Made by a program: the position numbers and the translations under genes. This document shows, in pieces, positions 1-64,000 of a stretch of DNA of 64,000 nucleotides. Position 1 is the first letter of the stretch. Every line of letters begins with the position of its first letter. The DNA comes from Nocardia tengchongensis (GTDB taxonomy: Bacteria; Actinomycetota; Actinomycetes; Mycobacteriales; Mycobacteriaceae). The notes beneath the pieces were generated by a model. The model did not search any database, had not been told where the DNA came from, and worked only from the letters and a program-made list of their open reading frames with translations. The DNA is taken from positions 992,001 to 1,056,000 of the forward strand of contig NZ_CP074371.1 of assembly GCF_018362975.1 (NCBI RefSeq), in the 5' to 3' direction.

Positions 1-1104
1 ATCGTCCTCCAGTTTCTGGGGCACCGCGACCTTCACCGTGACCAGCAGGTCACCGGCGGCTCCGTCGCGCTTGGGCACACCGCGCCCGCGCACCCGGAGC
101 GTGCGGCCGTCTGCGGTGCCCGGCGGCACCTTGACGCCCACCCGGCCGTCCAGCGTCGGCACCGACACCGTGGTGCCCAGCACCAGTTCGGCGTAGGACA
201 CCGGCAGCACCAGGGTCAGGTCGTCGCCATTACGGCCGAAGACCTTGTCCTGGCTGACGTGCACGGTGACGTACAGGTCGCCCGGAGGCGCGCCACGCAG
301 GCCCGCCTCACCCTGACCGGCCAGCCGGATCCGCTGCCCGTCGCGCACGCCCGGGGGAATGCGTACGGTGATGGTGCGGGTCCGGTTCTGGATGCCCGAG
401 CCACGACAGTCGACGCACGGGTCGTCGATGATCGACCCGGTGCCCCGGCAGTCCTCGCACGGCTCGCTGAAGCCGAACGCGCCCTGGTTGCGGCTGACGA
501 CGCCGGAACCGTTGCAGTGCGGGCAGACTCGCGGGCTGGTGCCCGGCTTGGCGCCACTGCCGTGGCAGGTGGTGCAGGCGGCCGGACTGGTCATCCGCAG
601 CGGGACGGTCACGCCCTGGGCGGCCTCGCGGAAGCCGAGGGTCGTCTCGGTCTCCACGTCGGAACCGCGCCGCGGACGCGACGACGCCCGGGTGCCACCC
701 CGATTGAACAATCCGCCCAGCAGGTCACCCAGGCCGCCGTCCGCGCCGCCCGCGCCACCGGCGCCGGCCCCGAAGATGTCACCCAGGTTGAACTCGCCAC
801 CGGAGAACCCGCCGCCGGGCTGACCGTAGCCACCCCCGGGCGGGAACCCGCCGCGGCCGAAACCGCCGCCCGCGAACAACTTCCGGGCCTCGTCGTACTC
901 CTTGCGCTTCTCCGGATCCGACAGCACGGCATTCGCCTCGCTGACGGCCTTGAACCGCTCCTCGGCCTGGCTGTCCCCGGGGTTCTTGTCCGGGTGCAGG
1001 TCACGGGCCAGCCGGCGGTAGGCCTTCTTGATCTCGTCCTGGGTGGCGCCGGAGGAAACACCCAGATCCTTGTAGAAGTCCTTCTCGAGCCATTCTCGAT
1101 TCAC
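1..1104 (-). CDS. dnaJ: Chaperone protein DnaJ (C-terminus cut by window edge)
   Basis: Hsp40 co-chaperone that delivers clients to DnaK and stimulates its ATPase. The 368 visible residues begin at a GTG ([16 protein letters not shown]) preceded by an AGGAGG ribosome binding site. They carry the J-domain with its HPD motif ([12 protein letters not shown]), a Gly/Phe-rich linker, four CxxCxGxG zinc-finger repeats (for example CHGSG, CNGSG, CRGTG and CRGSG types) and most of the C-terminal peptide-binding region. The reading frame is open at the left edge, so roughly the last 20-30 residues are missing. It is the third gene of the dnaK-grpE-dnaJ operon; in actinobacteria hspR usually follows and would lie outside this window. 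Confidence 0.97.
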
Positions 1105-1158
1105 CGGGCATCTCCTCCTTTCTGTGTTGTCGAGAACGCGGGGTGCGTCCGATTGCTG

Positions 1159-1763
1159 TTAATCAGTGCCAGCGGCATCGGTGCCAGCGTTCTGCGAATC
1201 CGGCTGCGCCGCAGCCAGGTCCGCCACACCGTCGGTGACGCCGACCAGCGCGTGCCGCAGCACGCGATCGCCGAAGCGGTAGCCCTTGCGCATCACCATG
1301 CCGAGCACGGGATCCGCGCCGCTGCCCTCGTGCTGCACGGCCTCGTGCAGGGTCGGGTCGAAAGGCTCACCTTCCGAACCGAATTCCTCGAGACCCTGCT
1401 TCTGCAGGGCGGTGACCAGCTTGTCCGCGACCGACTTGAGCGGGCCGTTGTCGAGGTCACCGTGCGCGCGAGCGCGATCCAGATCGTCCAGCACGGGCAG
1501 CAATTCGCTGACCACCGCGGCCTTGGCGGTGTCGATGGTGACCTTGCGGTCCCGCTCGACCCGGCGACGGTAGTTGGCGTACTCCGCCGTCAGACGCTGC
1601 AGATCGGAAGTGCGCTCGGCCAGTTCGGCCGTGATCGCGTCGGCGAGGGCGTCCTCGCTGACCTCGGGAGTCCCCTCGGCCCCCGCGGCCGCGGCGGTAT
1701 CCGCCGCGGCCTCGAAGACCTCACCCGTGGCCGGATCGACCATGTTGTCCGGGTTCTGGTTCG

Positions 1764-1767
<4 letters not shown>
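1159..1767 (-). CDS. grpE: Nucleotide exchange factor GrpE
   Basis: Exchanges ADP for ATP on DnaK and so resets the Hsp70 cycle. The protein has 202 residues: an acidic, Ala-rich N-terminus, a long coiled-coil segment (around [20 protein letters not shown]) and the C-terminal beta domain with the conserved stretch LHEAVQHEG and [14 protein letters not shown]. The GTG start overlaps the dnaK stop codon in a GTGA arrangement, which indicates translational coupling. dnaJ follows after a gap of about 54 bp. Confidence 0.97.
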
Positions 1768-3602
<1,835 letters not shown>

Positions 3603-3658
3603 GGTGATTCCTCCTACGTTGACGAACATGAGTGCCGACAGCACTACATCTCAGTAAC

Positions 3659-3679
3659 ACTGAGCGTGGTCGACTCAAT
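3659..3679 (-). promoter_or_regulatory. HAIR-like HspR operator, dnaK-proximal copy
   Basis: On the dnaK strand this reads ATTGAGT-N7-GCTCAGT. The published HAIR consensus is CTTGAGT-N7-ACTCAAG, so the spacing is exact and the TGAG/CTCA cores are kept. It lies 57 bp upstream of the dnaK start, where it would overlap the promoter. Known biology: HspR binds HAIR with DnaK as co-repressor. Confidence 0.8.
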
Positions 3680-3712
3680 CCTGCACCCGCATCCGGCGGT
3701 GTGCAACTTGAA

Positions 3713-3733
3713 CTTGAGTCCAACTCGCTCAAC
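3713..3733 (-). promoter_or_regulatory. HAIR-like HspR operator, distal copy
   Basis: On the dnaK strand this reads GTTGAGC-N7-ACTCAAG; the right arm is identical to the consensus and the spacer is exactly 7 bp. It sits 54 bp upstream of the first HAIR copy. Two HAIR copies in one dnaK promoter suggest cooperative HspR binding. Confidence 0.82.
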
Positions 3734-3826
3734 CTTGCTGACCTGTCCCAACCGGAGACGCACGTCATCTATTCCGCGAGCCGAAAAAAAATTCTCGGTG
3801 GATTCCGATGGATCAGCCGAGCCGGT

Positions 3827-4601
3827 TCAGCTGGGCGGATTGATCCGGATCGGCTCACCGGTGGCGGTGACCATGAAGTAGCCGCTCTTGGGACCGTCGG
3901 CGACGTACACGGTCACCGTCGGACCGCCGTCCTTGCCGTGCGCGATGATGACGTGGCTGATCCGGCCGTTCGGGACGCCCGCCGACCGCGGGGCCCCCGC
4001 GAGCAGGCCCGCGATCTTCTTCAGATCCAGGACCGACAGGTCGATGATATCGGTGCCCGGCGACCGGGGAACATCGCCGGTGGTGCGGAAACTGCCGTCG
4101 TAGCGGTAGTACCCGTCGCGCGCCGCGGCCGGGTCGTCCGGCCGCCGCTCGATCACCACATAGGTGGGGAACAGGGTGATCTCGTCGGCCTTGGTGTCGC
4201 CGAAGTGGTCCTTTGTAGGCCTCGACGAAACTGGCCAGGCCCTGACCCGTGGTCGGGTCCGGCAGGTCCGGTTTCGGCGCGGCGACCCGGGACACGCAGC
4301 CCGCGAACGCGCCCAGCAGGGCCGCGGCCAGCACGATCGCGGCCGCGACCTTCCAGCGGGTGGACGGGCCGCGCCGGCGCGGCCGCACCACCGGCGAATT
4401 CACCAGGTTGGCCGGGATCTGGAGGTCCTCCAGCACCGCGTCGAGTTCGCCGAAGGTCTTGGCCGCCAGGGCTTTCGCGGTCCGATCGGCGTGTTCGCCG
4501 TCGGTGAGCTCGCCCGCCACGTGGGCGGAGTCGAGCAGGGTGCAGGCGTCCACGCGATCGGTGTCGCGGGCGCGCAGTCCGTGGGAGCGTGCATCGGCCA
4601 T
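3827..4601 (-). pseudogene. DUF1707 membrane protein, split by one apparent base insertion
   Basis: The N-terminal DUF1707 domain (MADARSHGLRARDTDRVDAC onward) is followed by an Arg-rich linker, one membrane segment (about residues 82-101, AAIVLAAALLGAFAG) and an extracellular domain. The frame breaks near 4209-4216, where TAC AAA GGA CCA should read TAC AAG GAC CAC. After removing one base the frame continues as DHFGDTKADEITLFPTYVVI, which matches YRAKFGDALVDELDLYPGYAVV of the neighbouring paralogue. The downstream frame runs to the TGA at 3827. The exactness of the repair favours an indel error or a very recent mutation. It starts 8 bp after the stop of the upstream paralogue, so the two form an operon. 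DUF1707 proteins are common in actinobacteria; their role is not established. Confidence 0.75.
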
Positions 4602-4609
4602 GGTCTCGC

Positions 4610-5680
4610 CTATCCCCCGAACGCCACGGTGCGCGTGATCCGGCCGTCGAGGGTCGCCTCGACGAAACCGGATTCATTGGCCTGGTTGCCCACGTAGATG
4701 CGGACCACCGGCCCGGCGCCGCTGCCCCCGATATCGAGGTAGTTGACGGCGCCCTGCTCGACCTTGGTGAGGGCGGGAGCCTGCGCCGCGAGCGCCGCGA
4801 CAGCCGTCGGGTTCAAGGCGGTGAGGTCGACGGACGGCGTTTTCGGGTCCCGGGTCTGGGGTTGGTCGGTCTGCTCGAAGCCGCCGAAGTAGTTGTAGTG
4901 CACCTTCCGGTTGGGCTGCGGCGCGCGGGTCACCACCGCGTACCCCGGGTACAGATCGAGCTCGTCGACCAGAGCGTCACCGAACTTGGCGCGGTAGACG
5001 TCGCGGAAGTAGGAAATGCCCTCGGCCTCGGTGAGTTTCGGGCGGGGCAGCACCAGCGGCTGGATGATGCCCAGGTCCACCGCGGGCGGTCCGGCGGGCG
5101 GGGTGGCCGGGCGGGCGACGGCCACGAAGGTGCCCACCGCCACCGCGATGCTCAGCGCCGCGACGCCCGCGGCGAGCCAGTTCTCCCGCCGCGAGGTGGG
5201 CGGGACCGGGTCGGGCCGGGCGTCGGCGGGCCGCTGCAGATCGTCGGTGAGCTGGGCCAGCTCACCCAAAGTGCGTGCCTCACCGGCGAGTTCGGTGAGG
5301 GTACGGTGATCGGCGGTGCTGAGCTGGCCGTCGGCGAGGCCGGCGTCGAGCAGGGTGCAGGCGGCCTGCCGGTCGGTATCGCGGGCCCGGGTGCCGGACG
5401 GGTAGCCGCCGGCGCCGCGCCGCCGCGGCCGCAGGCCGGTCGGGGTGAGGTCGGCGGTCTTGGCGCTGGGTTGCAGGTCCGCGGTGAGCCGTTGCAGTTC
5501 GCCGAGCGTCTGGGCGCTCTGCGCACGCTCGGAGCGCTGGTGATACTCCTCGACCGCGAGCTCGCCCTCCTCGAAGGCGGCGTCCAGCAGCGTGCGCGCG
5601 TTGACGCGGTCGATGTCCCGCGCCCGCATGCGCCCGGTGGCGGGCGAATCCCCGGCCGATCCGGACGATTTCGAGCTCAC
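4610..5680 (-). CDS. Membrane protein with two DUF1707 domains
   Basis: 356 residues from a GTG start. Two DUF1707 copies are visible, around residues 18-70 (MRARDIDRVNARTLLDAAFE) and 96-150 (TRARDTDRQAACTLLDAGLA), each followed by a TLGELQ/TLGELA segment. One transmembrane helix follows near residues 168-190 (WLAAGVAALSIAVAVGTFVA), then an extracellular domain of about 160 residues that resembles the same domain in the downstream paralogue. Tandem duplication of the N-terminal domain is the notable feature. Function unknown; probably a single-pass envelope protein. Confidence 0.85.
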   Translation of the reverse strand: MSSKSSGSAGDSPATGRMRARDIDRVNARTLLDAAFEEGELAVEEYHQRSERAQSAQTLGELQRLTADLQPSAKTADLTPTGLRPRRRGAGGYPSGTRARDTDRQAACTLLDAGLADGQLSTADHRTLTELAGEARTLGELAQLTDDLQRPADARPDPVPPTSRRENWLAAGVAALSIAVAVGTFVAVARPATPPAGPPAVDLGIIQPLVLPRPKLTEAEGISYFRDVYRAKFGDALVDELDLYPGYAVVTRAPQPNRKVHYNYFGGFEQTDQPQTRDPKTPSVDLTALNPTAVAALAAQAPALTKVEQGAVNYLDIGGSGAGPVVRIYVGNQANESGFVEATLDGRITRTVAFGG

Positions 5681-5743
5681 GCGGGGATCGTAGACGGATT
5701 CCGGTCTTGTCGCGCGCCTTCTTTCACGCTCGGGGGGTGTGAC

Positions 5744-6382
5744 CTATCGGATTCCCACGTCATCTTTCAGGCCGTGCTCCAGCGTGACGCGGACCAGGGC
5801 CGCGGCCAGCTCGGCGACGTGACCGGGCCGAGCGAGGGCGGCGAGCGCCGACGGATCGGCCGGCAGGCCCAGTTCGCTCGCGCCGCGGCGGGCCCGCTCA
5901 TCGAAATAGGGGCGAATCCAGGTCCAGGTGTCCTGCACCTCGCGCAGGAAGATATCCGCGCCGACGGGACCGATGCCCGCGAAGCGCTGGAGCAGCCGGG
6001 CCAGCTCGGCGGGGTCGCGGCCCGATTCGGTTGCGAGCCCGCGCATATCACCGCGCCAGTCCTCGATCAGCTGGGCGGCGTTGGCGATCAGGCGGGTCGC
6101 GGTGGATTCGTCGTAGCGGACGTAGTGGGCGCGGCCGAGCGCGGCGACCAGGTCCGACCATTCGGCCTCGGCCACGCGGTGCGGGGTGGTGTAGCCGGCG
6201 GCGAGGAGTTCGCGGGCGGCGGCCACCGCGATGCGGGCCGAGATGCGGGTGCTGAGCAGCTGGGCCAGGATCAGCAGCTGGTAGAGCGGCGCGGGCTTGT
6301 CGACGAGGCGGATTCCGGCGTCTGCGGCGTAGCCGGACCCGGCCCGGTCCAGCAACGCGCGCACCGTGTCCTGCTCGTTCAT
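5744..6382 (-). CDS. HhH-GPD superfamily protein (endonuclease III-like)
   Basis: 212 residues starting at MNEQDTVRALLDRAG; the longer upstream extension in this frame is low-complexity and was rejected. The fold is suggested by LAQLLSTRISARIAVAAARE near the N-terminus and the helix-hairpin-helix FAGIGPVGADIFLREVQ around residue 136. Family members are base-excision DNA glycosylases. Here the lysine of the endonuclease III signature (LPGVGRKTA) is replaced by valine (AGIGPVGA), and no iron-sulfur cluster cysteine loop is present. It is therefore not a classical bifunctional glycosylase/lyase. Divergently transcribed from the F420-type oxidoreductase gene. Confidence 0.75.
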   Translation of the reverse strand: MNEQDTVRALLDRAGSGYAADAGIRLVDKPAPLYQLLILAQLLSTRISARIAVAAARELLAAGYTTPHRVAEAEWSDLVAALGRAHYVRYDESTATRLIANAAQLIEDWRGDMRGLATESGRDPAELARLLQRFAGIGPVGADIFLREVQDTWTWIRPYFDERARRGASELGLPADPSALAALARPGHVAELAAALVRVTLEHGLKDDVGIR

Positions 6383-6581
6383 CGACCCCGGCCTCCTCTT
6401 GCCGTCGGCAATACCAGTGTCTCTCCGCCGGCAATACCCGCGTTCCGCCCCGAGACGTACACACCGGCCGAGGTGCGGCGCAGACACGCCCGGGATGCGT
6501 GTAGACGCCCGAAATGCCGGGGTTGCGCCCGGCCGCCCACGAAGATCAGAAGCATCGATTTCCGCTGGTAGAGGAGGTCCG

Positions 6582-7472
6582 ATGAAGGCACGGTTCGGTA
6601 TTTCGATACCGCCCGTCGCGTCCGCGCTGCCCGATGTCATCGACATGGCCCTGGCCGCCGACGCCGAGGGACTCGACCTGGTCGGCATCCAGGACCACCC
6701 CTACAACGCGCAGTTCGGCGACGCCTTCGCGGTGATCGGGGCCTGCCTGGCCGCGACCGGACGGGTCAGCCTCTACCCGGGCGTCGCGAACCTGCCGCTG
6801 CGCACCCCCGCCATGATCGCCAAACAAGCCGCCACCTTCGACCTGCTCAGCGGCGGACGCTTCGAATTGGGTTTGGGCACCGGGGCTTTCGAGAGCGGCG
6901 TGGTCGCCATGGGCGGGCCCGCCCGCAAGGGCCGGTCCGCGCTCATGGCCATCGCCGAAGGCATGGCGATCATCCGGGCCGAATGGCGCACCGGACAACC
7001 GGTTTCGGTGGTGGGCACCGAATACACGGTGCAGGGCATAGACGGCGGGCCCGCGCCCGCCCACCGGATCGAGATCTGGCTCGGCGCCATGGGCCCGCAC
7101 GCCCTCGACCTGATCGGCGCGGCCGCCGACGGATGGGTTGCGCCACTGCCCAATTGGCTGCCGTGGGACCAGTGGCCCGCCAACGCCCGCATCGACGCCG
7201 CGGCCCGCGCCCACGACCGGGACCCGCGTACCATCGCCCGGCTGGCGGCGCTGCCGGGCGTGGTGAGCGACCGGGCGCTGCACCCGGATCCCCACGGCAC
7301 CGACCCGATTCACGGTTCACCCGAGGAATGGGCGGAGATCATCGTGCGACTGGCCCGCGACGCCGGCTTCGACACCTTCGTCTACTGGCCGCCCGGATTC
7401 GACGTCGACCAGGTGCAGCGCTTCGCGCGACTGGTGGTGCCGCTCGCGCGAAAGCTGCTGGACGACCTGTGA
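6582..7472 (+). CDS. LLM-class (F420-type) flavin-dependent oxidoreductase
   Basis: 296-residue luciferase-like monooxygenase family protein, beginning MKARFGISIPPVASALPDVI after a clear GAGGAGG site. Family features are the TIM-barrel N-terminus with GLDLVGIQDHPYN, the SGGRFELGLGTGAF motif, and a C-terminal EEWAEIIVRLARDAGFDTFV helix. Many close actinobacterial relatives use coenzyme F420 rather than FMN, but the cofactor and substrate cannot be read from the sequence. It is followed at once by a convergent SRPBCC gene. Confidence 0.88.
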   Translation: MKARFGISIPPVASALPDVIDMALAADAEGLDLVGIQDHPYNAQFGDAFAVIGACLAATGRVSLYPGVANLPLRTPAMIAKQAATFDLLSGGRFELGLGTGAFESGVVAMGGPARKGRSALMAIAEGMAIIRAEWRTGQPVSVVGTEYTVQGIDGGPAPAHRIEIWLGAMGPHALDLIGAAADGWVAPLPNWLPWDQWPANARIDAAARAHDRDPRTIARLAALPGVVSDRALHPDPHGTDPIHGSPEEWAEIIVRLARDAGFDTFVYWPPGFDVDQVQRFARLVVPLARKLLDDL

Positions 7473-7473
7473 T

Positions 7474-7954
7474 TCAACCGCGCGCGGCCGCGGCCTCCGC
7501 CTCGATCTGGCCCGGGAACTCGCTGGGCTGGCCGACGCCGGTGGTGACCAGGTCGCGCAGGCTCTCGGTGATGTAGAAGGTCCAGGCCGGGGAACAGGCC
7601 GAGTAGCACTCGTAGTCGGGCACCAGGCCCACGTGGGTGAAGGTGAGTTCGGTGCCGCCGTCGGTGGCGGCGATGTCGAAGCGGATCTCGGTGTTCACCC
7701 ATTCGGTCTGGTCCTGGATGAAGGTCATGTGGTTCTCCTGCACCACCCACACCACCCGCTGGTCCGGCACCACCTCGTCAGTTCGATCTCGCTGCGGTGC
7801 ACCCCGGGCGCCTCGAAGACGAAGCGGTCGCCCTGCCGCTCGGTGCCGCCGCGGATGCCGGGCGACCACCACCCGCGGGCGTTCAGGACGGCCGCGAAGA
7901 CTTCGGCGGGGTCTGGTCCACGGTGATGCTCGTGGTGAAGTTCTGATCGGTCAT
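7474..7954 (-). pseudogene. SRPBCC/AHSA1-type START-like protein, split by two apparent base deletions
   Basis: Begins MTDQNFTTSITVDQTP, then changes frame to AEVFAAVLNARGWWSPGIRG, and again to DEVVPDQRVVWVVQENHM, continuing to a normal end. Single-base losses near 7905-7912 and 7778-7784 explain both changes and restore an ordinary protein of about 160 residues. The motif VxxxPxxVFxAVxxxRxWW is typical of the AHSA1/SRPBCC ligand-binding fold. It is divergent from an HxlR regulator, a common pairing. Two independent indels in so short a gene could mean real decay, but both lie in G/C-rich runs typical of sequencing errors. Confidence 0.72.
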
Positions 7955-8040
7955 AGCAGTTCCCAGCTCTTTCTGACGGACACGGCAAGGGTCGGAGTTG
8001 GCTGTCTCGCGAGAACTTACTTTCATCACGATAGCGACGT

Positions 8041-8059
8041 TGCTTGCATCACACAAGCA
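8041..8059. promoter_or_regulatory. Inverted repeat in the SRPBCC/HxlR divergent promoter
   Basis: TGCTTG and CAAGCA are perfect 6-bp arms separated by 7 bp, ending 19 bp before the HxlR start. Position and symmetry suit an HxlR operator; this is inference from context. Confidence 0.45.
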
Positions 8060-8077
8060 GAGAAGTACCCTGGAGAC

Positions 8078-8560
8078 ATGTTGGGACGCATGTACGACGG
8101 GGAGGTGTGCTCGGCGGCGCGCACACTGGAGCTGGTGGGCGAGCGCTGGAGCCTGCTGATCGTGCGCAATGCCATGTTCGCCGGCATGACCCGGTTCACC
8201 GAGTTCCAGCGCGCGCTCGGCATCGCGCCGAACATCCTCACCAAACGGCTCGCCGAATTCGTCGAGGCCGGAATCTTCGAGCAGCGCGCCGGCACCGCCG
8301 GCGGGCACCCCGAATATCTGCTCACCGCCAAGGGACTCGACCTGAAGCCGGTCATCCTCGCGCTCACCGCCTGGGGCGACCGCTGGGCCGCGCCGGACGG
8401 CCCGCCGGTCACCTACCGGCACACCGGTTGCGGCGGGAAAGTCGGTGCGCGCCTGGAATGTTCGGACTGCGACGCCATCCCCGGCCTGCCGGACGTGACG
8501 GCCGAACTCGCGCCGTGGGCGTACGAACGCAAATACGGGGCCTCCGCGTCACTCCAGTAG
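8078..8560 (+). CDS. HxlR-family transcriptional regulator
   Basis: 160 residues. The winged-helix HxlR signature is clear: C-S-AARTLELVGERWSLLIVR, then TRFTEFQRALGIAPNILTKR and a wing ending in HPEYLLTAKG. The C-terminal extension has four cysteines (TGCGG and CSDCD), a possible zinc site. The ATG at 8078 gives the usual N-terminus with a cysteine near residue 11. It likely senses a reactive small molecule and controls itself and the divergent SRPBCC gene. Its 3' end overlaps the convergent sigma factor gene by 12 bp. Confidence 0.88.
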   Translation: MLGRMYDGEVCSAARTLELVGERWSLLIVRNAMFAGMTRFTEFQRALGIAPNILTKRLAEFVEAGIFEQRAGTAGGHPEYLLTAKGLDLKPVILALTAWGDRWAAPDGPPVTYRHTGCGGKVGARLECSDCDAIPGLPDVTAELAPWAYERKYGASASLQ

Positions 8561-9394
8561 CGGGAACCGGCCCGAACGCAGCAGCCCGGCGATGGCCTCC
8601 ATCTTCGCCTGCGGCGCGGCGTAATCCGGGTGCGCGCCCAGCACGGCCGCGGCGTCGTGCAACCGGATCATCTGCCGCTCGGCCTCGGCCACGCCGCGCC
8701 CGCCCGGCGTGATCGGATGCGCGGCGAAGGCCGGGCGGCGCGGATCCACCCGCCCCAGTTCGACCGCCTTCTCCACCCGCCGCGAGCACCGGCAGAAGGC
8801 TTCGGGATTGGCCAGTCCGCAGGTCGACTGTAGGAAGTTCCCGAGTCGTTTCTTGGCCCGCTCCACCCGTTTCCGGTACGCGGCGGGCGTCGCGCCGACG
8901 ATCCAGGCGGCCTCCTCCGAACTGACCTCGAAGACGTCGGAGAGCACATAGGCAACGCGTTCGTCGCGGCCCAGGCACTGCAGCATGGCCTGACTGCAAT
9001 TGAGCCGGACCTCGTGGGTGAGCAGCGTGGCTTCCGGACCGCGATAGTCCTCCTCCGCCAAACCGTCCCGCAGCCCCTCGCCGAACTGGTCCAGGCTCAG
9101 CTGCTGCGCCTCCTGCGGCGTCTGCCGTTTCAGGTTCAGCAGGTAGTTGACGCCGATGCGGTACGCCCAGGTGGTGAGCTTGGCCTCGCCGCGCCAGCTC
9201 GCCAGATTGCCGACCGTGCGCAGCAGGATCTCCTGGGTGGCGTCCTCGGCGTCGGCGGGCCGCCACACCATGCGCAGCGCCAGCCGGTAGATCGGATCCT
9301 GCAGCAGCCGAACCACATCCGCGACCGCGGCCCGATCGCCGCCGACGGCCCGCGCGACGAGATCGCGCTCGTCGATCTCCGATCCGGTGTCCAT
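8549..9394 (-). CDS. ECF-type RNA polymerase sigma factor
   Basis: 281 residues. Region 2 is well preserved (YRLALRMVWRPADAEDATQE, then TVGNLASWRGEAKLTTWAYR). Region 4 is recognisable (GRDERVAYVLSDVFEVSSEE, AAWIVGATPAAYRKRVERAK). A C-terminal extension of about 95 residues, longer than in a minimal ECF factor, includes CGLANPEAFCRCSRRV, a possible metal-binding patch. No anti-sigma gene is adjacent, so the extension may do the regulating, as in ECF groups with C-terminal domains (inference). Confidence 0.85.
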   Translation of the reverse strand: MDTGSEIDERDLVARAVGGDRAAVADVVRLLQDPIYRLALRMVWRPADAEDATQEILLRTVGNLASWRGEAKLTTWAYRIGVNYLLNLKRQTPQEAQQLSLDQFGEGLRDGLAEEDYRGPEATLLTHEVRLNCSQAMLQCLGRDERVAYVLSDVFEVSSEEAAWIVGATPAAYRKRVERAKKRLGNFLQSTCGLANPEAFCRCSRRVEKAVELGRVDPRRPAFAAHPITPGGRGVAEAERQMIRLHDAAAVLGAHPDYAAPQAKMEAIAGLLRSGRFPLLE

Positions 9395-9446
9395 ACCGCC
9401 AGCATAGGGACCGGGTCCGACATCGCGGGGCCGTCAGCGGGACCGC

Positions 9447-10330
9447 TCAGGCGACGGCCGGCGTGGTGAGCAGCGCGTGCCGGCGCAGCCAGTCCGCGAC
9501 CGCCCGGCCGATGGCGTCGGGCTGATCCTCCGGGCAGTGATGCCCGGCCGGGCCGATATTCGCCAGCTCGGCCGACGCGAAGGTCCGCATCGCCCAGTCC
9601 ATCGCCTCCGGGGAGCCGAGGCCGACACCGTCCTGGACGTGCATGACCAGCTTGGGCACCGCCGGGCTGGCGGCCATCCAGGCGTCGTAGTTCTCGATGA
9701 TGGCGACCACGTCGGCGGGCTCGCCTTCGAGCGGGAACTCCCTGGGCCACACCAGCATCGGCTTGCGCGACTCCGGGGTCGGGTATGGCGCGCGGTAGGC
9801 GTCGAGGGCCTCGGGAGTCAGGGTGCGGGTGGAGTTGGGAAGGTTGAATTCGATGAACATATTGCGTTCCAGCACCATCTCCTCGCCCTCGGGGGAACGG
9901 AAGCGGCGGAACAGTTCCGCGCCCTGCGGCGGCATCTCCGACCAGGTCATCGGCCGCAGGAAGGTCTCCACCACGGCGATGCCGCGCACCCGTCCGGGAT
10001 GCCGTGCGGCCCAGTCCATTCCGAGCGCGCCGCCCCAGTCGTGGCCGACGATCACGACCTGCTCCAGGCCCAGCGCCTCGAACCAGGCGTCCAGGTAGCG
10101 GGCGTGATCGACGAAGCGGTAGTCGCTGTCGGGCTTGCCGGAGGCGCCCATGCCGATGAGATCCGGTGCCAGGACCCGGTCTCGCCGCTCACGTGCGGGA
10201 TGACGTTGCGCCAGATGTAGGACGAGGTGGGGTTGCCGTGCAGGAAGACGACGGGGAGCTCCCCGCCGGCGTGCGTGGCGCCGGTGTCGGTGTAGTTGAT
10301 GAACGAGTCCAGCACGTCGATGGTGGCCAT
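9447..10330 (-). pseudogene. Haloalkane dehalogenase-like alpha/beta hydrolase, split by one apparent base deletion
   Basis: Closely resembles Rhodococcus DhaA. The N-terminal part has [20 protein letters not shown] (oxyanion/halide Asn), then the frame shifts near 10178-10184, where one missing base separates SGET from [17 protein letters not shown]. The second part has the nucleophile motif GHDWGGALG, the acid VVETFLRPMTW (DhaA uses Glu here) and the histidine in GPAGHHCPEDQPDAIG. All catalytic positions of haloalkane dehalogenases are therefore present once the frame is repaired. Such enzymes hydrolyse carbon-halogen bonds to alcohols. Start [13 protein letters not shown] has an AAGGAC site. 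A MarR/efflux pair lies next to it. Confidence 0.78.
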
Positions 10331-10398
10331 CGTGGTGTCCTTCCGGGTGAGTTGCCTACACCTGGTTGGACACGCGCCGGGACGGCTTGTGACCGGAC

Positions 10399-10944
10399 TC
10401 AGCTGTGACCTGGGTCATACATCGGCATGGCGCCCGGGTCCAGCGTGAGGCCCGGATGGACGCCCGGGGTCAGGCCGGTGCCGATGGCGATGCGCTGCAG
10501 CATGGCGAGCATCCGCGGCCGGTCCTCGGGCTCCAGCGGGGCGAGCAGTTCGGCGTTCAAGCGATCGGCGAGTTCGGCCGCACGGGCGATGGCCTCGCGG
10601 CCGGCGGGCAGCAGGTGCACGGCGTGGGCGCGGCGGTCGGCGGGGTGCCGGCGCCGCTCGACCAGGCCCCGCTTCTCCAAGGCGTCGATCAGGCTGACCA
10701 TGACGTTGCGATGGATCCCGAGCATGTCGCACAGCTGCTGCTGCGTCCGCCCGTCGTTGGCCTCCAGCAGGCGCAGCGTGCCGTATTGCGGCGGCTTGAT
10801 CCCCAGCGGCGCGAGTAGCTGGTCGAACCGGTATGCGGAGTGAGATCCCAACTGCCCCAACAGAAATGCGGCACTTTCGAACAGCGGGGAGTTCTTGGGA
10901 TCAGCGTCGGTCACCCGTACAGCGTACAGCAACGCCCAAGCCAT
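10399..10944 (-). CDS. MarR-family transcriptional regulator
   Basis: 181 residues from the ATG at 10944; an in-frame GTG at 10914 ([10 protein letters not shown]) is a possible alternative start. The MarR winged helix is clear: [40 protein letters not shown], and the wing [20 protein letters not shown] with its conserved DRR. It is divergent from a DHA2 efflux gene, and an inverted repeat lies between them. The likely role is drug- or phenolic-responsive repression of the pump. Confidence 0.88.
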
Positions 10945-10966
10945 GATTGCCCTATTGCTTGATAAT

Positions 10967-10991
10967 CACTTCAGGTGCATAGTTTGAAGTG
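10967..10991. promoter_or_regulatory. Inverted repeat between MarR and efflux genes
   Basis: CACTTCA and TGAAGTG form perfect 7-bp arms with an 11-bp spacer, centred in the divergent promoter region and ending 36 bp before the efflux start. Candidate MarR operator by position; inference only. Confidence 0.5.
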
Positions 10992-11027
10992 GACCTCCAC
11001 CCCACACCGAATCGAAGAGAGTTCGCA

Positions 11028-12710
11028 GTGGATACCGACATCACCCCCACCCTCGATCCACGCCGCTGGATCGCCTTCGCCGTCGTGCTGGCCGCCGGAT
11101 TCATGGACCTGCTCGACGTCACCATCGTCAATGTCGCCGTGCCCAGCGTGCAGAAGGACCTCGGCGCGGCCTACTCCCAGATCGAATGGATCATCGCCGC
11201 CTACGTGCTGTCCTTCGCGGCCGTGCTCATCACCGGCGGCCGGCTCGGCGACATCTACGGCCGCAAACGGCTGTTCCTGCTCGGCGTGGCCGGATTCACC
11301 GCGGCCTCGCTGGCCTGCGGTCTCGCCTCCTCGCCCGCGATGCTGATCGGATCCCGATTCGTGCAGGGCGCGATGGCCGGGCTCATGGTGCCGCAGATCC
11401 TGGCCATCATCCGCGTCACCTTCCCGAAGGAGGAACGGGCCAAGGCGATCGCCGTGTACAGCGGCGTCGGCGGGTCGGCGTCCGCGGTCGGGCTGTCGCT
11501 GGGCGGACTGCTGGTCGAATGGAATCTGTTCGACCTGGGCTGGCGGCCCATCTTCCTGGTAAACGTGCCGGTCGGCCTGCTCGCACTGGGCGCGGCCGCG
11601 GTGGTCATGCGGGATTCGCGGTCCGCGCACGCGCCGCGGCTGGACATCATCGGCATGGCGCTGGCCATCTCCGCGGTGCTGCTGCTGGTGTATCCGCTCA
11701 CCGAGGGACGCCGATTGGGCTGGCCCGCCTGGACTTTCGTCATGATCGGCGCCTCGGCCGCGGCGCTCGGCGCCTTCCTGGTCTACGAGCGGTGGCGGGC
11801 CCGCACCGCCGGATCCCCGCTGATCGACCTGGACCTGTTCCGGTCGCGGCCGTTCACCATCGGCTTGAGCAGCTGGCTGTTGTTCTGGATCGGGTTCGGC
11901 GGGTTCTTCCTGATCTGGACGCTGTTCATGCAGGCCGGGCTCGGGTGGTCGCCCATGCGGGCCGGACTCACCTCGGTGTTCTTCGCGGTCGGCGCGGGCA
12001 TCGGGGCGGGCGTCTCGGTGAGCGCGCTGGCGCCGCGGTTCGGCAAGTGGGTGCTGCTGGCCGGCGGGCTGGTCACCGCGGGCGGGTTCGCACTGTACGG
12101 TGCGCTGGCCACCTACTACGAATCCGATTTCGCCTCATGGCAAATGGTGTTCCCGCTGCTGGTGACCGGCATCGGCTTCGGCATCGTGGTCGCGCCGACC
12201 ATCGACATGCTGCTCGGGCAGATTCCCGACCGCGAGGCCGGGGCCGCGTCCGGGCTGCTCAACACCGGCCAGCAGCTGGGACTGGCGCTGGGCGTGGCAC
12301 TGGTCGGGATCCTGTTCTTCGGGCAACTGGATCACGATTCGGCGCGCGGCGTGGATTCCGTTGCGGGGCAGACACGGACCGAACTTGCGGCGGCGGGGCT
12401 GCCCGGGTCCGCGCAGGAGCAGATCCTCGCGAACTTCCGGGCGTGCGTACGGGATCGCTCGGGCGAGGTGGATCCGTCGGTGGTTCCGGCGAGCTGCCAG
12501 TCGGCTCCGGCGGACCCGGCCGTCGGGCAGATCCTCACGCGGGCGGGCGCAGACGCCAATGCGGTCAACTTCGCGCACACCTTCCAGTACACGCTGTGGT
12601 GGGGCATGGGACTGATGACGCTGGTCTGCCTCGGCTTCGTGGCACTGCCCCGCGACACCCGGCTCGAACAGCACGAGATGGCGGACGAGGAGGAGCTCGT
12701 CGGCGTCTGA
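11028..12710 (+). CDS. DHA2-family (14-TMS) MFS multidrug efflux transporter
   Basis: 560 residues of inner-membrane protein starting at GTG 11028 (VDTDITPTLDPRRWIAF) after GAAGAGAG; an earlier in-frame GTG at 10989 lies inside the inverted repeat and is unlikely. Motif D1 (LDVTIVNVAVPSVQKDL), motif A (GGRLGDIYGRKRLF) and motif C (GVGGSASAVGLSLGGLLVEW) place it in the EmrB/QacA drug:H+ antiporter group. A long extracytoplasmic loop before the last helix contains a Cys pair (FRACVRDRSG, PASCQSAP). Probably controlled by the divergent MarR. Confidence 0.92.
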   Translation: MDTDITPTLDPRRWIAFAVVLAAGFMDLLDVTIVNVAVPSVQKDLGAAYSQIEWIIAAYVLSFAAVLITGGRLGDIYGRKRLFLLGVAGFTAASLACGLASSPAMLIGSRFVQGAMAGLMVPQILAIIRVTFPKEERAKAIAVYSGVGGSASAVGLSLGGLLVEWNLFDLGWRPIFLVNVPVGLLALGAAAVVMRDSRSAHAPRLDIIGMALAISAVLLLVYPLTEGRRLGWPAWTFVMIGASAAALGAFLVYERWRARTAGSPLIDLDLFRSRPFTIGLSSWLLFWIGFGGFFLIWTLFMQAGLGWSPMRAGLTSVFFAVGAGIGAGVSVSALAPRFGKWVLLAGGLVTAGGFALYGALATYYESDFASWQMVFPLLVTGIGFGIVVAPTIDMLLGQIPDREAGAASGLLNTGQQLGLALGVALVGILFFGQLDHDSARGVDSVAGQTRTELAAAGLPGSAQEQILANFRACVRDRSGEVDPSVVPASCQSAPADPAVGQILTRAGADANAVNFAHTFQYTLWWGMGLMTLVCLGFVALPRDTRLEQHEMADEEELVGV

Positions 12711-12720
12711 GGAACGACAC

Positions 12721-12756
12721 GGCCGCGGGTTCGGTGAAACCACCGGACCCGCGGCC
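12721..12756 (+). terminator. Stem-loop after the efflux gene
   Basis: GGCCGCGGGT-t-CGGTG pairs with CACCG-g-ACCCGCGGCC around a 4-nt loop, starting 10 bp after the stop codon. No strong U-tract follows; probable terminator. Confidence 0.6.
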
Positions 12757-12807
12757 CGTTCCGGTGAAGAATCCAGACAGATCACCGACTTCCGACAGGA
12801 GCCAGTC

Positions 12808-13967
12808 ATGCGCGCGGCCGTGGTCAGCAAGGGCGAATTCCAGGTCGAAGACCTCCCGGCACCCGTCCCGGGGCCCGGCCAAGTGCTCATCTCCGTCACG
12901 CGCTGCGGCATCTGCGGCTCCGACCTGCACGCCCGCCTGCACTGCGATGAACTCGCCGACCTGGCCGCCGCCACCGGCTACGACCGGTTCATGCGTTCCG
13001 ACCAGCGCATCGTCATGGGCCACGAATTCACCGGCGAGATCGCCGAATACGGCCCCGGCACCCGCCGCCGCTGGAAGCCCGGCACCCCGGTGGTCGCCTG
13101 CCCATCCTGCGCACCGGCCGCCAGCCCGAACTCACCGGCCTGTCCGCGCACGCCCCCGGCGGCTACGCCGAACAGGTCCTGGTCCAGGAGCCGATGACCT
13201 TCCAGGTCCCGAACGGCCTGTCCCCCGACCACGCCGCGCTCACCGAACCCATGGCCGTGGCCTGGCACGCCGTCCGCAAGAGCCGGATCGCCAAGGGCCA
13301 GACCGCTTTCGTCATCGGTTGCGGCCCGATCGGCCTCGCCGTCATCTCCATGCTGAAGGCCGCGGGCGTCCGCACCGTCATCGCCAGCGACTTCTCCCCC
13401 CGCCGCCGCGAACTCGCGACCGCCTGCGGAGCCGACGTGGTCGTCGACCCGACCACCGAATCCCCCTGGGAAGCCACCCCGAAGAAGTCCCGCATCACCG
13501 GCGCCGCCGACATCCTCAACCTCGGCTTCGACGCCATGGAACGCCTCCGCCGGATCCCCAACATCCCCTGGTGGTACCTGTTCCGCGCCGCCCACACCCT
13601 CGACCGCGGCCCCTCCGGCCCGGTCGTCTTCGAATGCGTCGGTGTCCCCGGCATCATCGACCAGATCCTCACCGCCGCACCCCCGTTGACCCGCGTCGTG
13701 GTCGTCGGCGTCTGCATGCAATCCGACGCCTTCCACCCCGCCACCGCCATCAACAAGGAAATAGAACTCCGCTTCGTCCTCGGCTACGACCCCGGCGAAT
13801 TCCGCGACACCCTGCACATAATCGCCGACGGCAAGGTGGACCCGTCACCCCTGATCACCGGCACGGTCGGCCTCGAAGGCATCGACACCGCCTTCACCAC
13901 CCTCGCCTCCCCCGACCACCACGCCAAGATCCTCATCGACCCCCGCAGCGACCGCACCGCGCCCTGA
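12808..13967 (+). pseudogene. Zinc-dependent alcohol dehydrogenase (MDR family), split by one apparent base deletion
   Basis: The N-terminal GroES-like part has the catalytic zinc ligands (TRCGICGSDLHARLH and IVMGHEFTGEIAEYGPG). The frame is lost near 13096-13098 (GTC GCC TGC instead of GTC GCx CTG CCC ATC), after which the second frame gives LPILRTGRQPELTGLSAHAP and continues through the Rossmann domain (FVIGCGPIGLAVISMLKAAG) to the end at 13967. One restored base yields a protein of about 386 residues. A medium-chain NAD(P)-dependent dehydrogenase lacking the four structural-zinc cysteines. Good AGGAG site before the ATG. Substrate unknown. Confidence 0.8.
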
Positions 13968-13984
13968 CGCGGCGCCCGGTCACG

Positions 13985-15574
13985 TCAGCGGCCGGGGCGC
14001 ACCGCCGGGAACGGGGTGGTCGGGGGCTCGTGAAGGATGTCCAGGAGGCCCTCGGCGCTGCGGGCCGCGGTGAGGCAGGCGTTGGCGGTGAACTGGTCCG
14101 CGAGGGGGTGGCGGGCTCGGGAGCGCCACTTGTGGACGGCGGCCAGGGCCACGTCGCGTTGGGTGGGTAGGTCGGTGTGGGCGGGTAGGCCCAGGCGGAG
14201 GGTGGGGGCCACCCCGGTGCCGCCGATCAGGCGGTTCAGTTCGGCCAGATCGTCAGGGGGGAGCGGCAATTCGTCGGCGCGCAGATGGGCCAGGAGGCGG
14301 AGTTCGGCGAAGCCGTGGACGTCGGCCAGGAGCGTGCGGACGCGCGGGAGCAGGGCGTCGGCGGTGGAACCGGGATTCGCGGCGAGGATACGGGCCAGGG
14401 CGGTGAGGGCGGAGTGGGCCTTGAGTTCGTCTGCGCGCTGGGCGAATTGGACGTCCAGGACGGTGCGGAGTTCGTCCAGGCCGCTGCGGCTGGAGAGTTC
14501 GGCGGCGAGCGCCTGCGAGCCGCGCACACCCAGGCGGATCAGGGTGACGGCCAGGCGGATGCCGAACAGGCCGAAACGCGCCGTCAGATGGGCGCGCAAT
14601 TCGGCGGGGACCGGCAGCGGCAGGTCGGGGTGGGCGAAACGGTCGGCCGAGAGCAGAGCCGTGGTCAACTCGTCGACCGGGATGGCGGCCAGCGCCTCGA
14701 ACGCGTCGTACTCGCGTTGCCGGAGCGTGGCGGCGGCGAACGCCAGCAGACCCGCCACCGGAATCACCGACTGGCACAGGCCCGTTCGCTCCAACTCGGT
14801 GGCGAAACGGGTGGCCACATCGCGGGCCGAATGCAGGGCGTCGATGCGGCCCGCACCGATCTCGTCGGCCCGCGACACCACGCCCACCACCCCGAGTGGA
14901 CCCGAGAAACTCTGCGGCACACCGGTACTGCCGCTCTGCCCGCCACCGATCTTCTCCAGGAAGTCGACATCGGCGGCGTCCAGCCGACGCAAGAGATAGA
15001 GGACGGCGTCGGCGGGCGGCAGGGCCGGGCCCGGACCGCCGGGCGTCAACAGGCGCGACGTTCGCGCCGACACCTCACGCGACAGCGACGAAATGCCGGG
15101 GGGTGTCGATGATGGTGGTCTGCGCCAGCTCCGCCGACGGCCACTCCACCGCCAGCTGATCCACCTCGCGCGGCGTCGGCGAATTCCAGCGCAACGCCGA
15201 CAGATCGAAGGTGAGGCCGTGCGCGCCGGGCAGGCCCTCGGCCCCGCGACCGCGGCGCACCACCACATCGGCGCGCGCACCGTCGGCGCTGTACGCGGTG
15301 ACCCGCGGCGCGGTCCCATTGCGGTACCAGGTGACCAGGCGCGTGCACTCGGTCGCGTCGGTCGGCGCGATGTCCTGCCCGACCAGCGCGTTCAACAGGG
15401 TCGACTTGCCCGCCTTGAGCTGACCGGCCAAGGCCACCCGCAACGGCTCGTCCAGCCGGCGCGCGCACTCGTCGAGCTGAGCCCGCACTCGCGGCCGCTC
15501 CCGAGCGCCCGCCGCGCCGCCGCCACCAGCCCGCGCGTCTCCGGCACCAGCCCGTATCCGACACCGCTCAACAC
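13985..15574 (-). pseudogene. iniC: IniC-like dynamin-family GTPase, disrupted by two apparent indels
   Basis: Homologue of mycobacterial IniC by remembered similarity: AGQLKAGKSTLLNALVGQDI (G1), IAPTDATECTRLVTWYRNG, then SRADEIGAGRIDALHSARDV (G4) and a long helical C-terminus. The best start is the GTG at 15574 (VLSGVGYGLVPETRGL) behind GGAGGT. A base is missing near 15485-15520, and a run of six G at 15098-15103 (five expected) breaks the G3 motif: IIDTPRHF must read IIDTPGISSLSREVS. Both repairs are exact. IniC acts with IniA in envelope-stress and drug-tolerance responses of mycobacteria. Last gene of iniB-iniA-iniC, with a 243-bp gap after iniA in which I see no gene. Confidence 0.8.
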
Positions 15575-15817
15575 ACCGCACCTCCACGCATCCGCAAGGC
15601 ATTCGCCCGGACACGCGGAATCGTTATCAGACCCCAGCAGGTCTCACAGCCGATTCCCAGTCCCGGGAACCGGCCCGCGCCGACGCCGGCCGCGACTCCG
15701 TCCGCCACACCACGATCTTGCCCGGGCCACGGCCGATCACCCCGACCCGACCCCGGTGCGCCGCGCCTGGCTCCCGCCGCCACACACCAAGACCCCCTGC
15801 GGCCTGGTGGGCGTGGC

Positions 15818-17683
15818 TCAGCGGCCGGGCGGGAGTTGCGTGCGGTCGGCCGGGGGCAACGCGTCGTGCGTCTCCGGACCGAGCAGCGCCCCGGCGTGGC
15901 GGCGGAGTTCACCGACCACGCGCAGGCGGCGCTCGAGTTCGGCGGCGCGTTCGGTGCGGCGGGCGGCCTCCACGTTGGCGGCCTCCTGGGCGGCGCGCAG
16001 CGATTCGTCGATCGAGCGCAGAGTGCGCTCGGCGATGGCGGTGAAATGATCGCGCAGCAGCCGGTGGATCCGGTGCAGACGGTCCTTCGTCTCCTTGCCG
16101 CTGTGGAAGGCGATGTCGTCGAGATAGCGGCGCACCGCCAGCTTGGCATCGGCGCGGCGCTTGGCCAGCCGAGCCTTCTTGTCGTCGCTGAACGCCTTGC
16201 CGCCCAACAGCACTCCCGCGCCCAGCGACAGCGGGTTGATCAGCGCCATCCCCGCCATGGTGCCGACCATGCCCGCCATTACCACGCCGCCGTACGAGCC
16301 GCGCACACCCACCAGCAGCTTGTGGCCCAGACCCAGGTCCGGTTCCAGATCGGCGAGGGTGCAGGACTCGGTGCGGGAGTCGTCGTCGAGGGTGTCGCGC
16401 ACCTCCGGCAGATCCACCGCGCCCAGATCGGTGAAGTGGGTGGCGACCTGCTCGGCCAGTTTCACCGCGCGGGTGCCGGTCCACACCAGGTTGTCGCCGA
16501 GCGCCGAACCCACGGTGGCCGTGAGCCATTCGTCCATGCTGTCCCAGTGCTTGCCGGGATCGTGGTCGTCGATCCAGTCCTCGGCGGTGCGGGCGATATC
16601 GCGCAGCCGGTTCCGCAGATCGTGGTCGATGTCGCCGGCCAGGTCGGTGATGCCGTCACCCAACGTCTGCTGCCAGGCGGCGGTGTGGCGGTGCAGCTTC
16701 TCCGCCTCGGCCTTGGCGGCGTGCAGTTCCCGGATGGCCGCCGCGCCTCGCGCCGGATCCCGCAACGCCACCAGCTCCGAACCCAGCGCGAGCGCCAGAT
16801 GCTCTGCGGCGGAGGAGATGTCCAGTGCGACTGCGCGCCGCAGGGCAGCCTGATCCCGTGCCACCACCTGTTCCCGCAGGAACTGGAACACCAGCCCGAA
16901 ACCGGACTCACGACCCAGGCTCTCGTCCTGCAGGCGCATGGCGTGCGCGCGCAGCAGCGCCGACACCGGCAGCATCGGCAGCTCGATCTCGTTGCCGCGC
17001 AGATGCTTCCGGTTCGCCTCGAACACCTGCCGCCAGTGCGGATACAGGTCGATCTTGGTGACCAGCACCGCGACCGCCGGGCACAACTCCCGCACCTGAC
17101 GCAGGAAATCGACTTCGGGATCGGTGAGTTCGGTGGACGCGTCGGTCAGCACCAGCACCGCGTCCGCGGCCGGCGCCTGCGCGAGCACCCCGGCCGCGCC
17201 GGTGGTTCCGTGCACGCCCAGTCCCGGGGTGTCCACCACGACGATGCCGTCGGCGAGCAGCTGACTCGGGGCCTCGAGCTCGAGGCGCAACATCGCCCGG
17301 CCCTGCGGGCTGCGCGCGGTGAGGGCCGGGACCGTCTCGAAAGGCACCGGCTCCCGGGTGTTCTCGCCGCCGTCCGCGCCCGCCGCGACCACCGTCGCGC
17401 GCGGTTGCGGGCCGTAGGACAGCACGGTGGTCACCGCGGTCGCCACGTCATCGGCGACCGGGCACACGTCCAGGTTGACGAGGGCGTTGACGAATCGGCT
17501 CTTGCCCTGATTCCCCAAGCCCGCCACCAGGATCCGGCGCCGCGGATCGCGAACCTTGCCCGCGACCGTCTCCAGCCGGGCGACCAGATCTCCGCGTTCC
17601 GCGGCCCGCGCCACCGCGATGGTCTCCGAGACCATCGTCAACAGCGGATTCGCCGCCACCATGCCTGTCATAACTCCCGTCAC
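15818..17683 (-). CDS. iniA: IniA-like dynamin-family GTPase
   Basis: 621 residues. GTPase motifs are intact: G1 AGLGNQGKSRFVNALV, G3 VVVDTPGLGVHG and G4 VLVTKIDLYPHW. A helical stalk follows, and a hydrophobic, Gly-rich paddle (YGGVVMAGMVGTMAGMALIN) near residue 470 that would insert in membrane. M. tuberculosis IniA is a bacterial dynamin-like protein shown to remodel membrane and to be induced by isoniazid and ethambutol. The GTG start overlaps the iniB stop (GTGA), so translation is probably coupled; an in-frame ATG four codons later is an alternative. Confidence 0.9.
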   Translation of the reverse strand: MTGVMTGMVAANPLLTMVSETIAVARAAERGDLVARLETVAGKVRDPRRRILVAGLGNQGKSRFVNALVNLDVCPVADDVATAVTTVLSYGPQPRATVVAAGADGGENTREPVPFETVPALTARSPQGRAMLRLELEAPSQLLADGIVVVDTPGLGVHGTTGAAGVLAQAPAADAVLVLTDASTELTDPEVDFLRQVRELCPAVAVLVTKIDLYPHWRQVFEANRKHLRGNEIELPMLPVSALLRAHAMRLQDESLGRESGFGLVFQFLREQVVARDQAALRRAVALDISSAAEHLALALGSELVALRDPARGAAAIRELHAAKAEAEKLHRHTAAWQQTLGDGITDLAGDIDHDLRNRLRDIARTAEDWIDDHDPGKHWDSMDEWLTATVGSALGDNLVWTGTRAVKLAEQVATHFTDLGAVDLPEVRDTLDDDSRTESCTLADLEPDLGLGHKLLVGVRGSYGGVVMAGMVGTMAGMALINPLSLGAGVLLGGKAFSDDKKARLAKRRADAKLAVRRYLDDIAFHSGKETKDRLHRIHRLLRDHFTAIAERTLRSIDESLRAAQEAANVEAARRTERAAELERRLRVVGELRRHAGALLGPETHDALPPADRTQLPPGR

Positions 17684-19740
17684 GAGTGCAGGATGTCGCC
17701 GACGATGTCGCCACCGGCGTGCGTCCCGAGATCCACCCCGGTGTGCGCGCCACCGTCGGCGAACAGCGACGCGTCCGGACCGGTGGTGTGCACGCCGCCG
17801 CCGAAGGCCTGCGAAACATCCACGCCGGCCCAGGGATTCGCGCCCGCACCGTGCAACCCGGCATCCACCGCGCTGCCACCGTGCACCCCGGCATCCAGGC
17901 CGCTGCCGACCTGCGCCGCGCCGCCGACCTGAGTCGCCCCGGTGACCCCGGTATCAAGTCCGCCGCCGATCCCGGCCACCGCGTTCCCGACCCCGGTGAG
18001 CCCGGTGTCGAGCCCGGCCCCGACCTGCGTACCCGCGCCGACCGCCGAGTGCACCCCGGCATCCAGGCCCGACCCGAGCTGCGTTCCGGCCCCGACCGCG
18101 CCGTGGAGTCCGGCATCGAGCCCGCCACCGACCTGGGTACCGATCCCGGTCGCCGCACCGCCCACGCCGGAAATGCCCGTCTCCAAACCACTTCCGACCT
18201 GCGCGCCCAGCCCGGTGCCCACATTCGCGGCACCGCCGAGCCCGGTCTCCAGACCGGCGCCGACCTGAGTACCCGCACCGATCGCACTGTGCAGTCCGGT
18301 ATCGAGCCCGCCGCCCAACTGCGTTCCCAGATCCGCACCCGTGTGCAAACCGGCGTCGAGGCCCGTCCCGAGCTGCGCGCCCGCACCGACCGCACTGTTC
18401 ACGCCCGCGCCGAGCCCGCTACCCAGCTGCGCACCCAGGTCCGCACCCGTGTGCAGACCGGCGTCGAGGCCCGTCCCGAGCTGTGCGCCCGCGCCGACGG
18501 CGCTGTTCAAGCCCGCCCCCAGCTGCGAGCCGAGATCCGCGCCCGCGTGCAAGCCGGTGTCCAGACCGCCACCGAGCTGTGCGCCCAGTCCGGCTCCCGC
18601 GTTGACGGCGGTTCCGAGGCCGGTCTGCAAGCCCGCGCCGATCTGGGTGCCCGCACCGATCGTGGTGCCGAGGCCCGCGTCGAGTCCGCTGCCGAGCTGG
18701 GTGCCGAGATCCGCGCCCGCGTGCAGGCCGGTGTCGAGGCCCGCGCCCAGTTGGGTGCCCGCGCCGAGGAGGGCGTCGGCCGCGCCGGACAGTCCGGTCT
18801 CCAGGCCGCTGCCGACCTGCGCGCCGAGGCCCGCTCCCGCGTTGGCGGCGGTGCCGAGGCCGGTCTGCACACCGAGGCCAGCGTTGAGCGCGCTGTCGAT
18901 ACCGGTGGCGAGGCCCGTGCCGGAGCCGGTGTTCAGTGCACCCCCGAGGCCGGTCTGCAGGCCCGCGGCGGCGTTGACGGCGGCGTTGATGCCCGCGCCG
19001 AGGCCGGTCTCGAGGTCGGCGGCGGTGGTGAGGGCGCCGGTCAGGCCGGTGGTGAGACCCGCGCCGCCCTGGGTGACCACGTTGATAGCGCCTTCGAGGC
19101 CGGTTTGCAGGCCCGCGCCCGCGGCCAGGCCGCCGGTGAGGGCGGAAGTCAGGTCCCCGGCGGCCTGGGCGCCGAGGACGCCGCCCAGGTTGGCCTCGAC
19201 GCCGGTGGCGACGTCACCGGCCACGCCGAGCGCCCCGCCGAGTCCGGCGGTAAGGCCCGCACCCAGGCCGGCGGCCGCGTCCACGACGCCGCCGATGCCA
19301 TTGGAGATGCCCAGTTCGAGGCCGGTGCCGGCGTCGCCGGTCAGGCACACCTGGGTGGCGGTGACGGTGGCGGCGCCCAGGTTCACGCCCACGTTGTCGC
19401 CGACCGCGGCGGTACCGCCGAGGCCCACGTTCGCGCCGGCTCCGGTGGTCGCGCCCAGACCGGCGCCCAGGCCCGCGTCGGCGCCGAGACCGGCGTCCGT
19501 GCCGAGGCCCGCGCCCAGGCCGGTGGCGCCGCCCGCGGCGATGATGCTCGACAGCTGCGAACCTCCGGCAACCAGCGCGGATTCGGCCACCATCGGCGCG
19601 ACGGCCGCGATGTCCTCCGGGGTCACGGTGTCCAGGCCGGCGGCGGTGAGGGCCGCGCCCGGGTTGTTGCAGTAGCTGACGGCGGCTTCGTGGTCGCGCA
19701 GCAGGTTGAGGATGAACTCGAGAATCGCGTTGGGGCTCAT
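17680..19740 (-). CDS. iniB: IniB-like Gly/Ala-rich repeat protein
   Basis: 686 residues. The first 60 or so match the IniB N-terminal domain (ILEFILNLLRDHEAAVSYCN, then AGLDTVTPEDIAAVAPMV). The rest is Gly/Ala/Leu-rich with two parts: an irregular part to about residue 210, then near-regular repeats of 18 residues (GLDTGLHAGADLGTQLGS type, some copies 22) to about residue 620, and a short non-repetitive tail ending GGDIVGDILHS. No signal peptide is evident. In mycobacteria iniB heads the isoniazid-inducible operon and its product resembles a cell-wall protein, but its role is unresolved. First gene of iniBAC, divergent from the Hsp70-like/IniR genes. Confidence 0.88.
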   Translation of the reverse strand: MSPNAILEFILNLLRDHEAAVSYCNNPGAALTAAGLDTVTPEDIAAVAPMVAESALVAGGSQLSSIIAAGGATGLGAGLGTDAGLGADAGLGAGLGATTGAGANVGLGGTAAVGDNVGVNLGAATVTATQVCLTGDAGTGLELGISNGIGGVVDAAAGLGAGLTAGLGGALGVAGDVATGVEANLGGVLGAQAAGDLTSALTGGLAAGAGLQTGLEGAINVVTQGGAGLTTGLTGALTTAADLETGLGAGINAAVNAAAGLQTGLGGALNTGSGTGLATGIDSALNAGLGVQTGLGTAANAGAGLGAQVGSGLETGLSGAADALLGAGTQLGAGLDTGLHAGADLGTQLGSGLDAGLGTTIGAGTQIGAGLQTGLGTAVNAGAGLGAQLGGGLDTGLHAGADLGSQLGAGLNSAVGAGAQLGTGLDAGLHTGADLGAQLGSGLGAGVNSAVGAGAQLGTGLDAGLHTGADLGTQLGGGLDTGLHSAIGAGTQVGAGLETGLGGAANVGTGLGAQVGSGLETGISGVGGAATGIGTQVGGGLDAGLHGAVGAGTQLGSGLDAGVHSAVGAGTQVGAGLDTGLTGVGNAVAGIGGGLDTGVTGATQVGGAAQVGSGLDAGVHGGSAVDAGLHGAGANPWAGVDVSQAFGGGVHTTGPDASLFADGGAHTGVDLGTHAGGDIVGDILHS
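17868..19113 (-). repeat. Tandem 54-bp (18-codon) repeats within iniB
   Basis: Degenerate in-frame repeats coding GL(D/E/Q)(T/A)G(L/V)...G(A/T)QLG units; most are 54 bp, some 66 bp. Copies differ at synonymous positions, so the array is old or selected at protein level. Not spaced by unique sequence. Confidence 0.8.
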
Positions 19741-20053
19741 GTTGAATCGTCTCCCTGGTGGGGCGGGCCCCGCTGACCCGCACTGCTCGAATTGCCTTTC
19801 ACGTTAGGAAGACGAGTTGTTACGCGTAAGGGGTGAACTCCCCCGATTTCCCCATCGCGGACCTTGGGGGTCAGGCAAACATTAGGGGAATTTCCCCAAA
19901 CCTGCCGGGGAATCGGTAACGGTTGCCCCCAGCTACCGACAGGCTCGGTGGGCCGCCCGGCCTAACAGAGGGTTTTCAGACATATCGGACCAAGAGCTTT
20001 CGAGCGGCACGCGAATCACCCACCGCGTGTCCGGTAATGACAGGGGAACTCGA
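19741..20053. promoter_or_regulatory. Divergent promoter region between iniB and the Hsp70-like gene
   Basis: 313 bp without a gene. It is less G+C-rich than its surroundings and has clustered G4-5/C4-5 blocks. The most symmetrical is GGGGAA-T-TTCCCC at 19886-19898 (perfect 6-bp arms); GGGG-tgaact-CCCC lies nearby around 19838-19852. These are the best candidates for binding by the IniR-like regulator encoded 2 kb away. No certain -10/-35 pair could be assigned. Confidence 0.5.
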
Positions 20054-21865
20054 ATGAGTCAGGGGCTGGCGCTCGGCATCACGGTCGGGTCGTCGAACAC
20101 GGTTGCCGTGACAACTTCGGGGGGACAACACAAGCTCCATACCCGGCCCAGCACGCTGGGCTCGGAGACGGAGCTTCCGGACAGTTTCCTGTCCCGGGTC
20201 GGGGATCCCGTGGACATCCGCACCAGCGACGGTTCCGCCGTCCGCGCCGCCGACCTGGTCGCGGGGGTCATCGGCCGCGTGGTGACGGACATGGGCCCGG
20301 CGGGCGCCTCGGTCGCCTGCTACCCGGCCTGGTGGTCGCAGCACACCGTGGAGGTGCAGCGGACCGCGCTCGATCGGGCGGGCCTGGAGGACGTGGCCCT
20401 GGTCCCGGAACCGGCGGCGGCGATGCGCTGGCTGCAGGACGTTCACGGGTCCAGCCGTGACGGCGCGATGGTGGTGTACGACCTCGGCGCGACCGGACTG
20501 ACCGTCTCGGTGGCCCGGACGGGCACCATGTCGGGCCTGCTCGGGGAGCCGGTCCGGACCACCGCCGTGGCGGGTTCCGAATTCGATCTGCTGACGATGC
20601 GTTATGTCCTCGCCTATGCGGTCGGCGAAAAGGATTTCGATCCTTTCGACCCGGTGGTGGAACAAGAATTGTCGGAGCTCCGGATTCGCTGCAAAATTGC
20701 GAAAGAAACTCTTTCCACTAATACGGCAACCATGGTGCCGGTGCGTTTGCCCATGCTCGGTGTCGCCGATGTGCGACTGGTTCGCGACGATATCGAGGAG
20801 CTGCTGCGGGGTCCGCTCCTCGGTTCGACCGACCTGGTCCGCGAGGCGCTGCGCCGGGCCGGACTCAGCACCGCCGACCTGGACGGCTTCCTGCTCATCG
20901 GCGGCGGCGCGAGCATCCCGCTGGTGACAGAAGTGCTGTCCACCGAATTCGGCGTCCCGGTCGCGGCCGCCGCCGACCCGGCGCACCTGAGCGCGCACGG
21001 CGCCGCCCTGCTGGCCGCCGACCTGCTCGCCGACATCACCGAAACCGAGGCGCACCCGGCCATCGCGATCGGCGGCCCGATCCACGCCGAGGCCGACACC
21101 GCGCTCGCGCCCTCGCGCACCACGGCGGGCCTGCCCCGCCGCCTCCCGACCGGCTCGCTACCGGAGCCTGCCGCCGAACCGCCGACCGCGGCCCCCCGCG
21201 TCGAGCAGACCGCGGAAACCACTGCCGCACCGCGCATTCCGGTGCTACCGGAACTGCCCGAGGCGGAAGCCGAGGGCGGCTTCCGGCACTGGAAGCGGCT
21301 GGCCGTGATCGGCGCCGCCGCCATCGCGGTGGCCGCGGTCGCGACCGGCTCGCTGGCCATGGGCACCGGCGCCCAGTCCACGCCCGCGAATACCGGAGGG
21401 ACGCAATCCCCTTCGACCTCGGCGGTCGCGTTGAACACGCCCGCGCCGAACGGCGGGGTCACCCCCTCCGGCACGCCGGGCACGCCCGCACAGGGCAGTC
21501 CGATCGCCGCGGTGAACTCGCCGCAACAGCCGGGGGCCACCCAGCCGGGCGGCACCCAGCCGGGCTCGCCCGCGCAGGCCGCCCCCGCGGGTGCACCGGG
21601 CGGACAGTCGGACACCCCTGCCCAGCAACAGAATCCGGCGCCCGAGCAGTCGCCGCAGACCCAGCAGACGCAACCCGCGCCCCAGCCGCAGCAGCCCGCC
21701 CCGGCGCAGCAGCAGCCGCCGGTGCAGACCATGCAGCTGCCATCGAACCCGGTCCCCGCCCCCGTGCAGGTGCCGGCGCCCCAGCTCCCCACGGGAGCCT
21801 TGAACAACGCCGTTGACGGACTCGGGAACGCGATTCCCCCGATCGTTCCGCATACCGGCCGCTGA
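20054..21865 (+). CDS. Membrane-anchored Hsp70-like protein with Pro/Gln-rich tail
   Basis: 603 residues from ATG 20054, preceded by AGGGGAA. Residues 1 to about 335 are an Hsp70 nucleotide-binding domain: LGITVGSSNTVAV (phosphate 1), VYDLGATGLTVSVART (phosphate 2) and LLIGGGASIPLVTEV (adenosine). The Hsp70 substrate-binding domain is absent. Instead a Pro-rich linker leads to one membrane helix near residue 418 (LAVIGAAAIAVAAVATGSLA) and a Thr/Pro/Gln-rich tail of about 165 residues that should be outside the membrane. The phosphate loops deviate from DnaK (DLGATGLT for DLGGGTFD), so ATPase activity is uncertain. Related proteins occur in other actinobacteria; function unknown. The IniR-like gene follows after 13 bp. 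Confidence 0.85.
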   Translation: MSQGLALGITVGSSNTVAVTTSGGQHKLHTRPSTLGSETELPDSFLSRVGDPVDIRTSDGSAVRAADLVAGVIGRVVTDMGPAGASVACYPAWWSQHTVEVQRTALDRAGLEDVALVPEPAAAMRWLQDVHGSSRDGAMVVYDLGATGLTVSVARTGTMSGLLGEPVRTTAVAGSEFDLLTMRYVLAYAVGEKDFDPFDPVVEQELSELRIRCKIAKETLSTNTATMVPVRLPMLGVADVRLVRDDIEELLRGPLLGSTDLVREALRRAGLSTADLDGFLLIGGGASIPLVTEVLSTEFGVPVAAAADPAHLSAHGAALLAADLLADITETEAHPAIAIGGPIHAEADTALAPSRTTAGLPRRLPTGSLPEPAAEPPTAAPRVEQTAETTAAPRIPVLPELPEAEAEGGFRHWKRLAVIGAAAIAVAAVATGSLAMGTGAQSTPANTGGTQSPSTSAVALNTPAPNGGVTPSGTPGTPAQGSPIAAVNSPQQPGATQPGGTQPGSPAQAAPAGAPGGQSDTPAQQQNPAPEQSPQTQQTQPAPQPQQPAPAQQQPPVQTMQLPSNPVPAPVQVPAPQLPTGALNNAVDGLGNAIPPIVPHTGR

Positions 21866-21878
21866 GAGTTGGTTCCTC

Positions 21879-24851
21879 GTGACAGGCGTTACCCCAGTCG
21901 CGCTCGATTCCCTTCCGGGCGCGCGAGAGATATTCCGGGACTTGGATTCCGGCGATTCCGGTGCGGTGCTGTATCTGATCCGCGGCCGCTCCGGCACCGG
22001 TAAGTCCACCCTGCTGGGCGCGATCCGGGCGCGGTTGCGCGCCCGCGGCGTCGCGCTCACCGACCATCCGGCGCAGGCGCCGCGCCCCTCGGGCGCGGAC
22101 CGCGCCGAGGACCTCACCGGCCGCCCCCGGATCGCCCTGATCGTCGACGACGCGCACACGCTCGGCCCGGCCGAGTTCGATCAGCTGTGCGCCGCCGCCG
22201 AAGCCGGGGAGTTCCCGGTGGTGATCGGACTGCGTCCGCGCCCGCACGACCCGCGCCTGCGCGGGCTCACCGATCTGGTGGCCCGCCGCGGCCGGGTGAT
22301 CGATCTGCGCGCCCTGGGCGCCACCGAGATCGCGCCATTCGCACGGGAATTGGGCATGATGGTGCCGCGCGGTCTGGCGCAGCACATTCATCGGCAGACC
22401 GGCGGCATCCACGGCGGCGTGGTAGCCGCCCTGACCGCCGCCTGCGCGACCCGCCTGGACGCGGGCGTGACCGCCGTCGATCAGGCGGTGACGGCGTGGG
22501 CGCGGACCCGGCTCGATGACGCCGACCCCGACCTGCTCGACGCCCTGGTGGTCGCGGCCATCGGCGCGGGCCTGGACACCGGGGAACTGACCGAGGTGCT
22601 CGACATCGCCCCGGCCGCCGCGCAGGGTCTGGTGGACCGGGCCCGGGGCAGCGCCCTGGTCACCGACGCCGACCTGCTGCTGGCCCCGGCGGTCGCGCCG
22701 CTGCGCACCCTGGTGGGTGACCGCCGCTTCCTGACCGTGGCCCGTCGCCTGCTGCACGCCCGCCTGGACGCCGGACTGCTGCGCGATCACACCGCGCTGC
22801 TGCTCGCCGAATCCGGTGTCCGCGACGAGCGGCTGGCCGGGTTCCTGTGCGCCGCCGCGGAACGCGCCGGTGACGAGGCGGTCCGGTATTACGCGGCCGC
22901 GGCCGCCGCCGGCGCCGATCCGGAGGGCCTGGCCGTGCGCTGGGCAGACGCCGCCGCCCGCCACGGCGACGGCGACACCGCGCTGCGGCTGGCCGAACCG
23001 AGCCTCGCGAATCCGGCGATCGCGCCGGCCGACCTGGCCGTCGCGGTCCGCGTCTGCGCCGGCGTCTGGACCCGGCGCGGCCTGGCCGATCGGGCGGCAC
23101 AGCTCTACACCTGGCTCGGGCCCGCCCGGGTGGGCGCGGACTGGGCGGTCGCGGCGACCGTGCTCTACCTGTCCGGCGATGCCCGTGGCGCACAGGAGCT
23201 CTCGGTCAATGCCGGGCAGTGGCCGCCCACCGAGGCCACCTCGCGGGCCGGGTCCATCGCACACGCGCTGTCCGATTCGATCGGATTGCCCGGCAGTCCG
23301 GGGTCGCAGCGGACCGGCGCGACGCAGACCGGTGCGAACGCGCACGGAATCGGCCGCGGCCACAACGGCATCCAGCACCCGACACCGTCCGGTGCTGCGG
23401 GCAATGGCCACGGCGGCACCGGATACCCCGCTGCCCCAGGCGCTCTCGACCGCTCCCGGCCCGGGCCGAGCCCGGCTACGACCGGGGCCCTCGGACGAGG
23501 AGCCTTCAACGCGGTCGCCGAACGCAATGGCGGTACGGTCGCGACAGGCGGCGACGCGCGCCCCGCGGTCACCGCCGCGCCGCCCACCGCCACCGCGGCG
23601 CAGCCCAATGGCTTCGGAACCGTATCGGCCCCAACCGGATTCACCGCCGAGATGCGGGCGGTCCCGCCCGCGACCCTGGCCGGTCAGCGTTTCGCGAACC
23701 CGGCACAGGCCCGCCGCGGCGCGGCCGTGTCGGCGGCCTCGGCGCTGATTCACGCCGCGCACTCCGGCCCGGCGCCGGCCGATGACGGCGGCGATCGCTT
23801 CCTGCCCTGCTCGGCGGTGTCGATCGCGGTGCTGTTGTGCCTGAGCATGGGTGATCCGCGGCGCGCCGCCGACGCCCTGCGCGGCGCGTCCCGCGATCCG
23901 CAGTCCCTGGTGCTGGGCGCGTGGGTCGCCATGCTGGGCGGCGACGAGCACGGTGCGGCGACGCTGGTGTCGGAAGTCCGGGTGGCGGAACTGGATCCGC
24001 GGGATCGGCTGCTCGCGCACGGCGTGATCGTCGGTCTGGCCCGGCGCAGCGGCGACCATGCCGCCCTCGCCATGGCCTGGCAGGCGGCGTACCCGCTGTT
24101 CGACGAGGTCGGCGCGGACCTGCTGGCGCTGCTGCCCATCGGTGAATTATGGCTGGCCGGAATCCGTTTGCGGGACGAGGCGCGGATGACCGCGCTGGTG
24201 ACCGCCGCCGACGAACTGCTGCGCCGGCTCGGCGAACCGCCGGTCTGGTCGAATGCCTTCCACTGGTATGCGATTCAGGCGGCCATCGCCCAGGAGAGCC
24301 CGGAAGCCCTGCTGCCGCACGCGCATCGGTTGAAGACGGCCGCGTCCGCGGGCGATCCGCAGGCCGCGGTGCTGGCCGACGCGGGCCGCACCTGGGTGCT
24401 GGTGTTGCGCGGTCAGGTGGTGCGGGATCGGGTGGAGGGCGCGGTGTCGCGTCTGGCCGGGCTCGGCCTGCGCTGGGATGCCGCCCGGCTGGCCAGTGAG
24501 GCCGCGCTGGCGGCCGGCGATTCGGCCACCGCGACCGCGCTGCTCAAGCTGGCCCGCACGGTGCGCGCGCAGTCCCGGCCGTCGGAATCGCCGGTGCGGG
24601 TGTCCGAGCCCGCGGCCCCGCAGGCGCGCCCGGAACCGGTCACCGATACCGTGCTGAGCGAACGCGAACGTGAAGTGGCCGAACTGGTGCTGCTCGGTTT
24701 GACGTACCGGGAGATCGGGGCTCGGCTCTACATCTCGGCCAAAACCGTGGAACATCACGTGGCCCGGATGCGACGTCGAATCGGTGCGAGCTCGCGTTCG
24801 GAGTTATTGTCAATGCTTCGCGCCATGGGTCACGGTTCACTCCTCGTCTGA
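21879..24851 (+). CDS. iniR: IniR-like STAND ATPase / LuxR-family regulator
   Basis: 990 residues from a GTG (VTGVTPVALDSLPGAREIF), 13 bp after the Hsp70-like gene; an ATG at 21813 in the same frame would overlap that gene. Walker A is IRGRSGTGKSTLL near residue 38, with a Walker B-like RIALIVDDAHTL. A long helical, TPR-like middle has a low-complexity Gly/Asn insert around residues 490-580. The C-terminus is a LuxR/GerE DNA-binding domain (LSEREREVAELVLLGLTYRE, then ISAKTVEHHVARMRRRIG). Position beside iniBAC and this architecture match mycobacterial IniR (Rv0339c), reported to activate iniBAC under envelope stress in response to free trehalose. The gene symbol rests on that resemblance. Confidence 0.82.
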   Translation: MTGVTPVALDSLPGAREIFRDLDSGDSGAVLYLIRGRSGTGKSTLLGAIRARLRARGVALTDHPAQAPRPSGADRAEDLTGRPRIALIVDDAHTLGPAEFDQLCAAAEAGEFPVVIGLRPRPHDPRLRGLTDLVARRGRVIDLRALGATEIAPFARELGMMVPRGLAQHIHRQTGGIHGGVVAALTAACATRLDAGVTAVDQAVTAWARTRLDDADPDLLDALVVAAIGAGLDTGELTEVLDIAPAAAQGLVDRARGSALVTDADLLLAPAVAPLRTLVGDRRFLTVARRLLHARLDAGLLRDHTALLLAESGVRDERLAGFLCAAAERAGDEAVRYYAAAAAAGADPEGLAVRWADAAARHGDGDTALRLAEPSLANPAIAPADLAVAVRVCAGVWTRRGLADRAAQLYTWLGPARVGADWAVAATVLYLSGDARGAQELSVNAGQWPPTEATSRAGSIAHALSDSIGLPGSPGSQRTGATQTGANAHGIGRGHNGIQHPTPSGAAGNGHGGTGYPAAPGALDRSRPGPSPATTGALGRGAFNAVAERNGGTVATGGDARPAVTAAPPTATAAQPNGFGTVSAPTGFTAEMRAVPPATLAGQRFANPAQARRGAAVSAASALIHAAHSGPAPADDGGDRFLPCSAVSIAVLLCLSMGDPRRAADALRGASRDPQSLVLGAWVAMLGGDEHGAATLVSEVRVAELDPRDRLLAHGVIVGLARRSGDHAALAMAWQAAYPLFDEVGADLLALLPIGELWLAGIRLRDEARMTALVTAADELLRRLGEPPVWSNAFHWYAIQAAIAQESPEALLPHAHRLKTAASAGDPQAAVLADAGRTWVLVLRGQVVRDRVEGAVSRLAGLGLRWDAARLASEAALAAGDSATATALLKLARTVRAQSRPSESPVRVSEPAAPQARPEPVTDTVLSEREREVAELVLLGLTYREIGARLYISAKTVEHHVARMRRRIGASSRSELLSMLRAMGHGSLLV

Positions 24852-24893
24852 CCTCGGCGCGGAGGACCGGACGCACCGAGTGAGGTAACGACG

Positions 24894-26039
24894 ATGGCGA
24901 CTGGCGTGGGCCTGCGGATCGCGGACGACGAATCCGTCGTCGCCGTGGTGACGGGCGACGACGCCACGCTCCCGGTGCACTACACCGTCCGCGAATCCGT
25001 GCTGCACATGTCCGACGACGGGGACGCCGTGCTCGGCGGCGAGGCGCCGGAGGGCTATACGCACTCCATTCGCGGCTTCGTCGGCGCGGTCGGCGACCCG
25101 GCCGGACTGCCGGTCGACGACGGCGAGGCCTACCGCGCCGAGGACCTGATGGCCACCGCGGTCTTCTGCCTCATCAGCCAGGCCGCCGAGCACCTGAACG
25201 GTCCCGCCGAGTTCTATCTGGCCCACCCGACCGGCTGGACCGAGGCGCACGCGCGGTCGCTGCGCGAGGCCCTCGACTATCTGGGCCTGAAGTCGGTGGT
25301 GCTGGTCAGCGAGCGCGACCTACCGCAGGCGGACGCGGAGACGGGCAAGACCCTCGCCTACAACGCGGCCCGTGCGGCCCTGGCGGCGGTGCTGTCCACC
25401 CCGGCCGGGCTGACGCCGCCCGATGCCACCGCGTCCGCCGTCAACGCCGCCGATGTCACCGATGTGCTGCCCGCACTGAAGGCTTCCGACTCGATGGCCC
25501 AAGCGTATTCGGCCGCGGTCGCCGCGGTCCCGGCCGCGACCGCCGCCGAACCGGCGGTGACCCGTTCGATTCCGGCGCCCGCGGTCCGGCACGCGCCGCG
25601 CGCCGGTCGCGGCCCGTACATCATCGCCGGGATCGCCGCGCTGATCGGTTTGCTGCTCGGTGGCATCGGGGTAGCTGCGGTGTGGCGCCAGGACGACTCG
25701 ACGCCCGGCCCGCCGCGCGGCGAGGTGCGTTCGGAGCCGGACGCCGCCACCGCGGGGGTGGCGCCGCCGCTGCTGCCGCCCACCGGTTCGCTGCATCCGA
25801 CCGCGGCCGCGCCCGTCGATCCGGCCGACGCCCCGGCGACCTCCGAAGCGCCGGCCACCACCACGCCGCCGCCGACCACCACACCGGAGCCGACCACCAC
25901 CCTGCCGCCGGTTCCGGCGACCACGCCGCCCACCACGACCCGTCCGTATCCGCCGGTCTACCAGTACCCGCCGGTGCCGACCTTCGGTCTGCCGCCGGCC
26001 CCGGTGCTGCAGGACCCGTGGGGACAGAGTCAGCGCTGA
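24894..26039 (+). CDS. Degenerate Hsp70-like membrane protein with Thr/Pro-rich tail
   Basis: 381 residues. The N-terminal ~165 residues look like the first lobe of an actin/Hsp70 fold (VGLRIADDESVVAVVTGDDA; AEFYLAHPTGWTEAHARSLR), but the second lobe with phosphate-2 and adenosine motifs is missing. One transmembrane helix lies near residue 245 (YIIAGIAALIGLLLGGIGVA), followed by a Thr/Pro-rich extracytoplasmic tail ending YPPVPTFGLPPAPVL. It therefore repeats the architecture of the protein at 20054 with half an ATPase. GAGGTAACG precedes the ATG. It follows iniR by 42 bp, probably in the same transcript. Function unknown. Confidence 0.72.
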   Translation: MATGVGLRIADDESVVAVVTGDDATLPVHYTVRESVLHMSDDGDAVLGGEAPEGYTHSIRGFVGAVGDPAGLPVDDGEAYRAEDLMATAVFCLISQAAEHLNGPAEFYLAHPTGWTEAHARSLREALDYLGLKSVVLVSERDLPQADAETGKTLAYNAARAALAAVLSTPAGLTPPDATASAVNAADVTDVLPALKASDSMAQAYSAAVAAVPAATAAEPAVTRSIPAPAVRHAPRAGRGPYIIAGIAALIGLLLGGIGVAAVWRQDDSTPGPPRGEVRSEPDAATAGVAPPLLPPTGSLHPTAAAPVDPADAPATSEAPATTTPPPTTTPEPTTTLPPVPATTPPTTTRPYPPVYQYPPVPTFGLPPAPVLQDPWGQSQR

Positions 26040-26088
26040 TTTCGTAGCGACCTTCCGAGGTTTGTGCCCTAAAGTGGTGCGCTGACCG

Positions 26089-26102
26089 ACCTTCCGGAAG
26101 GT
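26089..26102. promoter_or_regulatory. Perfect 14-bp palindrome upstream of the first S1 protease
   Basis: ACCTTCCGGAAGGT lies 57 bp before the protease start. The 10-mer CGACCTTCCG containing its left half also occurs at 26048-26057, giving one and a half sites. It could be an operator or part of a transcript end for the upstream gene; no regulator is assigned. Confidence 0.4.
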
Positions 26103-26158
26103 AACCGGATCCCGGGCCTGGAACGGTCGGTCTGCTGGGTGCACTACGAAGGGACTCC

Positions 26159-27508
26159 ATGCGCAAGTTCACGGCGCGCCGCGCCACGGTCCGAGCAGCC
26201 ACCGTCGCCGTTGCCTCGACCGTCCTATTGGGTCCCCTTCTGAGCACCGCCGGCGCCGAGCCGGCGTCCCCGGATCAGCTTGCCGCCGAAAGTCTTCCGG
26301 CCGAGCTGGTGACCGCCATCCAGCGCGATCTGAAGATGACGCCCGCCGAATACCTGGACCGGTCGGCCAAGGCCCAGCAGTTGCGGAACTACGCGACCGA
26401 CTTCCGCACCCAGCGCCCCGATGATTTCGCGGGCGCCTGGATGGGCACCGACGGCAAGCCGGTGCTGGCCGTCACCTCCCTCGACGCCGCCAAGATCGCG
26501 GCCGCCGACGGCTACCAGACCCGGCTGGCCCCGATCAGCGCCGACGGCCTGGAGAACTCGGTCGATCAGCTGAACCAGTGGATCACCGGTCTGCCGCGCG
26601 AGATCTCCGGCGCCATCAATTCGGTGGCCATCGACTTCCTCAACAGCCAGCTGGTGCTCAGTGTCGCCAACACCCCCGGCGGCCATTTGCTGAATCTGCC
26701 CACGCTGATCGCCAATATCAAGGTGATCCTGTCGCCGAACTCGGGCGGACCGGTGGAGCGGCGGCCGATGGGCGGCGACACCTACATCACCGCGCCGACG
26801 CCGCTCGACTCGTCGCTGCACGGCGTGGATGTGTGCTCGTTCGGATTCAACAGTGTCGATTCGGCCGGTAATGCCCTGAACATCAGTGCCGGGCATTGCA
26901 ATCCGAATGTCGACAAGGGCACCGGCGCCGACGTCTATCTGCCGAATGTCAAAAACCTGTTGGCCAGCCCGAAGGTCGGCAGTTTCGTGACCGCGAACCT
27001 GGGCGGTCGCAGCGCGCTCGACTATTCGGTGATCAAGCTCAATGACGACGCGGTGCGAGCCGGTATGGATCAGCCGTCGGTGCGCGGCGCCAATGGCACC
27101 ACCCTCACCATTACCGGTGTGGCCGACCCGATCACCGGCGCCCCGGTCTGCAAGTCGGGCCAGTCGTCCACCTTCACCTGCGGTTTCGTGGTGGCGGATC
27201 GGGTGGAGACGCAGCTGTACACCTCCGAGGGCCAGTCGAAGACGATCCGCGGTTTCGCGTCCAGCGCCTGCACTCTGGGCGGCGACAGCGGTGGCGCGAT
27301 CGTGACCGGCACACTGGCGCTGGGAATCACCAGCGGTTCGAATGCGGCGGACGCTCCGAACTGCAACGAAGCCAACACACAGCTGGCGCAGTACGGCGGC
27401 ACCGCGTCGCTGGGTATCCCGCTGCGCCCGATTCTGACCGATATCGACGCCAATTCCGGTGGCGGTGTGGGCAGCGGAATTCAGGTGCGCACGCGCTCGC
27501 ACGAGTGA
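26159..27508 (+). CDS. Secreted S1-family (chymotrypsin-like) serine protease
   Basis: 449 residues with a Sec-type signal peptide (positive RKFTARRATVR, hydrophobic core, likely cleavage after STAGA). A propeptide-like region of about 180 residues follows, as in alpha-lytic protease relatives (LPAELVTAIQRDLKMTPAEY). The protease domain has the triad His in NISAGHCNPN, Asp in SALDYSVIKLND and Ser in LGGDSGGAI, plus cysteines placed for disulfides (VDVCSFGF/SAGHC and the C-terminal pairs). Good AAGGGA site. A paralogue follows; both are downstream of the Hsp70-like/IniR genes but separately promoted, judging by the 119-bp gap and the terminator between them. Confidence 0.9.
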   Translation: MRKFTARRATVRAATVAVASTVLLGPLLSTAGAEPASPDQLAAESLPAELVTAIQRDLKMTPAEYLDRSAKAQQLRNYATDFRTQRPDDFAGAWMGTDGKPVLAVTSLDAAKIAAADGYQTRLAPISADGLENSVDQLNQWITGLPREISGAINSVAIDFLNSQLVLSVANTPGGHLLNLPTLIANIKVILSPNSGGPVERRPMGGDTYITAPTPLDSSLHGVDVCSFGFNSVDSAGNALNISAGHCNPNVDKGTGADVYLPNVKNLLASPKVGSFVTANLGGRSALDYSVIKLNDDAVRAGMDQPSVRGANGTTLTITGVADPITGAPVCKSGQSSTFTCGFVVADRVETQLYTSEGQSKTIRGFASSACTLGGDSGGAIVTGTLALGITSGSNAADAPNCNEANTQLAQYGGTASLGIPLRPILTDIDANSGGGVGSGIQVRTRSHE

Positions 27509-27530
27509 GTGATCGGCACTGAGTAGCGGA

Positions 27531-27558
27531 TTCGCGGCCCGTGGCGACGGGCCGCGAA
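27531..27558 (+). terminator. Terminator after the first S1 protease
   Basis: TTCGCGGCCCGT and ACGGGCCGCGAA form a perfect 12-bp stem with a GGCG loop, 22 bp after the stop codon. Confidence 0.8.
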
Positions 27559-27677
27559 AATCGGACATCCATCTCATTGGGTGTCAATCTGACATGCCCG
27601 CTGTTTGCCCTGCGAATACCGAAACGTCACCTGGCAATAAGTAGGCATAACGGTCCCGACACCATATAGTCGGGGCC

Positions 27678-29024
27678 ATGCTCCTGCCACGTATGCGCTC
27701 CTCCATGCCTGCCGCGGGCCGACGGCCGCGGTCCCTTGTCCGAACTGCGGCGATCGCGGCCACCGCGGTACTCGTCGCCGGACCCCTGGCGGCGAGCGCG
27801 CACGCGGAGCCTGAAACCCCCGCGACCCCGAATCTGCCGGCCGAACTGGTGGCCGCGATCACCCGCGATCTCAAGATCTCCCCGCAGGACTACCTGAACC
27901 GCGCCGACGTCGCGCAGAAGGTGGCCACCTTCGCCACCACCGCGCAGCGGCAGTTCCCGGATGTCTTCGGTGGCGCCTGGCTGGACGAGACGGGCAAGGC
28001 GGTCGTGGCGCTCGCTCCCGGCGATGCGCACGAGCAGGCCCGCAAGGCCGTGCAGGACGCCGGCTTCGTCGCCAAGGACGTCGCCAAGAGCGAGACCACG
28101 CTGCGCGGCGAGAAGAACGCCTTCCAGCAGTGGCTGAAGGACCAGCCGGAGTCGGTGTCGAAGTCGATCCGGGGCGTGGCCGTCGACAGCCTGAACAACA
28201 GCATCGCGGTGCGGGTCGACAAGGCCGACATCCCGCTCCCCGGTTTCGTGGACCCGGCCCGGGTCATCGTGATGGCCGCCCCGCCGGTCGGCGGCGAGGG
28301 CCAGGACGTGCCGAAGGCCGCCGAGATCGCCGGCGCCGGCCCGCGCGCCATGGCCGCCGGTGACGCGTTCGCCTCGGTCGCCGGTCGCATGTCGCTGCGC
28401 TGCTCGCTCGGCTTCAACGGCGTGGACGGCAACGGCAACGTCGTGAACATCACCGCGGGCCACTGCAACCCGAACATCCCCGCCACCGGCGGCGCGAACT
28501 CCCCGGGCGTGTTCCAGCTGGTCGGCGGCGAGAGCCTGGGCCCGCAGATGGGCTCGTTCCAGAAGTCGGTGCTGGGCAACCAGGACTACTCGATCATCGC
28601 CGTCAACGACCAGTTCCGTGACAGCTTCTCCAACCCGCTGGTGACCGTGCCGGGCGCGGCCCCGATCTCGGTGACCGGCGTGGCCGTGCCCGTCGTCGGC
28701 GCCCCGGTGTGCAAGTCGGGCGCACGCGCCGGCTTCAGCTGCGGTGTGGTGAACGCCGTCGACCAGTCCGTCCAGGTCGGCGACCGCCTGCTCACCCAGT
28801 CCTTCTCCGCCAATATCTGCGCCCTGCCCGGTGATTCGGGCGGCCCGCTGGTGACCGGCACCCTGGCCCTGGGCATCTCCAGCGCCTCCTCGGTCGCCGA
28901 CTACCCGATCTGCGAGATCCCGAACCTGATCGGTCTGATCACCGGCAACACCCCGCAGCTGTTCGCGCAGCCGGTGAGCACCGTGCTCTCCGACAACCCG
29001 GGCCTGCGGGTGCGCACCAGCTAG
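27678..29024 (+). CDS. Secreted S1-family serine protease (paralogue)
   Basis: 448 residues with the same plan as the preceding gene: signal peptide (RTAAIAATAVLVAGPLAASA, cleavage near AHA), prodomain (LPAELVAAITRDLKISPQDY) and protease domain with His in NITAGHCNPN, Asp in GNQDYSIIAVND and Ser in LPGDSGGPLVTGT. Codon use is more G/C-biased and uniform than in the first copy, suggesting stronger expression. The tandem paralogues probably arose by duplication. Targets are unknown. Confidence 0.9.
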   Translation: MLLPRMRSSMPAAGRRPRSLVRTAAIAATAVLVAGPLAASAHAEPETPATPNLPAELVAAITRDLKISPQDYLNRADVAQKVATFATTAQRQFPDVFGGAWLDETGKAVVALAPGDAHEQARKAVQDAGFVAKDVAKSETTLRGEKNAFQQWLKDQPESVSKSIRGVAVDSLNNSIAVRVDKADIPLPGFVDPARVIVMAAPPVGGEGQDVPKAAEIAGAGPRAMAAGDAFASVAGRMSLRCSLGFNGVDGNGNVVNITAGHCNPNIPATGGANSPGVFQLVGGESLGPQMGSFQKSVLGNQDYSIIAVNDQFRDSFSNPLVTVPGAAPISVTGVAVPVVGAPVCKSGARAGFSCGVVNAVDQSVQVGDRLLTQSFSANICALPGDSGGPLVTGTLALGISSASSVADYPICEIPNLIGLITGNTPQLFAQPVSTVLSDNPGLRVRTS

Positions 29025-29040
29025 GCACAGCATCCGCGAA

Positions 29041-29072
29041 AAGGCCGGTAGCTCAACCGCTACCGGCCTTTT
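29041..29072 (+). terminator. Rho-independent terminator after the second S1 protease
   Basis: AAGGCCGGTAGC pairs perfectly with GCTACCGGCCTT around a 6-nt loop, and a short T run follows. Starts 17 bp after the stop codon. Confidence 0.88.
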
Positions 29073-29188
29073 CGCATTCCTGGGTACCAACGGGGTCCCC
29101 GGAGGGCAGCGCTGGGGCGGCGGGCAAACAGTGGGACGGGAGTGATCGGGCGTGGTGGCGGCATCATCGGTTCGGGCATTCTGGAGTT

Positions 29189-30013
29189 ATGTGTTTGGCG
29201 TTGCTCGGCTGGCGGGCGCATCCGGAGTACCGGTTGATCCTCGCCGCCAATCGGGACGAGTTCTTCACCCGCCCAACGGAATCGCTGCGGCGCTGGGACG
29301 AGGTGCCCGGCCTGCTGGCGGGCCGGGACCGGGGCGCGCCGGGTCCGGTACCGGGAACCTGGCTCGGCGTGCTACCCGACCGGCACCGGTTCGCGACCGT
29401 CACCAATGTGCGATTGCCCGGCGAATTCCGCACGGACGTCCGCTCGCGGGGCGCACTGCTCATGGACTTCCTGCGCGGCGATCAGGTTCCGGAGAAGTTC
29501 GCGCGCGGGATCGCCTCCGCCCCCGACGATTACAACGGCTTCAATCTGCTGGTGTCGGATCTGGAAACGCTGTGGTGGCACAGCAATCGGGGCAACGGAC
29601 CCCGGGAGCTGCGGCCCGGCTTCCACGGTGTGTCCAACAACGCACTGGTCGGCTCACTGACCCCCGACGGCACCGTGTCGACGGACGCGGCCGGACCGGT
29701 GTGGCCCAAGGTCCGCGCGGGCGTGCGCGCCCTGGCCGCGGTCGAGCCCGGGGATGTCGCGGGCTATCTCGCGGTGCTGGCCGACCGCACCGCGGCCCCG
29801 GCCGCCGAGTTGCCCCGCACCGGTCTGGACCGGCTCACCGAGCGTTCCGCGTCGGCGCGTTTCGTCAATCATCCGATCCATGGAACCCGCTGCAGCACAG
29901 TCCTTCTGGTGCGCGAGGACGGCAGCTACACGATTACCGAGCGCACCTTCGCCCGCTTCGGCCGACGCCGTGACACGGTGTCGCTCGAGGGCCGGATGGA
30001 ACTCCCGGCCTGA
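29189..30013 (+). CDS. NRDE/TANGO2-family protein
   Basis: 274 residues. The family signature is exact: MCLALLGW with Cys-2, LILAANRDEFFTRPT (the NRDE motif), WLGVLPDRHRFATVTNVR, GFNLLVSD and HGVSNNALVGSL. TANGO2 homologues have an Ntn-hydrolase-like fold and have been linked to heme handling and lipid metabolism; the bacterial role is uncertain. Start fixed by the conserved N-terminal MC and the TGGAG upstream. Convergent with the next gene across a shared terminator. Confidence 0.9.
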   Translation: MCLALLGWRAHPEYRLILAANRDEFFTRPTESLRRWDEVPGLLAGRDRGAPGPVPGTWLGVLPDRHRFATVTNVRLPGEFRTDVRSRGALLMDFLRGDQVPEKFARGIASAPDDYNGFNLLVSDLETLWWHSNRGNGPRELRPGFHGVSNNALVGSLTPDGTVSTDAAGPVWPKVRAGVRALAAVEPGDVAGYLAVLADRTAAPAAELPRTGLDRLTERSASARFVNHPIHGTRCSTVLLVREDGSYTITERTFARFGRRRDTVSLEGRMELPA

Positions 30014-30025
30014 TCCTGGAAACGC

Positions 30026-30061
30026 GCTCGGCCCGCCTCCGACGAGCGAGGCGGGCCGAGC
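30026..30061. terminator. Bidirectional terminator between convergent genes
   Basis: GCTCGGCCCGCCTC and GAGGCGGGCCGAGC, a perfect 14-bp stem with an 8-nt loop, lie 12 bp past the NRDE stop and 37 bp past the stop of the minus-strand secreted protein. Confidence 0.75.
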
Positions 30062-30098
30062 GGGTGGAGCATGCCGGGGTGGATACCCCGGCGATCTA

Positions 30099-30827
30099 TC
30101 AGTTCGGCGTGACCGCCGGGGTGGTGGTGGCGGCGGGGGCCCACTTGGTGGTGCCGTCCGGCGCGTTCATGGTGTTCAGCAGGTCGATGCCCGCAGCAAG
30201 CAGCGTCGGGCCACCCGCGGCAATGGTGCCGAGGATGCCGCCGATGCCCGCGCCCGCCACCAGGCCGGGAACGCACATCGCGTAGATCGTCACGATGCAG
30301 CCGATGATCGCACCGAGGGCGGTGCCCACGAAGCTGCCGATGCCCAGCGCCAGGCTGAACTGGGTGGAGAAGTAGCTCATCGCCTTCTGATTCTCATCAG
30401 AGGAGGCGATCGGCTTGGCGGAGGCGATCGGAGCGACGGCGAGCGGCTGGGCGCCCGGGTTGAAGTCGGCCGGCTTCTCCGGAACGACCTCGAGCACCTT
30501 GCCGTCTTCCTTGACCTCGGACTTGACCGGGATCGGGGTGCCCGCGGCGGTGAACGCCAACGGGAAGGAGATCACGGTCGCGCCCTGCTGGTCCTTGACG
30601 TTGACCACAGTCTGCTTCGGGTCCTCGGGCGTCGCGCCGTCCTGCTGCGCGAGTTCGAAGGTGCCGTTCTTCAGGGTGGAGACGATCGTCTTGCCGTCGA
30701 CCAGCTTGGTGGAGTAGTTGATTCCAGCAGGCTGTGCGGGAGCATTGTCGGCGTGAGCGGTAGTCATCCCGATGGTCATTGCGCCGATGACCAGGGCAGC
30801 AGCCGCAGTGGTACTGCGAAGCTTCAT
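30099..30827 (-). CDS. Secreted protein with C-terminal glycine-zipper segment
   Basis: 242 residues starting MKLRSTTAAAALVIGAMTIG, a signal peptide cleaved after THA. A beta-rich region follows (INYSTKLVDGKTIVSTLKNG), then a hydrophobic C-terminal third rich in GxxxG (FSLALGIGSFVGTALGAIIG; VAGAGIGGILGTIAAGG) with an isolated Cys pair. The ATG at 30827 is preferred over one at 30842 because it gives a normal signal peptide. The hydrophobic segment could be membrane-inserting. Proteins of this plan recur in Nocardia (recollection); function unknown. Confidence 0.72.
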   Translation of the reverse strand: MKLRSTTAAAALVIGAMTIGMTTAHADNAPAQPAGINYSTKLVDGKTIVSTLKNGTFELAQQDGATPEDPKQTVVNVKDQQGATVISFPLAFTAAGTPIPVKSEVKEDGKVLEVVPEKPADFNPGAQPLAVAPIASAKPIASSDENQKAMSYFSTQFSLALGIGSFVGTALGAIIGCIVTIYAMCVPGLVAGAGIGGILGTIAAGGPTLLAAGIDLLNTMNAPDGTTKWAPAATTTPAVTPN

Positions 30828-31092
30828 TCGGTTGGTTTCCAATCCGTCATCAGGTATATCCGCTGTGCGCTCTTCGCCACGCGAGGCCCGGCTTCCCTCG
30901 GGCCATGCCTACGCGCTAGGACGAGTCCTCCCCGAGCATGTGAAGACGCGCACAGCTGTCGGACAGCGTGAGCCTAGTCGATCACATTACGATTTGCGAG
31001 ATTCGTTTCTTTCTGCACGCCAGCACGTTTCGAAGTAAGCCTGCCCTTGGTTACGACTGCGATTTGCCGGGATTTACGGTGTGGGAAACCCT

Positions 31093-31127
31093 GGACAGTT
31101 AAGTTACCGGCGGGTAACTTACTGTCC
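31093..31127. promoter_or_regulatory. Long palindromic operator upstream of etfD
   Basis: GGACAGT-t-TAAGTTACC? reads as left arm GGACAGTTAAGTTACC and right arm GGTAACTTACTGTCC around GGCG: 15 paired bases with one bulged T. The core AAGTTACC-GGCG-GGTAACTT (31101-31120) is perfect. It ends 76 bp before the etfD start. The rest of the 376-bp intergenic region (30828-31203) shows no gene. A related sequence precedes fadE5 at 52073. Size and symmetry suit a TetR-type regulator (inference). Confidence 0.65.
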
Positions 31128-31203
31128 ATTAGGATACGAGCAACTCGAGGCGGAACCAGGCTGCCTCGCGAAACGCTCGTAGAACCGTAAGAGAGGTCGC
31201 GAC

Positions 31204-34200
31204 ATGAATGCCCTGACAGTGACACTGGGCACGATTGGGGCGGTGTTCACAGTCTTCTGTTGGGCATCGTTCATCGGAGGCGTGCGAAATATCGTGCGCA
31301 CCGTCATGGTCGGGCAGTCCGCGCCCGATCGCTGGCGGCCGTTCTTCCCCCGCTTCAAGACCATGCTCGTGGAGTTCCTCGCGCACACGCGGATGAACAA
31401 GTTCCGCACGGTGGGCTGGGCGCACTGGCTGGTCATGATCGGCTTCCTCGCCGGGTTCATCCTGTGGTTCGAGGCCTACGGTCAGACCTTCGACCCCGAA
31501 TTCCATTGGCCCATCATCGGTTCCTGGGGCATCTACCATCTGGTGGACGAATTCCTCGGCATCGGAACCGTGATCGGCATCGTCGTGCTGATCGTGATCC
31601 GCCAGCTGAACCACCCGCGCGTGCCGGCGCGGCTGTCGCGCTTCAGCGGTTCGAAGTTCGCGCCCGCCTATGTGATCGAATCCATCGTCCTCGTCGAGGG
31701 CCTGGGCATGGTCTTCGTGAAGGCCGGCAAGATCGCGACCTACCACGAGTCCCACACCTGGAGCGACTTCTTCACCGAGCAGGTCGCCAAGCTGCTGCCC
31801 GAGTCGATCGCCATGGTGTCGGTCTTCGCGTTCATCAAGCTGATCTCCGGTGCGACCTTCCTGCTGCTGGTCGGCCGCAATGTCACCTGGGGTGTCGCCT
31901 GGCACCGTTTCGCGGCGTTCCCGAACATCTACTTCAAGCGTGAGAACGACGGCGACGTCGCCCTCGGCGCGGCCAAGCCGATGATGTCGAACGGCAAGCC
32001 GATCGAGATGGAGACCGCCGATCCGGACAACGACACCTTCGGTGTCGGCAAGTTCGAGGACTTCTCCTGGAAGGACATCCTCGACGTCACCACCTGTACC
32101 GAGTGTGGCCGCTGCCAGTCGCAGTGCCCGGCCTGGAACACGGGCAAGCCGCTCTCGCCCAAGCTGCTGATCATGTCGCTGCGTGACCACGGTTACGCCA
32201 AGGCCCCGTACCTGCTGGCCGGTGGCCGCAAGGACATGGGCGGCGACGAGATCGGCCTGGTCGACGCCGAGGGCAAGCCGAACGAGCGTGCGCTGGCGCA
32301 GATCTCGGAGGCCGCGCGCGCCGAGGCGGAGCGTCCGCTGGTCGGCGGCGAGGACGTCAACGGCATCATCGATCCCGAGGTGCTGTGGTCCTGCACCACC
32401 TGTGGCGCCTGCGTCGAGCAGTGCCCGGTGGACATCGAGCACGTCGACCACATCATCGACATGCGCCGCTACCAGGTGCTGATCGAGTCGGAGTTCCCCT
32501 CCGAGCTGGCCGGTCTGTTCAAGAACCTGGAGAACAAGGGCAACCCCTGGGGTCAGAACGCCAAGGACCGCCTGAACTGGATCTCCGAGGTCGACTTCGA
32601 GGTTCCGGTCTTCGGTAAGGACGCGGACAGCTTCGACGGCTACGAGTACCTGTTCTGGGTCGGTTGCGCCGGCGCCTACGAGGACCGCGCCAAGAAGACC
32701 ACCAAGGCCGTCGCCGAACTGCTGGCCACCGCGGGCACCAAGTTCATGGTGCTCGGCCAGGAGGAGACCTGCACCGGTGACTCGGCTCGCCGCGCGGGCA
32801 ACGAGTTCCTGTTCCAGCAGCTGGCCATGCAGAACATCGAACTGCTGAACTCGGTGTTCGAGGGTGTCGAGCAGGCCAAGAAGAAGATCGTCGTCACCTG
32901 TGCGCACTGCTTCAACGCGCTCAACAACGAGTACCCGCAGGTGGGCGGCACCTACGAGGTCGTGCACCACACCCAGCTGCTGAACCGCCTGGTGCGCGGC
33001 AAGCAGCTGGTGCCGGTGTCGCCGGTCGCGCAGAACGTGACCTACCACGACCCCTGCTACCTGGGCCGGCACAACAAGATCTACAACGCGCCGCGTGAGC
33101 TGATGGAGGCCTCGGGCTCGACCCTGGTCGAAATGCCGCGGCACGCCGAGCGTTCCATGTGCTGTGGCGCCGGTGGCGCGCGCATGTGGATGGAAGAGCA
33201 GCTCGGCAAGCGCATCAATATCGACCGGGTCGACGAGGCGCTGGACACCCTGAAGGGCGGCAACGAGCCGTCCATGATCGCCACGGGCTGCCCGTTCTGC
33301 CGCGTCATGCTGACCGACGGCGTCACCGCCCGCAAGGACGGTGGCGAGGTCGGCCAGGGCGTCGAGGTCGTGGATGTCGCGCAGCTGATGCTGCAGTCCA
33401 TCGACCGCGTGGATGCCGCGATCCTGACCGAGAACCTGAAGGTCGTCCAGCAGCCCAAGGCCGAACCGGAGCCCGAGCCCACGCCGGAACCGGTCAAGGC
33501 CGAGGCCACTGTGGCCGAGGCGCCCGCCGCGGCCGAGCCGAAGGCCGCTCCGGCCGGTGGCGGCCTGGGTATGAAGGGTGGCCTGAAGCCGCCGGGTGGC
33601 AAGGGTCTCGCCATGAAGGGCGGGCTGAAGGCTCCCGGCGCGAAGGCTGAAGCTCCGGCCGCCGAGGCCGCTCCGGCCGCGGCCGCGGAAGCCGCCGCAC
33701 CGGCGCCGGCCAAGGGCCTCGCCATGAAGGGCGGCCTCAAGGCTCCGGGCGGTAAGGGTCTTGCCATGAAGGGCGCCGCCAAGGCTCCCGGAACCAAGGC
33801 CGAAACCGCTTCCGCCGCTGCGGCTCCCGCCGAGGCCGCGCCGGCCGAGGCTGCCGCCGCTCCGGAGGCCCCGGCCGCCAAGCCGGGCGGGCTCGCCATG
33901 AAGGGCGGCCTGAAGGCTCCCGGTGGCAAGGGTCTGCAGATGAAGGGCGCCGCCAAGGCTCCGGGTGCGAAGCCCGCCGCCGAGGCCGCTCCGGCCGAGG
34001 CTCCCGCGGCCGCCGCTCCGGCTCCGGCCGCGGAGGCTCCCGCCGCCGCGGCTCCGGCCGCCGAGGCCAAGCCGTCCATCGCGCCCAAGGGTCTGGCCAT
34101 GAAGTCGGGCCTGAAGCGCCCCGGCCCGAAGGCTCCGGGCGCCGCGGCTCCGGCCGCCGCTCCGGAAGCGCCTGCGGCTCCGGCCGATTCGGCTCCGGCT

Positions 34201-34386
34201 CCGGGCGCCGAGCCGGTCGCCCCGGCCGAGCCCGCCGCCTCGGTCGAGCCGGCCGCGTCGGAGAGCAACGGCACGTCGGCAGGCAATGGCGCGACCGAGG
34301 CCAACGGCGCCGCCAATCCGCCCGCCGCGAAGCCGGGTGGGCTCGGCTTCAAGTCGGGCATGAAGGCTCCGGGCCGGAAGAACTAG
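31204..34386 (+). CDS. etfD: EtfD-type membrane Fe-S oxidoreductase with Lys-rich repeat tail
   Basis: 1060 residues. The N-terminal ~230 residues hold several membrane helices (VTLGTIGAVFTVFCWASFIG; WLVMIGFLAGFILWFEAYG; VIGIVVLIVIRQL). Two 4Fe-4S clusters follow (CTECGRCQSQCP and CTTCGACVEQCP), then two CCG domains (FWVGCAGAYED...; YHDPCYLGRHN... and SMCCGAGGARM). This is the HdrD/GlpC-like architecture of M. tuberculosis Rv0338c (EtfD), which passes electrons from ETF to the respiratory chain during beta-oxidation. The last ~280 residues are Ala/Pro-rich with eight GLxMKxxxKxPGxK repeats. Preceded by a long palindrome and followed by a strong terminator, so it is monocistronic. Confidence 0.9.
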   Translation: MNALTVTLGTIGAVFTVFCWASFIGGVRNIVRTVMVGQSAPDRWRPFFPRFKTMLVEFLAHTRMNKFRTVGWAHWLVMIGFLAGFILWFEAYGQTFDPEFHWPIIGSWGIYHLVDEFLGIGTVIGIVVLIVIRQLNHPRVPARLSRFSGSKFAPAYVIESIVLVEGLGMVFVKAGKIATYHESHTWSDFFTEQVAKLLPESIAMVSVFAFIKLISGATFLLLVGRNVTWGVAWHRFAAFPNIYFKRENDGDVALGAAKPMMSNGKPIEMETADPDNDTFGVGKFEDFSWKDILDVTTCTECGRCQSQCPAWNTGKPLSPKLLIMSLRDHGYAKAPYLLAGGRKDMGGDEIGLVDAEGKPNERALAQISEAARAEAERPLVGGEDVNGIIDPEVLWSCTTCGACVEQCPVDIEHVDHIIDMRRYQVLIESEFPSELAGLFKNLENKGNPWGQNAKDRLNWISEVDFEVPVFGKDADSFDGYEYLFWVGCAGAYEDRAKKTTKAVAELLATAGTKFMVLGQEETCTGDSARRAGNEFLFQQLAMQNIELLNSVFEGVEQAKKKIVVTCAHCFNALNNEYPQVGGTYEVVHHTQLLNRLVRGKQLVPVSPVAQNVTYHDPCYLGRHNKIYNAPRELMEASGSTLVEMPRHAERSMCCGAGGARMWMEEQLGKRINIDRVDEALDTLKGGNEPSMIATGCPFCRVMLTDGVTARKDGGEVGQGVEVVDVAQLMLQSIDRVDAAILTENLKVVQQPKAEPEPEPTPEPVKAEATVAEAPAAAEPKAAPAGGGLGMKGGLKPPGGKGLAMKGGLKAPGAKAEAPAAEAAPAAAAEAAAPAPAKGLAMKGGLKAPGGKGLAMKGAAKAPGTKAETASAAAAPAEAAPAEAAAAPEAPAAKPGGLAMKGGLKAPGGKGLQMKGAAKAPGAKPAAEAAPAEAPAAAAPAPAAEAPAAAAPAAEAKPSIAPKGLAMKSGLKRPGPKAPGAAAPAAAPEAPAAPADSAPAPGAEPVAPAEPAASVEPAASESNGTSAGNGATEANGAANPPAAKPGGLGFKSGMKAPGRKN
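33550..34386 (+). repeat. GLxMKGGLKxPGGK repeats in the EtfD tail
   Basis: Eight copies of a ~14-residue basic motif (GLGMKGGLKPPGGK, GLAMKGGLKAPGAK, GLAMKGAAKAPGTK, GLQMKGAAKAPGAK, GLAMKSGLKRPGPK and variants, the last GLGFKSGMKAPGRK) are separated by Ala/Pro/Glu linkers of 0-45 residues. Confidence 0.85.
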
Positions 34387-34423
34387 GCTCCCGGCCCGAA
34401 ACACCGGGCTGCCGAACCTGATT

Positions 34424-34464
34424 GACCAGGGCGGCGCTACCGATTCGGTAGCGCCGCCCTGGTC
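34424..34464 (+). terminator. Terminator after etfD
   Basis: A 19-bp perfect stem (GACCAGGGCGGCGCTACCG and its complement) with an ATT loop, followed by GTTTC, 38 bp after the stop codon. Confidence 0.88.
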
Positions 34465-34609
34465 GTTTCACCCCGCGGCCGCCGCGGCCGTCGCGGTGAT
34501 CCACCGCCCGTCGCACGCGAGCGCGGTGTGGCACGGTTCACGCGGCGTTCACCGTCCTGGGGCAAATCTCGGGCAACAAACTTGGCGGGAGTTCGCCATA
34601 CTGCAAGGT

Positions 34610-35371
34610 ATGACGGATGCGCGGGCGGTGCGGGTCGAGATCGGGGTGGAGTCTCTGGGCGGGGTCCGGATCGCCGAACAGGCGGGGGCGGCGCGCGTGG
34701 AGCTGTGTTCGGGTCTCACGGTCGGGGGGCTGACACCGGGTCCCGCGCTCATCGAGGCCGCGGTGGCGGCGGCCGGGCACACGCAGGTGCATGTGCTGAT
34801 CCGGCCGCGCCCCGGTGATTTCCGTTATACGGCCGACGAGGTGGCGCTCATGCGCGCCGATGTCGAGCGGGTGCGCGCGGCGGGCGCGCACGGCGTGGTG
34901 GTCGGCGTCCTCGATGAGGACGGTCACGTCGATCCGGCCGCGAACACCGAACTGCTGGCCGCCGCCGACGACCTGGAGGTCACCTTTCACCGCGCGTTCG
35001 ACGTGTGCGCGGATCCGTACGCGGGTTTCGACCAGTTGCTGGAGCTGGGTTTCACCCGGCTGCTCACCTCCGGCCGCCAGGAGTCGGTGCTGGACGGCGC
35101 GTCGCTGATCGCCCGGATGGTGAGCCTGTCCGACGGCCGCATCGACGTGATGGCCTGCGGCGGCCTGCGCGCCGACAATGCCCGCCGGGTGATCGAGTTG
35201 ACCGGGACGCGGGATCTGCATGCGGCCGTGCGCATTCCGGTGCCCGGCCGCCCGCAGTCCGATACCGAGGTCTCCTTCGCCGAGTTCGGGGTGCCGACCG
35301 GCTTCGATCATTTCGCCACCGACGCAGACGGCGTCGCGGCGCTGTGCGAGGCGGCGCGGACGTCGCTGTAG
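34610..35371 (+). CDS. cutC: CutC-family protein
   Basis: 253 residues, TIM-barrel CutC family: EIGVESLGGVRIAEQAGAAR, VELCSGLTVGGLTPG, VHVLIRPRPGDFRYTADEV, VTFHRAFDV, FTRLLTSGRQ and DVMACGGLRADNARRV. Historically called a copper homeostasis protein; copper binding and the physiological role are disputed. The start at ATG 34610 agrees with the usual N-terminus; the upstream in-frame extension crosses a probable promoter. Confidence 0.9.
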   Translation: MTDARAVRVEIGVESLGGVRIAEQAGAARVELCSGLTVGGLTPGPALIEAAVAAAGHTQVHVLIRPRPGDFRYTADEVALMRADVERVRAAGAHGVVVGVLDEDGHVDPAANTELLAAADDLEVTFHRAFDVCADPYAGFDQLLELGFTRLLTSGRQESVLDGASLIARMVSLSDGRIDVMACGGLRADNARRVIELTGTRDLHAAVRIPVPGRPQSDTEVSFAEFGVPTGFDHFATDADGVAALCEAARTSL

Positions 35372-35618
35372 GAGCGTGCACAACGCCTCCGCCCCTTGAC
35401 TTTTCCCGCCGATCACCCCTGGAGTTTGCTGGGGAATTGGTGAAGTTTGCTGTGCGAAAGGATAATTCGGTCATCTGAGGTAGGACGCTTGACCAAAGCG
35501 TTGCCGGGTCATGTCTTTTTGAGCGCGCTCTTGCTACAAAGTGGTCTGGATCACATCACAGATCCGTCACGGGACAGCACGACGGCCTCCGCTGCCCCAC
35601 TCTCTCCAGGAGTTTCGC

Positions 35619-36113
35619 GTGATTGGTAGAAGAAGTCTGTCCCTGCTCGGAGCCGCCGGCCTCGCACCGTTGCTCGTCGCCGTCCTACCCGCCGCCCAGG
35701 CGAGCGCCCACGGCTATGTCTCGTCACCGCTCAGCCGCCAGGCGCAGTGCGCGAAAGGTCTATTACCTTGCGGCGACATCCAATACGAGCCGCAGAGCGT
35801 GGAAGCGCCCAAGGGCTCGGACAAGTGCAGCGGCGGCAACTCCCGCTTCCCGGAACTGGACGACGACAGCAAGCCGTGGAAGGTCCAATCCGTCGGCAGC
35901 ACAGTGACTTTCCAGTGGACCTTCACCGCCCTGCACCGAACCCTGAACTGGGAGTACTTCATCGGCGGCACCAGGGTCGCGGTCTTCGACGGCGGCAACA
36001 ATCCCCCGCCGCAGGACGGCGTCAGCCACACCGTGGATCTGAGCAATCGGCTGGACGCCGACCGCCGCGCCCGCGCTCTGGCAGGCGCTCTAGACCCCCG
36101 CCGTCGCGGGTGA
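35619..36113 (+). CDS. Secreted chitin-binding/AA10 LPMO-like protein, C-terminally truncated
   Basis: 164 residues from GTG 35619. The signal peptide ends ...QASA, leaving the mature N-terminal His (HGYVSSPLSRQAQCAKG) that forms half of the AA10 copper histidine brace. The second His is in FTALHRTLNWEYFIGG. Family residues CGDIQYEPQSVE are present. After HTVDLSN the sequence turns into an Arg/Ala-rich stretch and stops, so the usual last ~40 residues, with the conserved W-x-x-x-DTxxAFYxCxD segment and axial aromatic residue, are missing in all forward frames. It may be inactive or non-canonical. Confidence 0.78.
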   Translation: MIGRRSLSLLGAAGLAPLLVAVLPAAQASAHGYVSSPLSRQAQCAKGLLPCGDIQYEPQSVEAPKGSDKCSGGNSRFPELDDDSKPWKVQSVGSTVTFQWTFTALHRTLNWEYFIGGTRVAVFDGGNNPPPQDGVSHTVDLSNRLDADRRARALAGALDPRRRG

Positions 36114-36163
36114 CGGGCTCGGTTCCCGCCGAATCCGAGCCCCGTGCACTCACGGAGACGGGA

Positions 36164-36209
36164 GAGGGGCGTGTTTCCTCGGAGCTCAACCGATGGAAAC
36201 ACGCCCCTC
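36164..36209. terminator. Terminator between the LPMO-like and YibE/F genes
   Basis: GAGGGGCGTGTTTCC and GGAAACACGCCCCTC make a perfect 15-bp stem with a 16-nt loop, placed between two convergent genes. Confidence 0.75.
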
Positions 36210-36223
36210 ACAACATTTCTCGC

Positions 36224-37942
36224 TCAGGAGTCGGGCCGGGAGTGCCGTCCTCCGCCGCGGGGCGGCTCGGGCGGTCGACGCGGGCCCCGCATCCCCGGAT
36301 CCGTCCACGGTTCGTCCGGATGGAACCAGGACGAGGTCGTGTACCGCGGATCCTGCTGCGCCCCAGGGTCGAACTGCGCAGGATTCGCCGGTGCGGGCTC
36401 GACCGGCGCCGGACCCGGTTGCACCACACTGGTTCTCGGCACGGTCGGCTCGCTGTCCCCGGACCCGGACGATGGCTGGCGCGTCACCGGCTGCGACCCC
36501 GTACGCGGATTGCCGGCATCGCCGCCGACCCGCACCACGAACTGCGAGCCGGTGCGCGGACCGTTCGGGTCGCCGCCGCGCCGCGCGGCCGGCTGCGCAC
36601 CCGTGCGTGGCCCACCCGGTCGGCGTGGCGTATTCCGTTGCGCCCCACCGCCGCGCGGCCGGTTGCCGCCCGCGGCGGCCGCCGCTCGCGCCGTGCGCGG
36701 CGGCCGCGCCAGCAGCACCGCGATGGCGGTGGTCAGCGGCACGGACAGGGCCAGCGCGATACCGCCGACCGCGGACCGCGCGATCTCGATGCCCACCGCG
36801 TCACCGGTCAGCACGTCCCGCATGGACCGTCCCGCCACGCTGAACAGCATCAGCAGCGGCAGCGCGCCACCGGCGTAGGCGAGCACCAGGGTGTAGACGG
36901 TGCTGGCGATGTGGTCGCGCCCGACCCGCATGGCGGCGGCGAAAATGCCGCGCCGGGTGGCCTTCTCATCGAGCTCGGCCAGTTCGAAGGCCGCCGACGC
37001 CTGGGTGATGGTCACGTCGTTGAGCACACCGAGGGAGCCGATGATGAACCCGGCGAGCAGCAGCCCGGTGATGCTGACGTGCTGGAGATAGGTCGCGACG
37101 TTGGTGTTCTGTTCTTCCGAGAACCCGGTCAGGTGGGTCATCTTCAAGGCCGCCCAGGACAGCACCGCCGCGACGATCATCGCCGACAGCGTGCCCAGCA
37201 GCGCCGAACTGGTGCGCAGGTTCACCCCGTGCGCGAGGTACAGCACGGCGTAGAGGATCACCGCGCCGGCGACGAGAGCGGTTGGGATGGCGGGTTTTCC
37301 GTCCAGCAGCGCGGGCAGCAGGAATACCACCAGCACACCGAAGGCGACGACGAGGCCGAGCAGCGCCCGCAGTCCGCGCCACCGCGCGACGGCGATGATG
37401 ACGACGGCGAACACGATGCCGATGATGGTCAGCGGCAGTCCGCGCGCGTAGTCGTCGAACGAGTAGGTGGTGACCAGGCTGGGGTCTGCGTCGGGGGCCG
37501 CCTTCGGATCCACCTGTCGCACGATGCGGATCTTGTCGCCCGCGCGCAGGTCGGGCTGTCCCGGCCCGGGTGCGATCTCGAACAGCGTCTTGCTGCCCTG
37601 GCTGGGCCCGGAGTCGATGGTGACGATGCTGCGCTGGCAGGTGTAGCCGTTGGCCCGGGGCGCCTGCGGTTCGTCGGCGAATACCCGTCCGTTGGAGGAG
37701 CTCCCGCACGGCCCGATGTCTTGCCTGACGACCGTGCCGGCCTCGGTCTGCACGGCTCCGCCGCCGCCGTTCTGCATGGGCAGGGGGATGTCGATGTGCT
37801 GAGCGCTCGGCCAGAGCCAGATGAGCCCCGCCACGACCACGACGCCGATCGCCGCCAGTAAGCCGACGACGACCTTGGCCGCGGTGGCGCCGATGGCGAT
37901 GGGTCCGGAGTGGTCGTGATGGTGGTGATGGTGATCGCTCAC
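36224..37942 (-). CDS. YibE/F-like multi-pass membrane protein with natural His-rich N-terminus
   Basis: 572 residues. The N-terminus reads MSDHHHHHHDHSGP, followed by a membrane helix, an extracytoplasmic domain with two cysteines (GPCGSSSNG and YTCQRS) and about seven more helices typical of YibE/F proteins (GLPLTIIGIVFAVVIIAVAR; TGLLLAGFIIGSLGVLNDVT; ASTVYTLVLAYAGGALPLL). The C-terminal ~150 residues are cytoplasmic-type, Arg/Pro/Gly-rich and disordered-looking. YibE/F proteins have no firm function; transport has been proposed. The His cluster suggests metal binding. Confidence 0.85.
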   Translation of the reverse strand: MSDHHHHHHDHSGPIAIGATAAKVVVGLLAAIGVVVVAGLIWLWPSAQHIDIPLPMQNGGGGAVQTEAGTVVRQDIGPCGSSSNGRVFADEPQAPRANGYTCQRSIVTIDSGPSQGSKTLFEIAPGPGQPDLRAGDKIRIVRQVDPKAAPDADPSLVTTYSFDDYARGLPLTIIGIVFAVVIIAVARWRGLRALLGLVVAFGVLVVFLLPALLDGKPAIPTALVAGAVILYAVLYLAHGVNLRTSSALLGTLSAMIVAAVLSWAALKMTHLTGFSEEQNTNVATYLQHVSITGLLLAGFIIGSLGVLNDVTITQASAAFELAELDEKATRRGIFAAAMRVGRDHIASTVYTLVLAYAGGALPLLMLFSVAGRSMRDVLTGDAVGIEIARSAVGGIALALSVPLTTAIAVLLARPPRTARAAAAAGGNRPRGGGAQRNTPRRPGGPRTGAQPAARRGGDPNGPRTGSQFVVRVGGDAGNPRTGSQPVTRQPSSGSGDSEPTVPRTSVVQPGPAPVEPAPANPAQFDPGAQQDPRYTTSSWFHPDEPWTDPGMRGPRRPPEPPRGGGRHSRPDS

Positions 37943-38021
37943 GCGGAGAGCCTAAACGAAAACCATTTTTGACATGCTGAGAGGTCTCGGCATTTTGCCA
38001 GGTGAGGCGGTCGCGATCGCG

Positions 38022-38158
38022 AGAATTTTTTAGGGGGCGGCGGAGAGCAGGGGGATGTCTCCGCCGCCCGGGGTCAGCGGCCCAGGGGGGGTAGGCCGAC
38101 TAACCAGGACCGGACGGCCCAGGGGGGTAGGCGGTCCGGTCGGGCACTCGAAGTGCCG
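38022..38158 (-). ncRNA. 6C small RNA
   Basis: On the minus strand two successive stem-loops each expose a C-rich loop. The first (38108-38141) has GACCGGAC/GTCCGGTC arms and loop TACCCCCCTG. The second (38072-38105) has GGTTAGTCGGCC/GGCCGCTGACC arms and loop TACCCCCCCTG. This is the defining feature of the actinobacterial 6C RNA (B11 in mycobacteria), whose C-rich loops can pair with G-rich ribosome binding sites. A third, 12-bp stem (38035-38069) with a CCCCC loop follows, and a small TTCG-type hairpin lies at the 5' end. TACAGT at 38165-38170 is a fitting -10. End positions are estimates. The flank to aspC (38171-38371) shows only an A+T-rich stretch. Confidence 0.86.
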
Positions 38159-38371
38159 TGGCCTACTGTACACAAAAGTCGGTTCTTTGCGCTAGCTAAG
38201 TCTCTAAAAACCCAACTTTTTCGTACCAGCGGTTTGTTTTAGCCAGAGTCTCACCTGCGCCACACCTCGCGAAGGAAGGTGTCCGCTACTGGACAAGACC
38301 GTATAGGCGCAGGTCAATAGGGGCCAGGGGAACGTCCCCGAACCCTACCGCCCGATACTTCCGCCCGGAAC

Positions 38372-39649
38372 CTATTGCCGATAGCTGGACAGGAAGTTGC
38401 CGAATCGTTCGATGGCGACCGACAGATCACGCGCCCACGGCAGCGTGACGATGCGCAGATGATCGTGGTGCGGCCAGTTGAACCCGGTCCCCTGCACCAT
38501 CAGGATCTTCTCCTGCAGCAGCAGATCCAGCACCAGCTTCGAATCATCGTGGATCTCATGGACTTCAGGGTCCAGCCGCGGGAACGCGTACAGCGCGCCC
38601 TCCGGCTTCACACACGACACACCCGGAATCGTGTTCAACTTCTGCCACGCCACATCTCGCTGCTCGAGCAGCCGGCCGCCGGGCAGCACCAGATCGTCGA
38701 TGCTCTGATGCCCGCCCAGCGCCACCTGAATGGCGTGCTGCGCGGGCACGTTCGGGCACAAGCGGGTCGAGGCCAGCAGGTCGATGCCCTCGATGAAGCC
38801 GCCCGCGTGCTCCTTCGGACCGGTGATGACCAGCCAGCCGGAGCGGTAACCCGCCACCCGGTAGGCCTTGGACAGGCCGTTGAAGGTGAGGCACAGCAGA
38901 TCCGGGGCCAGCGTGGCCAGCGACACGTGCTTGGCGTCGTCGTAGAGGATCTTGTCGTAGATCTCGTCGGCCAGCAGCAGCAGCTGATGCTTGCGGGCCA
39001 GGTCCACCACCTGCTGCAGCACCTCGGCGGAGTACACCGCGCCGGTGGGGTTGTTCGGGTTGATCACGACAATCGCCTTGGTCTTGTCGGTGATCTTGGA
39101 TTCCATGTCGGCGATGTCCGGCTGCCAGCCGTTGGACTCGTCGCACAGGTAGTGCACCGGGGTGCCGCCAGCCAGCGAAGTCATGGCCGTCCACAGCGGA
39201 TAGTCCGGCGCGGGGATCAGCACCTCGTCGCCATTGTCGAGCAGCGCCTGCATGACGATGGTGATCAGCTCGGAGACGCCGTTGCCCAGGTAGACGTCGT
39301 CCACATCGAATTCCGGGAAGCCCGGCACCACTTCGTAGCGGGTGAAGATGGCCCGGCGCGCCGACAGGATGCCCTTGGACTCGCTGTAGCCCTGCGCGTA
39401 CGGCAGCGCCGCGATCATGTCGCGCATGATGACGTCGGGCGCGTCGAACCCGAACGGCGCGGGATTGCCGATGTTCAGCTTGAGGATGCGATGCCCCTCG
39501 GCCTCCAACCGCGCCGCATGCGCGTGTACCGGCCCCCGGATCTCATAGAGAACGTTCTGGAGCTTGGTGGACTGCTCCAGCATGCGCGGGGACCGATGCG
39601 GTGGGTGACTCTGAGGGCTCACCCCGTCAATGGTGCCATTAGCCCGCAA
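38372..39649 (-). CDS. aspC: AspC/AlaA-like class I aminotransferase
   Basis: 425 residues from TTG 39649; the N-terminus NGTI...V resembles that of M. tuberculosis Rv0337c, so this start was kept, though GTG 39622 is possible. PLP-dependent fold-type I enzyme: LKLNIGNPAPFGFDAPD, PYAQGYSESKGILSARRAI, VVINPNNPTGAVYS, LLLADEIYDKILYDD, the Schiff-base lysine in NGLSKAYRVAGYRSG, and the phosphate-binding Arg that follows. Sequence is closer to alanine aminotransferase AlaA than to classical AspC, so pyruvate/glutamate transamination is likely. Same neighbourhood as etfD in mycobacteria. Confidence 0.93.
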   Translation of the reverse strand: MRANGTIDGVSPQSHPPHRSPRMLEQSTKLQNVLYEIRGPVHAHAARLEAEGHRILKLNIGNPAPFGFDAPDVIMRDMIAALPYAQGYSESKGILSARRAIFTRYEVVPGFPEFDVDDVYLGNGVSELITIVMQALLDNGDEVLIPAPDYPLWTAMTSLAGGTPVHYLCDESNGWQPDIADMESKITDKTKAIVVINPNNPTGAVYSAEVLQQVVDLARKHQLLLLADEIYDKILYDDAKHVSLATLAPDLLCLTFNGLSKAYRVAGYRSGWLVITGPKEHAGGFIEGIDLLASTRLCPNVPAQHAIQVALGGHQSIDDLVLPGGRLLEQRDVAWQKLNTIPGVSCVKPEGALYAFPRLDPEVHEIHDDSKLVLDLLLQEKILMVQGTGFNWPHHDHLRIVTLPWARDLSVAIERFGNFLSSYRQ

Positions 39650-39659
39650 CCAGCTTTTT

Positions 39660-41075
39660 TCACCGCGAGGTATCGGGCGGCAACACGCTGCGGGCGGCGG
39701 TGGAGCCGCAGAAGTCCTCGATCCTTTCGTCCAGGTCGTGCGCCTCTCCGGCGTCGCGGAACTCGGGACTGGCCAGTCGCCGGCGCAGCACGGACAGGCG
39801 TTCCTCGAGCTGGGCGATGCGCTTGTCCTCGTCCAGTTCCAGGACCGGTTCCAGGGCGGCGGCCGCGCCGTCGAGGCTGCCGTTGATCAGGTGTGCGGCC
39901 GCGTTGTCCACCCGGGCCAGCGACTCCGCGCCGTAGGAGCGCTTGTCGATGGGGCCGTTCACGTACAGGTCGATGGCGCGCCGGGTGGCGTCCAGCGCGG
40001 GACCGGCCTGGCCGAGATGGATGTAGGTGGCGCCCGCGTAGTAGTGGCTCTTGGGCTGGTCGAAGCCGAAGACGCCGCCGACGTCGTCGTGCAGGGTGTC
40101 GCTGGACTCGCCGTCGCGGGCCTCGTCGGCGGCGCGGATGCAGCGTTCGGTGTCGGCGGTGCTGCCCAGCCGCGACCAGATGCGGGCCTCGATGTTCAGC
40201 AGCCGCACCTTCGAGGTCGCGGATTCGGTGTAGCGCTGGCCGCTCTGGGCCAGCAGCACCGCCCGGCGCGGCCGCTCGGAACGATATTCGATGAGCGCCT
40301 GCATGCCGCGGGTCCAGGCGCGCAGCGGATTGTGCTCGCACAGTTCGGCGTAAGCCCAAGCGGCCCTGGCCTGTTCACCGGCCGCGTCGAAATAGCCCAG
40401 ATCGGTACTGGCATTCGCCAGCAGACCGGACAAAGTACCCGCCAAGAGGTAGAGGTGCGCGGTATCGGAGGGCCGTTGATGGCCTTCCAGCAACCGGTAC
40501 ACCCGTCGCCGCACCCGCAACATCTCGACCATCATGGGCACCGGCGGCATGTGCACATACTCGTTGGCGATGCGCGTGACATCGGCATCGAGCTGTTCCA
40601 GCAGGGTGGCACCCACATTGGTGCCCTCGGCCCGGCCGGCATGCTCGCTGGCTTCATGGGCAGCCGCCATGATCAGATCCCTCTCCGAAATCGCCGCTAA
40701 CGCATCGCCCCTCATCGCACCCGTATCGACGAGTGCCAGCAGTTCCGCGTCGCTGGAATAACTGGCCTCCGGCGCCGGCCTGCCGCTCCACAACTCGGAA
40801 CCGCCTTGGCGCACATCGAAACCGGGAACGGCGGGGCCACTCGAGGGCTGGTCGATCAAGGCCGCGAACCGTGCCCGCACCACATCGTCGGACCTGGCAA
40901 GGGAAGTATCGAGAGCCGCCTGATTGATGGGACGGGGATGCACCCGATCGCCCCCGGCCTCCCATTTCGAAACCAGCCGCTCGTGCACGCCCAGGTGCGC
41001 GGCGAATTCCCGGATACTCATGCGTTTGGCATCGCGGAGGGCACGGGCCTCTTTGCCTGACCAGTGCCGGACCAC
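39660..41075 (-). CDS. XRE-type regulator with TPR-like C-terminal domain
   Basis: 471 residues from GTG 41075 (VVRHWSGKEARALRDAKR) with AAGGGAT upstream; the longer upstream frame lacks protein-like composition. An XRE helix-turn-helix occupies about residues 8-45 (MSIREFAAHLGVHERLVSKW), followed by a long helical repeat region (YLLAGTLSGLLANASTDLGY; SHYYAGATYIHLGQAGPALD). Similar proteins in streptomycetes and nocardiae include NsdA-like regulators of differentiation. It is divergent from a small gene of unknown function, a recurrent actinobacterial arrangement. Confidence 0.82.
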   Translation of the reverse strand: MVRHWSGKEARALRDAKRMSIREFAAHLGVHERLVSKWEAGGDRVHPRPINQAALDTSLARSDDVVRARFAALIDQPSSGPAVPGFDVRQGGSELWSGRPAPEASYSSDAELLALVDTGAMRGDALAAISERDLIMAAAHEASEHAGRAEGTNVGATLLEQLDADVTRIANEYVHMPPVPMMVEMLRVRRRVYRLLEGHQRPSDTAHLYLLAGTLSGLLANASTDLGYFDAAGEQARAAWAYAELCEHNPLRAWTRGMQALIEYRSERPRRAVLLAQSGQRYTESATSKVRLLNIEARIWSRLGSTADTERCIRAADEARDGESSDTLHDDVGGVFGFDQPKSHYYAGATYIHLGQAGPALDATRRAIDLYVNGPIDKRSYGAESLARVDNAAAHLINGSLDGAAAALEPVLELDEDKRIAQLEERLSVLRRRLASPEFRDAGEAHDLDERIEDFCGSTAARSVLPPDTSR

Positions 41076-41277
41076 GGTGCCATCCCTTCCGAACGAACTC
41101 CGAACTCCAGGGTACGAGCGGAAGGTGGCCGCGGCCACAGCCGAAACCCACTCGGTACCAGGCGTTATGCGTACCGGTGATAGTGGCGGTGAAAGGGCAG
41201 CGGAAGGCGGGTGTGCGGGCGTTCTCCAATCCGCCTTCGGCGCGCGACCCTGGTGACCAGGGGAAGGCGGCGGGGAT

Positions 41278-41727
41278 GTGAACGCGGACAAGCTCAGAAC
41301 AGTCGACGACTGGGTTTCCTACTACCGGCACGAGTTCGGGCTGCCGGTCACCGAACGCGGCGGATTCGTCATGCTTCCCGTCACCGCCGAGGTCGCGGTC
41401 GTGCACCTGCCCGTCGCCCGGGCCGAAAAGGTGCGCAGCGCACTGCAACAGCGCCGCACCGGGGGACCCATGCTGGCCCGGCAGATCCGCTGGAGCTTTC
41501 TGGCCGAACCGGATTCACGCCCCGAGGCCCAGATCATGGCGGTCCTGGACCGCCTCGACATCGGTATTCCGTCGGTGGGCAGCGCGGTCATGCTCCCCAC
41601 CGGTCTCGGCCGCTGGACCCGCGAAGGCTGCCACTGGGTGACGCCACCCGCCCGGGACACCGAACTCCCACCCCTGTCGGCGATCATCACGACAGCTCTG
41701 GCGGTGGGAACCGGGAGCGAGGATTGA
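41278..41727 (+). CDS. Uncharacterised small protein divergent from the XRE regulator
   Basis: 149 residues from a GTG preceded by GGCGGGGAT. I do not recognise the family with certainty. The sequence (TVDDWVSYYRHEFGLPVTER; VHLPVARAEKVRSALQQRRT; IPSVGSAVMLPTGLGRWTRE; HWVTPP) resembles short primase/polymerase-N-like proteins found beside XRE/TPR regulators in actinobacteria. Cytosolic, no signal peptide. Probably expressed under the control of the divergent regulator. Confidence 0.7.
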   Translation: MNADKLRTVDDWVSYYRHEFGLPVTERGGFVMLPVTAEVAVVHLPVARAEKVRSALQQRRTGGPMLARQIRWSFLAEPDSRPEAQIMAVLDRLDIGIPSVGSAVMLPTGLGRWTREGCHWVTPPARDTELPPLSAIITTALAVGTGSED

Positions 41728-41746
41728 ACGCAGCCATCCTCGCCCA

Positions 41747-41787
41747 CCGAGTCCGCCCCCGCCTGGCAGTCGACGGGGCGGACTCGG
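41747..41787. terminator. Terminator between convergent genes
   Basis: CCGAGTCCGCCCC and GGGGCGGACTCGG form a 13-bp stem with a 15-nt loop, 20 bp past the upstream gene and 21 bp before the end of the minus-strand Hsp70-like gene. Confidence 0.75.
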
Positions 41788-41807
41788 TACGTCGGGGCTT
41801 GCCGCGC

Positions 41808-43202
41808 TTACTGCTGCGCGGGCGGCGGCGGGAAGAGCGGCGGCAGCGTGGGAACGACCACCGGCGGCAGGCCGGGGATCAGCGTGATGGTGTTGGGGCC
41901 GACGGTGGTGGTCGGCGCCTCGGTGGTGGTCGTCGCGTTCTGCGGCTGCGGCAGGGGGGCCAGCGATTCGTTGGTGGCGTCGGTGGTGCTGGGCGCGGCC
42001 GTGACCGGTTCGCTCGGGCGGGTGGTGCTGGTCGGCACCGAGCTGGTGACGGCGTCCTGGCGCTGCGAATCATGGCTCAGCACTTGGGTTCCCCAGCCCA
42101 GGGTGATGCCGATGGCGGCCACCACGACGAGGGCGCCCACCGCGACACCGGCCAGGCTGACCTCGCGGCGGCGGCCGAACTTCTCGACCGTGCCCGAACC
42201 CAGCGGCCGCGCCGCGGCGGGCTCGGCGGGGTACGGCGCGGTCTCCTCGCGGGGCGCGGCAGGGAACGGGGCGGGCGCCGGGCGCGGCATGACCGGGCGG
42301 GCCAGCATGGCGGCGCCGCGGGTCACCACCGTGTCGGGTGCCGCGGGCACGATGACCGGGACCCCCAGCCAACGCCGCAAAACCCTTGCCACCAGCGGAA
42401 TCTGGGCGCAGCCGCCGAGCAGGGCGACGGCCTGCACGGGCTGCTCGGAGCGCAGGATGACATCGCGGGTCATGCGCGCGGAGGATTCGACCGCCAGCAT
42501 GATCAGGGCTTCGAAGTTCTCCTGCGACAGCAGCACCAGGCCCTCGGTGGAGGGCAGGGCCACCGCGCTGCTGCCGGACAGCTGTTCCTTGGCCTCGCGG
42601 CACAGCTTGTCCAGGGCGACGAGTCCGGTGTGGTCCGGCGGATGGGCGATCCGCCCGGAAGCGATCTGCTGTTCGCGGATCAGCGCGTCCAGGTAGTCGC
42701 CACTGATGTCGCTGGTGCGTTCGGTGAAGCAGACCTGGCGGGTGCCGATGTCGACCACCGTCACGGACAGACCGGACGCACCTAGGTCGTAGAGCGCGAC
42801 GGTGCCGAAACCCTGCAGCTCACCGGAGTATTCGAGAAACTCCAGAGCCGCCACCACGTCCGGCACCAGCTCGTAGTTGGTGAACTGCCGCCGGGCCAGC
42901 TCGGCCCGGATGGCGCGCGCGTGATTCTCGTCGCGGTAGGCGATGGCGGTGGCGCTGATGCGCGAGTCGGCGGCCAGCACGGCCCCGACGGCGTCGGCGA
43001 CCAGCTCGTCGACCCGGCGTTCGCCGACCGGCACGGCCTGCACGTCGAACGCGTCGGGGGGACCGTCGAATCCGCTGCGCGCGCGGGCGTATCGGGGCTG
43101 CGCGGCGGCGAAATTCCTGGTGGGATCGGTGGAATCACCGGTGAACGGACGTGCGACGCGAACCGCGCCCGCCCCCACCGACACTCCCAGAACCGAACTC
43201 AT
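41808..43202 (-). CDS. Membrane-anchored Hsp70-like protein (third copy in window)
   Basis: 464 residues starting MSSVLGVSVGAGAVRVARPF. The Hsp70-type nucleotide-binding domain is recognisable (ALYDLGASGLSVTVVDIGTR; AVALLGGCAQIPLVARVLRR; KLCREAKEQLS). The substrate-binding domain is absent. A membrane helix lies near residue 365 (VSLAGVAVGALVVVAAIGIT), then a Thr/Ser/Pro tail ending LPPLFPPPPAQQ. Same architecture as the protein at 20054, but not beside iniBAC. Phosphate loops are altered relative to DnaK, so nucleotide turnover is uncertain. Function unknown. Confidence 0.82.
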   Translation of the reverse strand: MSSVLGVSVGAGAVRVARPFTGDSTDPTRNFAAAQPRYARARSGFDGPPDAFDVQAVPVGERRVDELVADAVGAVLAADSRISATAIAYRDENHARAIRAELARRQFTNYELVPDVVAALEFLEYSGELQGFGTVALYDLGASGLSVTVVDIGTRQVCFTERTSDISGDYLDALIREQQIASGRIAHPPDHTGLVALDKLCREAKEQLSGSSAVALPSTEGLVLLSQENFEALIMLAVESSARMTRDVILRSEQPVQAVALLGGCAQIPLVARVLRRWLGVPVIVPAAPDTVVTRGAAMLARPVMPRPAPAPFPAAPREETAPYPAEPAAARPLGSGTVEKFGRRREVSLAGVAVGALVVVAAIGITLGWGTQVLSHDSQRQDAVTSSVPTSTTRPSEPVTAAPSTTDATNESLAPLPQPQNATTTTEAPTTTVGPNTITLIPGLPPVVVPTLPPLFPPPPAQQ

Positions 43203-43407
43203 CCGCAGCCCATCTCGTTCACATACACCTGTCGCCGTCACCTTACGACGTGCCGGGCCATCCGTACACCCGGCGAACCCGCCCACCGGACGGCGTAATA
43301 GCGCCATTCCATGACAGTCAACTGTCCAGGCAGCGGCCGATTTCCGCCGGACGCCCGGCCGAAACCACTAGCGGGTAGCGCAACTCACTCTCGCGCGTCT
43401 TCCCGGT

Positions 43408-43980
43408 CTACTGCGGGGTGGCGAAATTCAGGTACGCCTTCGACGGTGTCGGCCCACGCTGCCCCTGATATTTGGAGCCCACGTTCGCGCTGCCGTACGG
43501 GTGCTCGGCCGGACTGGTGAGCCGGATCAGGCACAGCTGGCCGATCTTCATGCCCGGCCACAGCGTGATCGGGAGGTTGGCCACATTGGACAACTCCAGC
43601 GTGATGTGCCCGCTGAACCCCGGATCGATGAACCCGGCGGTCGAGTGGGTCAGCAGACCGAGGCGGCCCAGGCTGGACTTGCCCTCCAGCCGTCCGGCCA
43701 GATCGTCGGGCAGCGAGCACACCTCGAGTGTGGAGCCGAGCACGAACTCGCCCGGATGCAGCACGAACGGCTCGCCGACGGCGGGCTCGACCAGCGAGGT
43801 CAGCTCGTCCTGCCGCTGAGCCGGGTCGATATGGGTGTATCGGGTGTTGTTGAACACCCGGAACAAACTGTCCAGCCGGACATCGATGCTGGACGGCTGC
43901 ACCAGCTTCTCGTCGAACGGCTCGACCCCGAGACGCCCATTGGCGATTTCCTTGCGGATGTCCCGATCACTAAGCAGCAC
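43408..43980 (-). CDS. dcd: dCTP deaminase
   Basis: 190 residues. Conserved dCTP deaminase/dUTPase fold: [80 protein letters not shown], and [11 protein letters not shown] at the C-terminus. The close M. tuberculosis enzyme is bifunctional, converting dCTP to dUMP; the shared [11 protein letters not shown] segment suggests the same here. The GTG at 43980 (VLLSDRD) gives the standard N-terminus. It lies 230 bp inside the gap after the Hsp70-like gene; the 205-bp region between them shows no gene. Confidence 0.95.
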
Positions 43981-43995
43981 GGACAATAGCGTATG

Positions 43996-45747
43996 TCAAT
44001 GGTCGGTCGGCGAGTCGACTGGCCCGGCCTCGGTGACCTGCTTCGGCTTGCGCACTCCCCAGGTGGCGTGGGCCTCGGCGCGCATGCGCGGAACCATGTG
44101 CGGGTAGTGCAGCTCGAAGGCCGGGCGTTCGGAGCGGATGCGGGGCAGCTCGTAGAAGTTGTGTCGCGGCGGCGGGCAGGTGGTGGCCCATTCCAGGGAA
44201 TTGCCGGAGCCCCAGGGATCGTCCACGGTCGCGAGTTCGCCGTAGCGGAAGGATTTGAAGACGTTCCACACGAACGTGATCATCGAGAATCCGAGAATGA
44301 ACGAGCCGATGGTGGAAATGGTGTTGAGCGTGGTGAATCCATCGCTCGGCAGATAATCCGCGTACCGGCGCGGCATGCCCTGATTCCCGAGCCAGTGCTG
44401 CACCAGGAACGTGGTGTGGAAGCCGAGGAACGTGGTCCAGAAATGCAGCTTGCCGAGCCGCTCGTCGAGCATGCGGCCGGTCATCTTCGGGAACCAGAAG
44501 TAGATGCCCGCGAAAGTGGCGAACACGATCGTCCCGAACAGCACGTAATGGAAGTGCGCCACAACGAAATACGAGTCCGACACGTGAAAATCCAGCGGCG
44601 GCGAGGCCAGGATGACACCCGACAGCCCGCCGAACAGGAAGGTCACCAGGAACCCGACCGAGAACAGCATGGGCGTCTCGAAGGTCAACTGCCCGCGCCA
44701 CATGGTGCCGATCCAGTTGAAGAACTTCACCCCCGTCGGGACCGCGATCAGGAACGTCATGAACGAGAAGAACGGCAGCAGGACCGATCCCGTCGCGTAC
44801 ATGTGGTGCGCCCACACCGCGATCGACAGCGCGCCGATCGCCAGGGTCGCGTACACCAGGGTGGTGTAACCGAACAGCGGCTTGCGACTGAAGACCGGGA
44901 AGATCTCGGTCACGATGCCGAAGAACGGCAGCGCCACGATGTACACCTCGGGATGCCCGAAGTACCAGAACAGGTGCTGATACAGGATGACCCCGCCGGA
45001 GGACGAGTCGAAGACGTGCCCGCCCAGGTGCCGGTCGAACTCCAGGCCCATCAGCGCCGCAGTGAGAATCGGAAACGCCAGCAGCACAAGCACACTGGTG
45101 ACCAGGATGTTCCAGGTGAAGATGGGCATGCGCCACATGGTCATGCCCGGGCAGCGCAGGCAGATGACCGTGGTGACCATATTGACGCCGCCCAGAATGG
45201 TGCCGACGCCCGACACCGCCACGCCCATGATCCACAGGTCCGCGCCCATGCCCGGCGCGTGTTCGGCGAGGCTGAGCGGGGTGTAGGCGGTCCAGCCGAA
45301 GTCGGCCGCGCCGCCCGGGGTGATGAATCCGGCCGTGGCCATGGTGGCCCCGAACAGGTACAGCCAGTAGCTGAGCGCGTTCAGCCGCGGGAACGCGACG
45401 TCCGGGGCGCCGATCTGGAGCGGCAGCACCGCATTGGCGAATCCGAACACGATCGGGGTCGCGTAGAACAGCAGCATGATCGTGCCGTGCATGGTGAACA
45501 GCTGATTGAACTGCTCCGGCGACAGGAACTGCATGCCGGGCCGGGCCAGTTCCGTGCGCATCAGCAGCGCCATCAGGCCGCCGATCAGGAAGAACGCCAT
45601 GGCCGTGAACAAATACATGTTCCCGAGCATTTTGGGATCGGTGGTGGTGATGGCCTTCCACAAATACGAGCCCTGCGGGTTCGTCCGGCGTGGAAATGGC
45701 CGCACGGGTTCTAGCTCGGGAACCTCACGAGCGGGCACCGCGGTCAT
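43996..45747 (-). CDS. ctaD: Cytochrome c oxidase subunit I (aa3 type)
   Basis: 583 residues, about 12 membrane helices. The catalytic core of the aa3 terminal oxidase carries heme a, heme a3 and CuB. Motifs: [39 protein letters not shown] (CuB His and the covalently linked Tyr region), [19 protein letters not shown] (CuB His pair) and [20 protein letters not shown] (heme ligands). GGAGGACGT precedes the ATG. Its gene is followed 15 bp later by dcd on the same strand. Confidence 0.97.
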
Positions 45748-46006
45748 ACGTCCTCCTCGACCGCCGAGCAGGACGCACCGAACCAGCGCCAGCTATCGTT
45801 CAGCGCATCCAAACTTCCAGTGGTGGACGGGTTTTCGACCCTGCGGGCCAGTGTATGACCGCCGGTGCGCGGAACTCGGTGCTTCGGCGAAAGAGCTCGG
45901 CGATCTTCGGCGAGTCGGCGGCGACACGGGCGGGATCGGGCGCGGCCCGCGAATTTGCACCGGCCGAGAAGTGGTCTGATAGAGTCGCGTGCGCAAGCAA
46001 GACCGC

Positions 46007-46080
46007 GCCGGTGTGGTGTAGTGGCAACACGCTACCTTCCCAAGGTCGAATTGCGGGTTCGATTCCCGTCACCGGCTCCA
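46007..46080 (+). tRNA. tRNA-Gly (anticodon CCC)
   Basis: 74 nt with encoded CCA. Acceptor arms GCCGGTG/CACCGGC pair fully, T-arm CGGGTTCGATTCCCG is canonical, and the anticodon loop TTCCCAA gives CCC (codon GGG). The anticodon stem CTACC/GGTCG has one T-C mismatch. Confidence 0.93.
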
Positions 46081-46082
46081 CC

Positions 46083-46115
46083 AGAAAGCCCCGCCCGTTT
46101 AGGGCGGGGCTTTCT
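46083..46115. terminator. Terminator after the tRNA gene
   Basis: AGAAAGCCCCGCCC and GGGCGGGGCTTTCT form a perfect 14-bp stem with a GTTTA loop, between the tRNA and a convergent lipoprotein gene. Confidence 0.85.
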
Positions 46116-46128
46116 GCATGTCAGCGCT

Positions 46129-46572
46129 TTATTTGACGCACTCGGTGGCGATCCGCTTGCCGGCCTTGCCCGCCTTGAGGAGATCGTCGGTGCCGAGGCT
46201 GACCTTGGTGGGGTTGGTGCCGTTGGCGCTCTCGATGATCTTCTGGATACCGCTGTCCGACAGGCCTTCCTGCAGGTAGATCCCGGCCACGCAGTCCGCG
46301 GTCTGCTGGTTGAGTTTGCCCTTGTCCTGCAAGGCTTTCGAGATCTCGGCGGCGGTCAGGGCGCCGACCGCGCCGCCCGGTGTGGTGGCGCCCGGGGTGA
46401 GTCCGGGAATGGTCACGCCCGGCGACAGGCTGGGCAGCCCCGACCCGCTGATCGGCGCGGCCGAGGTCGGCGCGGCCGAGGGGGTGGGCGTGGCCGCCGT
46501 CTGGTCGTTGGTGCAGGCGGCGGACAGTAGGGGCAGCGCGAGCAGCGCCACCACGACGACGGATTTCCGCAT
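46129..46572 (-). CDS. Putative lipoprotein with Thr/Pro linker
   Basis: 147 residues. Signal peptide with lipobox LLSAAC (Cys ~20), a Thr/Ser/Pro/Gly linker, and a C-terminal helical domain of about 75 residues (LTAAEISKALQDKGKLNQQT; GIYLQEGLSDSGIQKIIESA) with two cysteines (ADCVAG, ATECVK) likely forming a disulfide. It is a paralogue of the next gene upstream. Function unknown. Confidence 0.8.
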   Translation of the reverse strand: MRKSVVVVALLALPLLSAACTNDQTAATPTPSAAPTSAAPISGSGLPSLSPGVTIPGLTPGATTPGGAVGALTAAEISKALQDKGKLNQQTADCVAGIYLQEGLSDSGIQKIIESANGTNPTKVSLGTDDLLKAGKAGKRIATECVK

Positions 46573-46712
46573 GATGTGTGATCCCTCCCGGATACCGGGT
46601 CGATCCCGGTCGATTCAGAAATCACACACCGGCACCCGAGAGTTAACAAGGGGAGCGCGGAAACCGTACGCCGCCAAGGCCCTTGCGGTCGCGACCGCCG
46701 CGGGGAAGCGCG

Positions 46713-47063
46713 CTACTGCTGCTTGAGGCAGTCGGTCACGATCTTGCTGGTGGCCGCGCGCGCCTTCTCCGCGTCCTCCTTGCTCATGCCGAGCGACTCC
46801 GGATCGGTGGCGGCCGCCGACTTGGCGTCGTTCTTGATCATGACGCGCAGACCGGCCTGCGAAATGCCCTGACCCACATAGATCTTCGCGGCGCAGTCGG
46901 CGAGCGCGGCGTCCTTGAGGCCACCGTCCTGCAGCGCCTTGGAGACGTCCGCCTGACTTACGTCGGCAGGCTTGTCGTCCCCGCCGCCACAGGCGGCCAG
47001 CAGGGGAAGCGCGACAAGCGCGGCGGCCAACAGGGAGATACGCACCGGTGCCTCGACTCTCAT
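46713..47063 (-). CDS. Putative lipoprotein, paralogue of the preceding gene
   Basis: 116 residues from ATG 47063 (GTG 47045 is an alternative). Lipobox LPLLAAC is followed directly by GGGDDK and then the same small domain: VSQADVSKALQDGGLKDAAL, ADCAAKIYVGQGISQAGLRV, and a final Cys (VTDCLKQQ). It lacks the Thr/Pro linker of its paralogue. The tandem arrangement implies duplication. Function unknown. Confidence 0.78.
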   Translation of the reverse strand: MRVEAPVRISLLAAALVALPLLAACGGGDDKPADVSQADVSKALQDGGLKDAALADCAAKIYVGQGISQAGLRVMIKNDAKSAAATDPESLGMSKEDAEKARAATSKIVTDCLKQQ

Positions 47064-47095
47064 GATTCGTTGGGAGAAATACCGCTGGCACCCTC

Positions 47096-47392
47096 TCACA
47101 GATCCATGGCGGCGCGCAGCGCTGTGTCGATTCGCTCGGCGGTCTCGCTGTCCAGCTCCGCGATGCGCTCGGCCAGCCAGCCGCGATAGATGCGGCCCAG
47201 ATTGCCGGCGTGCACCCAGCCGTGACCGGGAATCGGCACCGCGAGGATGTCCTGCGGGTCGGCCGCCTCGACCTCGGCGGCGATCAGCCAGGGGCGCGGC
47301 GACTCGTTGATGCCGTCGCTGGAGATGAGAACGATGGTGCGGGTGCGGGTGGTGCCGTGCGGGTGGTAGACCCAGAGTTCACCCCTGCGCAC
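47096..47392 (-). CDS. MazF/PemK-like toxin
   Basis: 98 residues from GTG 47392 (VRRGELWVYHPHGTTRTRTI) with a good AAGGAG site. The start matches the MazF signature (RRGE[IL]W), followed by VLISSDGINESPRPWLIAAE, ILAVPIPGHGWVHAGNLGRI and a C-terminal helix. MazF toxins are sequence-specific ribonucleases. It overlaps the antitoxin gene by 14 bp, the usual coupled arrangement. The loop carrying the MazF catalytic Arg/Thr is diverged, so activity is unproven. Confidence 0.72.
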   Translation of the reverse strand: MRRGELWVYHPHGTTRTRTIVLISSDGINESPRPWLIAAEVEAADPQDILAVPIPGHGWVHAGNLGRIYRGWLAERIAELDSETAERIDTALRAAMDL

Positions 47393-47603
47393 GCAGCTCC
47401 TTCTCGGCGGCCAGCAGTTCCGCCTCGTCGGCCGCGGCGAGTTCGATCGGGTCCGATGCCGGGCCGCATCCCAGCCGCACGGCTTCGCGGCGGGCGGCGC
47501 GGGAGATCCACGCCGACGGCGACATGCCCGCGCGGGCGGCGGCATCCTGGGCGTATGACCAGGCGGCCTCGTCCAGCGACAGGGTCACTTTCCGGGTTGC
47601 CAT
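47379..47603 (-). CDS. Ribbon-helix-helix antitoxin
   Basis: 74 residues starting MATRKVTLSLDEAAWSYAQD, a typical ribbon-helix-helix beta strand and first helix, then AARAGMSPSAWISRAARREA. The C-terminal tail (ELAAADEAELLAAEKELRAQ) is acidic and helical, as expected for toxin neutralisation. The ATG 47603 start was chosen because upstream sequence is not protein-like. First gene of the toxin-antitoxin pair and probably its autorepressor. Confidence 0.75.
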   Translation of the reverse strand: MATRKVTLSLDEAAWSYAQDAAARAGMSPSAWISRAARREAVRLGCGPASDPIELAAADEAELLAAEKELRAQG

Positions 47604-47701
47604 ACCTTTTATCGTACCGCCGGAGCTGCCATTTCCACCCTGTTGGCGACACGTCAACAACTGTAGGGTGAGCTCCACAATCGGCGCCTGGGGAGTGACA
47701 G

Positions 47702-48478
47702 ATGACCACGTTGAACCATCACCGCACCGGCAGCGGCGACCCGCTCGTCCTGGTGCACGGCGTCGGCAGCCGCTGGGAGGTGTGGGAGCCGATCATCGGC
47801 GCCCTGGCCGAATCCTTCGACGTGATCGCCGTGGACCTGCCCGGCTTCGGCGGCAGCGCGCCGCTGCCCACCACCACGGTCACCACCCTCGCCGACGCCC
47901 TCGCCGACTTCCTCGCCGCCGAACGCCTCGAGCAGCCGCACCTGGCAGGCAATTCCATGGGCGGCGGCATCGTCCTGGAACTGGCCGCGCGCGGCCTGGC
48001 CCGGTCGGCCACCGCCTTCTCCCCCATCGGGTACTGGGACACGCCCGGCCGGATCTGGTGCCAGCAGGCGCTGGGCCGGGCCAAACAACTGCTCACCGCA
48101 CTACGTCCGACCCTGCCCACCGTGCTCGGCACCACCGCCGGCCGGTCCGCCCTCGGCCTGGTGTTCGGCAAGCCGTGGCTGCTCGACACCCGGATGGCCA
48201 TGGACACCGCGGACGGCCTGCTCGACGCGACGGGTTTCGACGCCGCGCTGGCCTCGTTCACCGACTTCCGGCTGCCCGACCCGAGCGCGCTGGCCGATGT
48301 CCCGGTCACGATCGCGTGGGGCAACCGTGACATTCTGCTCACGTACGCCACCCAGGCCCGCCGCGCCCGCACGCTGCTGCCCGGTGCGCGGCACCTCACC
48401 CTGCACGGCAGCGGCCACACGCCCTTCTCCGACGATCCGGCCGGCTGCGCCCGCCTGCTCCTGGACCGACTCGGATAA
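47702..48478 (+). CDS. Alpha/beta hydrolase
   Basis: 258 residues. Oxyanion region VLVHGVGSRWEVWEPII, nucleophile elbow LAGNSMGGGIVLELAA (Ser), acid in ITIAWGNRDILLT-type segment and His in HGSGHTPFSDDPAG. Substrate unknown. The stop is 3 bp before the start of the crotonase gene, so the two are cotranscribed and may share a substrate class such as CoA or ester metabolites. Confidence 0.87.
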   Translation: MTTLNHHRTGSGDPLVLVHGVGSRWEVWEPIIGALAESFDVIAVDLPGFGGSAPLPTTTVTTLADALADFLAAERLEQPHLAGNSMGGGIVLELAARGLARSATAFSPIGYWDTPGRIWCQQALGRAKQLLTALRPTLPTVLGTTAGRSALGLVFGKPWLLDTRMAMDTADGLLDATGFDAALASFTDFRLPDPSALADVPVTIAWGNRDILLTYATQARRARTLLPGARHLTLHGSGHTPFSDDPAGCARLLLDRLG

Positions 48479-48481
48479 GGA

Positions 48482-49246
48482 ATGACCGTGAGCCACAACG
48501 TTTCCCTCACCATCGACGGCGATCGGGCGCACGTGGCCCTGGACCGGACGGACAAGCACAACGGCCTGACCATCGACATGCTGAACGAGCTGGTGCGGGT
48601 GGCGGGCGTGATCGGCAAGCGCTCCGACGTCCGCACGGTCATCCTGTCCGGCAACGGGCCGAGTTTCAGCTCCGGCCTGGACGTCGCCAAGGCGATGGGC
48701 AATCCGCTGGACGTGGTGCGCAACTTCGTCCCGCTGCCGTGGCGCGGCACCAACACCTTCCAGGAGGCGTGCTGGGCGTGGCGGCGGCTGCCGCAGCCGG
48801 TGATCGCCGTGGTCCACGGCCGGTGCTACGGCGGCGGACTGCAGCTCGCGCTGGCCGCCGATTTCCGGTTCGTCACACCGGATTCGGAGTTCTCGGTGAT
48901 GGAGGCCAAGCACGGGCTGATCCCGGACATGACCGGCGCGGCCACCCTGTCCCGGTTGATCGGCATCGATCAGGCGCTGCTGCTGACCATGACCGCCGAC
49001 CCGGTGGACGCCGCCTACGCCGAGCGGATCGGACTCGTCACCGCGGTGTCCGCGGACCCGCGCGCCGCCGCCGAGCAGCTGGCCGACCGGATCACCGCCC
49101 GCTCACCGCACGCGGTGGCGGCCGCCAAGAAGCTCTTCGACCGCACTTGGCAAACATCGGCGCGGCGAACTCTTTCAATTGAACGCGCGACGCAACTGCC
49201 TCTTATCGTTCGACAGGTCCTCGGGCGTGATAGGAATGCCAAGTAA
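48482..49246 (+). CDS. Enoyl-CoA hydratase/isomerase (crotonase) family protein
   Basis: 254 residues. Crotonase motifs: VALDRTDKHNGLTIDMLNEL, the oxyanion segment GNGPSFSSGLDVAKAMG, VHGRCYGGGLQLALAADFRF and VMEAKHGLIPDMTGAATLSR. The second catalytic Glu of classical hydratases is not clear, so it may be an isomerase or other family member. Coupled to the upstream alpha/beta hydrolase gene. The last 40 bp and the downstream region are more A+T-rich than the neighbourhood. Confidence 0.88.
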   Translation: MTVSHNVSLTIDGDRAHVALDRTDKHNGLTIDMLNELVRVAGVIGKRSDVRTVILSGNGPSFSSGLDVAKAMGNPLDVVRNFVPLPWRGTNTFQEACWAWRRLPQPVIAVVHGRCYGGGLQLALAADFRFVTPDSEFSVMEAKHGLIPDMTGAATLSRLIGIDQALLLTMTADPVDAAYAERIGLVTAVSADPRAAAEQLADRITARSPHAVAAAKKLFDRTWQTSARRTLSIERATQLPLIVRQVLGRDRNAK

Positions 49247-49403
49247 GCCAATTTTCGGCAAACACACTGGCGTGCAAACTCGGACGACCCGGTATCACTG
49301 TTAGCATTTTCACACTTTGCCAACGAGTCGAACGCATTGTGCGGCCTGTCACATACCGTTTGGTCCGCGCATTATTCGGCGAGACCCGGAGGACGCAACG
49401 CAA

Positions 49404-50510
49404 TTGACCAAGACCGCCCCGCTGCTGCTGTCCGCTGTGGCCGGTGCCACGGCCTTGTTCCTGGCGATGACATCACCGGCCGCAGCCAACCCCAACGCCA
49501 TCAACCCGATCCCGGTGCTCAACGGCACCAATGGTCTGCCACAGCTACCGGGCCGTACCAAGGCGGTCTTCCAGGTCACCGGTATGGCGAGCCCCAACAA
49601 CACCCAGGCCTACAACGTGCTCGGCACCGACCTGGGCATCATGTGGGACAACGGCAACGGTGAGATGCTCACCGCGTTCGGTGACACCGCCGGACTGGGC
49701 CTGCCGAACCTGCTGGTCGGCAGCACCTGGGCGTGGCGCTCCAACATCCTGGTGCGCTCGCACACCCAGGACCCGACCAACGGCATCTACTTCGACTCGG
49801 TGGTGCGCGACATCTTCGGGCAGGCCCGGGACCTGATCCCCAGCCCCAAGATTCCGTTCATCGAGATCAGCCGCATCCCGACCGCCGCCATCTCGGTCGG
49901 CGGCACCCAGATCATGAGCCTGATGTCGGTGAAGAGCTGGGACGACGTCGGTCAGTGGACCACCAACTACTCCAGCCTCGCCGTCTCCAACGACAACGGT
50001 GAGAACTGGGCCGAACTGCCGGCCACCCGCCGCCCCGACGACGGCGGCAACTCCAATTTCCAGATGAACGCCTTCGTCAAGCGCGGCGGCTTCCTCTACG
50101 ACTTCGGCACCGACTCCGGGCGCAATCACCCGGCCTACGTGGCCCGCGTCCCCGAGGGAGCGGCGACCGATGTGGGCGCCTACGAGTACTGGGACGGCGG
50201 CCGGTGGCAGAAGGACGTCAATGCCGCCCAGCCCGTCGTCGGTGGCGGCGTCTCCGAGATGTCGGTGCAGTGGAACGACTACCTGGGCCAATACATCATG
50301 CTCACCACCGACCCGTGGAACTCGGTGGTCATGTACACCTCGCCCAGCCCGGAAGGCCCGTGGAGCCCGCCGTCGGTGCTCATCGACACCCGCGAACTCC
50401 CGACGGCCTACGCGCCCTACATCTTCCCGTACCAGACCGGGCGTGACCTGTACTTCCTCACGACGGTGCACAGCCAGTACAACGTGCTGCTCATGCACAC
50501 CACGCTCTGA
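49404..50510 (+). CDS. Secreted DUF4185 protein
   Basis: 368 residues from TTG 49404 behind GGAGGACGCAACGCAA. Signal peptide LTKTAPLLLSAVAGATALFL ending near AAA-NPN. The body is a DUF4185 beta-propeller-like domain (DLGIMWDNGNGEMLTAFGDT; TWAWRSNILVRSHTQDPTNG; MSLMSVKSWDDVGQWTTNYS; SPEGPWSPPSVLIDTRELPT), a fold related to glycosidase propellers and described for a mycobacterial arabinogalactan/lipoarabinomannan-active family. An envelope polysaccharide role is therefore plausible. Followed by a terminator. Confidence 0.82.
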   Translation: MTKTAPLLLSAVAGATALFLAMTSPAAANPNAINPIPVLNGTNGLPQLPGRTKAVFQVTGMASPNNTQAYNVLGTDLGIMWDNGNGEMLTAFGDTAGLGLPNLLVGSTWAWRSNILVRSHTQDPTNGIYFDSVVRDIFGQARDLIPSPKIPFIEISRIPTAAISVGGTQIMSLMSVKSWDDVGQWTTNYSSLAVSNDNGENWAELPATRRPDDGGNSNFQMNAFVKRGGFLYDFGTDSGRNHPAYVARVPEGAATDVGAYEYWDGGRWQKDVNAAQPVVGGGVSEMSVQWNDYLGQYIMLTTDPWNSVVMYTSPSPEGPWSPPSVLIDTRELPTAYAPYIFPYQTGRDLYFLTTVHSQYNVLLMHTTL

Positions 50511-50529
50511 GAGCGAGCTCGAGACAGCC

Positions 50530-50556
50530 GGCCGCGAACGCACAGCGTTCGCGGCC
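50530..50556 (+). terminator. Terminator after the DUF4185 gene
   Basis: GGCCGCGAACGC and GCGTTCGCGGCC form a perfect 12-bp stem with an ACA loop, 20 bp after the stop codon. Confidence 0.8.
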
Positions 50557-50590
50557 GACTTCGTCTGCGCCGACTTCTAGACTCGTCCCC

Positions 50591-51319
50591 ATGGACGCCG
50601 CCGCATGGGACGAGCACTACGCCGCCACCGAACTGGTGTGGGGCGCGCCGCCCAACGACACCGTGGTCGAGCAGGTCTTCGGGCTGGAACGCCGGGTGCC
50701 GGTCGGCGGGTTCGGGATCGGCGAGGCGCGGCCGGAGCTGCCGCGGGTGCTGGACCTGGGCTGCGGGGAGGGCCGCAACACGCTGTGGCTGGCCACCCAC
50801 GGCTGGCAGGTGGACGCGGTCGACTTCTCCCAGACCGGCATCGACAAGGGCCGCACCGTCGCCGCACGGCTGTCCCGCTCGGTGCGCGGCCGTATCCGCT
50901 GGGTCCACGCCGACGTCACCGCCCTGGACCGCGCGGGCATCACCGGCCCGTACGAACTGATCCTGGTCGCCTTCCTGCACCTGCCCGCCGCGGAACGCCG
51001 CGCGCTGCTGCTGCGCGCCACCGAGATGCTCTCCCCCGAGGGCACCCTGCTGGTCATCGGCAACGACACCCTCAATCTGGTCGAAGGCTATGGCGGCGAA
51101 CAGGATCCGGCCCTGACCTTCACCCCCGCCGACATCCTCGCCGATCTGGCCCCCGCCGAACCGAACATCCGCGTCCGCATCGCCGACCGGGTGCACCGCC
51201 CCACCGAGGACCGCGACGCCATCGATGCCCTGGTGGTCGCCACCCGGCCGCCGCTCGACGCCCCGGAGGAACCGCTCGCCCTCGAGGTTCCCCAGCCCCC
51301 GGCGCTGGATCACTACTGA
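50591..51319 (+). CDS. Class I SAM-dependent methyltransferase
   Basis: 242 residues. Motif I is RVLDLGCGEGRNTLWLATHG, followed by VDAVDFSQTGIDKGR, IRWVHADVTALDRAG and ELILVAFLHLPAAERRALLL. The N-terminus MDAAAWDEHYAATELVWGAP resembles TehB/thiopurine-methyltransferase-like enzymes of small oxyanions or thiols, but the acceptor cannot be named. Its 3' end overlaps the convergent hydrolase gene by 7 bp. Confidence 0.88.
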   Translation: MDAAAWDEHYAATELVWGAPPNDTVVEQVFGLERRVPVGGFGIGEARPELPRVLDLGCGEGRNTLWLATHGWQVDAVDFSQTGIDKGRTVAARLSRSVRGRIRWVHADVTALDRAGITGPYELILVAFLHLPAAERRALLLRATEMLSPEGTLLVIGNDTLNLVEGYGGEQDPALTFTPADILADLAPAEPNIRVRIADRVHRPTEDRDAIDALVVATRPPLDAPEEPLALEVPQPPALDHY

Positions 51320-51918
51320 GCGGACCAGCGCTCCAGCCACGGCTCGAGCGTCGCGACGATCTCCTCGAAGCCCGCGCGATACGAATGCGCATGTCCCGCA
51401 ATGACATGCACCTCGGTCGCGTCGGCGGCGTCCGGAATGCCGAAGGGATCGCGCGCGCCGTTGACCACGACGACCTCGATATCGCCGGGCGCGAGCAGTT
51501 CGTCGCGGCGTGACTTCTCCGGCTTACCCGGCGGATGCAGGGGGAACGAGAGCGCGACCACGCCGCGGGCCCCGACCTCGCGGGCGGTCCGGCACGCCAC
51601 GCGCGCACCATTGCTGCGCCCGCCCTGGATCACGGGGACGCCGCGCACCTTCTTCCGCAGGGCCGCAATGATTTCCAGCCAGGCCGCGTCCTGTACGTCG
51701 GCCTTGCCGGGGGCGCGGCGGCCCGCGACGCGGTACGGCTGGGTCACCAATGCCACCGCGCCGCCCATCGCGACGGCCGAATCCCGTACGGCCAGCAAAT
51801 CTTTCGCATCGACCCCGCCGCCGGAGCCGTGGGTGAGCACCAGCAGGAATCCGGGCTTGCTCCGGCCCCGCCGGTCGATCTCCACCTCCGCCGGTCCGGC
51901 ACTCGTCTCGATCCGCAT
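51313..51918 (-). CDS. KANL3/Tex30-like alpha/beta hydrolase
   Basis: 201 residues from ATG 51918 (MRIETSAGPAEVEIDRRG). Features: LLVLTHGSGGGVDAKDLLAV, nucleophile elbow VIQGGRSNGARVACRTAREV, and the His in HVIAGHAHSYRAGFEEIVAT; a DPFGIPDAADATE segment supplies the acid. Dienelactone hydrolase-like fold, substrate unknown. The upstream in-frame extension was rejected because it crosses promoter-like sequence. Confidence 0.83.
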   Translation of the reverse strand: MRIETSAGPAEVEIDRRGRSKPGFLLVLTHGSGGGVDAKDLLAVRDSAVAMGGAVALVTQPYRVAGRRAPGKADVQDAAWLEIIAALRKKVRGVPVIQGGRSNGARVACRTAREVGARGVVALSFPLHPPGKPEKSRRDELLAPGDIEVVVVNGARDPFGIPDAADATEVHVIAGHAHSYRAGFEEIVATLEPWLERWSAQ

Positions 51919-52072
51919 GCACGCACCGTAATCACGGTCGCGGGCCGGTTCGGCGCGGCACACCGGAAGGTGTGCGCGGGGGTTGCCCATCCGGCCGACA
52001 ACCCGCGTGCTTTCGGTCACATTCGGCCTCGATCGGGTTGGCGGGCCCCCTACCGGTCGGTAACATGACGCA

Positions 52073-52094
52073 TAAGTTACCCGCTAGTAGCGCT
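52073..52094. promoter_or_regulatory. EtfD-like operator half-palindrome upstream of fadE5
   Basis: TAAGTTACCcGCtaGTAgC matches 15 of 22 positions of the perfect palindrome before etfD (31100-31121). A further small palindrome TACCG-GT-CGGTA lies at 52051-52062. Both are within 135 bp of the fadE5 start. Confidence 0.5.
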
Positions 52095-52182
52095 GCTTTA
52101 CGGTGTCTACCCGGTGGAGACCTTACGGGCGGGAACGGCACACACCGAACCGCACCCATCTCAATGGAGAGTGAGTACGACC

Positions 52183-54009
52183 ATGGGTCACTACAAGAGC
52201 AACGTTCGCGATCTCGAGTTCAACCTCTTCGAGTTCCTGGGCATTCAGCAGCTGCTCGACGCGGGCGCCTACGGCGACCTCGACGCCGACACCGTCAAGG
52301 AAATGCTGAGCGAGGTCCGTCGCCTGGCCGAGGGCCCGCTGGCCGAGTCCTTCGCCGATGCCGACCGCAACCCGCCGGTGTTCAACCCCGACACCCACAC
52401 GGTCACCCTCCCCGAATCCTTCAAGAAGTCCTACCGCGCCCTCGAGGACGGCGGCTGGTCCAAGGTTCCGGTCCGCGAGGAGCTCGGCGGCCTCGGCGCC
52501 CCGTCCGTCGTCGGCTGGGCCCTGGGCGAGATGGTGCTCGGCGCCAACCCGGCCGCTCAGATGTACGCCGCCGGTGCGGGTTTCGCGCAGGTCTTCTACA
52601 ACAACGGCACCGATGAGCAGAAGAAGTGGGCTCAGAAGATCGCCGACCGCAACTGGGGCGCCACCATGGTGCTGACCGAGCCCGACGCGGGCTCCGACGT
52701 CGGCGCCGGCCGCACCAAGGCGGTCCAGCAGGAAGACGGCACCTGGCACATCGAGGGCGTCAAGCGCTTCATCACCTCGGGCGACTCCGACGACCTGTTC
52801 GAGAACATCATGCACCTGGTGCTGGCCCGCCCCGAGGGCGCCGGCCCGGGCACCAAGGGTCTGTCGCTGTTCTACGTGCCCAAGTTCCACTTCGACTTCG
52901 ACACCGACACCCTCGGTGAGCGCAACGGCGTGTTCGTCACCAACGTCGAGCACAAGATGGGCATCAAGGTCTCGGCCACCTGTGAGGTCACCTTCGGCGG
53001 CCACGGCGTACCCGCCAAGGGCTGGCTGGTCGGCGAGGTCCACAACGGCATCGCGCAGATGTTCGACGTCATCGAGAACGCTCGAATGATGGTGGGCACC
53101 AAGGCCATCGCCACCCTGTCGACCGGTTACCTGAACGCGCTGGACTACGCCAAGACCCGCGTGCAGGGCGCCGACCTGACCCAGATGACCGACAAGGCCG
53201 CCCCGCGCGTCACCATCACCCACCACCCGGACGTGCGTCGTTCGCTGGCCATGCAGAAGGCGTACGCCGAGGGCCTGCGCGCCGTGTACCTGTACACCGC
53301 CGCGCACCAGAACGCCGATGTCGCCGAGCTGGTCTCGGGCGCCGACAAGGACACCGCGTTCCGCGTCAACGACCTGCTGCTGCCGATCGTCAAGGGTGTC
53401 GGCTCCGAGCGCGCCTACCAGTACCTGACCGACTCGCTGCAGACCTTCGGTGGCTCCGGCTTCCTGCAGGACTACCCGATCGAGCAGTACATCCGCGACG
53501 CCAAGATCGACTCGCTGTACGAGGGCACCACCGCCATCCAGGCGCAGGACTTCTTCTTCCGCAAGATCGCCCGCGACCGCGGTGTGGCGCTGGCCCACGT
53601 GGCCGGCCAGATCCAGAAGTTCATCGAGCGCGAGGGTGGCAACGGCCGCCTGAAGGCCGAGCGCAAGCTGCTCGCCACCGCCCTCGAGGACGTGCAGGGC
53701 ATGGCCGCCACCCTGACCGGGCACCTGATGGGCGCCCAGCAGGACCCGAAGGAGCTCTACAAGGTCGGCCTGGGTTCGGTCCGCTTCCTGCTGGCCGTCG
53801 GCGACCTGATCATCGGCTGGCTGCTGCTGGCCCAGGCCGAGGTCGCCATCAACGCCCTCGACAACGGTTCGAACGAGCCCTTCTACCAGGGCAAGATCGC
53901 CACCGCGCAGTTCTTCGCCCGCAACGTGCTCCCGGAGCTGACCTCGGTCCGCACCGTCCTGTCCAACCTGGACAACGACATCATGGAGCTCGACGAAGCT
54001 GCCTTCTGA
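52183..54009 (+). CDS. fadE5: Acyl-CoA dehydrogenase FadE5
   Basis: 608 residues, very similar to M. tuberculosis FadE5 (Rv0244c) by memory: [60 protein letters not shown] (FAD and substrate loop), [20 protein letters not shown] and [20 protein letters not shown] with the catalytic-Glu region [11 protein letters not shown]. First step of fatty acid beta-oxidation; electrons go to ETF and then EtfD. ATG 52183 was chosen to match the family start; an in-frame GTG at 52171 is possible. Codon use is highly biased (C/G third positions, few rare codons), a sign of strong expression. Confidence 0.93.
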
Positions 54010-54023
54010 TAGCTGAATGACCG

Positions 54024-54054
54024 AAGGGGCCCGGGTGATTCACCCGGGCCCCTT
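54024..54054 (+). terminator. Rho-independent terminator after fadE5
   Basis: AAGGGGCCCGGGTG and CACCCGGGCCCCTT, a 14-bp perfect stem with ATT loop and short T tract; also 14 bp before the end of the convergent VanW gene. Confidence 0.88.
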
Positions 54055-54067
54055 TGCTATGCCGGAA

Positions 54068-55770
54068 TCACTGGCACCGCACGACCGGGATCGGGTCGTA
54101 TTTCACGGTGCGGGTGTTGCGCGAGATCTCCTTGCCCGACTTGGCATCACGGATGACGCGGGTGTCGGAGGTGGTGAAGCCGGTGCCGCCGCTGGACGGG
54201 ACGCAGTCCTTGCCCGCGGGGAGCGTGATCGTCTGGGGGTCGGTGTATTTGGAGCGGTCCCCGGTGATCGATTCGACCTCGACGGTCTTGGTGCTCCACA
54301 TCCGGACCGTGACGTTCGAGTTGTCGGCCGAGGCGTCGACGATCACGCCGTAGGGCGTGTTGTTGCGGAACTTCAGGTCGATCGCCCCGTCGAAGACCGT
54401 GGCCTCGCGGGCGGCCGGGTAGCGGGAGATGTAGTAGCTGTGCTCGGTGTGCCCCGCGTCCTCCAGGCCCGCGAAGTAGGCGGCGTTGTAGAGGGTGGTC
54501 GCGAACTGGGAGATGCCGCCGCCGACGGCGTTGGCCGGGCGGCCGTTGTTGATGATGCCGGATTCGACATAGCCCTCGGCGAGGCCGCGGGTGCCGGTGA
54601 AGCCGTTGAGCGAGAACGTCTCTCCGGGCCGCACCAGCGCGCCGTTCACCTTGCGGGCGACCACGCCGATGTTCACCCCGGACGGTCCGCTGAAGCCGCC
54701 GGTGGTGAAGGACCCGACCACCTCGGTGATGCCCAGCTTGCCCGCGTCCTCGGTGCTCAGCTTGGGCTGAACCTCTTTGTAGACCACCGGCTCGACCCGC
54801 ATACCGGGCGAAGTCAGCACGGCGGGAAGACCTTCCAGGGTCTTGTCCCAGTCGACCAGCAGTCCGGCGATGGCGGGCCGCACGCTCGGGCGGGTTCCGG
54901 TCAGGTCGAAGCTCGCGTCCTGCGGCTTGGTCTCGGTGGCCTGCAACTGCGGGGCGAGCACCGCGATCAGGACGTCGTGGTTGATCGAAAGGGCCAGTCC
55001 GCCTTGGCCGTCCGGATGAAAGGAGAGGGCGCTCGCGATCTGCTCCGGCTCCACGGTGGCGTCGCCGCCCTGACCGCTGAAGGTGATCGGGGCGCGCACC
55101 GCCGGTTCCGCGACCAGTTGCAGGGTGCGGTCGACGCTGTCGGCGCTCACCTTCGCAGGGGTCTGCACCATAGGCAGTTCCAGTGTCGAACCGCCGGACC
55201 AGTTTTCGGTGAGGACGGTGCGGGCGGCCGCGGCATCGAGCGTGAGTCCGGGCACCGGGCGAACGGCGACGGGCTGCGCGCCCTCGAAGGCGATGCCGCC
55301 CTCGACCGGCCGCCGATCATTGGCGCGCAGGGCTTCCAGTTGCCGGTCCATGGCCGGGTGTCGACGGTGGCGGCGGGCTCCACGTGCCGGGTGGTGAAGA
55401 ACGACGCCAGCCGGGTGAACGGATTGACCGGTTGACCGCCCACCCGCTCCCAGGTGCCGTCCCAATCCACACCGATACCGGCTGTGCGTGGCGTCACACT
55501 CGCGGTCGTGTCGCCGGTGCGGACCGTGAGCGGCTGCGCCGCCCGCCGATCGAGCACGGGCTCCAACCGCGCCCGCGCGGCAGCCCGATCCTGACCGCCT
55601 ACATCGATGCCGGCAACCTGTGTCCCGCGCGGCAGTTGCCCGGACGTCAGTGACAGATCAACCAGATATCCCACACCCGAGGCGGCTACCAGCACACCCG
55701 CGGCGATCCCGGCTCGACGACCCGTCTTCGAGGTCAGAAATTGACGTACGCGTGCGATACCACCGGTCAC
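54068..55770 (-). pseudogene. VanW-family peptidoglycan-binding-like protein, split by one apparent base deletion
   Basis: The N-terminal part has a membrane anchor (AGIAAGVLVAASGVGYLVDL) and a first YoaR-like domain (GTQVAGIDVGGQDRAAARAR). Near 55350-55357 a base is missing (TVDTRP then MDRQLEALRANDRRPV). The second part carries a second repeat domain and the VanW domain: NGFTGTRGLAEGYVESGIIN, GGGISQFATTLYNAAYFAGL and EHSYYISRYPAAREATVF. The restored protein has about 567 residues. VanW proteins occur in vancomycin-resistance clusters and commonly in actinobacterial genomes; probably a cell-wall protein of unknown activity. Confidence 0.8.
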
Positions 55771-55980
55771 GAACTATCTCCCCAGCTCTCAGCAAACCTG
55801 CCGCAACGATACCGGGAAGGCGCTGCCACCGGGCTGGGGACGCAAAGAGCTCCGTGCGGTTGCCGGGTCGGGGGTCTGGCAACAGCACGGAGCCACCCCG
55901 TCTATCGACACCGGTTCCAGGGCGTTACACACCTGTTCCACGAACCCGAAAATTTATCCCGGAGAGCTATCGTCATAGGT
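55771..55980. other. Gene-free stretch upstream of the VanW gene
   Basis: No gene, RNA or strong hairpin recognised; it should hold the VanW promoter. The adjoining 55981-56122 segment is a repeat copy described separately. Confidence 0.5.
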
Positions 55981-56122
55981 GCGAAAGCGACACCTGATCT
56001 CGTGAGATGCGGGTAACTCACCGGGTACGCCCAGAATCGGTTCGGCTCTCAGCCGCCGGCACGGGTTGCCCGCAGTGAACGGCTCCCAGCCGCCCGCTGA
56101 AGGCGCGGAGAGGCGGTACAGG
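55981..56122 (+). repeat. Upstream repeat, copy 1 (before 6PGDH)
   Basis: About 140 bp that align, with small gaps, to 57157-57302. Shared blocks are AATCGGTTCGGC, GCCGCCGGCAC, GCCGCCCGC and GAGGCGG.ACAG. Both copies end within 15 bp of a start codon and include its ribosome binding site. Confidence 0.65.
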
Positions 56123-56123
56123 C

Positions 56124-57151
56124 ATGCAGCTAGGGATGATCGGGCTGGGTCGGATGGGCGCGAACATCGTGCGCCGGATCGTGCGCGACGGGCACACCGC
56201 CGTCGGCTACGAACGCCGTACCGAGCACATCGACCAGCTTGCCGCCGAACTCGGCGACAACTTCCAGGGCAGCACCGAACTCCCCAAATTCGTGGCCATG
56301 CTCGACACCCCCCGGATCGTGTGGGTGATGATTCCCGCAGGGGCCACCGGCGCGGTCATCGACAGCGTGGCCGACCTGCTGGAACCCGGCGACATCATCA
56401 TCGACGGCGGCAACAGCCGCTACCACGAGGACATCGCACGCGCGGAGGCACTGCGGCCCAAGGGGATTCACTACGTGGACATCGGCACCTCGGGCGGCGT
56501 GTTCGGCCTGAACCGGGGCTTCTGCCTGATGATCGGCGGAGAACCGGGGCCGGTCGCGCACCTGGATCCGCTGCTCAAGTCCATCGCGCCCGGGGTCGAC
56601 GCCGCGCCGCGCACCCCCGGGCGCACCGGCGCACCCTCCGAAGCCGAGCAGGGCTACCTGCACTGCGGCCCCGCCGCGCCGGGCACTTCGTGAAGATGGT
56701 GCACAACGGGATCGAATACGGCGCGATGGCCGCCTACGCCGAGGGCCTCAACATCCTGCACCGGGCGAATATCGGCACTGAGCAGGACGGCGAGCATTCC
56801 GCCGAGGTGACCCCGCTCGAACACCCCGAGTACTACCGCTACGACATCGACATCCCCGAGGTGACCGAGGTGTGGCGGCGCGGCTCGGTGGTCGCGTCGT
56901 GGCTGCTCGACCTGACCGCCGCCGAGCTGTTCGCCGACCCGAATCTCGATTCCTTCGGCGGCCGCGTCTCCGACTCGGGTGAGGGCCGCTGGACCGTGGA
57001 CGCCGCCATCGACGAGGGCGTGCCCGCGCCGGTGCTGTCCGCGGCCCTGTTCCAGCGCTTCGCCTCGCGCGGCGAGTCCCTCTATGCGGACAAGACGCTC
57101 TCGGCCATGCGGCAGGCCTTCGGCGGGCATCACGAATTGCCGAAGCAGTAG
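56124..57151 (+). pseudogene. gnd: 6-phosphogluconate dehydrogenase (decarboxylating), split by one apparent base deletion
   Basis: Oxidative pentose phosphate pathway enzyme converting 6-phosphogluconate to ribulose-5-phosphate. The N-terminal Rossmann part is [20 protein letters not shown], with [18 protein letters not shown] and [20 protein letters not shown]. The frame is lost near 56675 (CGPAAPGTS for [20 protein letters not shown]) and resumes through [40 protein letters not shown] and QRFASRG to the end. The restored protein has about 342 residues, matching the short GndA/YqeC-type enzymes. The missing base lies in a CCGCCGCGCC run. Confidence 0.82.
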
Positions 57152-57156
57152 CGGGA

Positions 57157-57302
57157 TACGAAAGGCGACAACCGATTTCGCGAGTTTCGCGGTAGCTCAT
57201 CGGTTACGTCCGGAATCGGTTCGGCACCCGGCCGCCGGCACCGGCGCGAATCCGGCACCCGGCTCGCGGCCGCCCGCCAAATATTCGGGGAGGCGGAACA
57301 GC
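57157..57302 (+). repeat. Upstream repeat, copy 2 (before lpqI)
   Basis: Partner of 55981-56122. It directly follows the 6PGDH stop and ends 13 bp before the lpqI start, including the GGGGAGG ribosome binding region. Confidence 0.65.
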
Positions 57303-57315
57303 TACCGTCGAAGAC

Positions 57316-58482
57316 ATGCGCCTTGCACCGGGGATCGTAGTCGCGGTAACTGCCCTCGCCCTGACCGCCTGTTCGAGCGGTAAGGACTCCACTGACGCGG
57401 CGCCGAGCAGCAGCGCAGCGCCGAGCAGCACCACCGTCGACGCACCGCCGTCGACGACGCCGAAACCGCAGGACTGCGCGGCCGGCTACCTCTCCCAGTT
57501 CACGCTGCGGCAGAAGCTGGCACAGCTGCTGACCGTCGGTGTCACCGGTGAGGCCGACGCCGAGAACGTGGTGAAGACCGAGCAGATCGGCGGCATCTTC
57601 ATCGGCAGCTGGACCGACAAGGCCATGCTGGCGCAGCATCAGGTGGATGGGGCGCAGCAGGCGTCGCGGATCCCGCTGATGGTGACCATCGACGAGGAGG
57701 GCGGCCGGGTCTCGCGGGCCAAGGACCTGATCGGGGTCGCGCCCTCTTCCCGGGTGATCGCCCAGACCATGAGCCCGGACGAGTTCTACACCTTCAGTCT
57801 GGACCGCGCGAAGAAGCTGAAGGCGCTGGGCGTGACGGTGGACTTCGCACCCGATGTGGACGTGAGCAGCCAGCCCGACGACTCGGTGATCGGCGACCGC
57901 TCCTTCTCCGACGATCCGGACGTGGTGACGCAGTACGCGGGCGCGCAGATCCGGGCGATGAAGGAGGCCGGACTGGGCAGCGTGATCAAGCATTTCCCGG
58001 GTCACGGCTCGGGTTCGGGCGACTCGCACACCGGCGCGGTGCGCACACCGCCGCTGGATCAGCTGCAGACCAAGGACCTGGTGCCGTACCGCGGCCTGGT
58101 GGATTCGGGCGCCGCGGTGATGGTCGGGCACCTGGACGTGCCCGGACTGACCACCCCGAATGTGCCGGCCAGTATCAGCCCGGAGGCGATGGCGCTACTG
58201 CGCCAGGGCACCGGTTACGGCGCAGCACCCTTCGAAGGTGTCATCTTCACCGATGATCTGGGCGGCATGGCCGCGATCACCAATCGGATGAGCATCGAGG
58301 ACGCGGTGGAGGCCGCCCTGATCGCGGGGGCCGACAATGCCCTGTGGATCACCACGGACGCGGTGCCGAAGGTGCTGGACCGGCTGGTGACCGCGGTGAA
58401 CAGTGGCCGCTTACCGGGATCCCAGGTGGATGCCTCGGTATTGCGCATGGCAAAGTTCAAGGGCTCCGCGCCGCACTGCTGA
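57316..58482 (+). CDS. lpqI: Lipoprotein beta-N-acetylhexosaminidase, GH3 family (LpqI-like)
   Basis: 388 residues. Lipobox ALTAC (Cys-19), Ser/Thr/Pro linker, then a NagZ-type GH3 barrel: LAQLLTVGVTGEADAENVVK, GGIFIGSWTDKAM, IDEEGGRVSRAKD, the His-Asp dyad loop VIKHFPGHGSGSGDSHTGAV and the nucleophile Asp in GVIFTDDLGGMAAITNRM. Removes N-acetylglucosamine from muropeptides or glycoproteins at the cell surface, linking to peptidoglycan recycling. In M. tuberculosis lpqI (Rv0237) also lies beside a TetR gene and the htdX-fabG4-fadA2 cluster. Confidence 0.92.
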   Translation: MRLAPGIVVAVTALALTACSSGKDSTDAAPSSSAAPSSTTVDAPPSTTPKPQDCAAGYLSQFTLRQKLAQLLTVGVTGEADAENVVKTEQIGGIFIGSWTDKAMLAQHQVDGAQQASRIPLMVTIDEEGGRVSRAKDLIGVAPSSRVIAQTMSPDEFYTFSLDRAKKLKALGVTVDFAPDVDVSSQPDDSVIGDRSFSDDPDVVTQYAGAQIRAMKEAGLGSVIKHFPGHGSGSGDSHTGAVRTPPLDQLQTKDLVPYRGLVDSGAAVMVGHLDVPGLTTPNVPASISPEAMALLRQGTGYGAAPFEGVIFTDDLGGMAAITNRMSIEDAVEAALIAGADNALWITTDAVPKVLDRLVTAVNSGRLPGSQVDASVLRMAKFKGSAPHC

Positions 58483-58540
58483 GTCTCGGCTCGACGCCGC
58501 CGCTACGGGCTGGCGAATCACCGGCAATTCACACTGGCGG

Positions 58541-58560
58541 AACTTACCATGGAGTAAGAT
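58541..58560. promoter_or_regulatory. Putative TetR operator at the regulator's own promoter
   Basis: AACTTAC-catgg-AGTAAGAT matches 15 of 20 positions of the perfect palindrome in the fabG4/fadA2 promoter (63108-63127). Located 53 bp before the TetR start. Supports autoregulation. Confidence 0.65.
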
Positions 58561-58612
58561 AAGGACTTCGGCGCTCGCTATGCGCGCCGACTGTCCGGTC
58601 CGAGGAGAGTGA

Positions 58613-59221
58613 ATGGCAGGCGGAACGAAACGGCTTCCTCGCGCGGTGCGCGAGCAGCAGATGCTCGACGCCGCCGTGGAGGTCTTCTCGCGCAAGGGGT
58701 ATCACGACACCTCGATGGACGCGATCGCCGCCGAGGCGAAGATCTCCAAGCCGATGCTGTACCTCTACTACGGCTCCAAGGACGAACTCTTCCGCGCCTG
58801 CATCCTGCGCGAGAGCGCGCGATTCATCGAAGCGGTCGCGGTGGCGGGCAATCCCAAGCTCACCCCGCACGAGCAGCTGCGCGCGGGCCTGGAGGCGTTC
58901 CTCGCCTACGTGGACCAGAACCGGCTGTCCTGGCAGGTCCTCTACCGGCAGGCGCTCGGCCAGCAGCCGTTCGCCTCGGAGATCGCCAACAGTCGCGACC
59001 GGGTCATCGAGCTCACCGCGAAACTGCTCGAGTCCAGCGCCAAGTACGCCGAACCGGGCACCAACTTCGAGGTGGTGTCGGTAGCCGTGATCGCGCGCGG
59101 CGAGGCCATCGCGGACCGGGTCGCCAGCGGGCAGATCGACATGGACGTGGCCGTCGACCTGCTCGACGATCTGGCCTGGCGCGGCCTGTCCGGCAACAAG
59201 AAGAAGGCCGAACCCGCCTGA
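58613..59221 (+). CDS. TetR-family regulator of the fabG4/fadA2 cluster (Rv0238-like)
   Basis: 202 residues. The N-terminal HTH is clear: AREQQMLDAAVEVFSRKGYH-type helix, then HDTSMDAIAAEAKISKPMLY and LYYGSKDELFRACILRE. The C-terminal ligand domain is typical for lipid-responsive TetR proteins (FLAYVDQNRLSWQVLYRQAL). The same gene order (lpqI, TetR, then htdX-fabG4, fadA2, fadE5 nearby) is known from M. tuberculosis. Matching palindromes before this gene and between fabG4 and fadA2 suggest it represses both. The ligand may be an acyl-CoA (inference). Confidence 0.88.
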   Translation: MAGGTKRLPRAVREQQMLDAAVEVFSRKGYHDTSMDAIAAEAKISKPMLYLYYGSKDELFRACILRESARFIEAVAVAGNPKLTPHEQLRAGLEAFLAYVDQNRLSWQVLYRQALGQQPFASEIANSRDRVIELTAKLLESSAKYAEPGTNFEVVSVAVIARGEAIADRVASGQIDMDVAVDLLDDLAWRGLSGNKKKAEPA

Positions 59222-59305
59222 GACTTGCCGTCCCCGCGATCACCTGCGACAGTTCGCAGCGATCGTGTTGCAGGACGGCCCTTCCGGCCGGGGAACGGGG
59301 ACATC

Positions 59306-60592
59306 GTGTTCGGGCTGTTGAAGCCGTGCGCGCACAGTGCGGCACGGCACGGTATCGATCCCTCCGCGTGGCAGGCCCATATGTGCGGCCTGTGCCTGGG
59401 CCTGCGTGACGGGCACGGTCAACTGGCCCGCGCGGCCACCAACACCGATGCCATCGTGCTCGAAATCCTCACCGAGGCACAGCAATCCCAGCCGTCCGAC
59501 CGCACCGCCGCCGGCCCCTGCCCGCTGCGCGGCATGCGGCGGGCCGACGTGGTCGCCGCCGACGCGCCGGGCGTGCGGCTGGCCGCCACCGCCTCACTCC
59601 TGCTGGGCGCGGCCAAGATTCGCGACCACGTGGACGACGGCGACGCCCACCGGCTGGCCCGCCGCCCGCTCACCCGCGTCTCCACCCGCTGGCACGCCGG
59701 GGCCCGCGCCGCCGCCGCACCCCTCGGCCTCGAGGTCGAACCCCTGCTCGCGGCCATCGAATCGCAAGTCCGGCTGGAGAATTCCCCCCGCAGCTCGCTC
59801 GCGGAGCTGACCGGACCGACCCAGCTCTGCGCCGCGGAACTGTTCGTGCACACCGCGATCCTGGCCGATCGCCCCGAGAATGCCGGTGCGCTGCGGGAAG
59901 CGGGATGGCATTTCGGTCGCATCGCCCATCTCGCCGACGCCCTCGAGGACCTCGACGCCGACCGGGCCGCCGGTCGGTTCAACCCGCTGCTCGCCACCGG
60001 CACCACGCCGGCGCAGGCGCATGCCCTGGTGCGCGAATCGAATTCGCTGCTGCGCGCCGCCCTCACCCGGGTCGCGCTGGACCGCACCGCGACGGTTCGC
60101 TGGATCCTGCTGGATCCGCTCGGCGGCGTGGTCAACCGGCTGGGCCGGGCGGCGGGCGCCGCCCACGCGTGCGGCACGCGCGCCTGTGGTGGAGGCGCCG
60201 CAGAGAAGTCACCGGCATCGACGGTCACCGCACTGGCCGAGACTCGTCCGGGTCTGTTCGAAGGCGGCGATCACGCCGGATCACACCGGCGTTCCCCCGC
60301 CGCGTCCTTCACGCCGCAGCCGGGACTGGATCCGCTCGGACCGGGCCTGTCCCCCGACAAACGGCCGAGCCTGCTCGAAGGGCTGGGGATCATCTGCACC
60401 CAGTACTGCACCGGGTACGCGTGCTGCGCGGAGCACACCGGCCCGTGCAGCGGCCGCCGCAAAGAGCCGTGGATGAACTGCTGCGACAGTTGCGACGGCT
60501 GCGGCTGCGGCGACTGCGACTGCGATTGCGGTGACTGCTGCGACTGTGACTGCGACTGCTGCGATTGCGGCGGCTGCGACTGCAGCTGCTGA
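59306..60592 (+). CDS. DUF5685 protein with extreme Cys-rich C-terminus
   Basis: 428 residues from GTG 59306 (VFGLLKPCAHSAARHGID). The DUF5685 N-terminus has conserved cysteines in HMCGLCLGLRDGHGQLARAA, followed by NTDAIVLEILTEAQ, a helical core (GWHFGRIAHLADALEDLDAD) and CGTRACGGG. The last ~60 residues hold a run of Cys-Asp/Cys-Gly units (about two dozen cysteines in total, ending CDCGGCDCSC), preceded by CTQYCTGYACCAEHTGPCSG. Metal or cluster binding is likely; no enzyme activity is known to me. It lies between the TetR and htdX genes, convergent with the latter. Confidence 0.82.
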   Translation: MFGLLKPCAHSAARHGIDPSAWQAHMCGLCLGLRDGHGQLARAATNTDAIVLEILTEAQQSQPSDRTAAGPCPLRGMRRADVVAADAPGVRLAATASLLLGAAKIRDHVDDGDAHRLARRPLTRVSTRWHAGARAAAAPLGLEVEPLLAAIESQVRLENSPRSSLAELTGPTQLCAAELFVHTAILADRPENAGALREAGWHFGRIAHLADALEDLDADRAAGRFNPLLATGTTPAQAHALVRESNSLLRAALTRVALDRTATVRWILLDPLGGVVNRLGRAAGAAHACGTRACGGGAAEKSPASTVTALAETRPGLFEGGDHAGSHRRSPAASFTPQPGLDPLGPGLSPDKRPSLLEGLGIICTQYCTGYACCAEHTGPCSGRRKEPWMNCCDSCDGCGCGDCDCDCGDCCDCDCDCCDCGGCDCSC

Positions 60593-60623
60593 CGCCCTGA
60601 CCTGCACGGCCCCGGAAATGCAA

Positions 60624-60699
60624 GAGCCGCACGCCGTTCCGTCCCGGATGTAGAAACCCCTGCGTGGCGACATCCGAGATAGCGAACAGCGTGCGGCTC
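60624..60699. other. Large imperfect hairpin between convergent genes
   Basis: Nested complementary arms: GAGCCGCACGC with GCGTGCGGCTC (11 bp), GTTC with GAAC, and CGGATGT with ACATCCG (7 bp), separated by small internal loops around an 18-nt apical loop. Far more elaborate than the other terminators here; it could be a bidirectional terminator, a structured RNA or a small mobile remnant. Confidence 0.55.
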
Positions 60700-60807
60700 C
60701 TCACCCCCTTCGGGCGAACCGCGATCCGCGGTCCGGCCCGAGTTCGTGGGTGCCGAGCTCAACACATCCTCACCCGGCGGAGCTGACACCGCCCCGTATT
60801 GCGAGAA

Positions 60808-61677
60808 TCAGCGCAGCGTAGCCGTCAGGTGCGGGTAGCCCTTCTTCGGGTTCTTCAAGGACAAGTCCCACCCACCGGACGCCTGGTCGGCGTACACGTT
60901 CACGGTGGACGGCAGCAGGATCGGCTTGCCGAATTTCACCGCGTACGTGGTCTGCTCGGGGATCCGGCCCTCGATCGCGCCGAGAATGGCGGCCGCCGAC
61001 CACATGCCGTGGGCGATGGGCTTCGGGAATCCGAAGGCCTTGGCGCCCAGGGCGGACGTGTGGATCGGGTTGTGGTCGCCCGAGGCGGCGGCGTAGCGGC
61101 TGATCATCTTCTGATCGACCCGCAGCGTGCGCAGCGGCGCGGGCGGCACCTCGTCCGGCTTGGGTTCGGGCTTGGGGCCGCCGGACAGCGAGGTGCGCTG
61201 CTGGTGCAGGAAGGTGGTGACCTGACGCCACACCAGCTCACGGCCGACGCTCACCTCGGTGATCGCGTCCACGAGCAGGCCCTTCGGGTGCTCGCGCAGG
61301 TTTTCGATGTGGGTCTCGAAGTCCAGCGGCTCGGCCACCGAGATGGCGCGGGTGCGCTCGATGACGTTCTCCGCGTGCACCGCGCCGACCGCCACGAACG
61401 GGAAGTCGCGGGCGACGACCAGCTGCATGGCCAGCGGGAAGCTGAGCACGAACGGGTAGGTCAGCGGCAGCGAGTCGCTGAAGCGCAGCCCGGTGGCCCG
61501 GCAGTAGGCGGCCAGGTGATCCGGGTTCACCCGGAAGCCCTCGAGCCGGACGCTGCGGTCGGGCAGGGTCGGCTTGCGGGCCGAGAGTCCCGGCACCGGC
61601 AGCGCGCCGAGAGCGGCCTTGACGAACAGGCCGCCGTTCTTCGGCACCTCGGACAGGGTGATGGTCTGCGACATCAT
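60808..61677 (-). CDS. htdX: (R)-specific 3-hydroxyacyl-thioester dehydratase HtdX-like
   Basis: 289 residues, double hot-dog fold. The hydratase-2 motif is in the C-terminal half: [20 protein letters not shown] with the catalytic Asp and His, then [21 protein letters not shown]-terminal [20 protein letters not shown]. Rv0241c (HtdX) of M. tuberculosis is a 3-hydroxyacyl dehydratase of fatty-acid metabolism. The ATG overlaps the fabG4 stop by 4 bp, so the two enzymes are co-produced and would catalyse successive steps (keto-reduction, dehydration). Confidence 0.92.
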
Positions 61678-63032
61678 GCTCCGATCATGGCCTGGCCGCA
61701 GACGCGAACGATGTTGCCGTTCACCGCGTTCGAGGCCGGGGAGGCGAAGTAGGCGATGGTCTCGGCGACGTCCACGGTCTGACCGCCCTGCAGCAGGGAG
61801 GACAGCAGGCGGCCGCCCTCGCGGGTGGCCAGCGGGATGGCGGCGGTCATGGCGGTCTCGATGAAGCCGGGGGCCACCGCGTTGATGGTGATGCCCTTCT
61901 CGGCCAGCTTCGGGGCCTCGGCGTTCACCATGCCGATGACACCGGCCTTGGACGCGCCGTAGTTGGTCTGGCCGCGGTTGCCCGCGATGCCCGCGATCGA
62001 GGACACGTCGATGACGCGGCCGCCGGCGCGCAGCGCGCCCGCGGCGACCAGGCCCTCGGTGATCCGGTGCGGCGCGGCCAGGTTCACGTTGATGACCGAG
62101 CTCCAGCGACCCTCGTCCATGTTGGCGAGCAGCTTGTCGCGGGTGATGCCGGCGTTGTGGACCACGATGTCGATGCCGCCGAAGCGCTCGGTGGCGAAGG
62201 CGGCCAGCTTCTCGGCGGCGTCGGCGGCGGTGACGTCCAGGGCCAGGGCGGTCGCGCCGACCTTGTTGGCGGTCTCCGACAGCGCCTCACCGGCGGCCGG
62301 GATGTCGGCGACGATCACGGTGGCGCCGTCCCGGGCGAAGACCTCGGCGATGGTGGCACCGATGCCGCGGGCGGCTCCGGTGACCACGGCGACCTTGCCC
62401 TCGAGCGGCTTGTCCCAGGAGGCGGGGGCGACGGCGTCGTCGTTGCCGACGCGGAAGACCTGGCCGTCGACGAAGGCCGACTTGCCCGACAGCACGAAGC
62501 GCAGGGTGGACTCCAGACCCGTTGCGGCGGTGGCGGCTTCGGGGTGCAGGTAGACCAGGTTCGAGGTGGCGCCGCGCAGCAGTTCCTTGCCGACCGAGCG
62601 GGTGAAGCCCTCGAGCGCGCGCTGCGCGATCTGCCCGTCGACCGAACCGGCCAGCTCCGGGGTGGTGCCGATGACCAGCACGCGGCCGGAGGCGGCGATG
62701 CTGCGCATGGCGGGCTGGAAGAACTCGAACAGCTCCTGCAGCTCTTCGATGGTCTTGATGCCGGTGGCGTCGAACACGAGCGCGCCGAACTTCACGCCCG
62801 GGGTGACCGCGTCCACGAAGGTGTAGTCGCCCAGCAGGTTTCGCACGGCGTCGGCGACGCGGCCCTTGCCGCCCAGCAGCACCGGGCCGGGAGGGGCGGG
62901 CTCGCCGGCCTTGTAGCGACGCAGCGATTCCGGCTGCGGCAGGCCCAGCTTCGAAGCCAGGAACGCGCCGGGGGCGGAGTGAACGAAAGATCCGTAGAGG
63001 TTGGGAGCGCCCTTGCTCTTGCTGGCAGCCAC
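61674..63032 (-). CDS. fabG4: High-molecular-weight 3-oxoacyl-ACP/CoA reductase FabG4
   Basis: 452 residues from GTG 63032 ([20 protein letters not shown]) with AAGGAGAAGG upstream. It has the two-domain HMwFabG plan: a degenerate N-terminal flavodoxin-like Rossmann domain ([20 protein letters not shown]) and a full C-terminal SDR domain with [36 protein letters not shown] and the Ser-Tyr-Lys triad in [21 protein letters not shown]. tuberculosis FabG4 (Rv0242c) is an NADH-dependent long-chain reductase. Divergent from fadA2 across a palindromic operator. Confidence 0.94.
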
Positions 63033-63107
63033 GTTTTCGACCTTCTCCTTGTCTCGGCCCGCGGGAAGCGGTCTTGCGCACATCTGCGGGGTACGGTGTC
63101 GACAATG

Positions 63108-63127
63108 AACTTACTCCAGAGTAAGTT
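63108..63127. promoter_or_regulatory. Perfect palindromic operator between fabG4 and fadA2
   Basis: AACTTACTC and GAGTAAGTT are perfect 9-bp arms around CA, 76 bp from the fabG4 start and 77 bp from the fadA2 start, so one protein could control both. Matches the TetR-promoter site at 58541. Confidence 0.75.
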
Positions 63128-63204
63128 TAATGTAAACCGACTGACGTGCGCCCTCCGGGGATGCGCGTGCGGAACCTCCCACCGACGAGACACTGGAGAC
63201 TCGA

Positions 63205-64000
63205 GTGACCACCAAAGCCCGTTCGGCGAAGGCCGCGGCCAAGAACACCAAGCAGGCGCGCCCGGTTGCCATCCTCGGCGGTAACCGCATCCCCTTCGCT
63301 CGCTCCGACGGCAAGTACGCCCACGCCTCCAACCAGGACATGTTCACCGCCACCCTGAACGGCCTGGTCTCCCGCTTCGGCCTGCAGGGCGAGCGCCTCG
63401 GCATGGTCGTCGGCGGCGCGGTGCTCAAGCGCGTCGGTGAGCACGGCATGATCCGCGAGAGCGTGCTCGGCTCGACCCTGTCGCCCTACACCTCGGCCCA
63501 CGACCTGCAGCTGGCCTGCGGCACCGGCCTGCAGTCGATCGTCACCGTGGCCGACGGCATCGCCCTCGGCCGCATCGAGAACGGTATCGGCGGCGGCACC
63601 GACACCACCTCCGACGCGCCGATCGGCGTCAGCGAGGGCATGCGCGAGTGGATGCTCGACGCCAACCGCGCCAAGAAGAACTCCGACTACGTGAAGCTGG
63701 TCGGCCGCCTGCGCCCGTCCATGGTCGGCATCGAGATCCCGCGCAACGCCGAGCCGCGCACCGGCCTGTCCATGGGTGACCACGCCGCCATCACCGCCAA
63801 GGAATTCGGCATCTCCCGCGAGGCGCAGGACGAGCTGGCCTACCTGTCGCACAAGAACATGGCCGCCGCCTACGACCGCGGCTTCATGGACGACCTGATC
63901 ACCCCGTTCCTGGGCCTGACCCGCGACGACAACCTGCGTCCCGGCTCCACCCTGGAGAAGCTCGCCACCCTGAAGCCGGTCTTCGGCAACAAGCTGGGCG
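63205..64000 (+). CDS. fadA2: Acetyl-CoA acyltransferase (thiolase) FadA2, cut by window edge
   Basis: 265 residues visible from GTG 63205 (VTTKARSAKAAAKNTKQARP), open at the right edge; full enzymes have about 430-440 residues. Thiolase features: PVAILGGNRIPFARSDGKYA, GMVVGGAVLKRVGEHGMIRE, nucleophile Cys in DLQLACGTGLQSIVTVADGI, and GGGTDTTSDAPI. Cleaves 3-ketoacyl-CoA to acetyl-CoA in the last step of beta-oxidation. Matches Rv0243 by position and sequence. Same biased codon use as fadE5. Confidence 0.93.
   Translation, partial: MTTKARSAKAAAKNTKQARPVAILGGNRIPFARSDGKYAHASNQDMFTATLNGLVSRFGLQGERLGMVVGGAVLKRVGEHGMIRESVLGSTLSPYTSAHDLQLACGTGLQSIVTVADGIALGRIENGIGGGTDTTSDAPIGVSEGMREWMLDANRAKKNSDYVKLVGRLRPSMVGIEIPRNAEPRTGLSMGDHAAITAKEFGISREAQDELAYLSHKNMAAAYDRGFMDDLITPFLGLTRDDNLRPGSTLEKLATLKPVFGNKLG

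What the first reader, a model, noticed from the sequence alone, without database searches (positions are those of the whole stretch)
13985..29024. Envelope-stress island: IniBAC, IniR, Hsp70-like membrane proteins and secreted proteases
Seen: iniB-iniA-iniC face, across a 313-bp divergent promoter, an Hsp70-like membrane protein, an IniR-like regulator 13 bp later, and a half-Hsp70 membrane protein 42 bp after that, then two paralogous S1 proteases. Known: IniA is a membrane-remodelling dynamin-like protein and IniR activates iniBAC under envelope stress in mycobacteria. Inference: the Hsp70-like proteins, with cytosolic ATPase fold, one helix and Pro-rich outer tail, may be sensors or partners of the GTPases. 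I do not know a description of these Hsp70-like proteins as part of the Ini system.
Basis: partly seen in the sequence, partly recalled or inferred. Interest (0 to 1): 0.78.

Follow-up and report, generated by a model that had tools for sequence, protein, structure and literature searches.

The report
Hsp70-like partner of Ini dynamins
A gene for a protein with only the nucleotide-binding half of a heat-shock chaperone, usually tied to the membrane, travels with the IniA/IniC dynamin genes of the actinobacterial cell-envelope stress response and looks like an overlooked part of that system.

The parts
13985..15614 (-). iniC, dynamin-like GTPase, broken: three stretches in two frames (frame changes near 15,498 and 15,099)
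   Evidence: ORFs 15075-15614 (Dynamin_N 39.1 bits) and 13985-15319; tblastn of N. terrae IniC
15818..17683 (-). iniA, dynamin-like GTPase
   Evidence: Dynamin_N 53 bits; solved IniA 6j72 E 7.7e-152
17680..19740 (-). iniB, glycine/alanine-rich protein with IniB N-terminal domain; overlaps iniA by 4 bases
   Evidence: NF038175 63.1 bits, cut-off 40
19741..20053 (.). 313-bp divergent promoter region of iniB and HSP1
19882..19897 (+). predicted IniR operator TTAGGGGAATTTCCCC; the only exact copy in the 8.0-Mb genome
   Evidence: TTAGGGG in 36 of 36 Nocardia loci tested, 1.1 expected
20054..21865 (+). HSP1: Hsp70 nucleotide-binding domain (residues 1-335), one helix (412-430), disordered Pro/Gln-rich C-terminal tail; no substrate-binding domain
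21879..24851 (+). IniR-like STAND ATPase with C-terminal LuxR-type DNA-binding domain
   Evidence: NF038181 464 bits (below cut-off 750), GerE 51.8 bits
24894..26039 (+). HSP2: single Hsp70-type lobe (residues 1-170), hydrophobic stretch about residues 244-264 (helix 245-256 in the model), Pro/Thr-rich tail
26159..27508 (+). secreted trypsin-like protease paralogue 1
   Evidence: 37% identical to paralogue 2; no Pfam hit
27678..29024 (+). secreted trypsin-like protease paralogue 2
   Evidence: Pfam Trypsin 20.9 bits, cut-off 20.6
31204..34386 (+). iron-sulphur reductase that flanks the ini locus in Nocardia and mycobacteria-like loci (synteny marker; called Rv0338c-like from memory)

Best explanation
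This is the Nocardia form of the Ini envelope-stress locus, and the Hsp70-like protein is a core component of it. SHOWN by comparison: the gene stays in the ini locus across the class through several gene orders, is usually read together with iniR, shares its control region with iniB, and follows the dynamins. INFERRED: under envelope stress IniR binds the TTAGGGG elements and raises iniBAC and HSP1-iniR together (positive feedback). The Hsp70-type domain binds ATP but hydrolyses it little or not at all; it works as a nucleotide-gated switch or scaffold that holds, places or times the assembly of IniA/IniC on the membrane, not as a chaperone. In Nocardia and mycobacteria it is itself tied to the membrane. 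HSP2, one lobe on a membrane anchor, would be a derived companion of HSP1.
For: Linkage: 42 of 43 judgeable IniR genomes have it within the 20-kb ini region, 34 directly upstream of iniR on the same strand; none of the linked copies is DnaK (20-34% identity). Co-occurrence: in the 296-genome class sample the 27 genomes with IniR are exactly the 27 with an IniA match above 590 bits (the 590 line was drawn after seeing the list), and all 27 have the Hsp70-like gene. Follows the dynamins: 4 of 4 IniR loci without iniA/iniC lack HSP1 (G010 L137, second IniR of G076 L142, L008, L039), and 2 of 9 IniA-like loci without IniR have it (L234, L236). Rearranged loci keep it at iniB or iniC: five f27 genomes have iniR beyond iniC and HSP divergent from iniB, G126 has it after iniC, G052 convergent with iniC. 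Control: TTAGGGG upstream of HSP in 36 of 36 Nocardia (1.1 expected), 15 of 17 other loci (0.5), 20 of 22 sampled genomes (0.7); in six mycobacteria-like genomes TTAGGGGN{6,14}TTAGGGG has 10 matches, all at the ini locus (some overlap), and in 5 of 5 genomes with a second Hsp70-like gene the element also lies between iniR and that gene. Fold and site. M. smegmatis MSMEG_0692 (Pro/Thr-rich, one helix, 'ATP binding') was found only in FhaA cross-linked complexes (PMC11898655, section 5 read).
Against: No contact between HSP1 and IniA/IniC/IniR is shown. 7 of 9 IniA-like loci without IniR have no Hsp70-like gene. The usual tight coupling is with iniR (4-base overlap in 15 of 18 non-Nocardia loci), which favours an IniR partner. 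The relocated copies of G052 and L055 have no TTAGGGG in front. In the tree the linked proteins are not one clade apart from DnaK and four paralogues (at least 4 changes forced). G010 is one IniR genome without the gene. That MSMEG_0692 is HSP1 is inferred from locus tags only. ATP binding is inferred from residues.
Confidence: 0.5

Rival explanations
1. The Hsp70-like protein is the sensor arm of IniR: a membrane-tied, nucleotide-dependent partner that holds or releases the STAND regulator, as MalK holds MalT, and passes on envelope or ATP state.
For: Directly upstream of iniR on the same strand in 34 of 43 genomes; stop-start overlap of 4 bases in 15 of 18 non-Nocardia loci. IniR is MalT-like in domain order (PMC5760070, sections 10 and 17 read). 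iniBAC induction follows the ATP level in M. bovis BCG (PMC6104191, passages), which a non-hydrolysing ATP binder could report.
Against: IniR loci without iniA/iniC lack it (0 of 4), IniA-like loci without IniR can have it (2 of 9), and in 7 genomes with the full set iniR sits elsewhere in the locus (G052, G126 and five f27 genomes). IniR of M. marinum or M. tuberculosis was sufficient to activate the promoter in M. smegmatis (PMC5760070, section 11), although that host has a dnaK-like gene of its own.
Confidence: 0.3
2. The gene is only a regulon mate: a separate envelope-growth protein (for example at the pole with FhaA) kept beside iniBAC because it is useful at the same time, without contact to Ini proteins.
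For: MSMEG_0692 in the FhaA interactome (PMC11898655). Soluble and membrane forms differ strongly outside the domain.
Against: Persistence beside iniB or iniC through several gene orders and joint absence with iniA/iniC.
Confidence: 0.2
3. It is a working Hsp70 chaperone dedicated to folding Ini proteins.
For: Complete Hsp70-type nucleotide-binding domain.
Against: No substrate-binding domain in the model or in the Pfam match; catalytic lysine absent in 112 of 112 rows; far below the DnaK and HscA cut-offs (57.8 v 822.55, 68.4 v 708.55).
Confidence: 0.04

Closest known systems
IniR-iniBAC envelope-stress system of mycobacteria (Boot et al. 2017, PMC5760070)
   Same: IniA/IniC dynamins, IniB, IniR, neighbouring iron-sulphur reductase; regulator opposite to iniBAC.
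   Different: An Hsp70-like gene between iniB and iniR; the 2017 paper describes iniB* there in its species and gives the Hsp70-like gene one sentence (M. smegmatis, 'directly downstream of iniR').
Hsp70/DnaK nucleotide-binding domain
   Different: No substrate-binding domain; catalytic lysine lost in all 112 rows; often a membrane helix and disordered tail instead.
FhaA-associated Pro/Thr-rich membrane protein MSMEG_0692 (Mtb orthologue given as Rv0312; PMC11898655)
   Same: One helix, Pro/Thr-rich, 'ATP binding', locus tag between the regulator MSMEG_0691 and IniA MSMEG_0695 (PMC8088520 and PMC2945938, passages).
   Different: Not described there as Hsp70-like or as part of the Ini locus; identity with HSP1 is my inference.
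MalT controlled by MalK (recalled, and cited in PMC5760070)
   Same: STAND regulator with LuxR-type domain and a membrane-side nucleotide-binding partner.
   Different: Partner here has an Hsp70 fold, and contact is not shown.

Membership tests
Ini (IniR-iniBAC) system | IniA dynamin-like GTPase | tested here: met
   6j72 IniA E 7.7e-152; Dynamin_N
Ini (IniR-iniBAC) system | IniB N-terminal domain | tested here: met
   NF038175 63.1 bits, cut-off 40
Ini (IniR-iniBAC) system | IniR regulator at its curated cut-off | tested here: inconclusive
   NF038181 464.1 bits, best hit by far but below the cut-off of 750; locus order as in mycobacteria-like genomes
Ini (IniR-iniBAC) system | Intact iniC | tested here: not met
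   Three stretches in two frames; intact in most relatives; sequencing error not excluded
Ini (IniR-iniBAC) system | Induction by cell-wall inhibitors | not testable with these tools
   needs expression data
Hsp70 chaperone (HSP1) | Hsp70 nucleotide-binding domain | tested here: met
Hsp70 chaperone (HSP1) | Substrate-binding domain | tested here: not met
   Pfam match stops at profile 375 of 599; rest of the model disordered apart from one helix
Hsp70 chaperone (HSP1) | Catalytic lysine (DnaK K70, numbering recalled) | tested here: not met
   K in 0 of 112 aligned rows; Nocardia has a gap in 24 of 49
Hsp70 chaperone (HSP1) | DnaK or HscA equivalog cut-off | tested here: not met
   57.8 v 822.55 and 68.4 v 708.55
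Hsp70 fold (HSP2) | Two-lobed nucleotide-binding domain | tested here: not met
   only the N-terminal lobe: profile 34-152 of 362, hhalign, model residues 1-170
Trypsin-like (S1) proteases | Pfam Trypsin at cut-off | tested here: inconclusive
   second 20.9 v 20.6, first no hit; 37% identical to each other

The most novel reading that the evidence does not exclude
The ancestral unit is an Hsp70-fold switch plus a bacterial dynamin pair: a nucleotide-binding, poorly hydrolysing Hsp70-type protein that gates IniA/IniC membrane remodelling throughout the Actinomycetes, mycolate or not. IniR was wired onto this unit through TTAGGGG operators, and lineages such as G052 and L055 moved the Hsp70 gene to the far end of iniC, which would explain why the mycobacterial work barely noticed it.
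Probability: 0.38. Interest if true: 0.88.

Novelty: new variant of a known kind. Interest (0 to 1): 0.74.

Why it matters
What IniA/IniC do and what IniR senses are open questions in a stress response induced by front-line tuberculosis drugs. A third conserved protein, with a nucleotide-binding fold, in the same locus and probably the same regulon, gives both questions a testable handle in M. smegmatis. It would also be a link between an Hsp70-type fold and bacterial dynamins, which I did not find described. The predicted operator, close to unique in the genomes searched, makes the regulon predictable from sequence.

Tried and rejected
Plain DnaK: rejected for the linked copies (20-34% identity to the window's DnaK; the true DnaK copies in the loci have 93% or more). 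A sensory outer tail as the essential part: rejected as general, because 0 of 11 Micromonosporaceae-like and only 18 of 31 other distant proteins have a helix after the domain (hydropathy threshold 1.6). Strict IniR partner: weakened, see rivals. One origin of all linked Hsp70-like proteins: not shown; DnaK and four paralogues fall among them. A paralogous dynamin-Hsp70 locus: Hsp70-like genes about 9 to 15 kb from an IniA paralogue in G399 and G400 are too far to count. Second operator in the own genome: one match with 2 mismatches at 7,724,939, not followed up; the backward control gave 1 match too. The VIA list contains only Hsp70-type rows among the 50 shown; other actin-like families are not excluded by that.

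Counting choices; 77 loci; 7 without flank upstream of iniR (L010, L033, L035, L046, L064, L065, L074); of 70, 66 have the gene directly upstream (L002 only its end), L008 and L039 lack it, L055 has it beside iniC, L062 shows none but ends near iniA. Sampled genomes: G112 not judgeable. G060's ini locus is split over contig ends, with the gene beside iniB. For the operator I gave 36 Nocardia loci (of 49 with the gene, window included), 17 of 18 others and 22 of 23 genomes; the sets share species (L068 and L127 are identical), so they are not independent. One of the 49 'Nocardia' rows is, by its gaps, probably a half protein. Taxa of G handles ('mycobacteria-like', 'Micromonosporaceae-like') are inferred from scores and named relatives. 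Weak IniR-profile hits (17-23 bits) beside four IniA-like loci I took as the shared DNA-binding domain.

Papers: PMC5760070 abstract, sections 10, 11, 17 and passages; PMC11898655 section 5 and a passage; PMC13413693, PMC6104191, PMC8088520, PMC2945938, PMC4694148, PMC5515968 passages only. The others were seen as listings. In PMC5515968 a table row for Rv0339c (iniR) of M. tuberculosis, at -14, contains TTAGGGG twice, nine bases apart.

Full report
What is there. The window lies in an unnamed Nocardia genome of one 8.0-Mb contig (G000, window = C1:992001-1056000). On the minus strand stand iniB (17680-19740), iniA (15818-17683) and a broken iniC (13985-15614); on the plus strand HSP1 (20054-21865), IniR (21879-24851), HSP2 (24894-26039) and two related proteases (26159-27508, 27678-29024). 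Family matches are given under parts and membership.

Is the linkage conserved? Yes. A scan of named genomes with IniR gave 77 loci, 54 of them Nocardia and the rest Mycobacterium, Pseudonocardiales and Micromonosporales. In 66 of 70 with enough flank an Hsp70-like gene lies directly upstream of iniR on the same strand. That list is sorted by similarity to the window, so I then drew samples by taxonomy: 121 genomes of the order (27 with IniR) and 296 of the class (27 with IniR, 17 of them new). I fetched 20-kb regions and searched them with profiles. Of 44 IniR genomes 43 can be judged; 42 have a non-DnaK Hsp70-like gene in the ini locus; 34 have it directly upstream of iniR; 8 elsewhere in the locus (G052, G060, G126, G131, G153, G170, G185, G200); one has none (G010, whose IniR has no iniA or iniC within 20 kb either). 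Outside Nocardia the stop of the Hsp70-like gene and the start of iniR overlap by 4 bases in 15 of 18 loci.

Does it go with the regulator or with the dynamins? In the class sample the 27 genomes with IniR are the same 27 that have an IniA match above 590 bits (the line was drawn after seeing the list). IniR loci without iniA/iniC lack HSP1: G010, the second IniR of G076, and the Nocardia loci L008 and L039; the genomes of the last two have only a 40% identical IniA relative and no Hsp70-like match scoring above the DnaK level (both assemblies are in many contigs). Nine genomes have a weaker IniA-like protein and no IniR; two of them (L234, L236) have an Hsp70-like gene beside iniA-iniC, seven do not. 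When the locus is rearranged the gene stays at iniB or iniC: divergent from iniB with iniR moved beyond iniC (five f27 genomes), after iniC (G126), or convergent with iniC (G052, L055). The tree puts the G052 and L055 copies within the mycobacteria-like HSP1 group (13 rows, support 98/91), so this looks like relocation of the same gene. These facts favour a dynamin partner; the gene coupling with iniR favours a regulator partner. I cannot decide between them from sequence alone.

Control region. Upstream of HSP1 the word TTAGGGG occurs in 36 of 36 Nocardia loci tested (1.1 expected from dinucleotide shuffles), 15 of 17 other loci (0.5) and 20 of 22 sampled genomes (0.7). In the window it is part of TTAGGGGAATTTCCCC at 19882-19897, the only exact copy in the genome. 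In six mycobacteria-like genomes the paired form TTAGGGGN{6,14}TTAGGGG has 10 matches, all in the ini locus by their coordinates (in two genomes the two matches overlap in a triple repeat). In 5 of 5 genomes with a second Hsp70-like gene behind iniR the word also stands between iniR and that gene. In four rearranged loci without the usual divergent region (L178, L179, L181) or with iniR elsewhere (L175, L177) the word was found before iniB or before the Hsp70-like gene in L175, L177, L178, L179 and L181, but not in L173, L174 and L180. It is absent from all nine IniA-like regions without IniR. It is also absent upstream of the relocated copies in G052 and L055. A table in PMC5515968 shows two copies just upstream of iniR of M. 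tuberculosis (passage). Published work places IniR on the iniBAC promoter by ChIP-seq and finds IniR specific for iniBAC (PMC5760070, section 11 and abstract), which fits such a rare element. That TTAGGGG is the IniR site is inference.

How it may work. Envelope damage activates IniR, which raises iniBAC and the HSP1-iniR operon together. HSP1 binds nucleotide and acts as a switch or scaffold for the IniA/IniC dynamins at the membrane (my preference), or as a membrane-side sensor that frees IniR. Two published facts bear on it: the M. smegmatis protein MSMEG_0692, by locus tag the gene between the regulator and iniA, was recovered only with cross-linked FhaA, a polar envelope-growth protein (PMC11898655); and iniBAC induction follows ATP level in BCG (PMC6104191). 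Neither tests HSP1 directly. One uncertainty: PMC5760070 places the dnaK-like gene of M. smegmatis downstream of iniR, while the tag order suggests the side facing iniA; both positions are occupied in five sampled mycobacteria-like genomes.

Novelty. The Ini system and the Hsp70 fold are known; a conserved Hsp70-like component of the Ini locus I found only as one sentence (PMC5760070). Searches for it; they cover open-licence papers only. I rate it a new variant of a known kind.

Noticed in passing
window 13985-15614: iniC is split into three stretches in two frames, while iniC is one frame in most relatives; real damage or an error of a single-contig assembly cannot be told apart here.
   Followed up: partly
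window 41808-43307 (-): A further Hsp70-like protein with one helix and a Pro/Thr-rich tail, not linked to ini genes; 112 bits to the HSP1 profile, grouped in the tree with another paralogue of this genome.
   Followed up: partly
G000:C1:3289454-3294788: Two more Hsp70-like genes within 6 kb of each other on the same strand, with a glycine-rich tail in the second; function unknown.
   Followed up: partly
window 30099-30842 (-): A secreted-looking 247-aa protein of no family, kept between the proteases and the iron-sulphur reductase in most Nocardia loci and duplicated in some.
   Followed up: no
L237, L238, L239, L241: Four IniA-like loci of family f32 have a short divergent gene with a weak (17-23 bits) match to the IniR profile: possibly another regulator of a dynamin pair.
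   Followed up: no
L142 (G076, second IniR): A second IniR with an IniB-like neighbour but without dynamins or Hsp70-like gene.
   Followed up: no
L121 and L186, next to iniC: A further Hsp70-like gene behind iniC on the same strand in two mycobacteria-like genomes, sister to their group of second Hsp70-like genes.
   Followed up: partly
L056-L077, L122-L142: IniR, IniA, IniC and IniB-like genes occur in Micromonosporaceae and Pseudonocardiaceae, so trehalose mycolates cannot be the general signal or target (that these families lack mycolates is recalled).
   Followed up: partly
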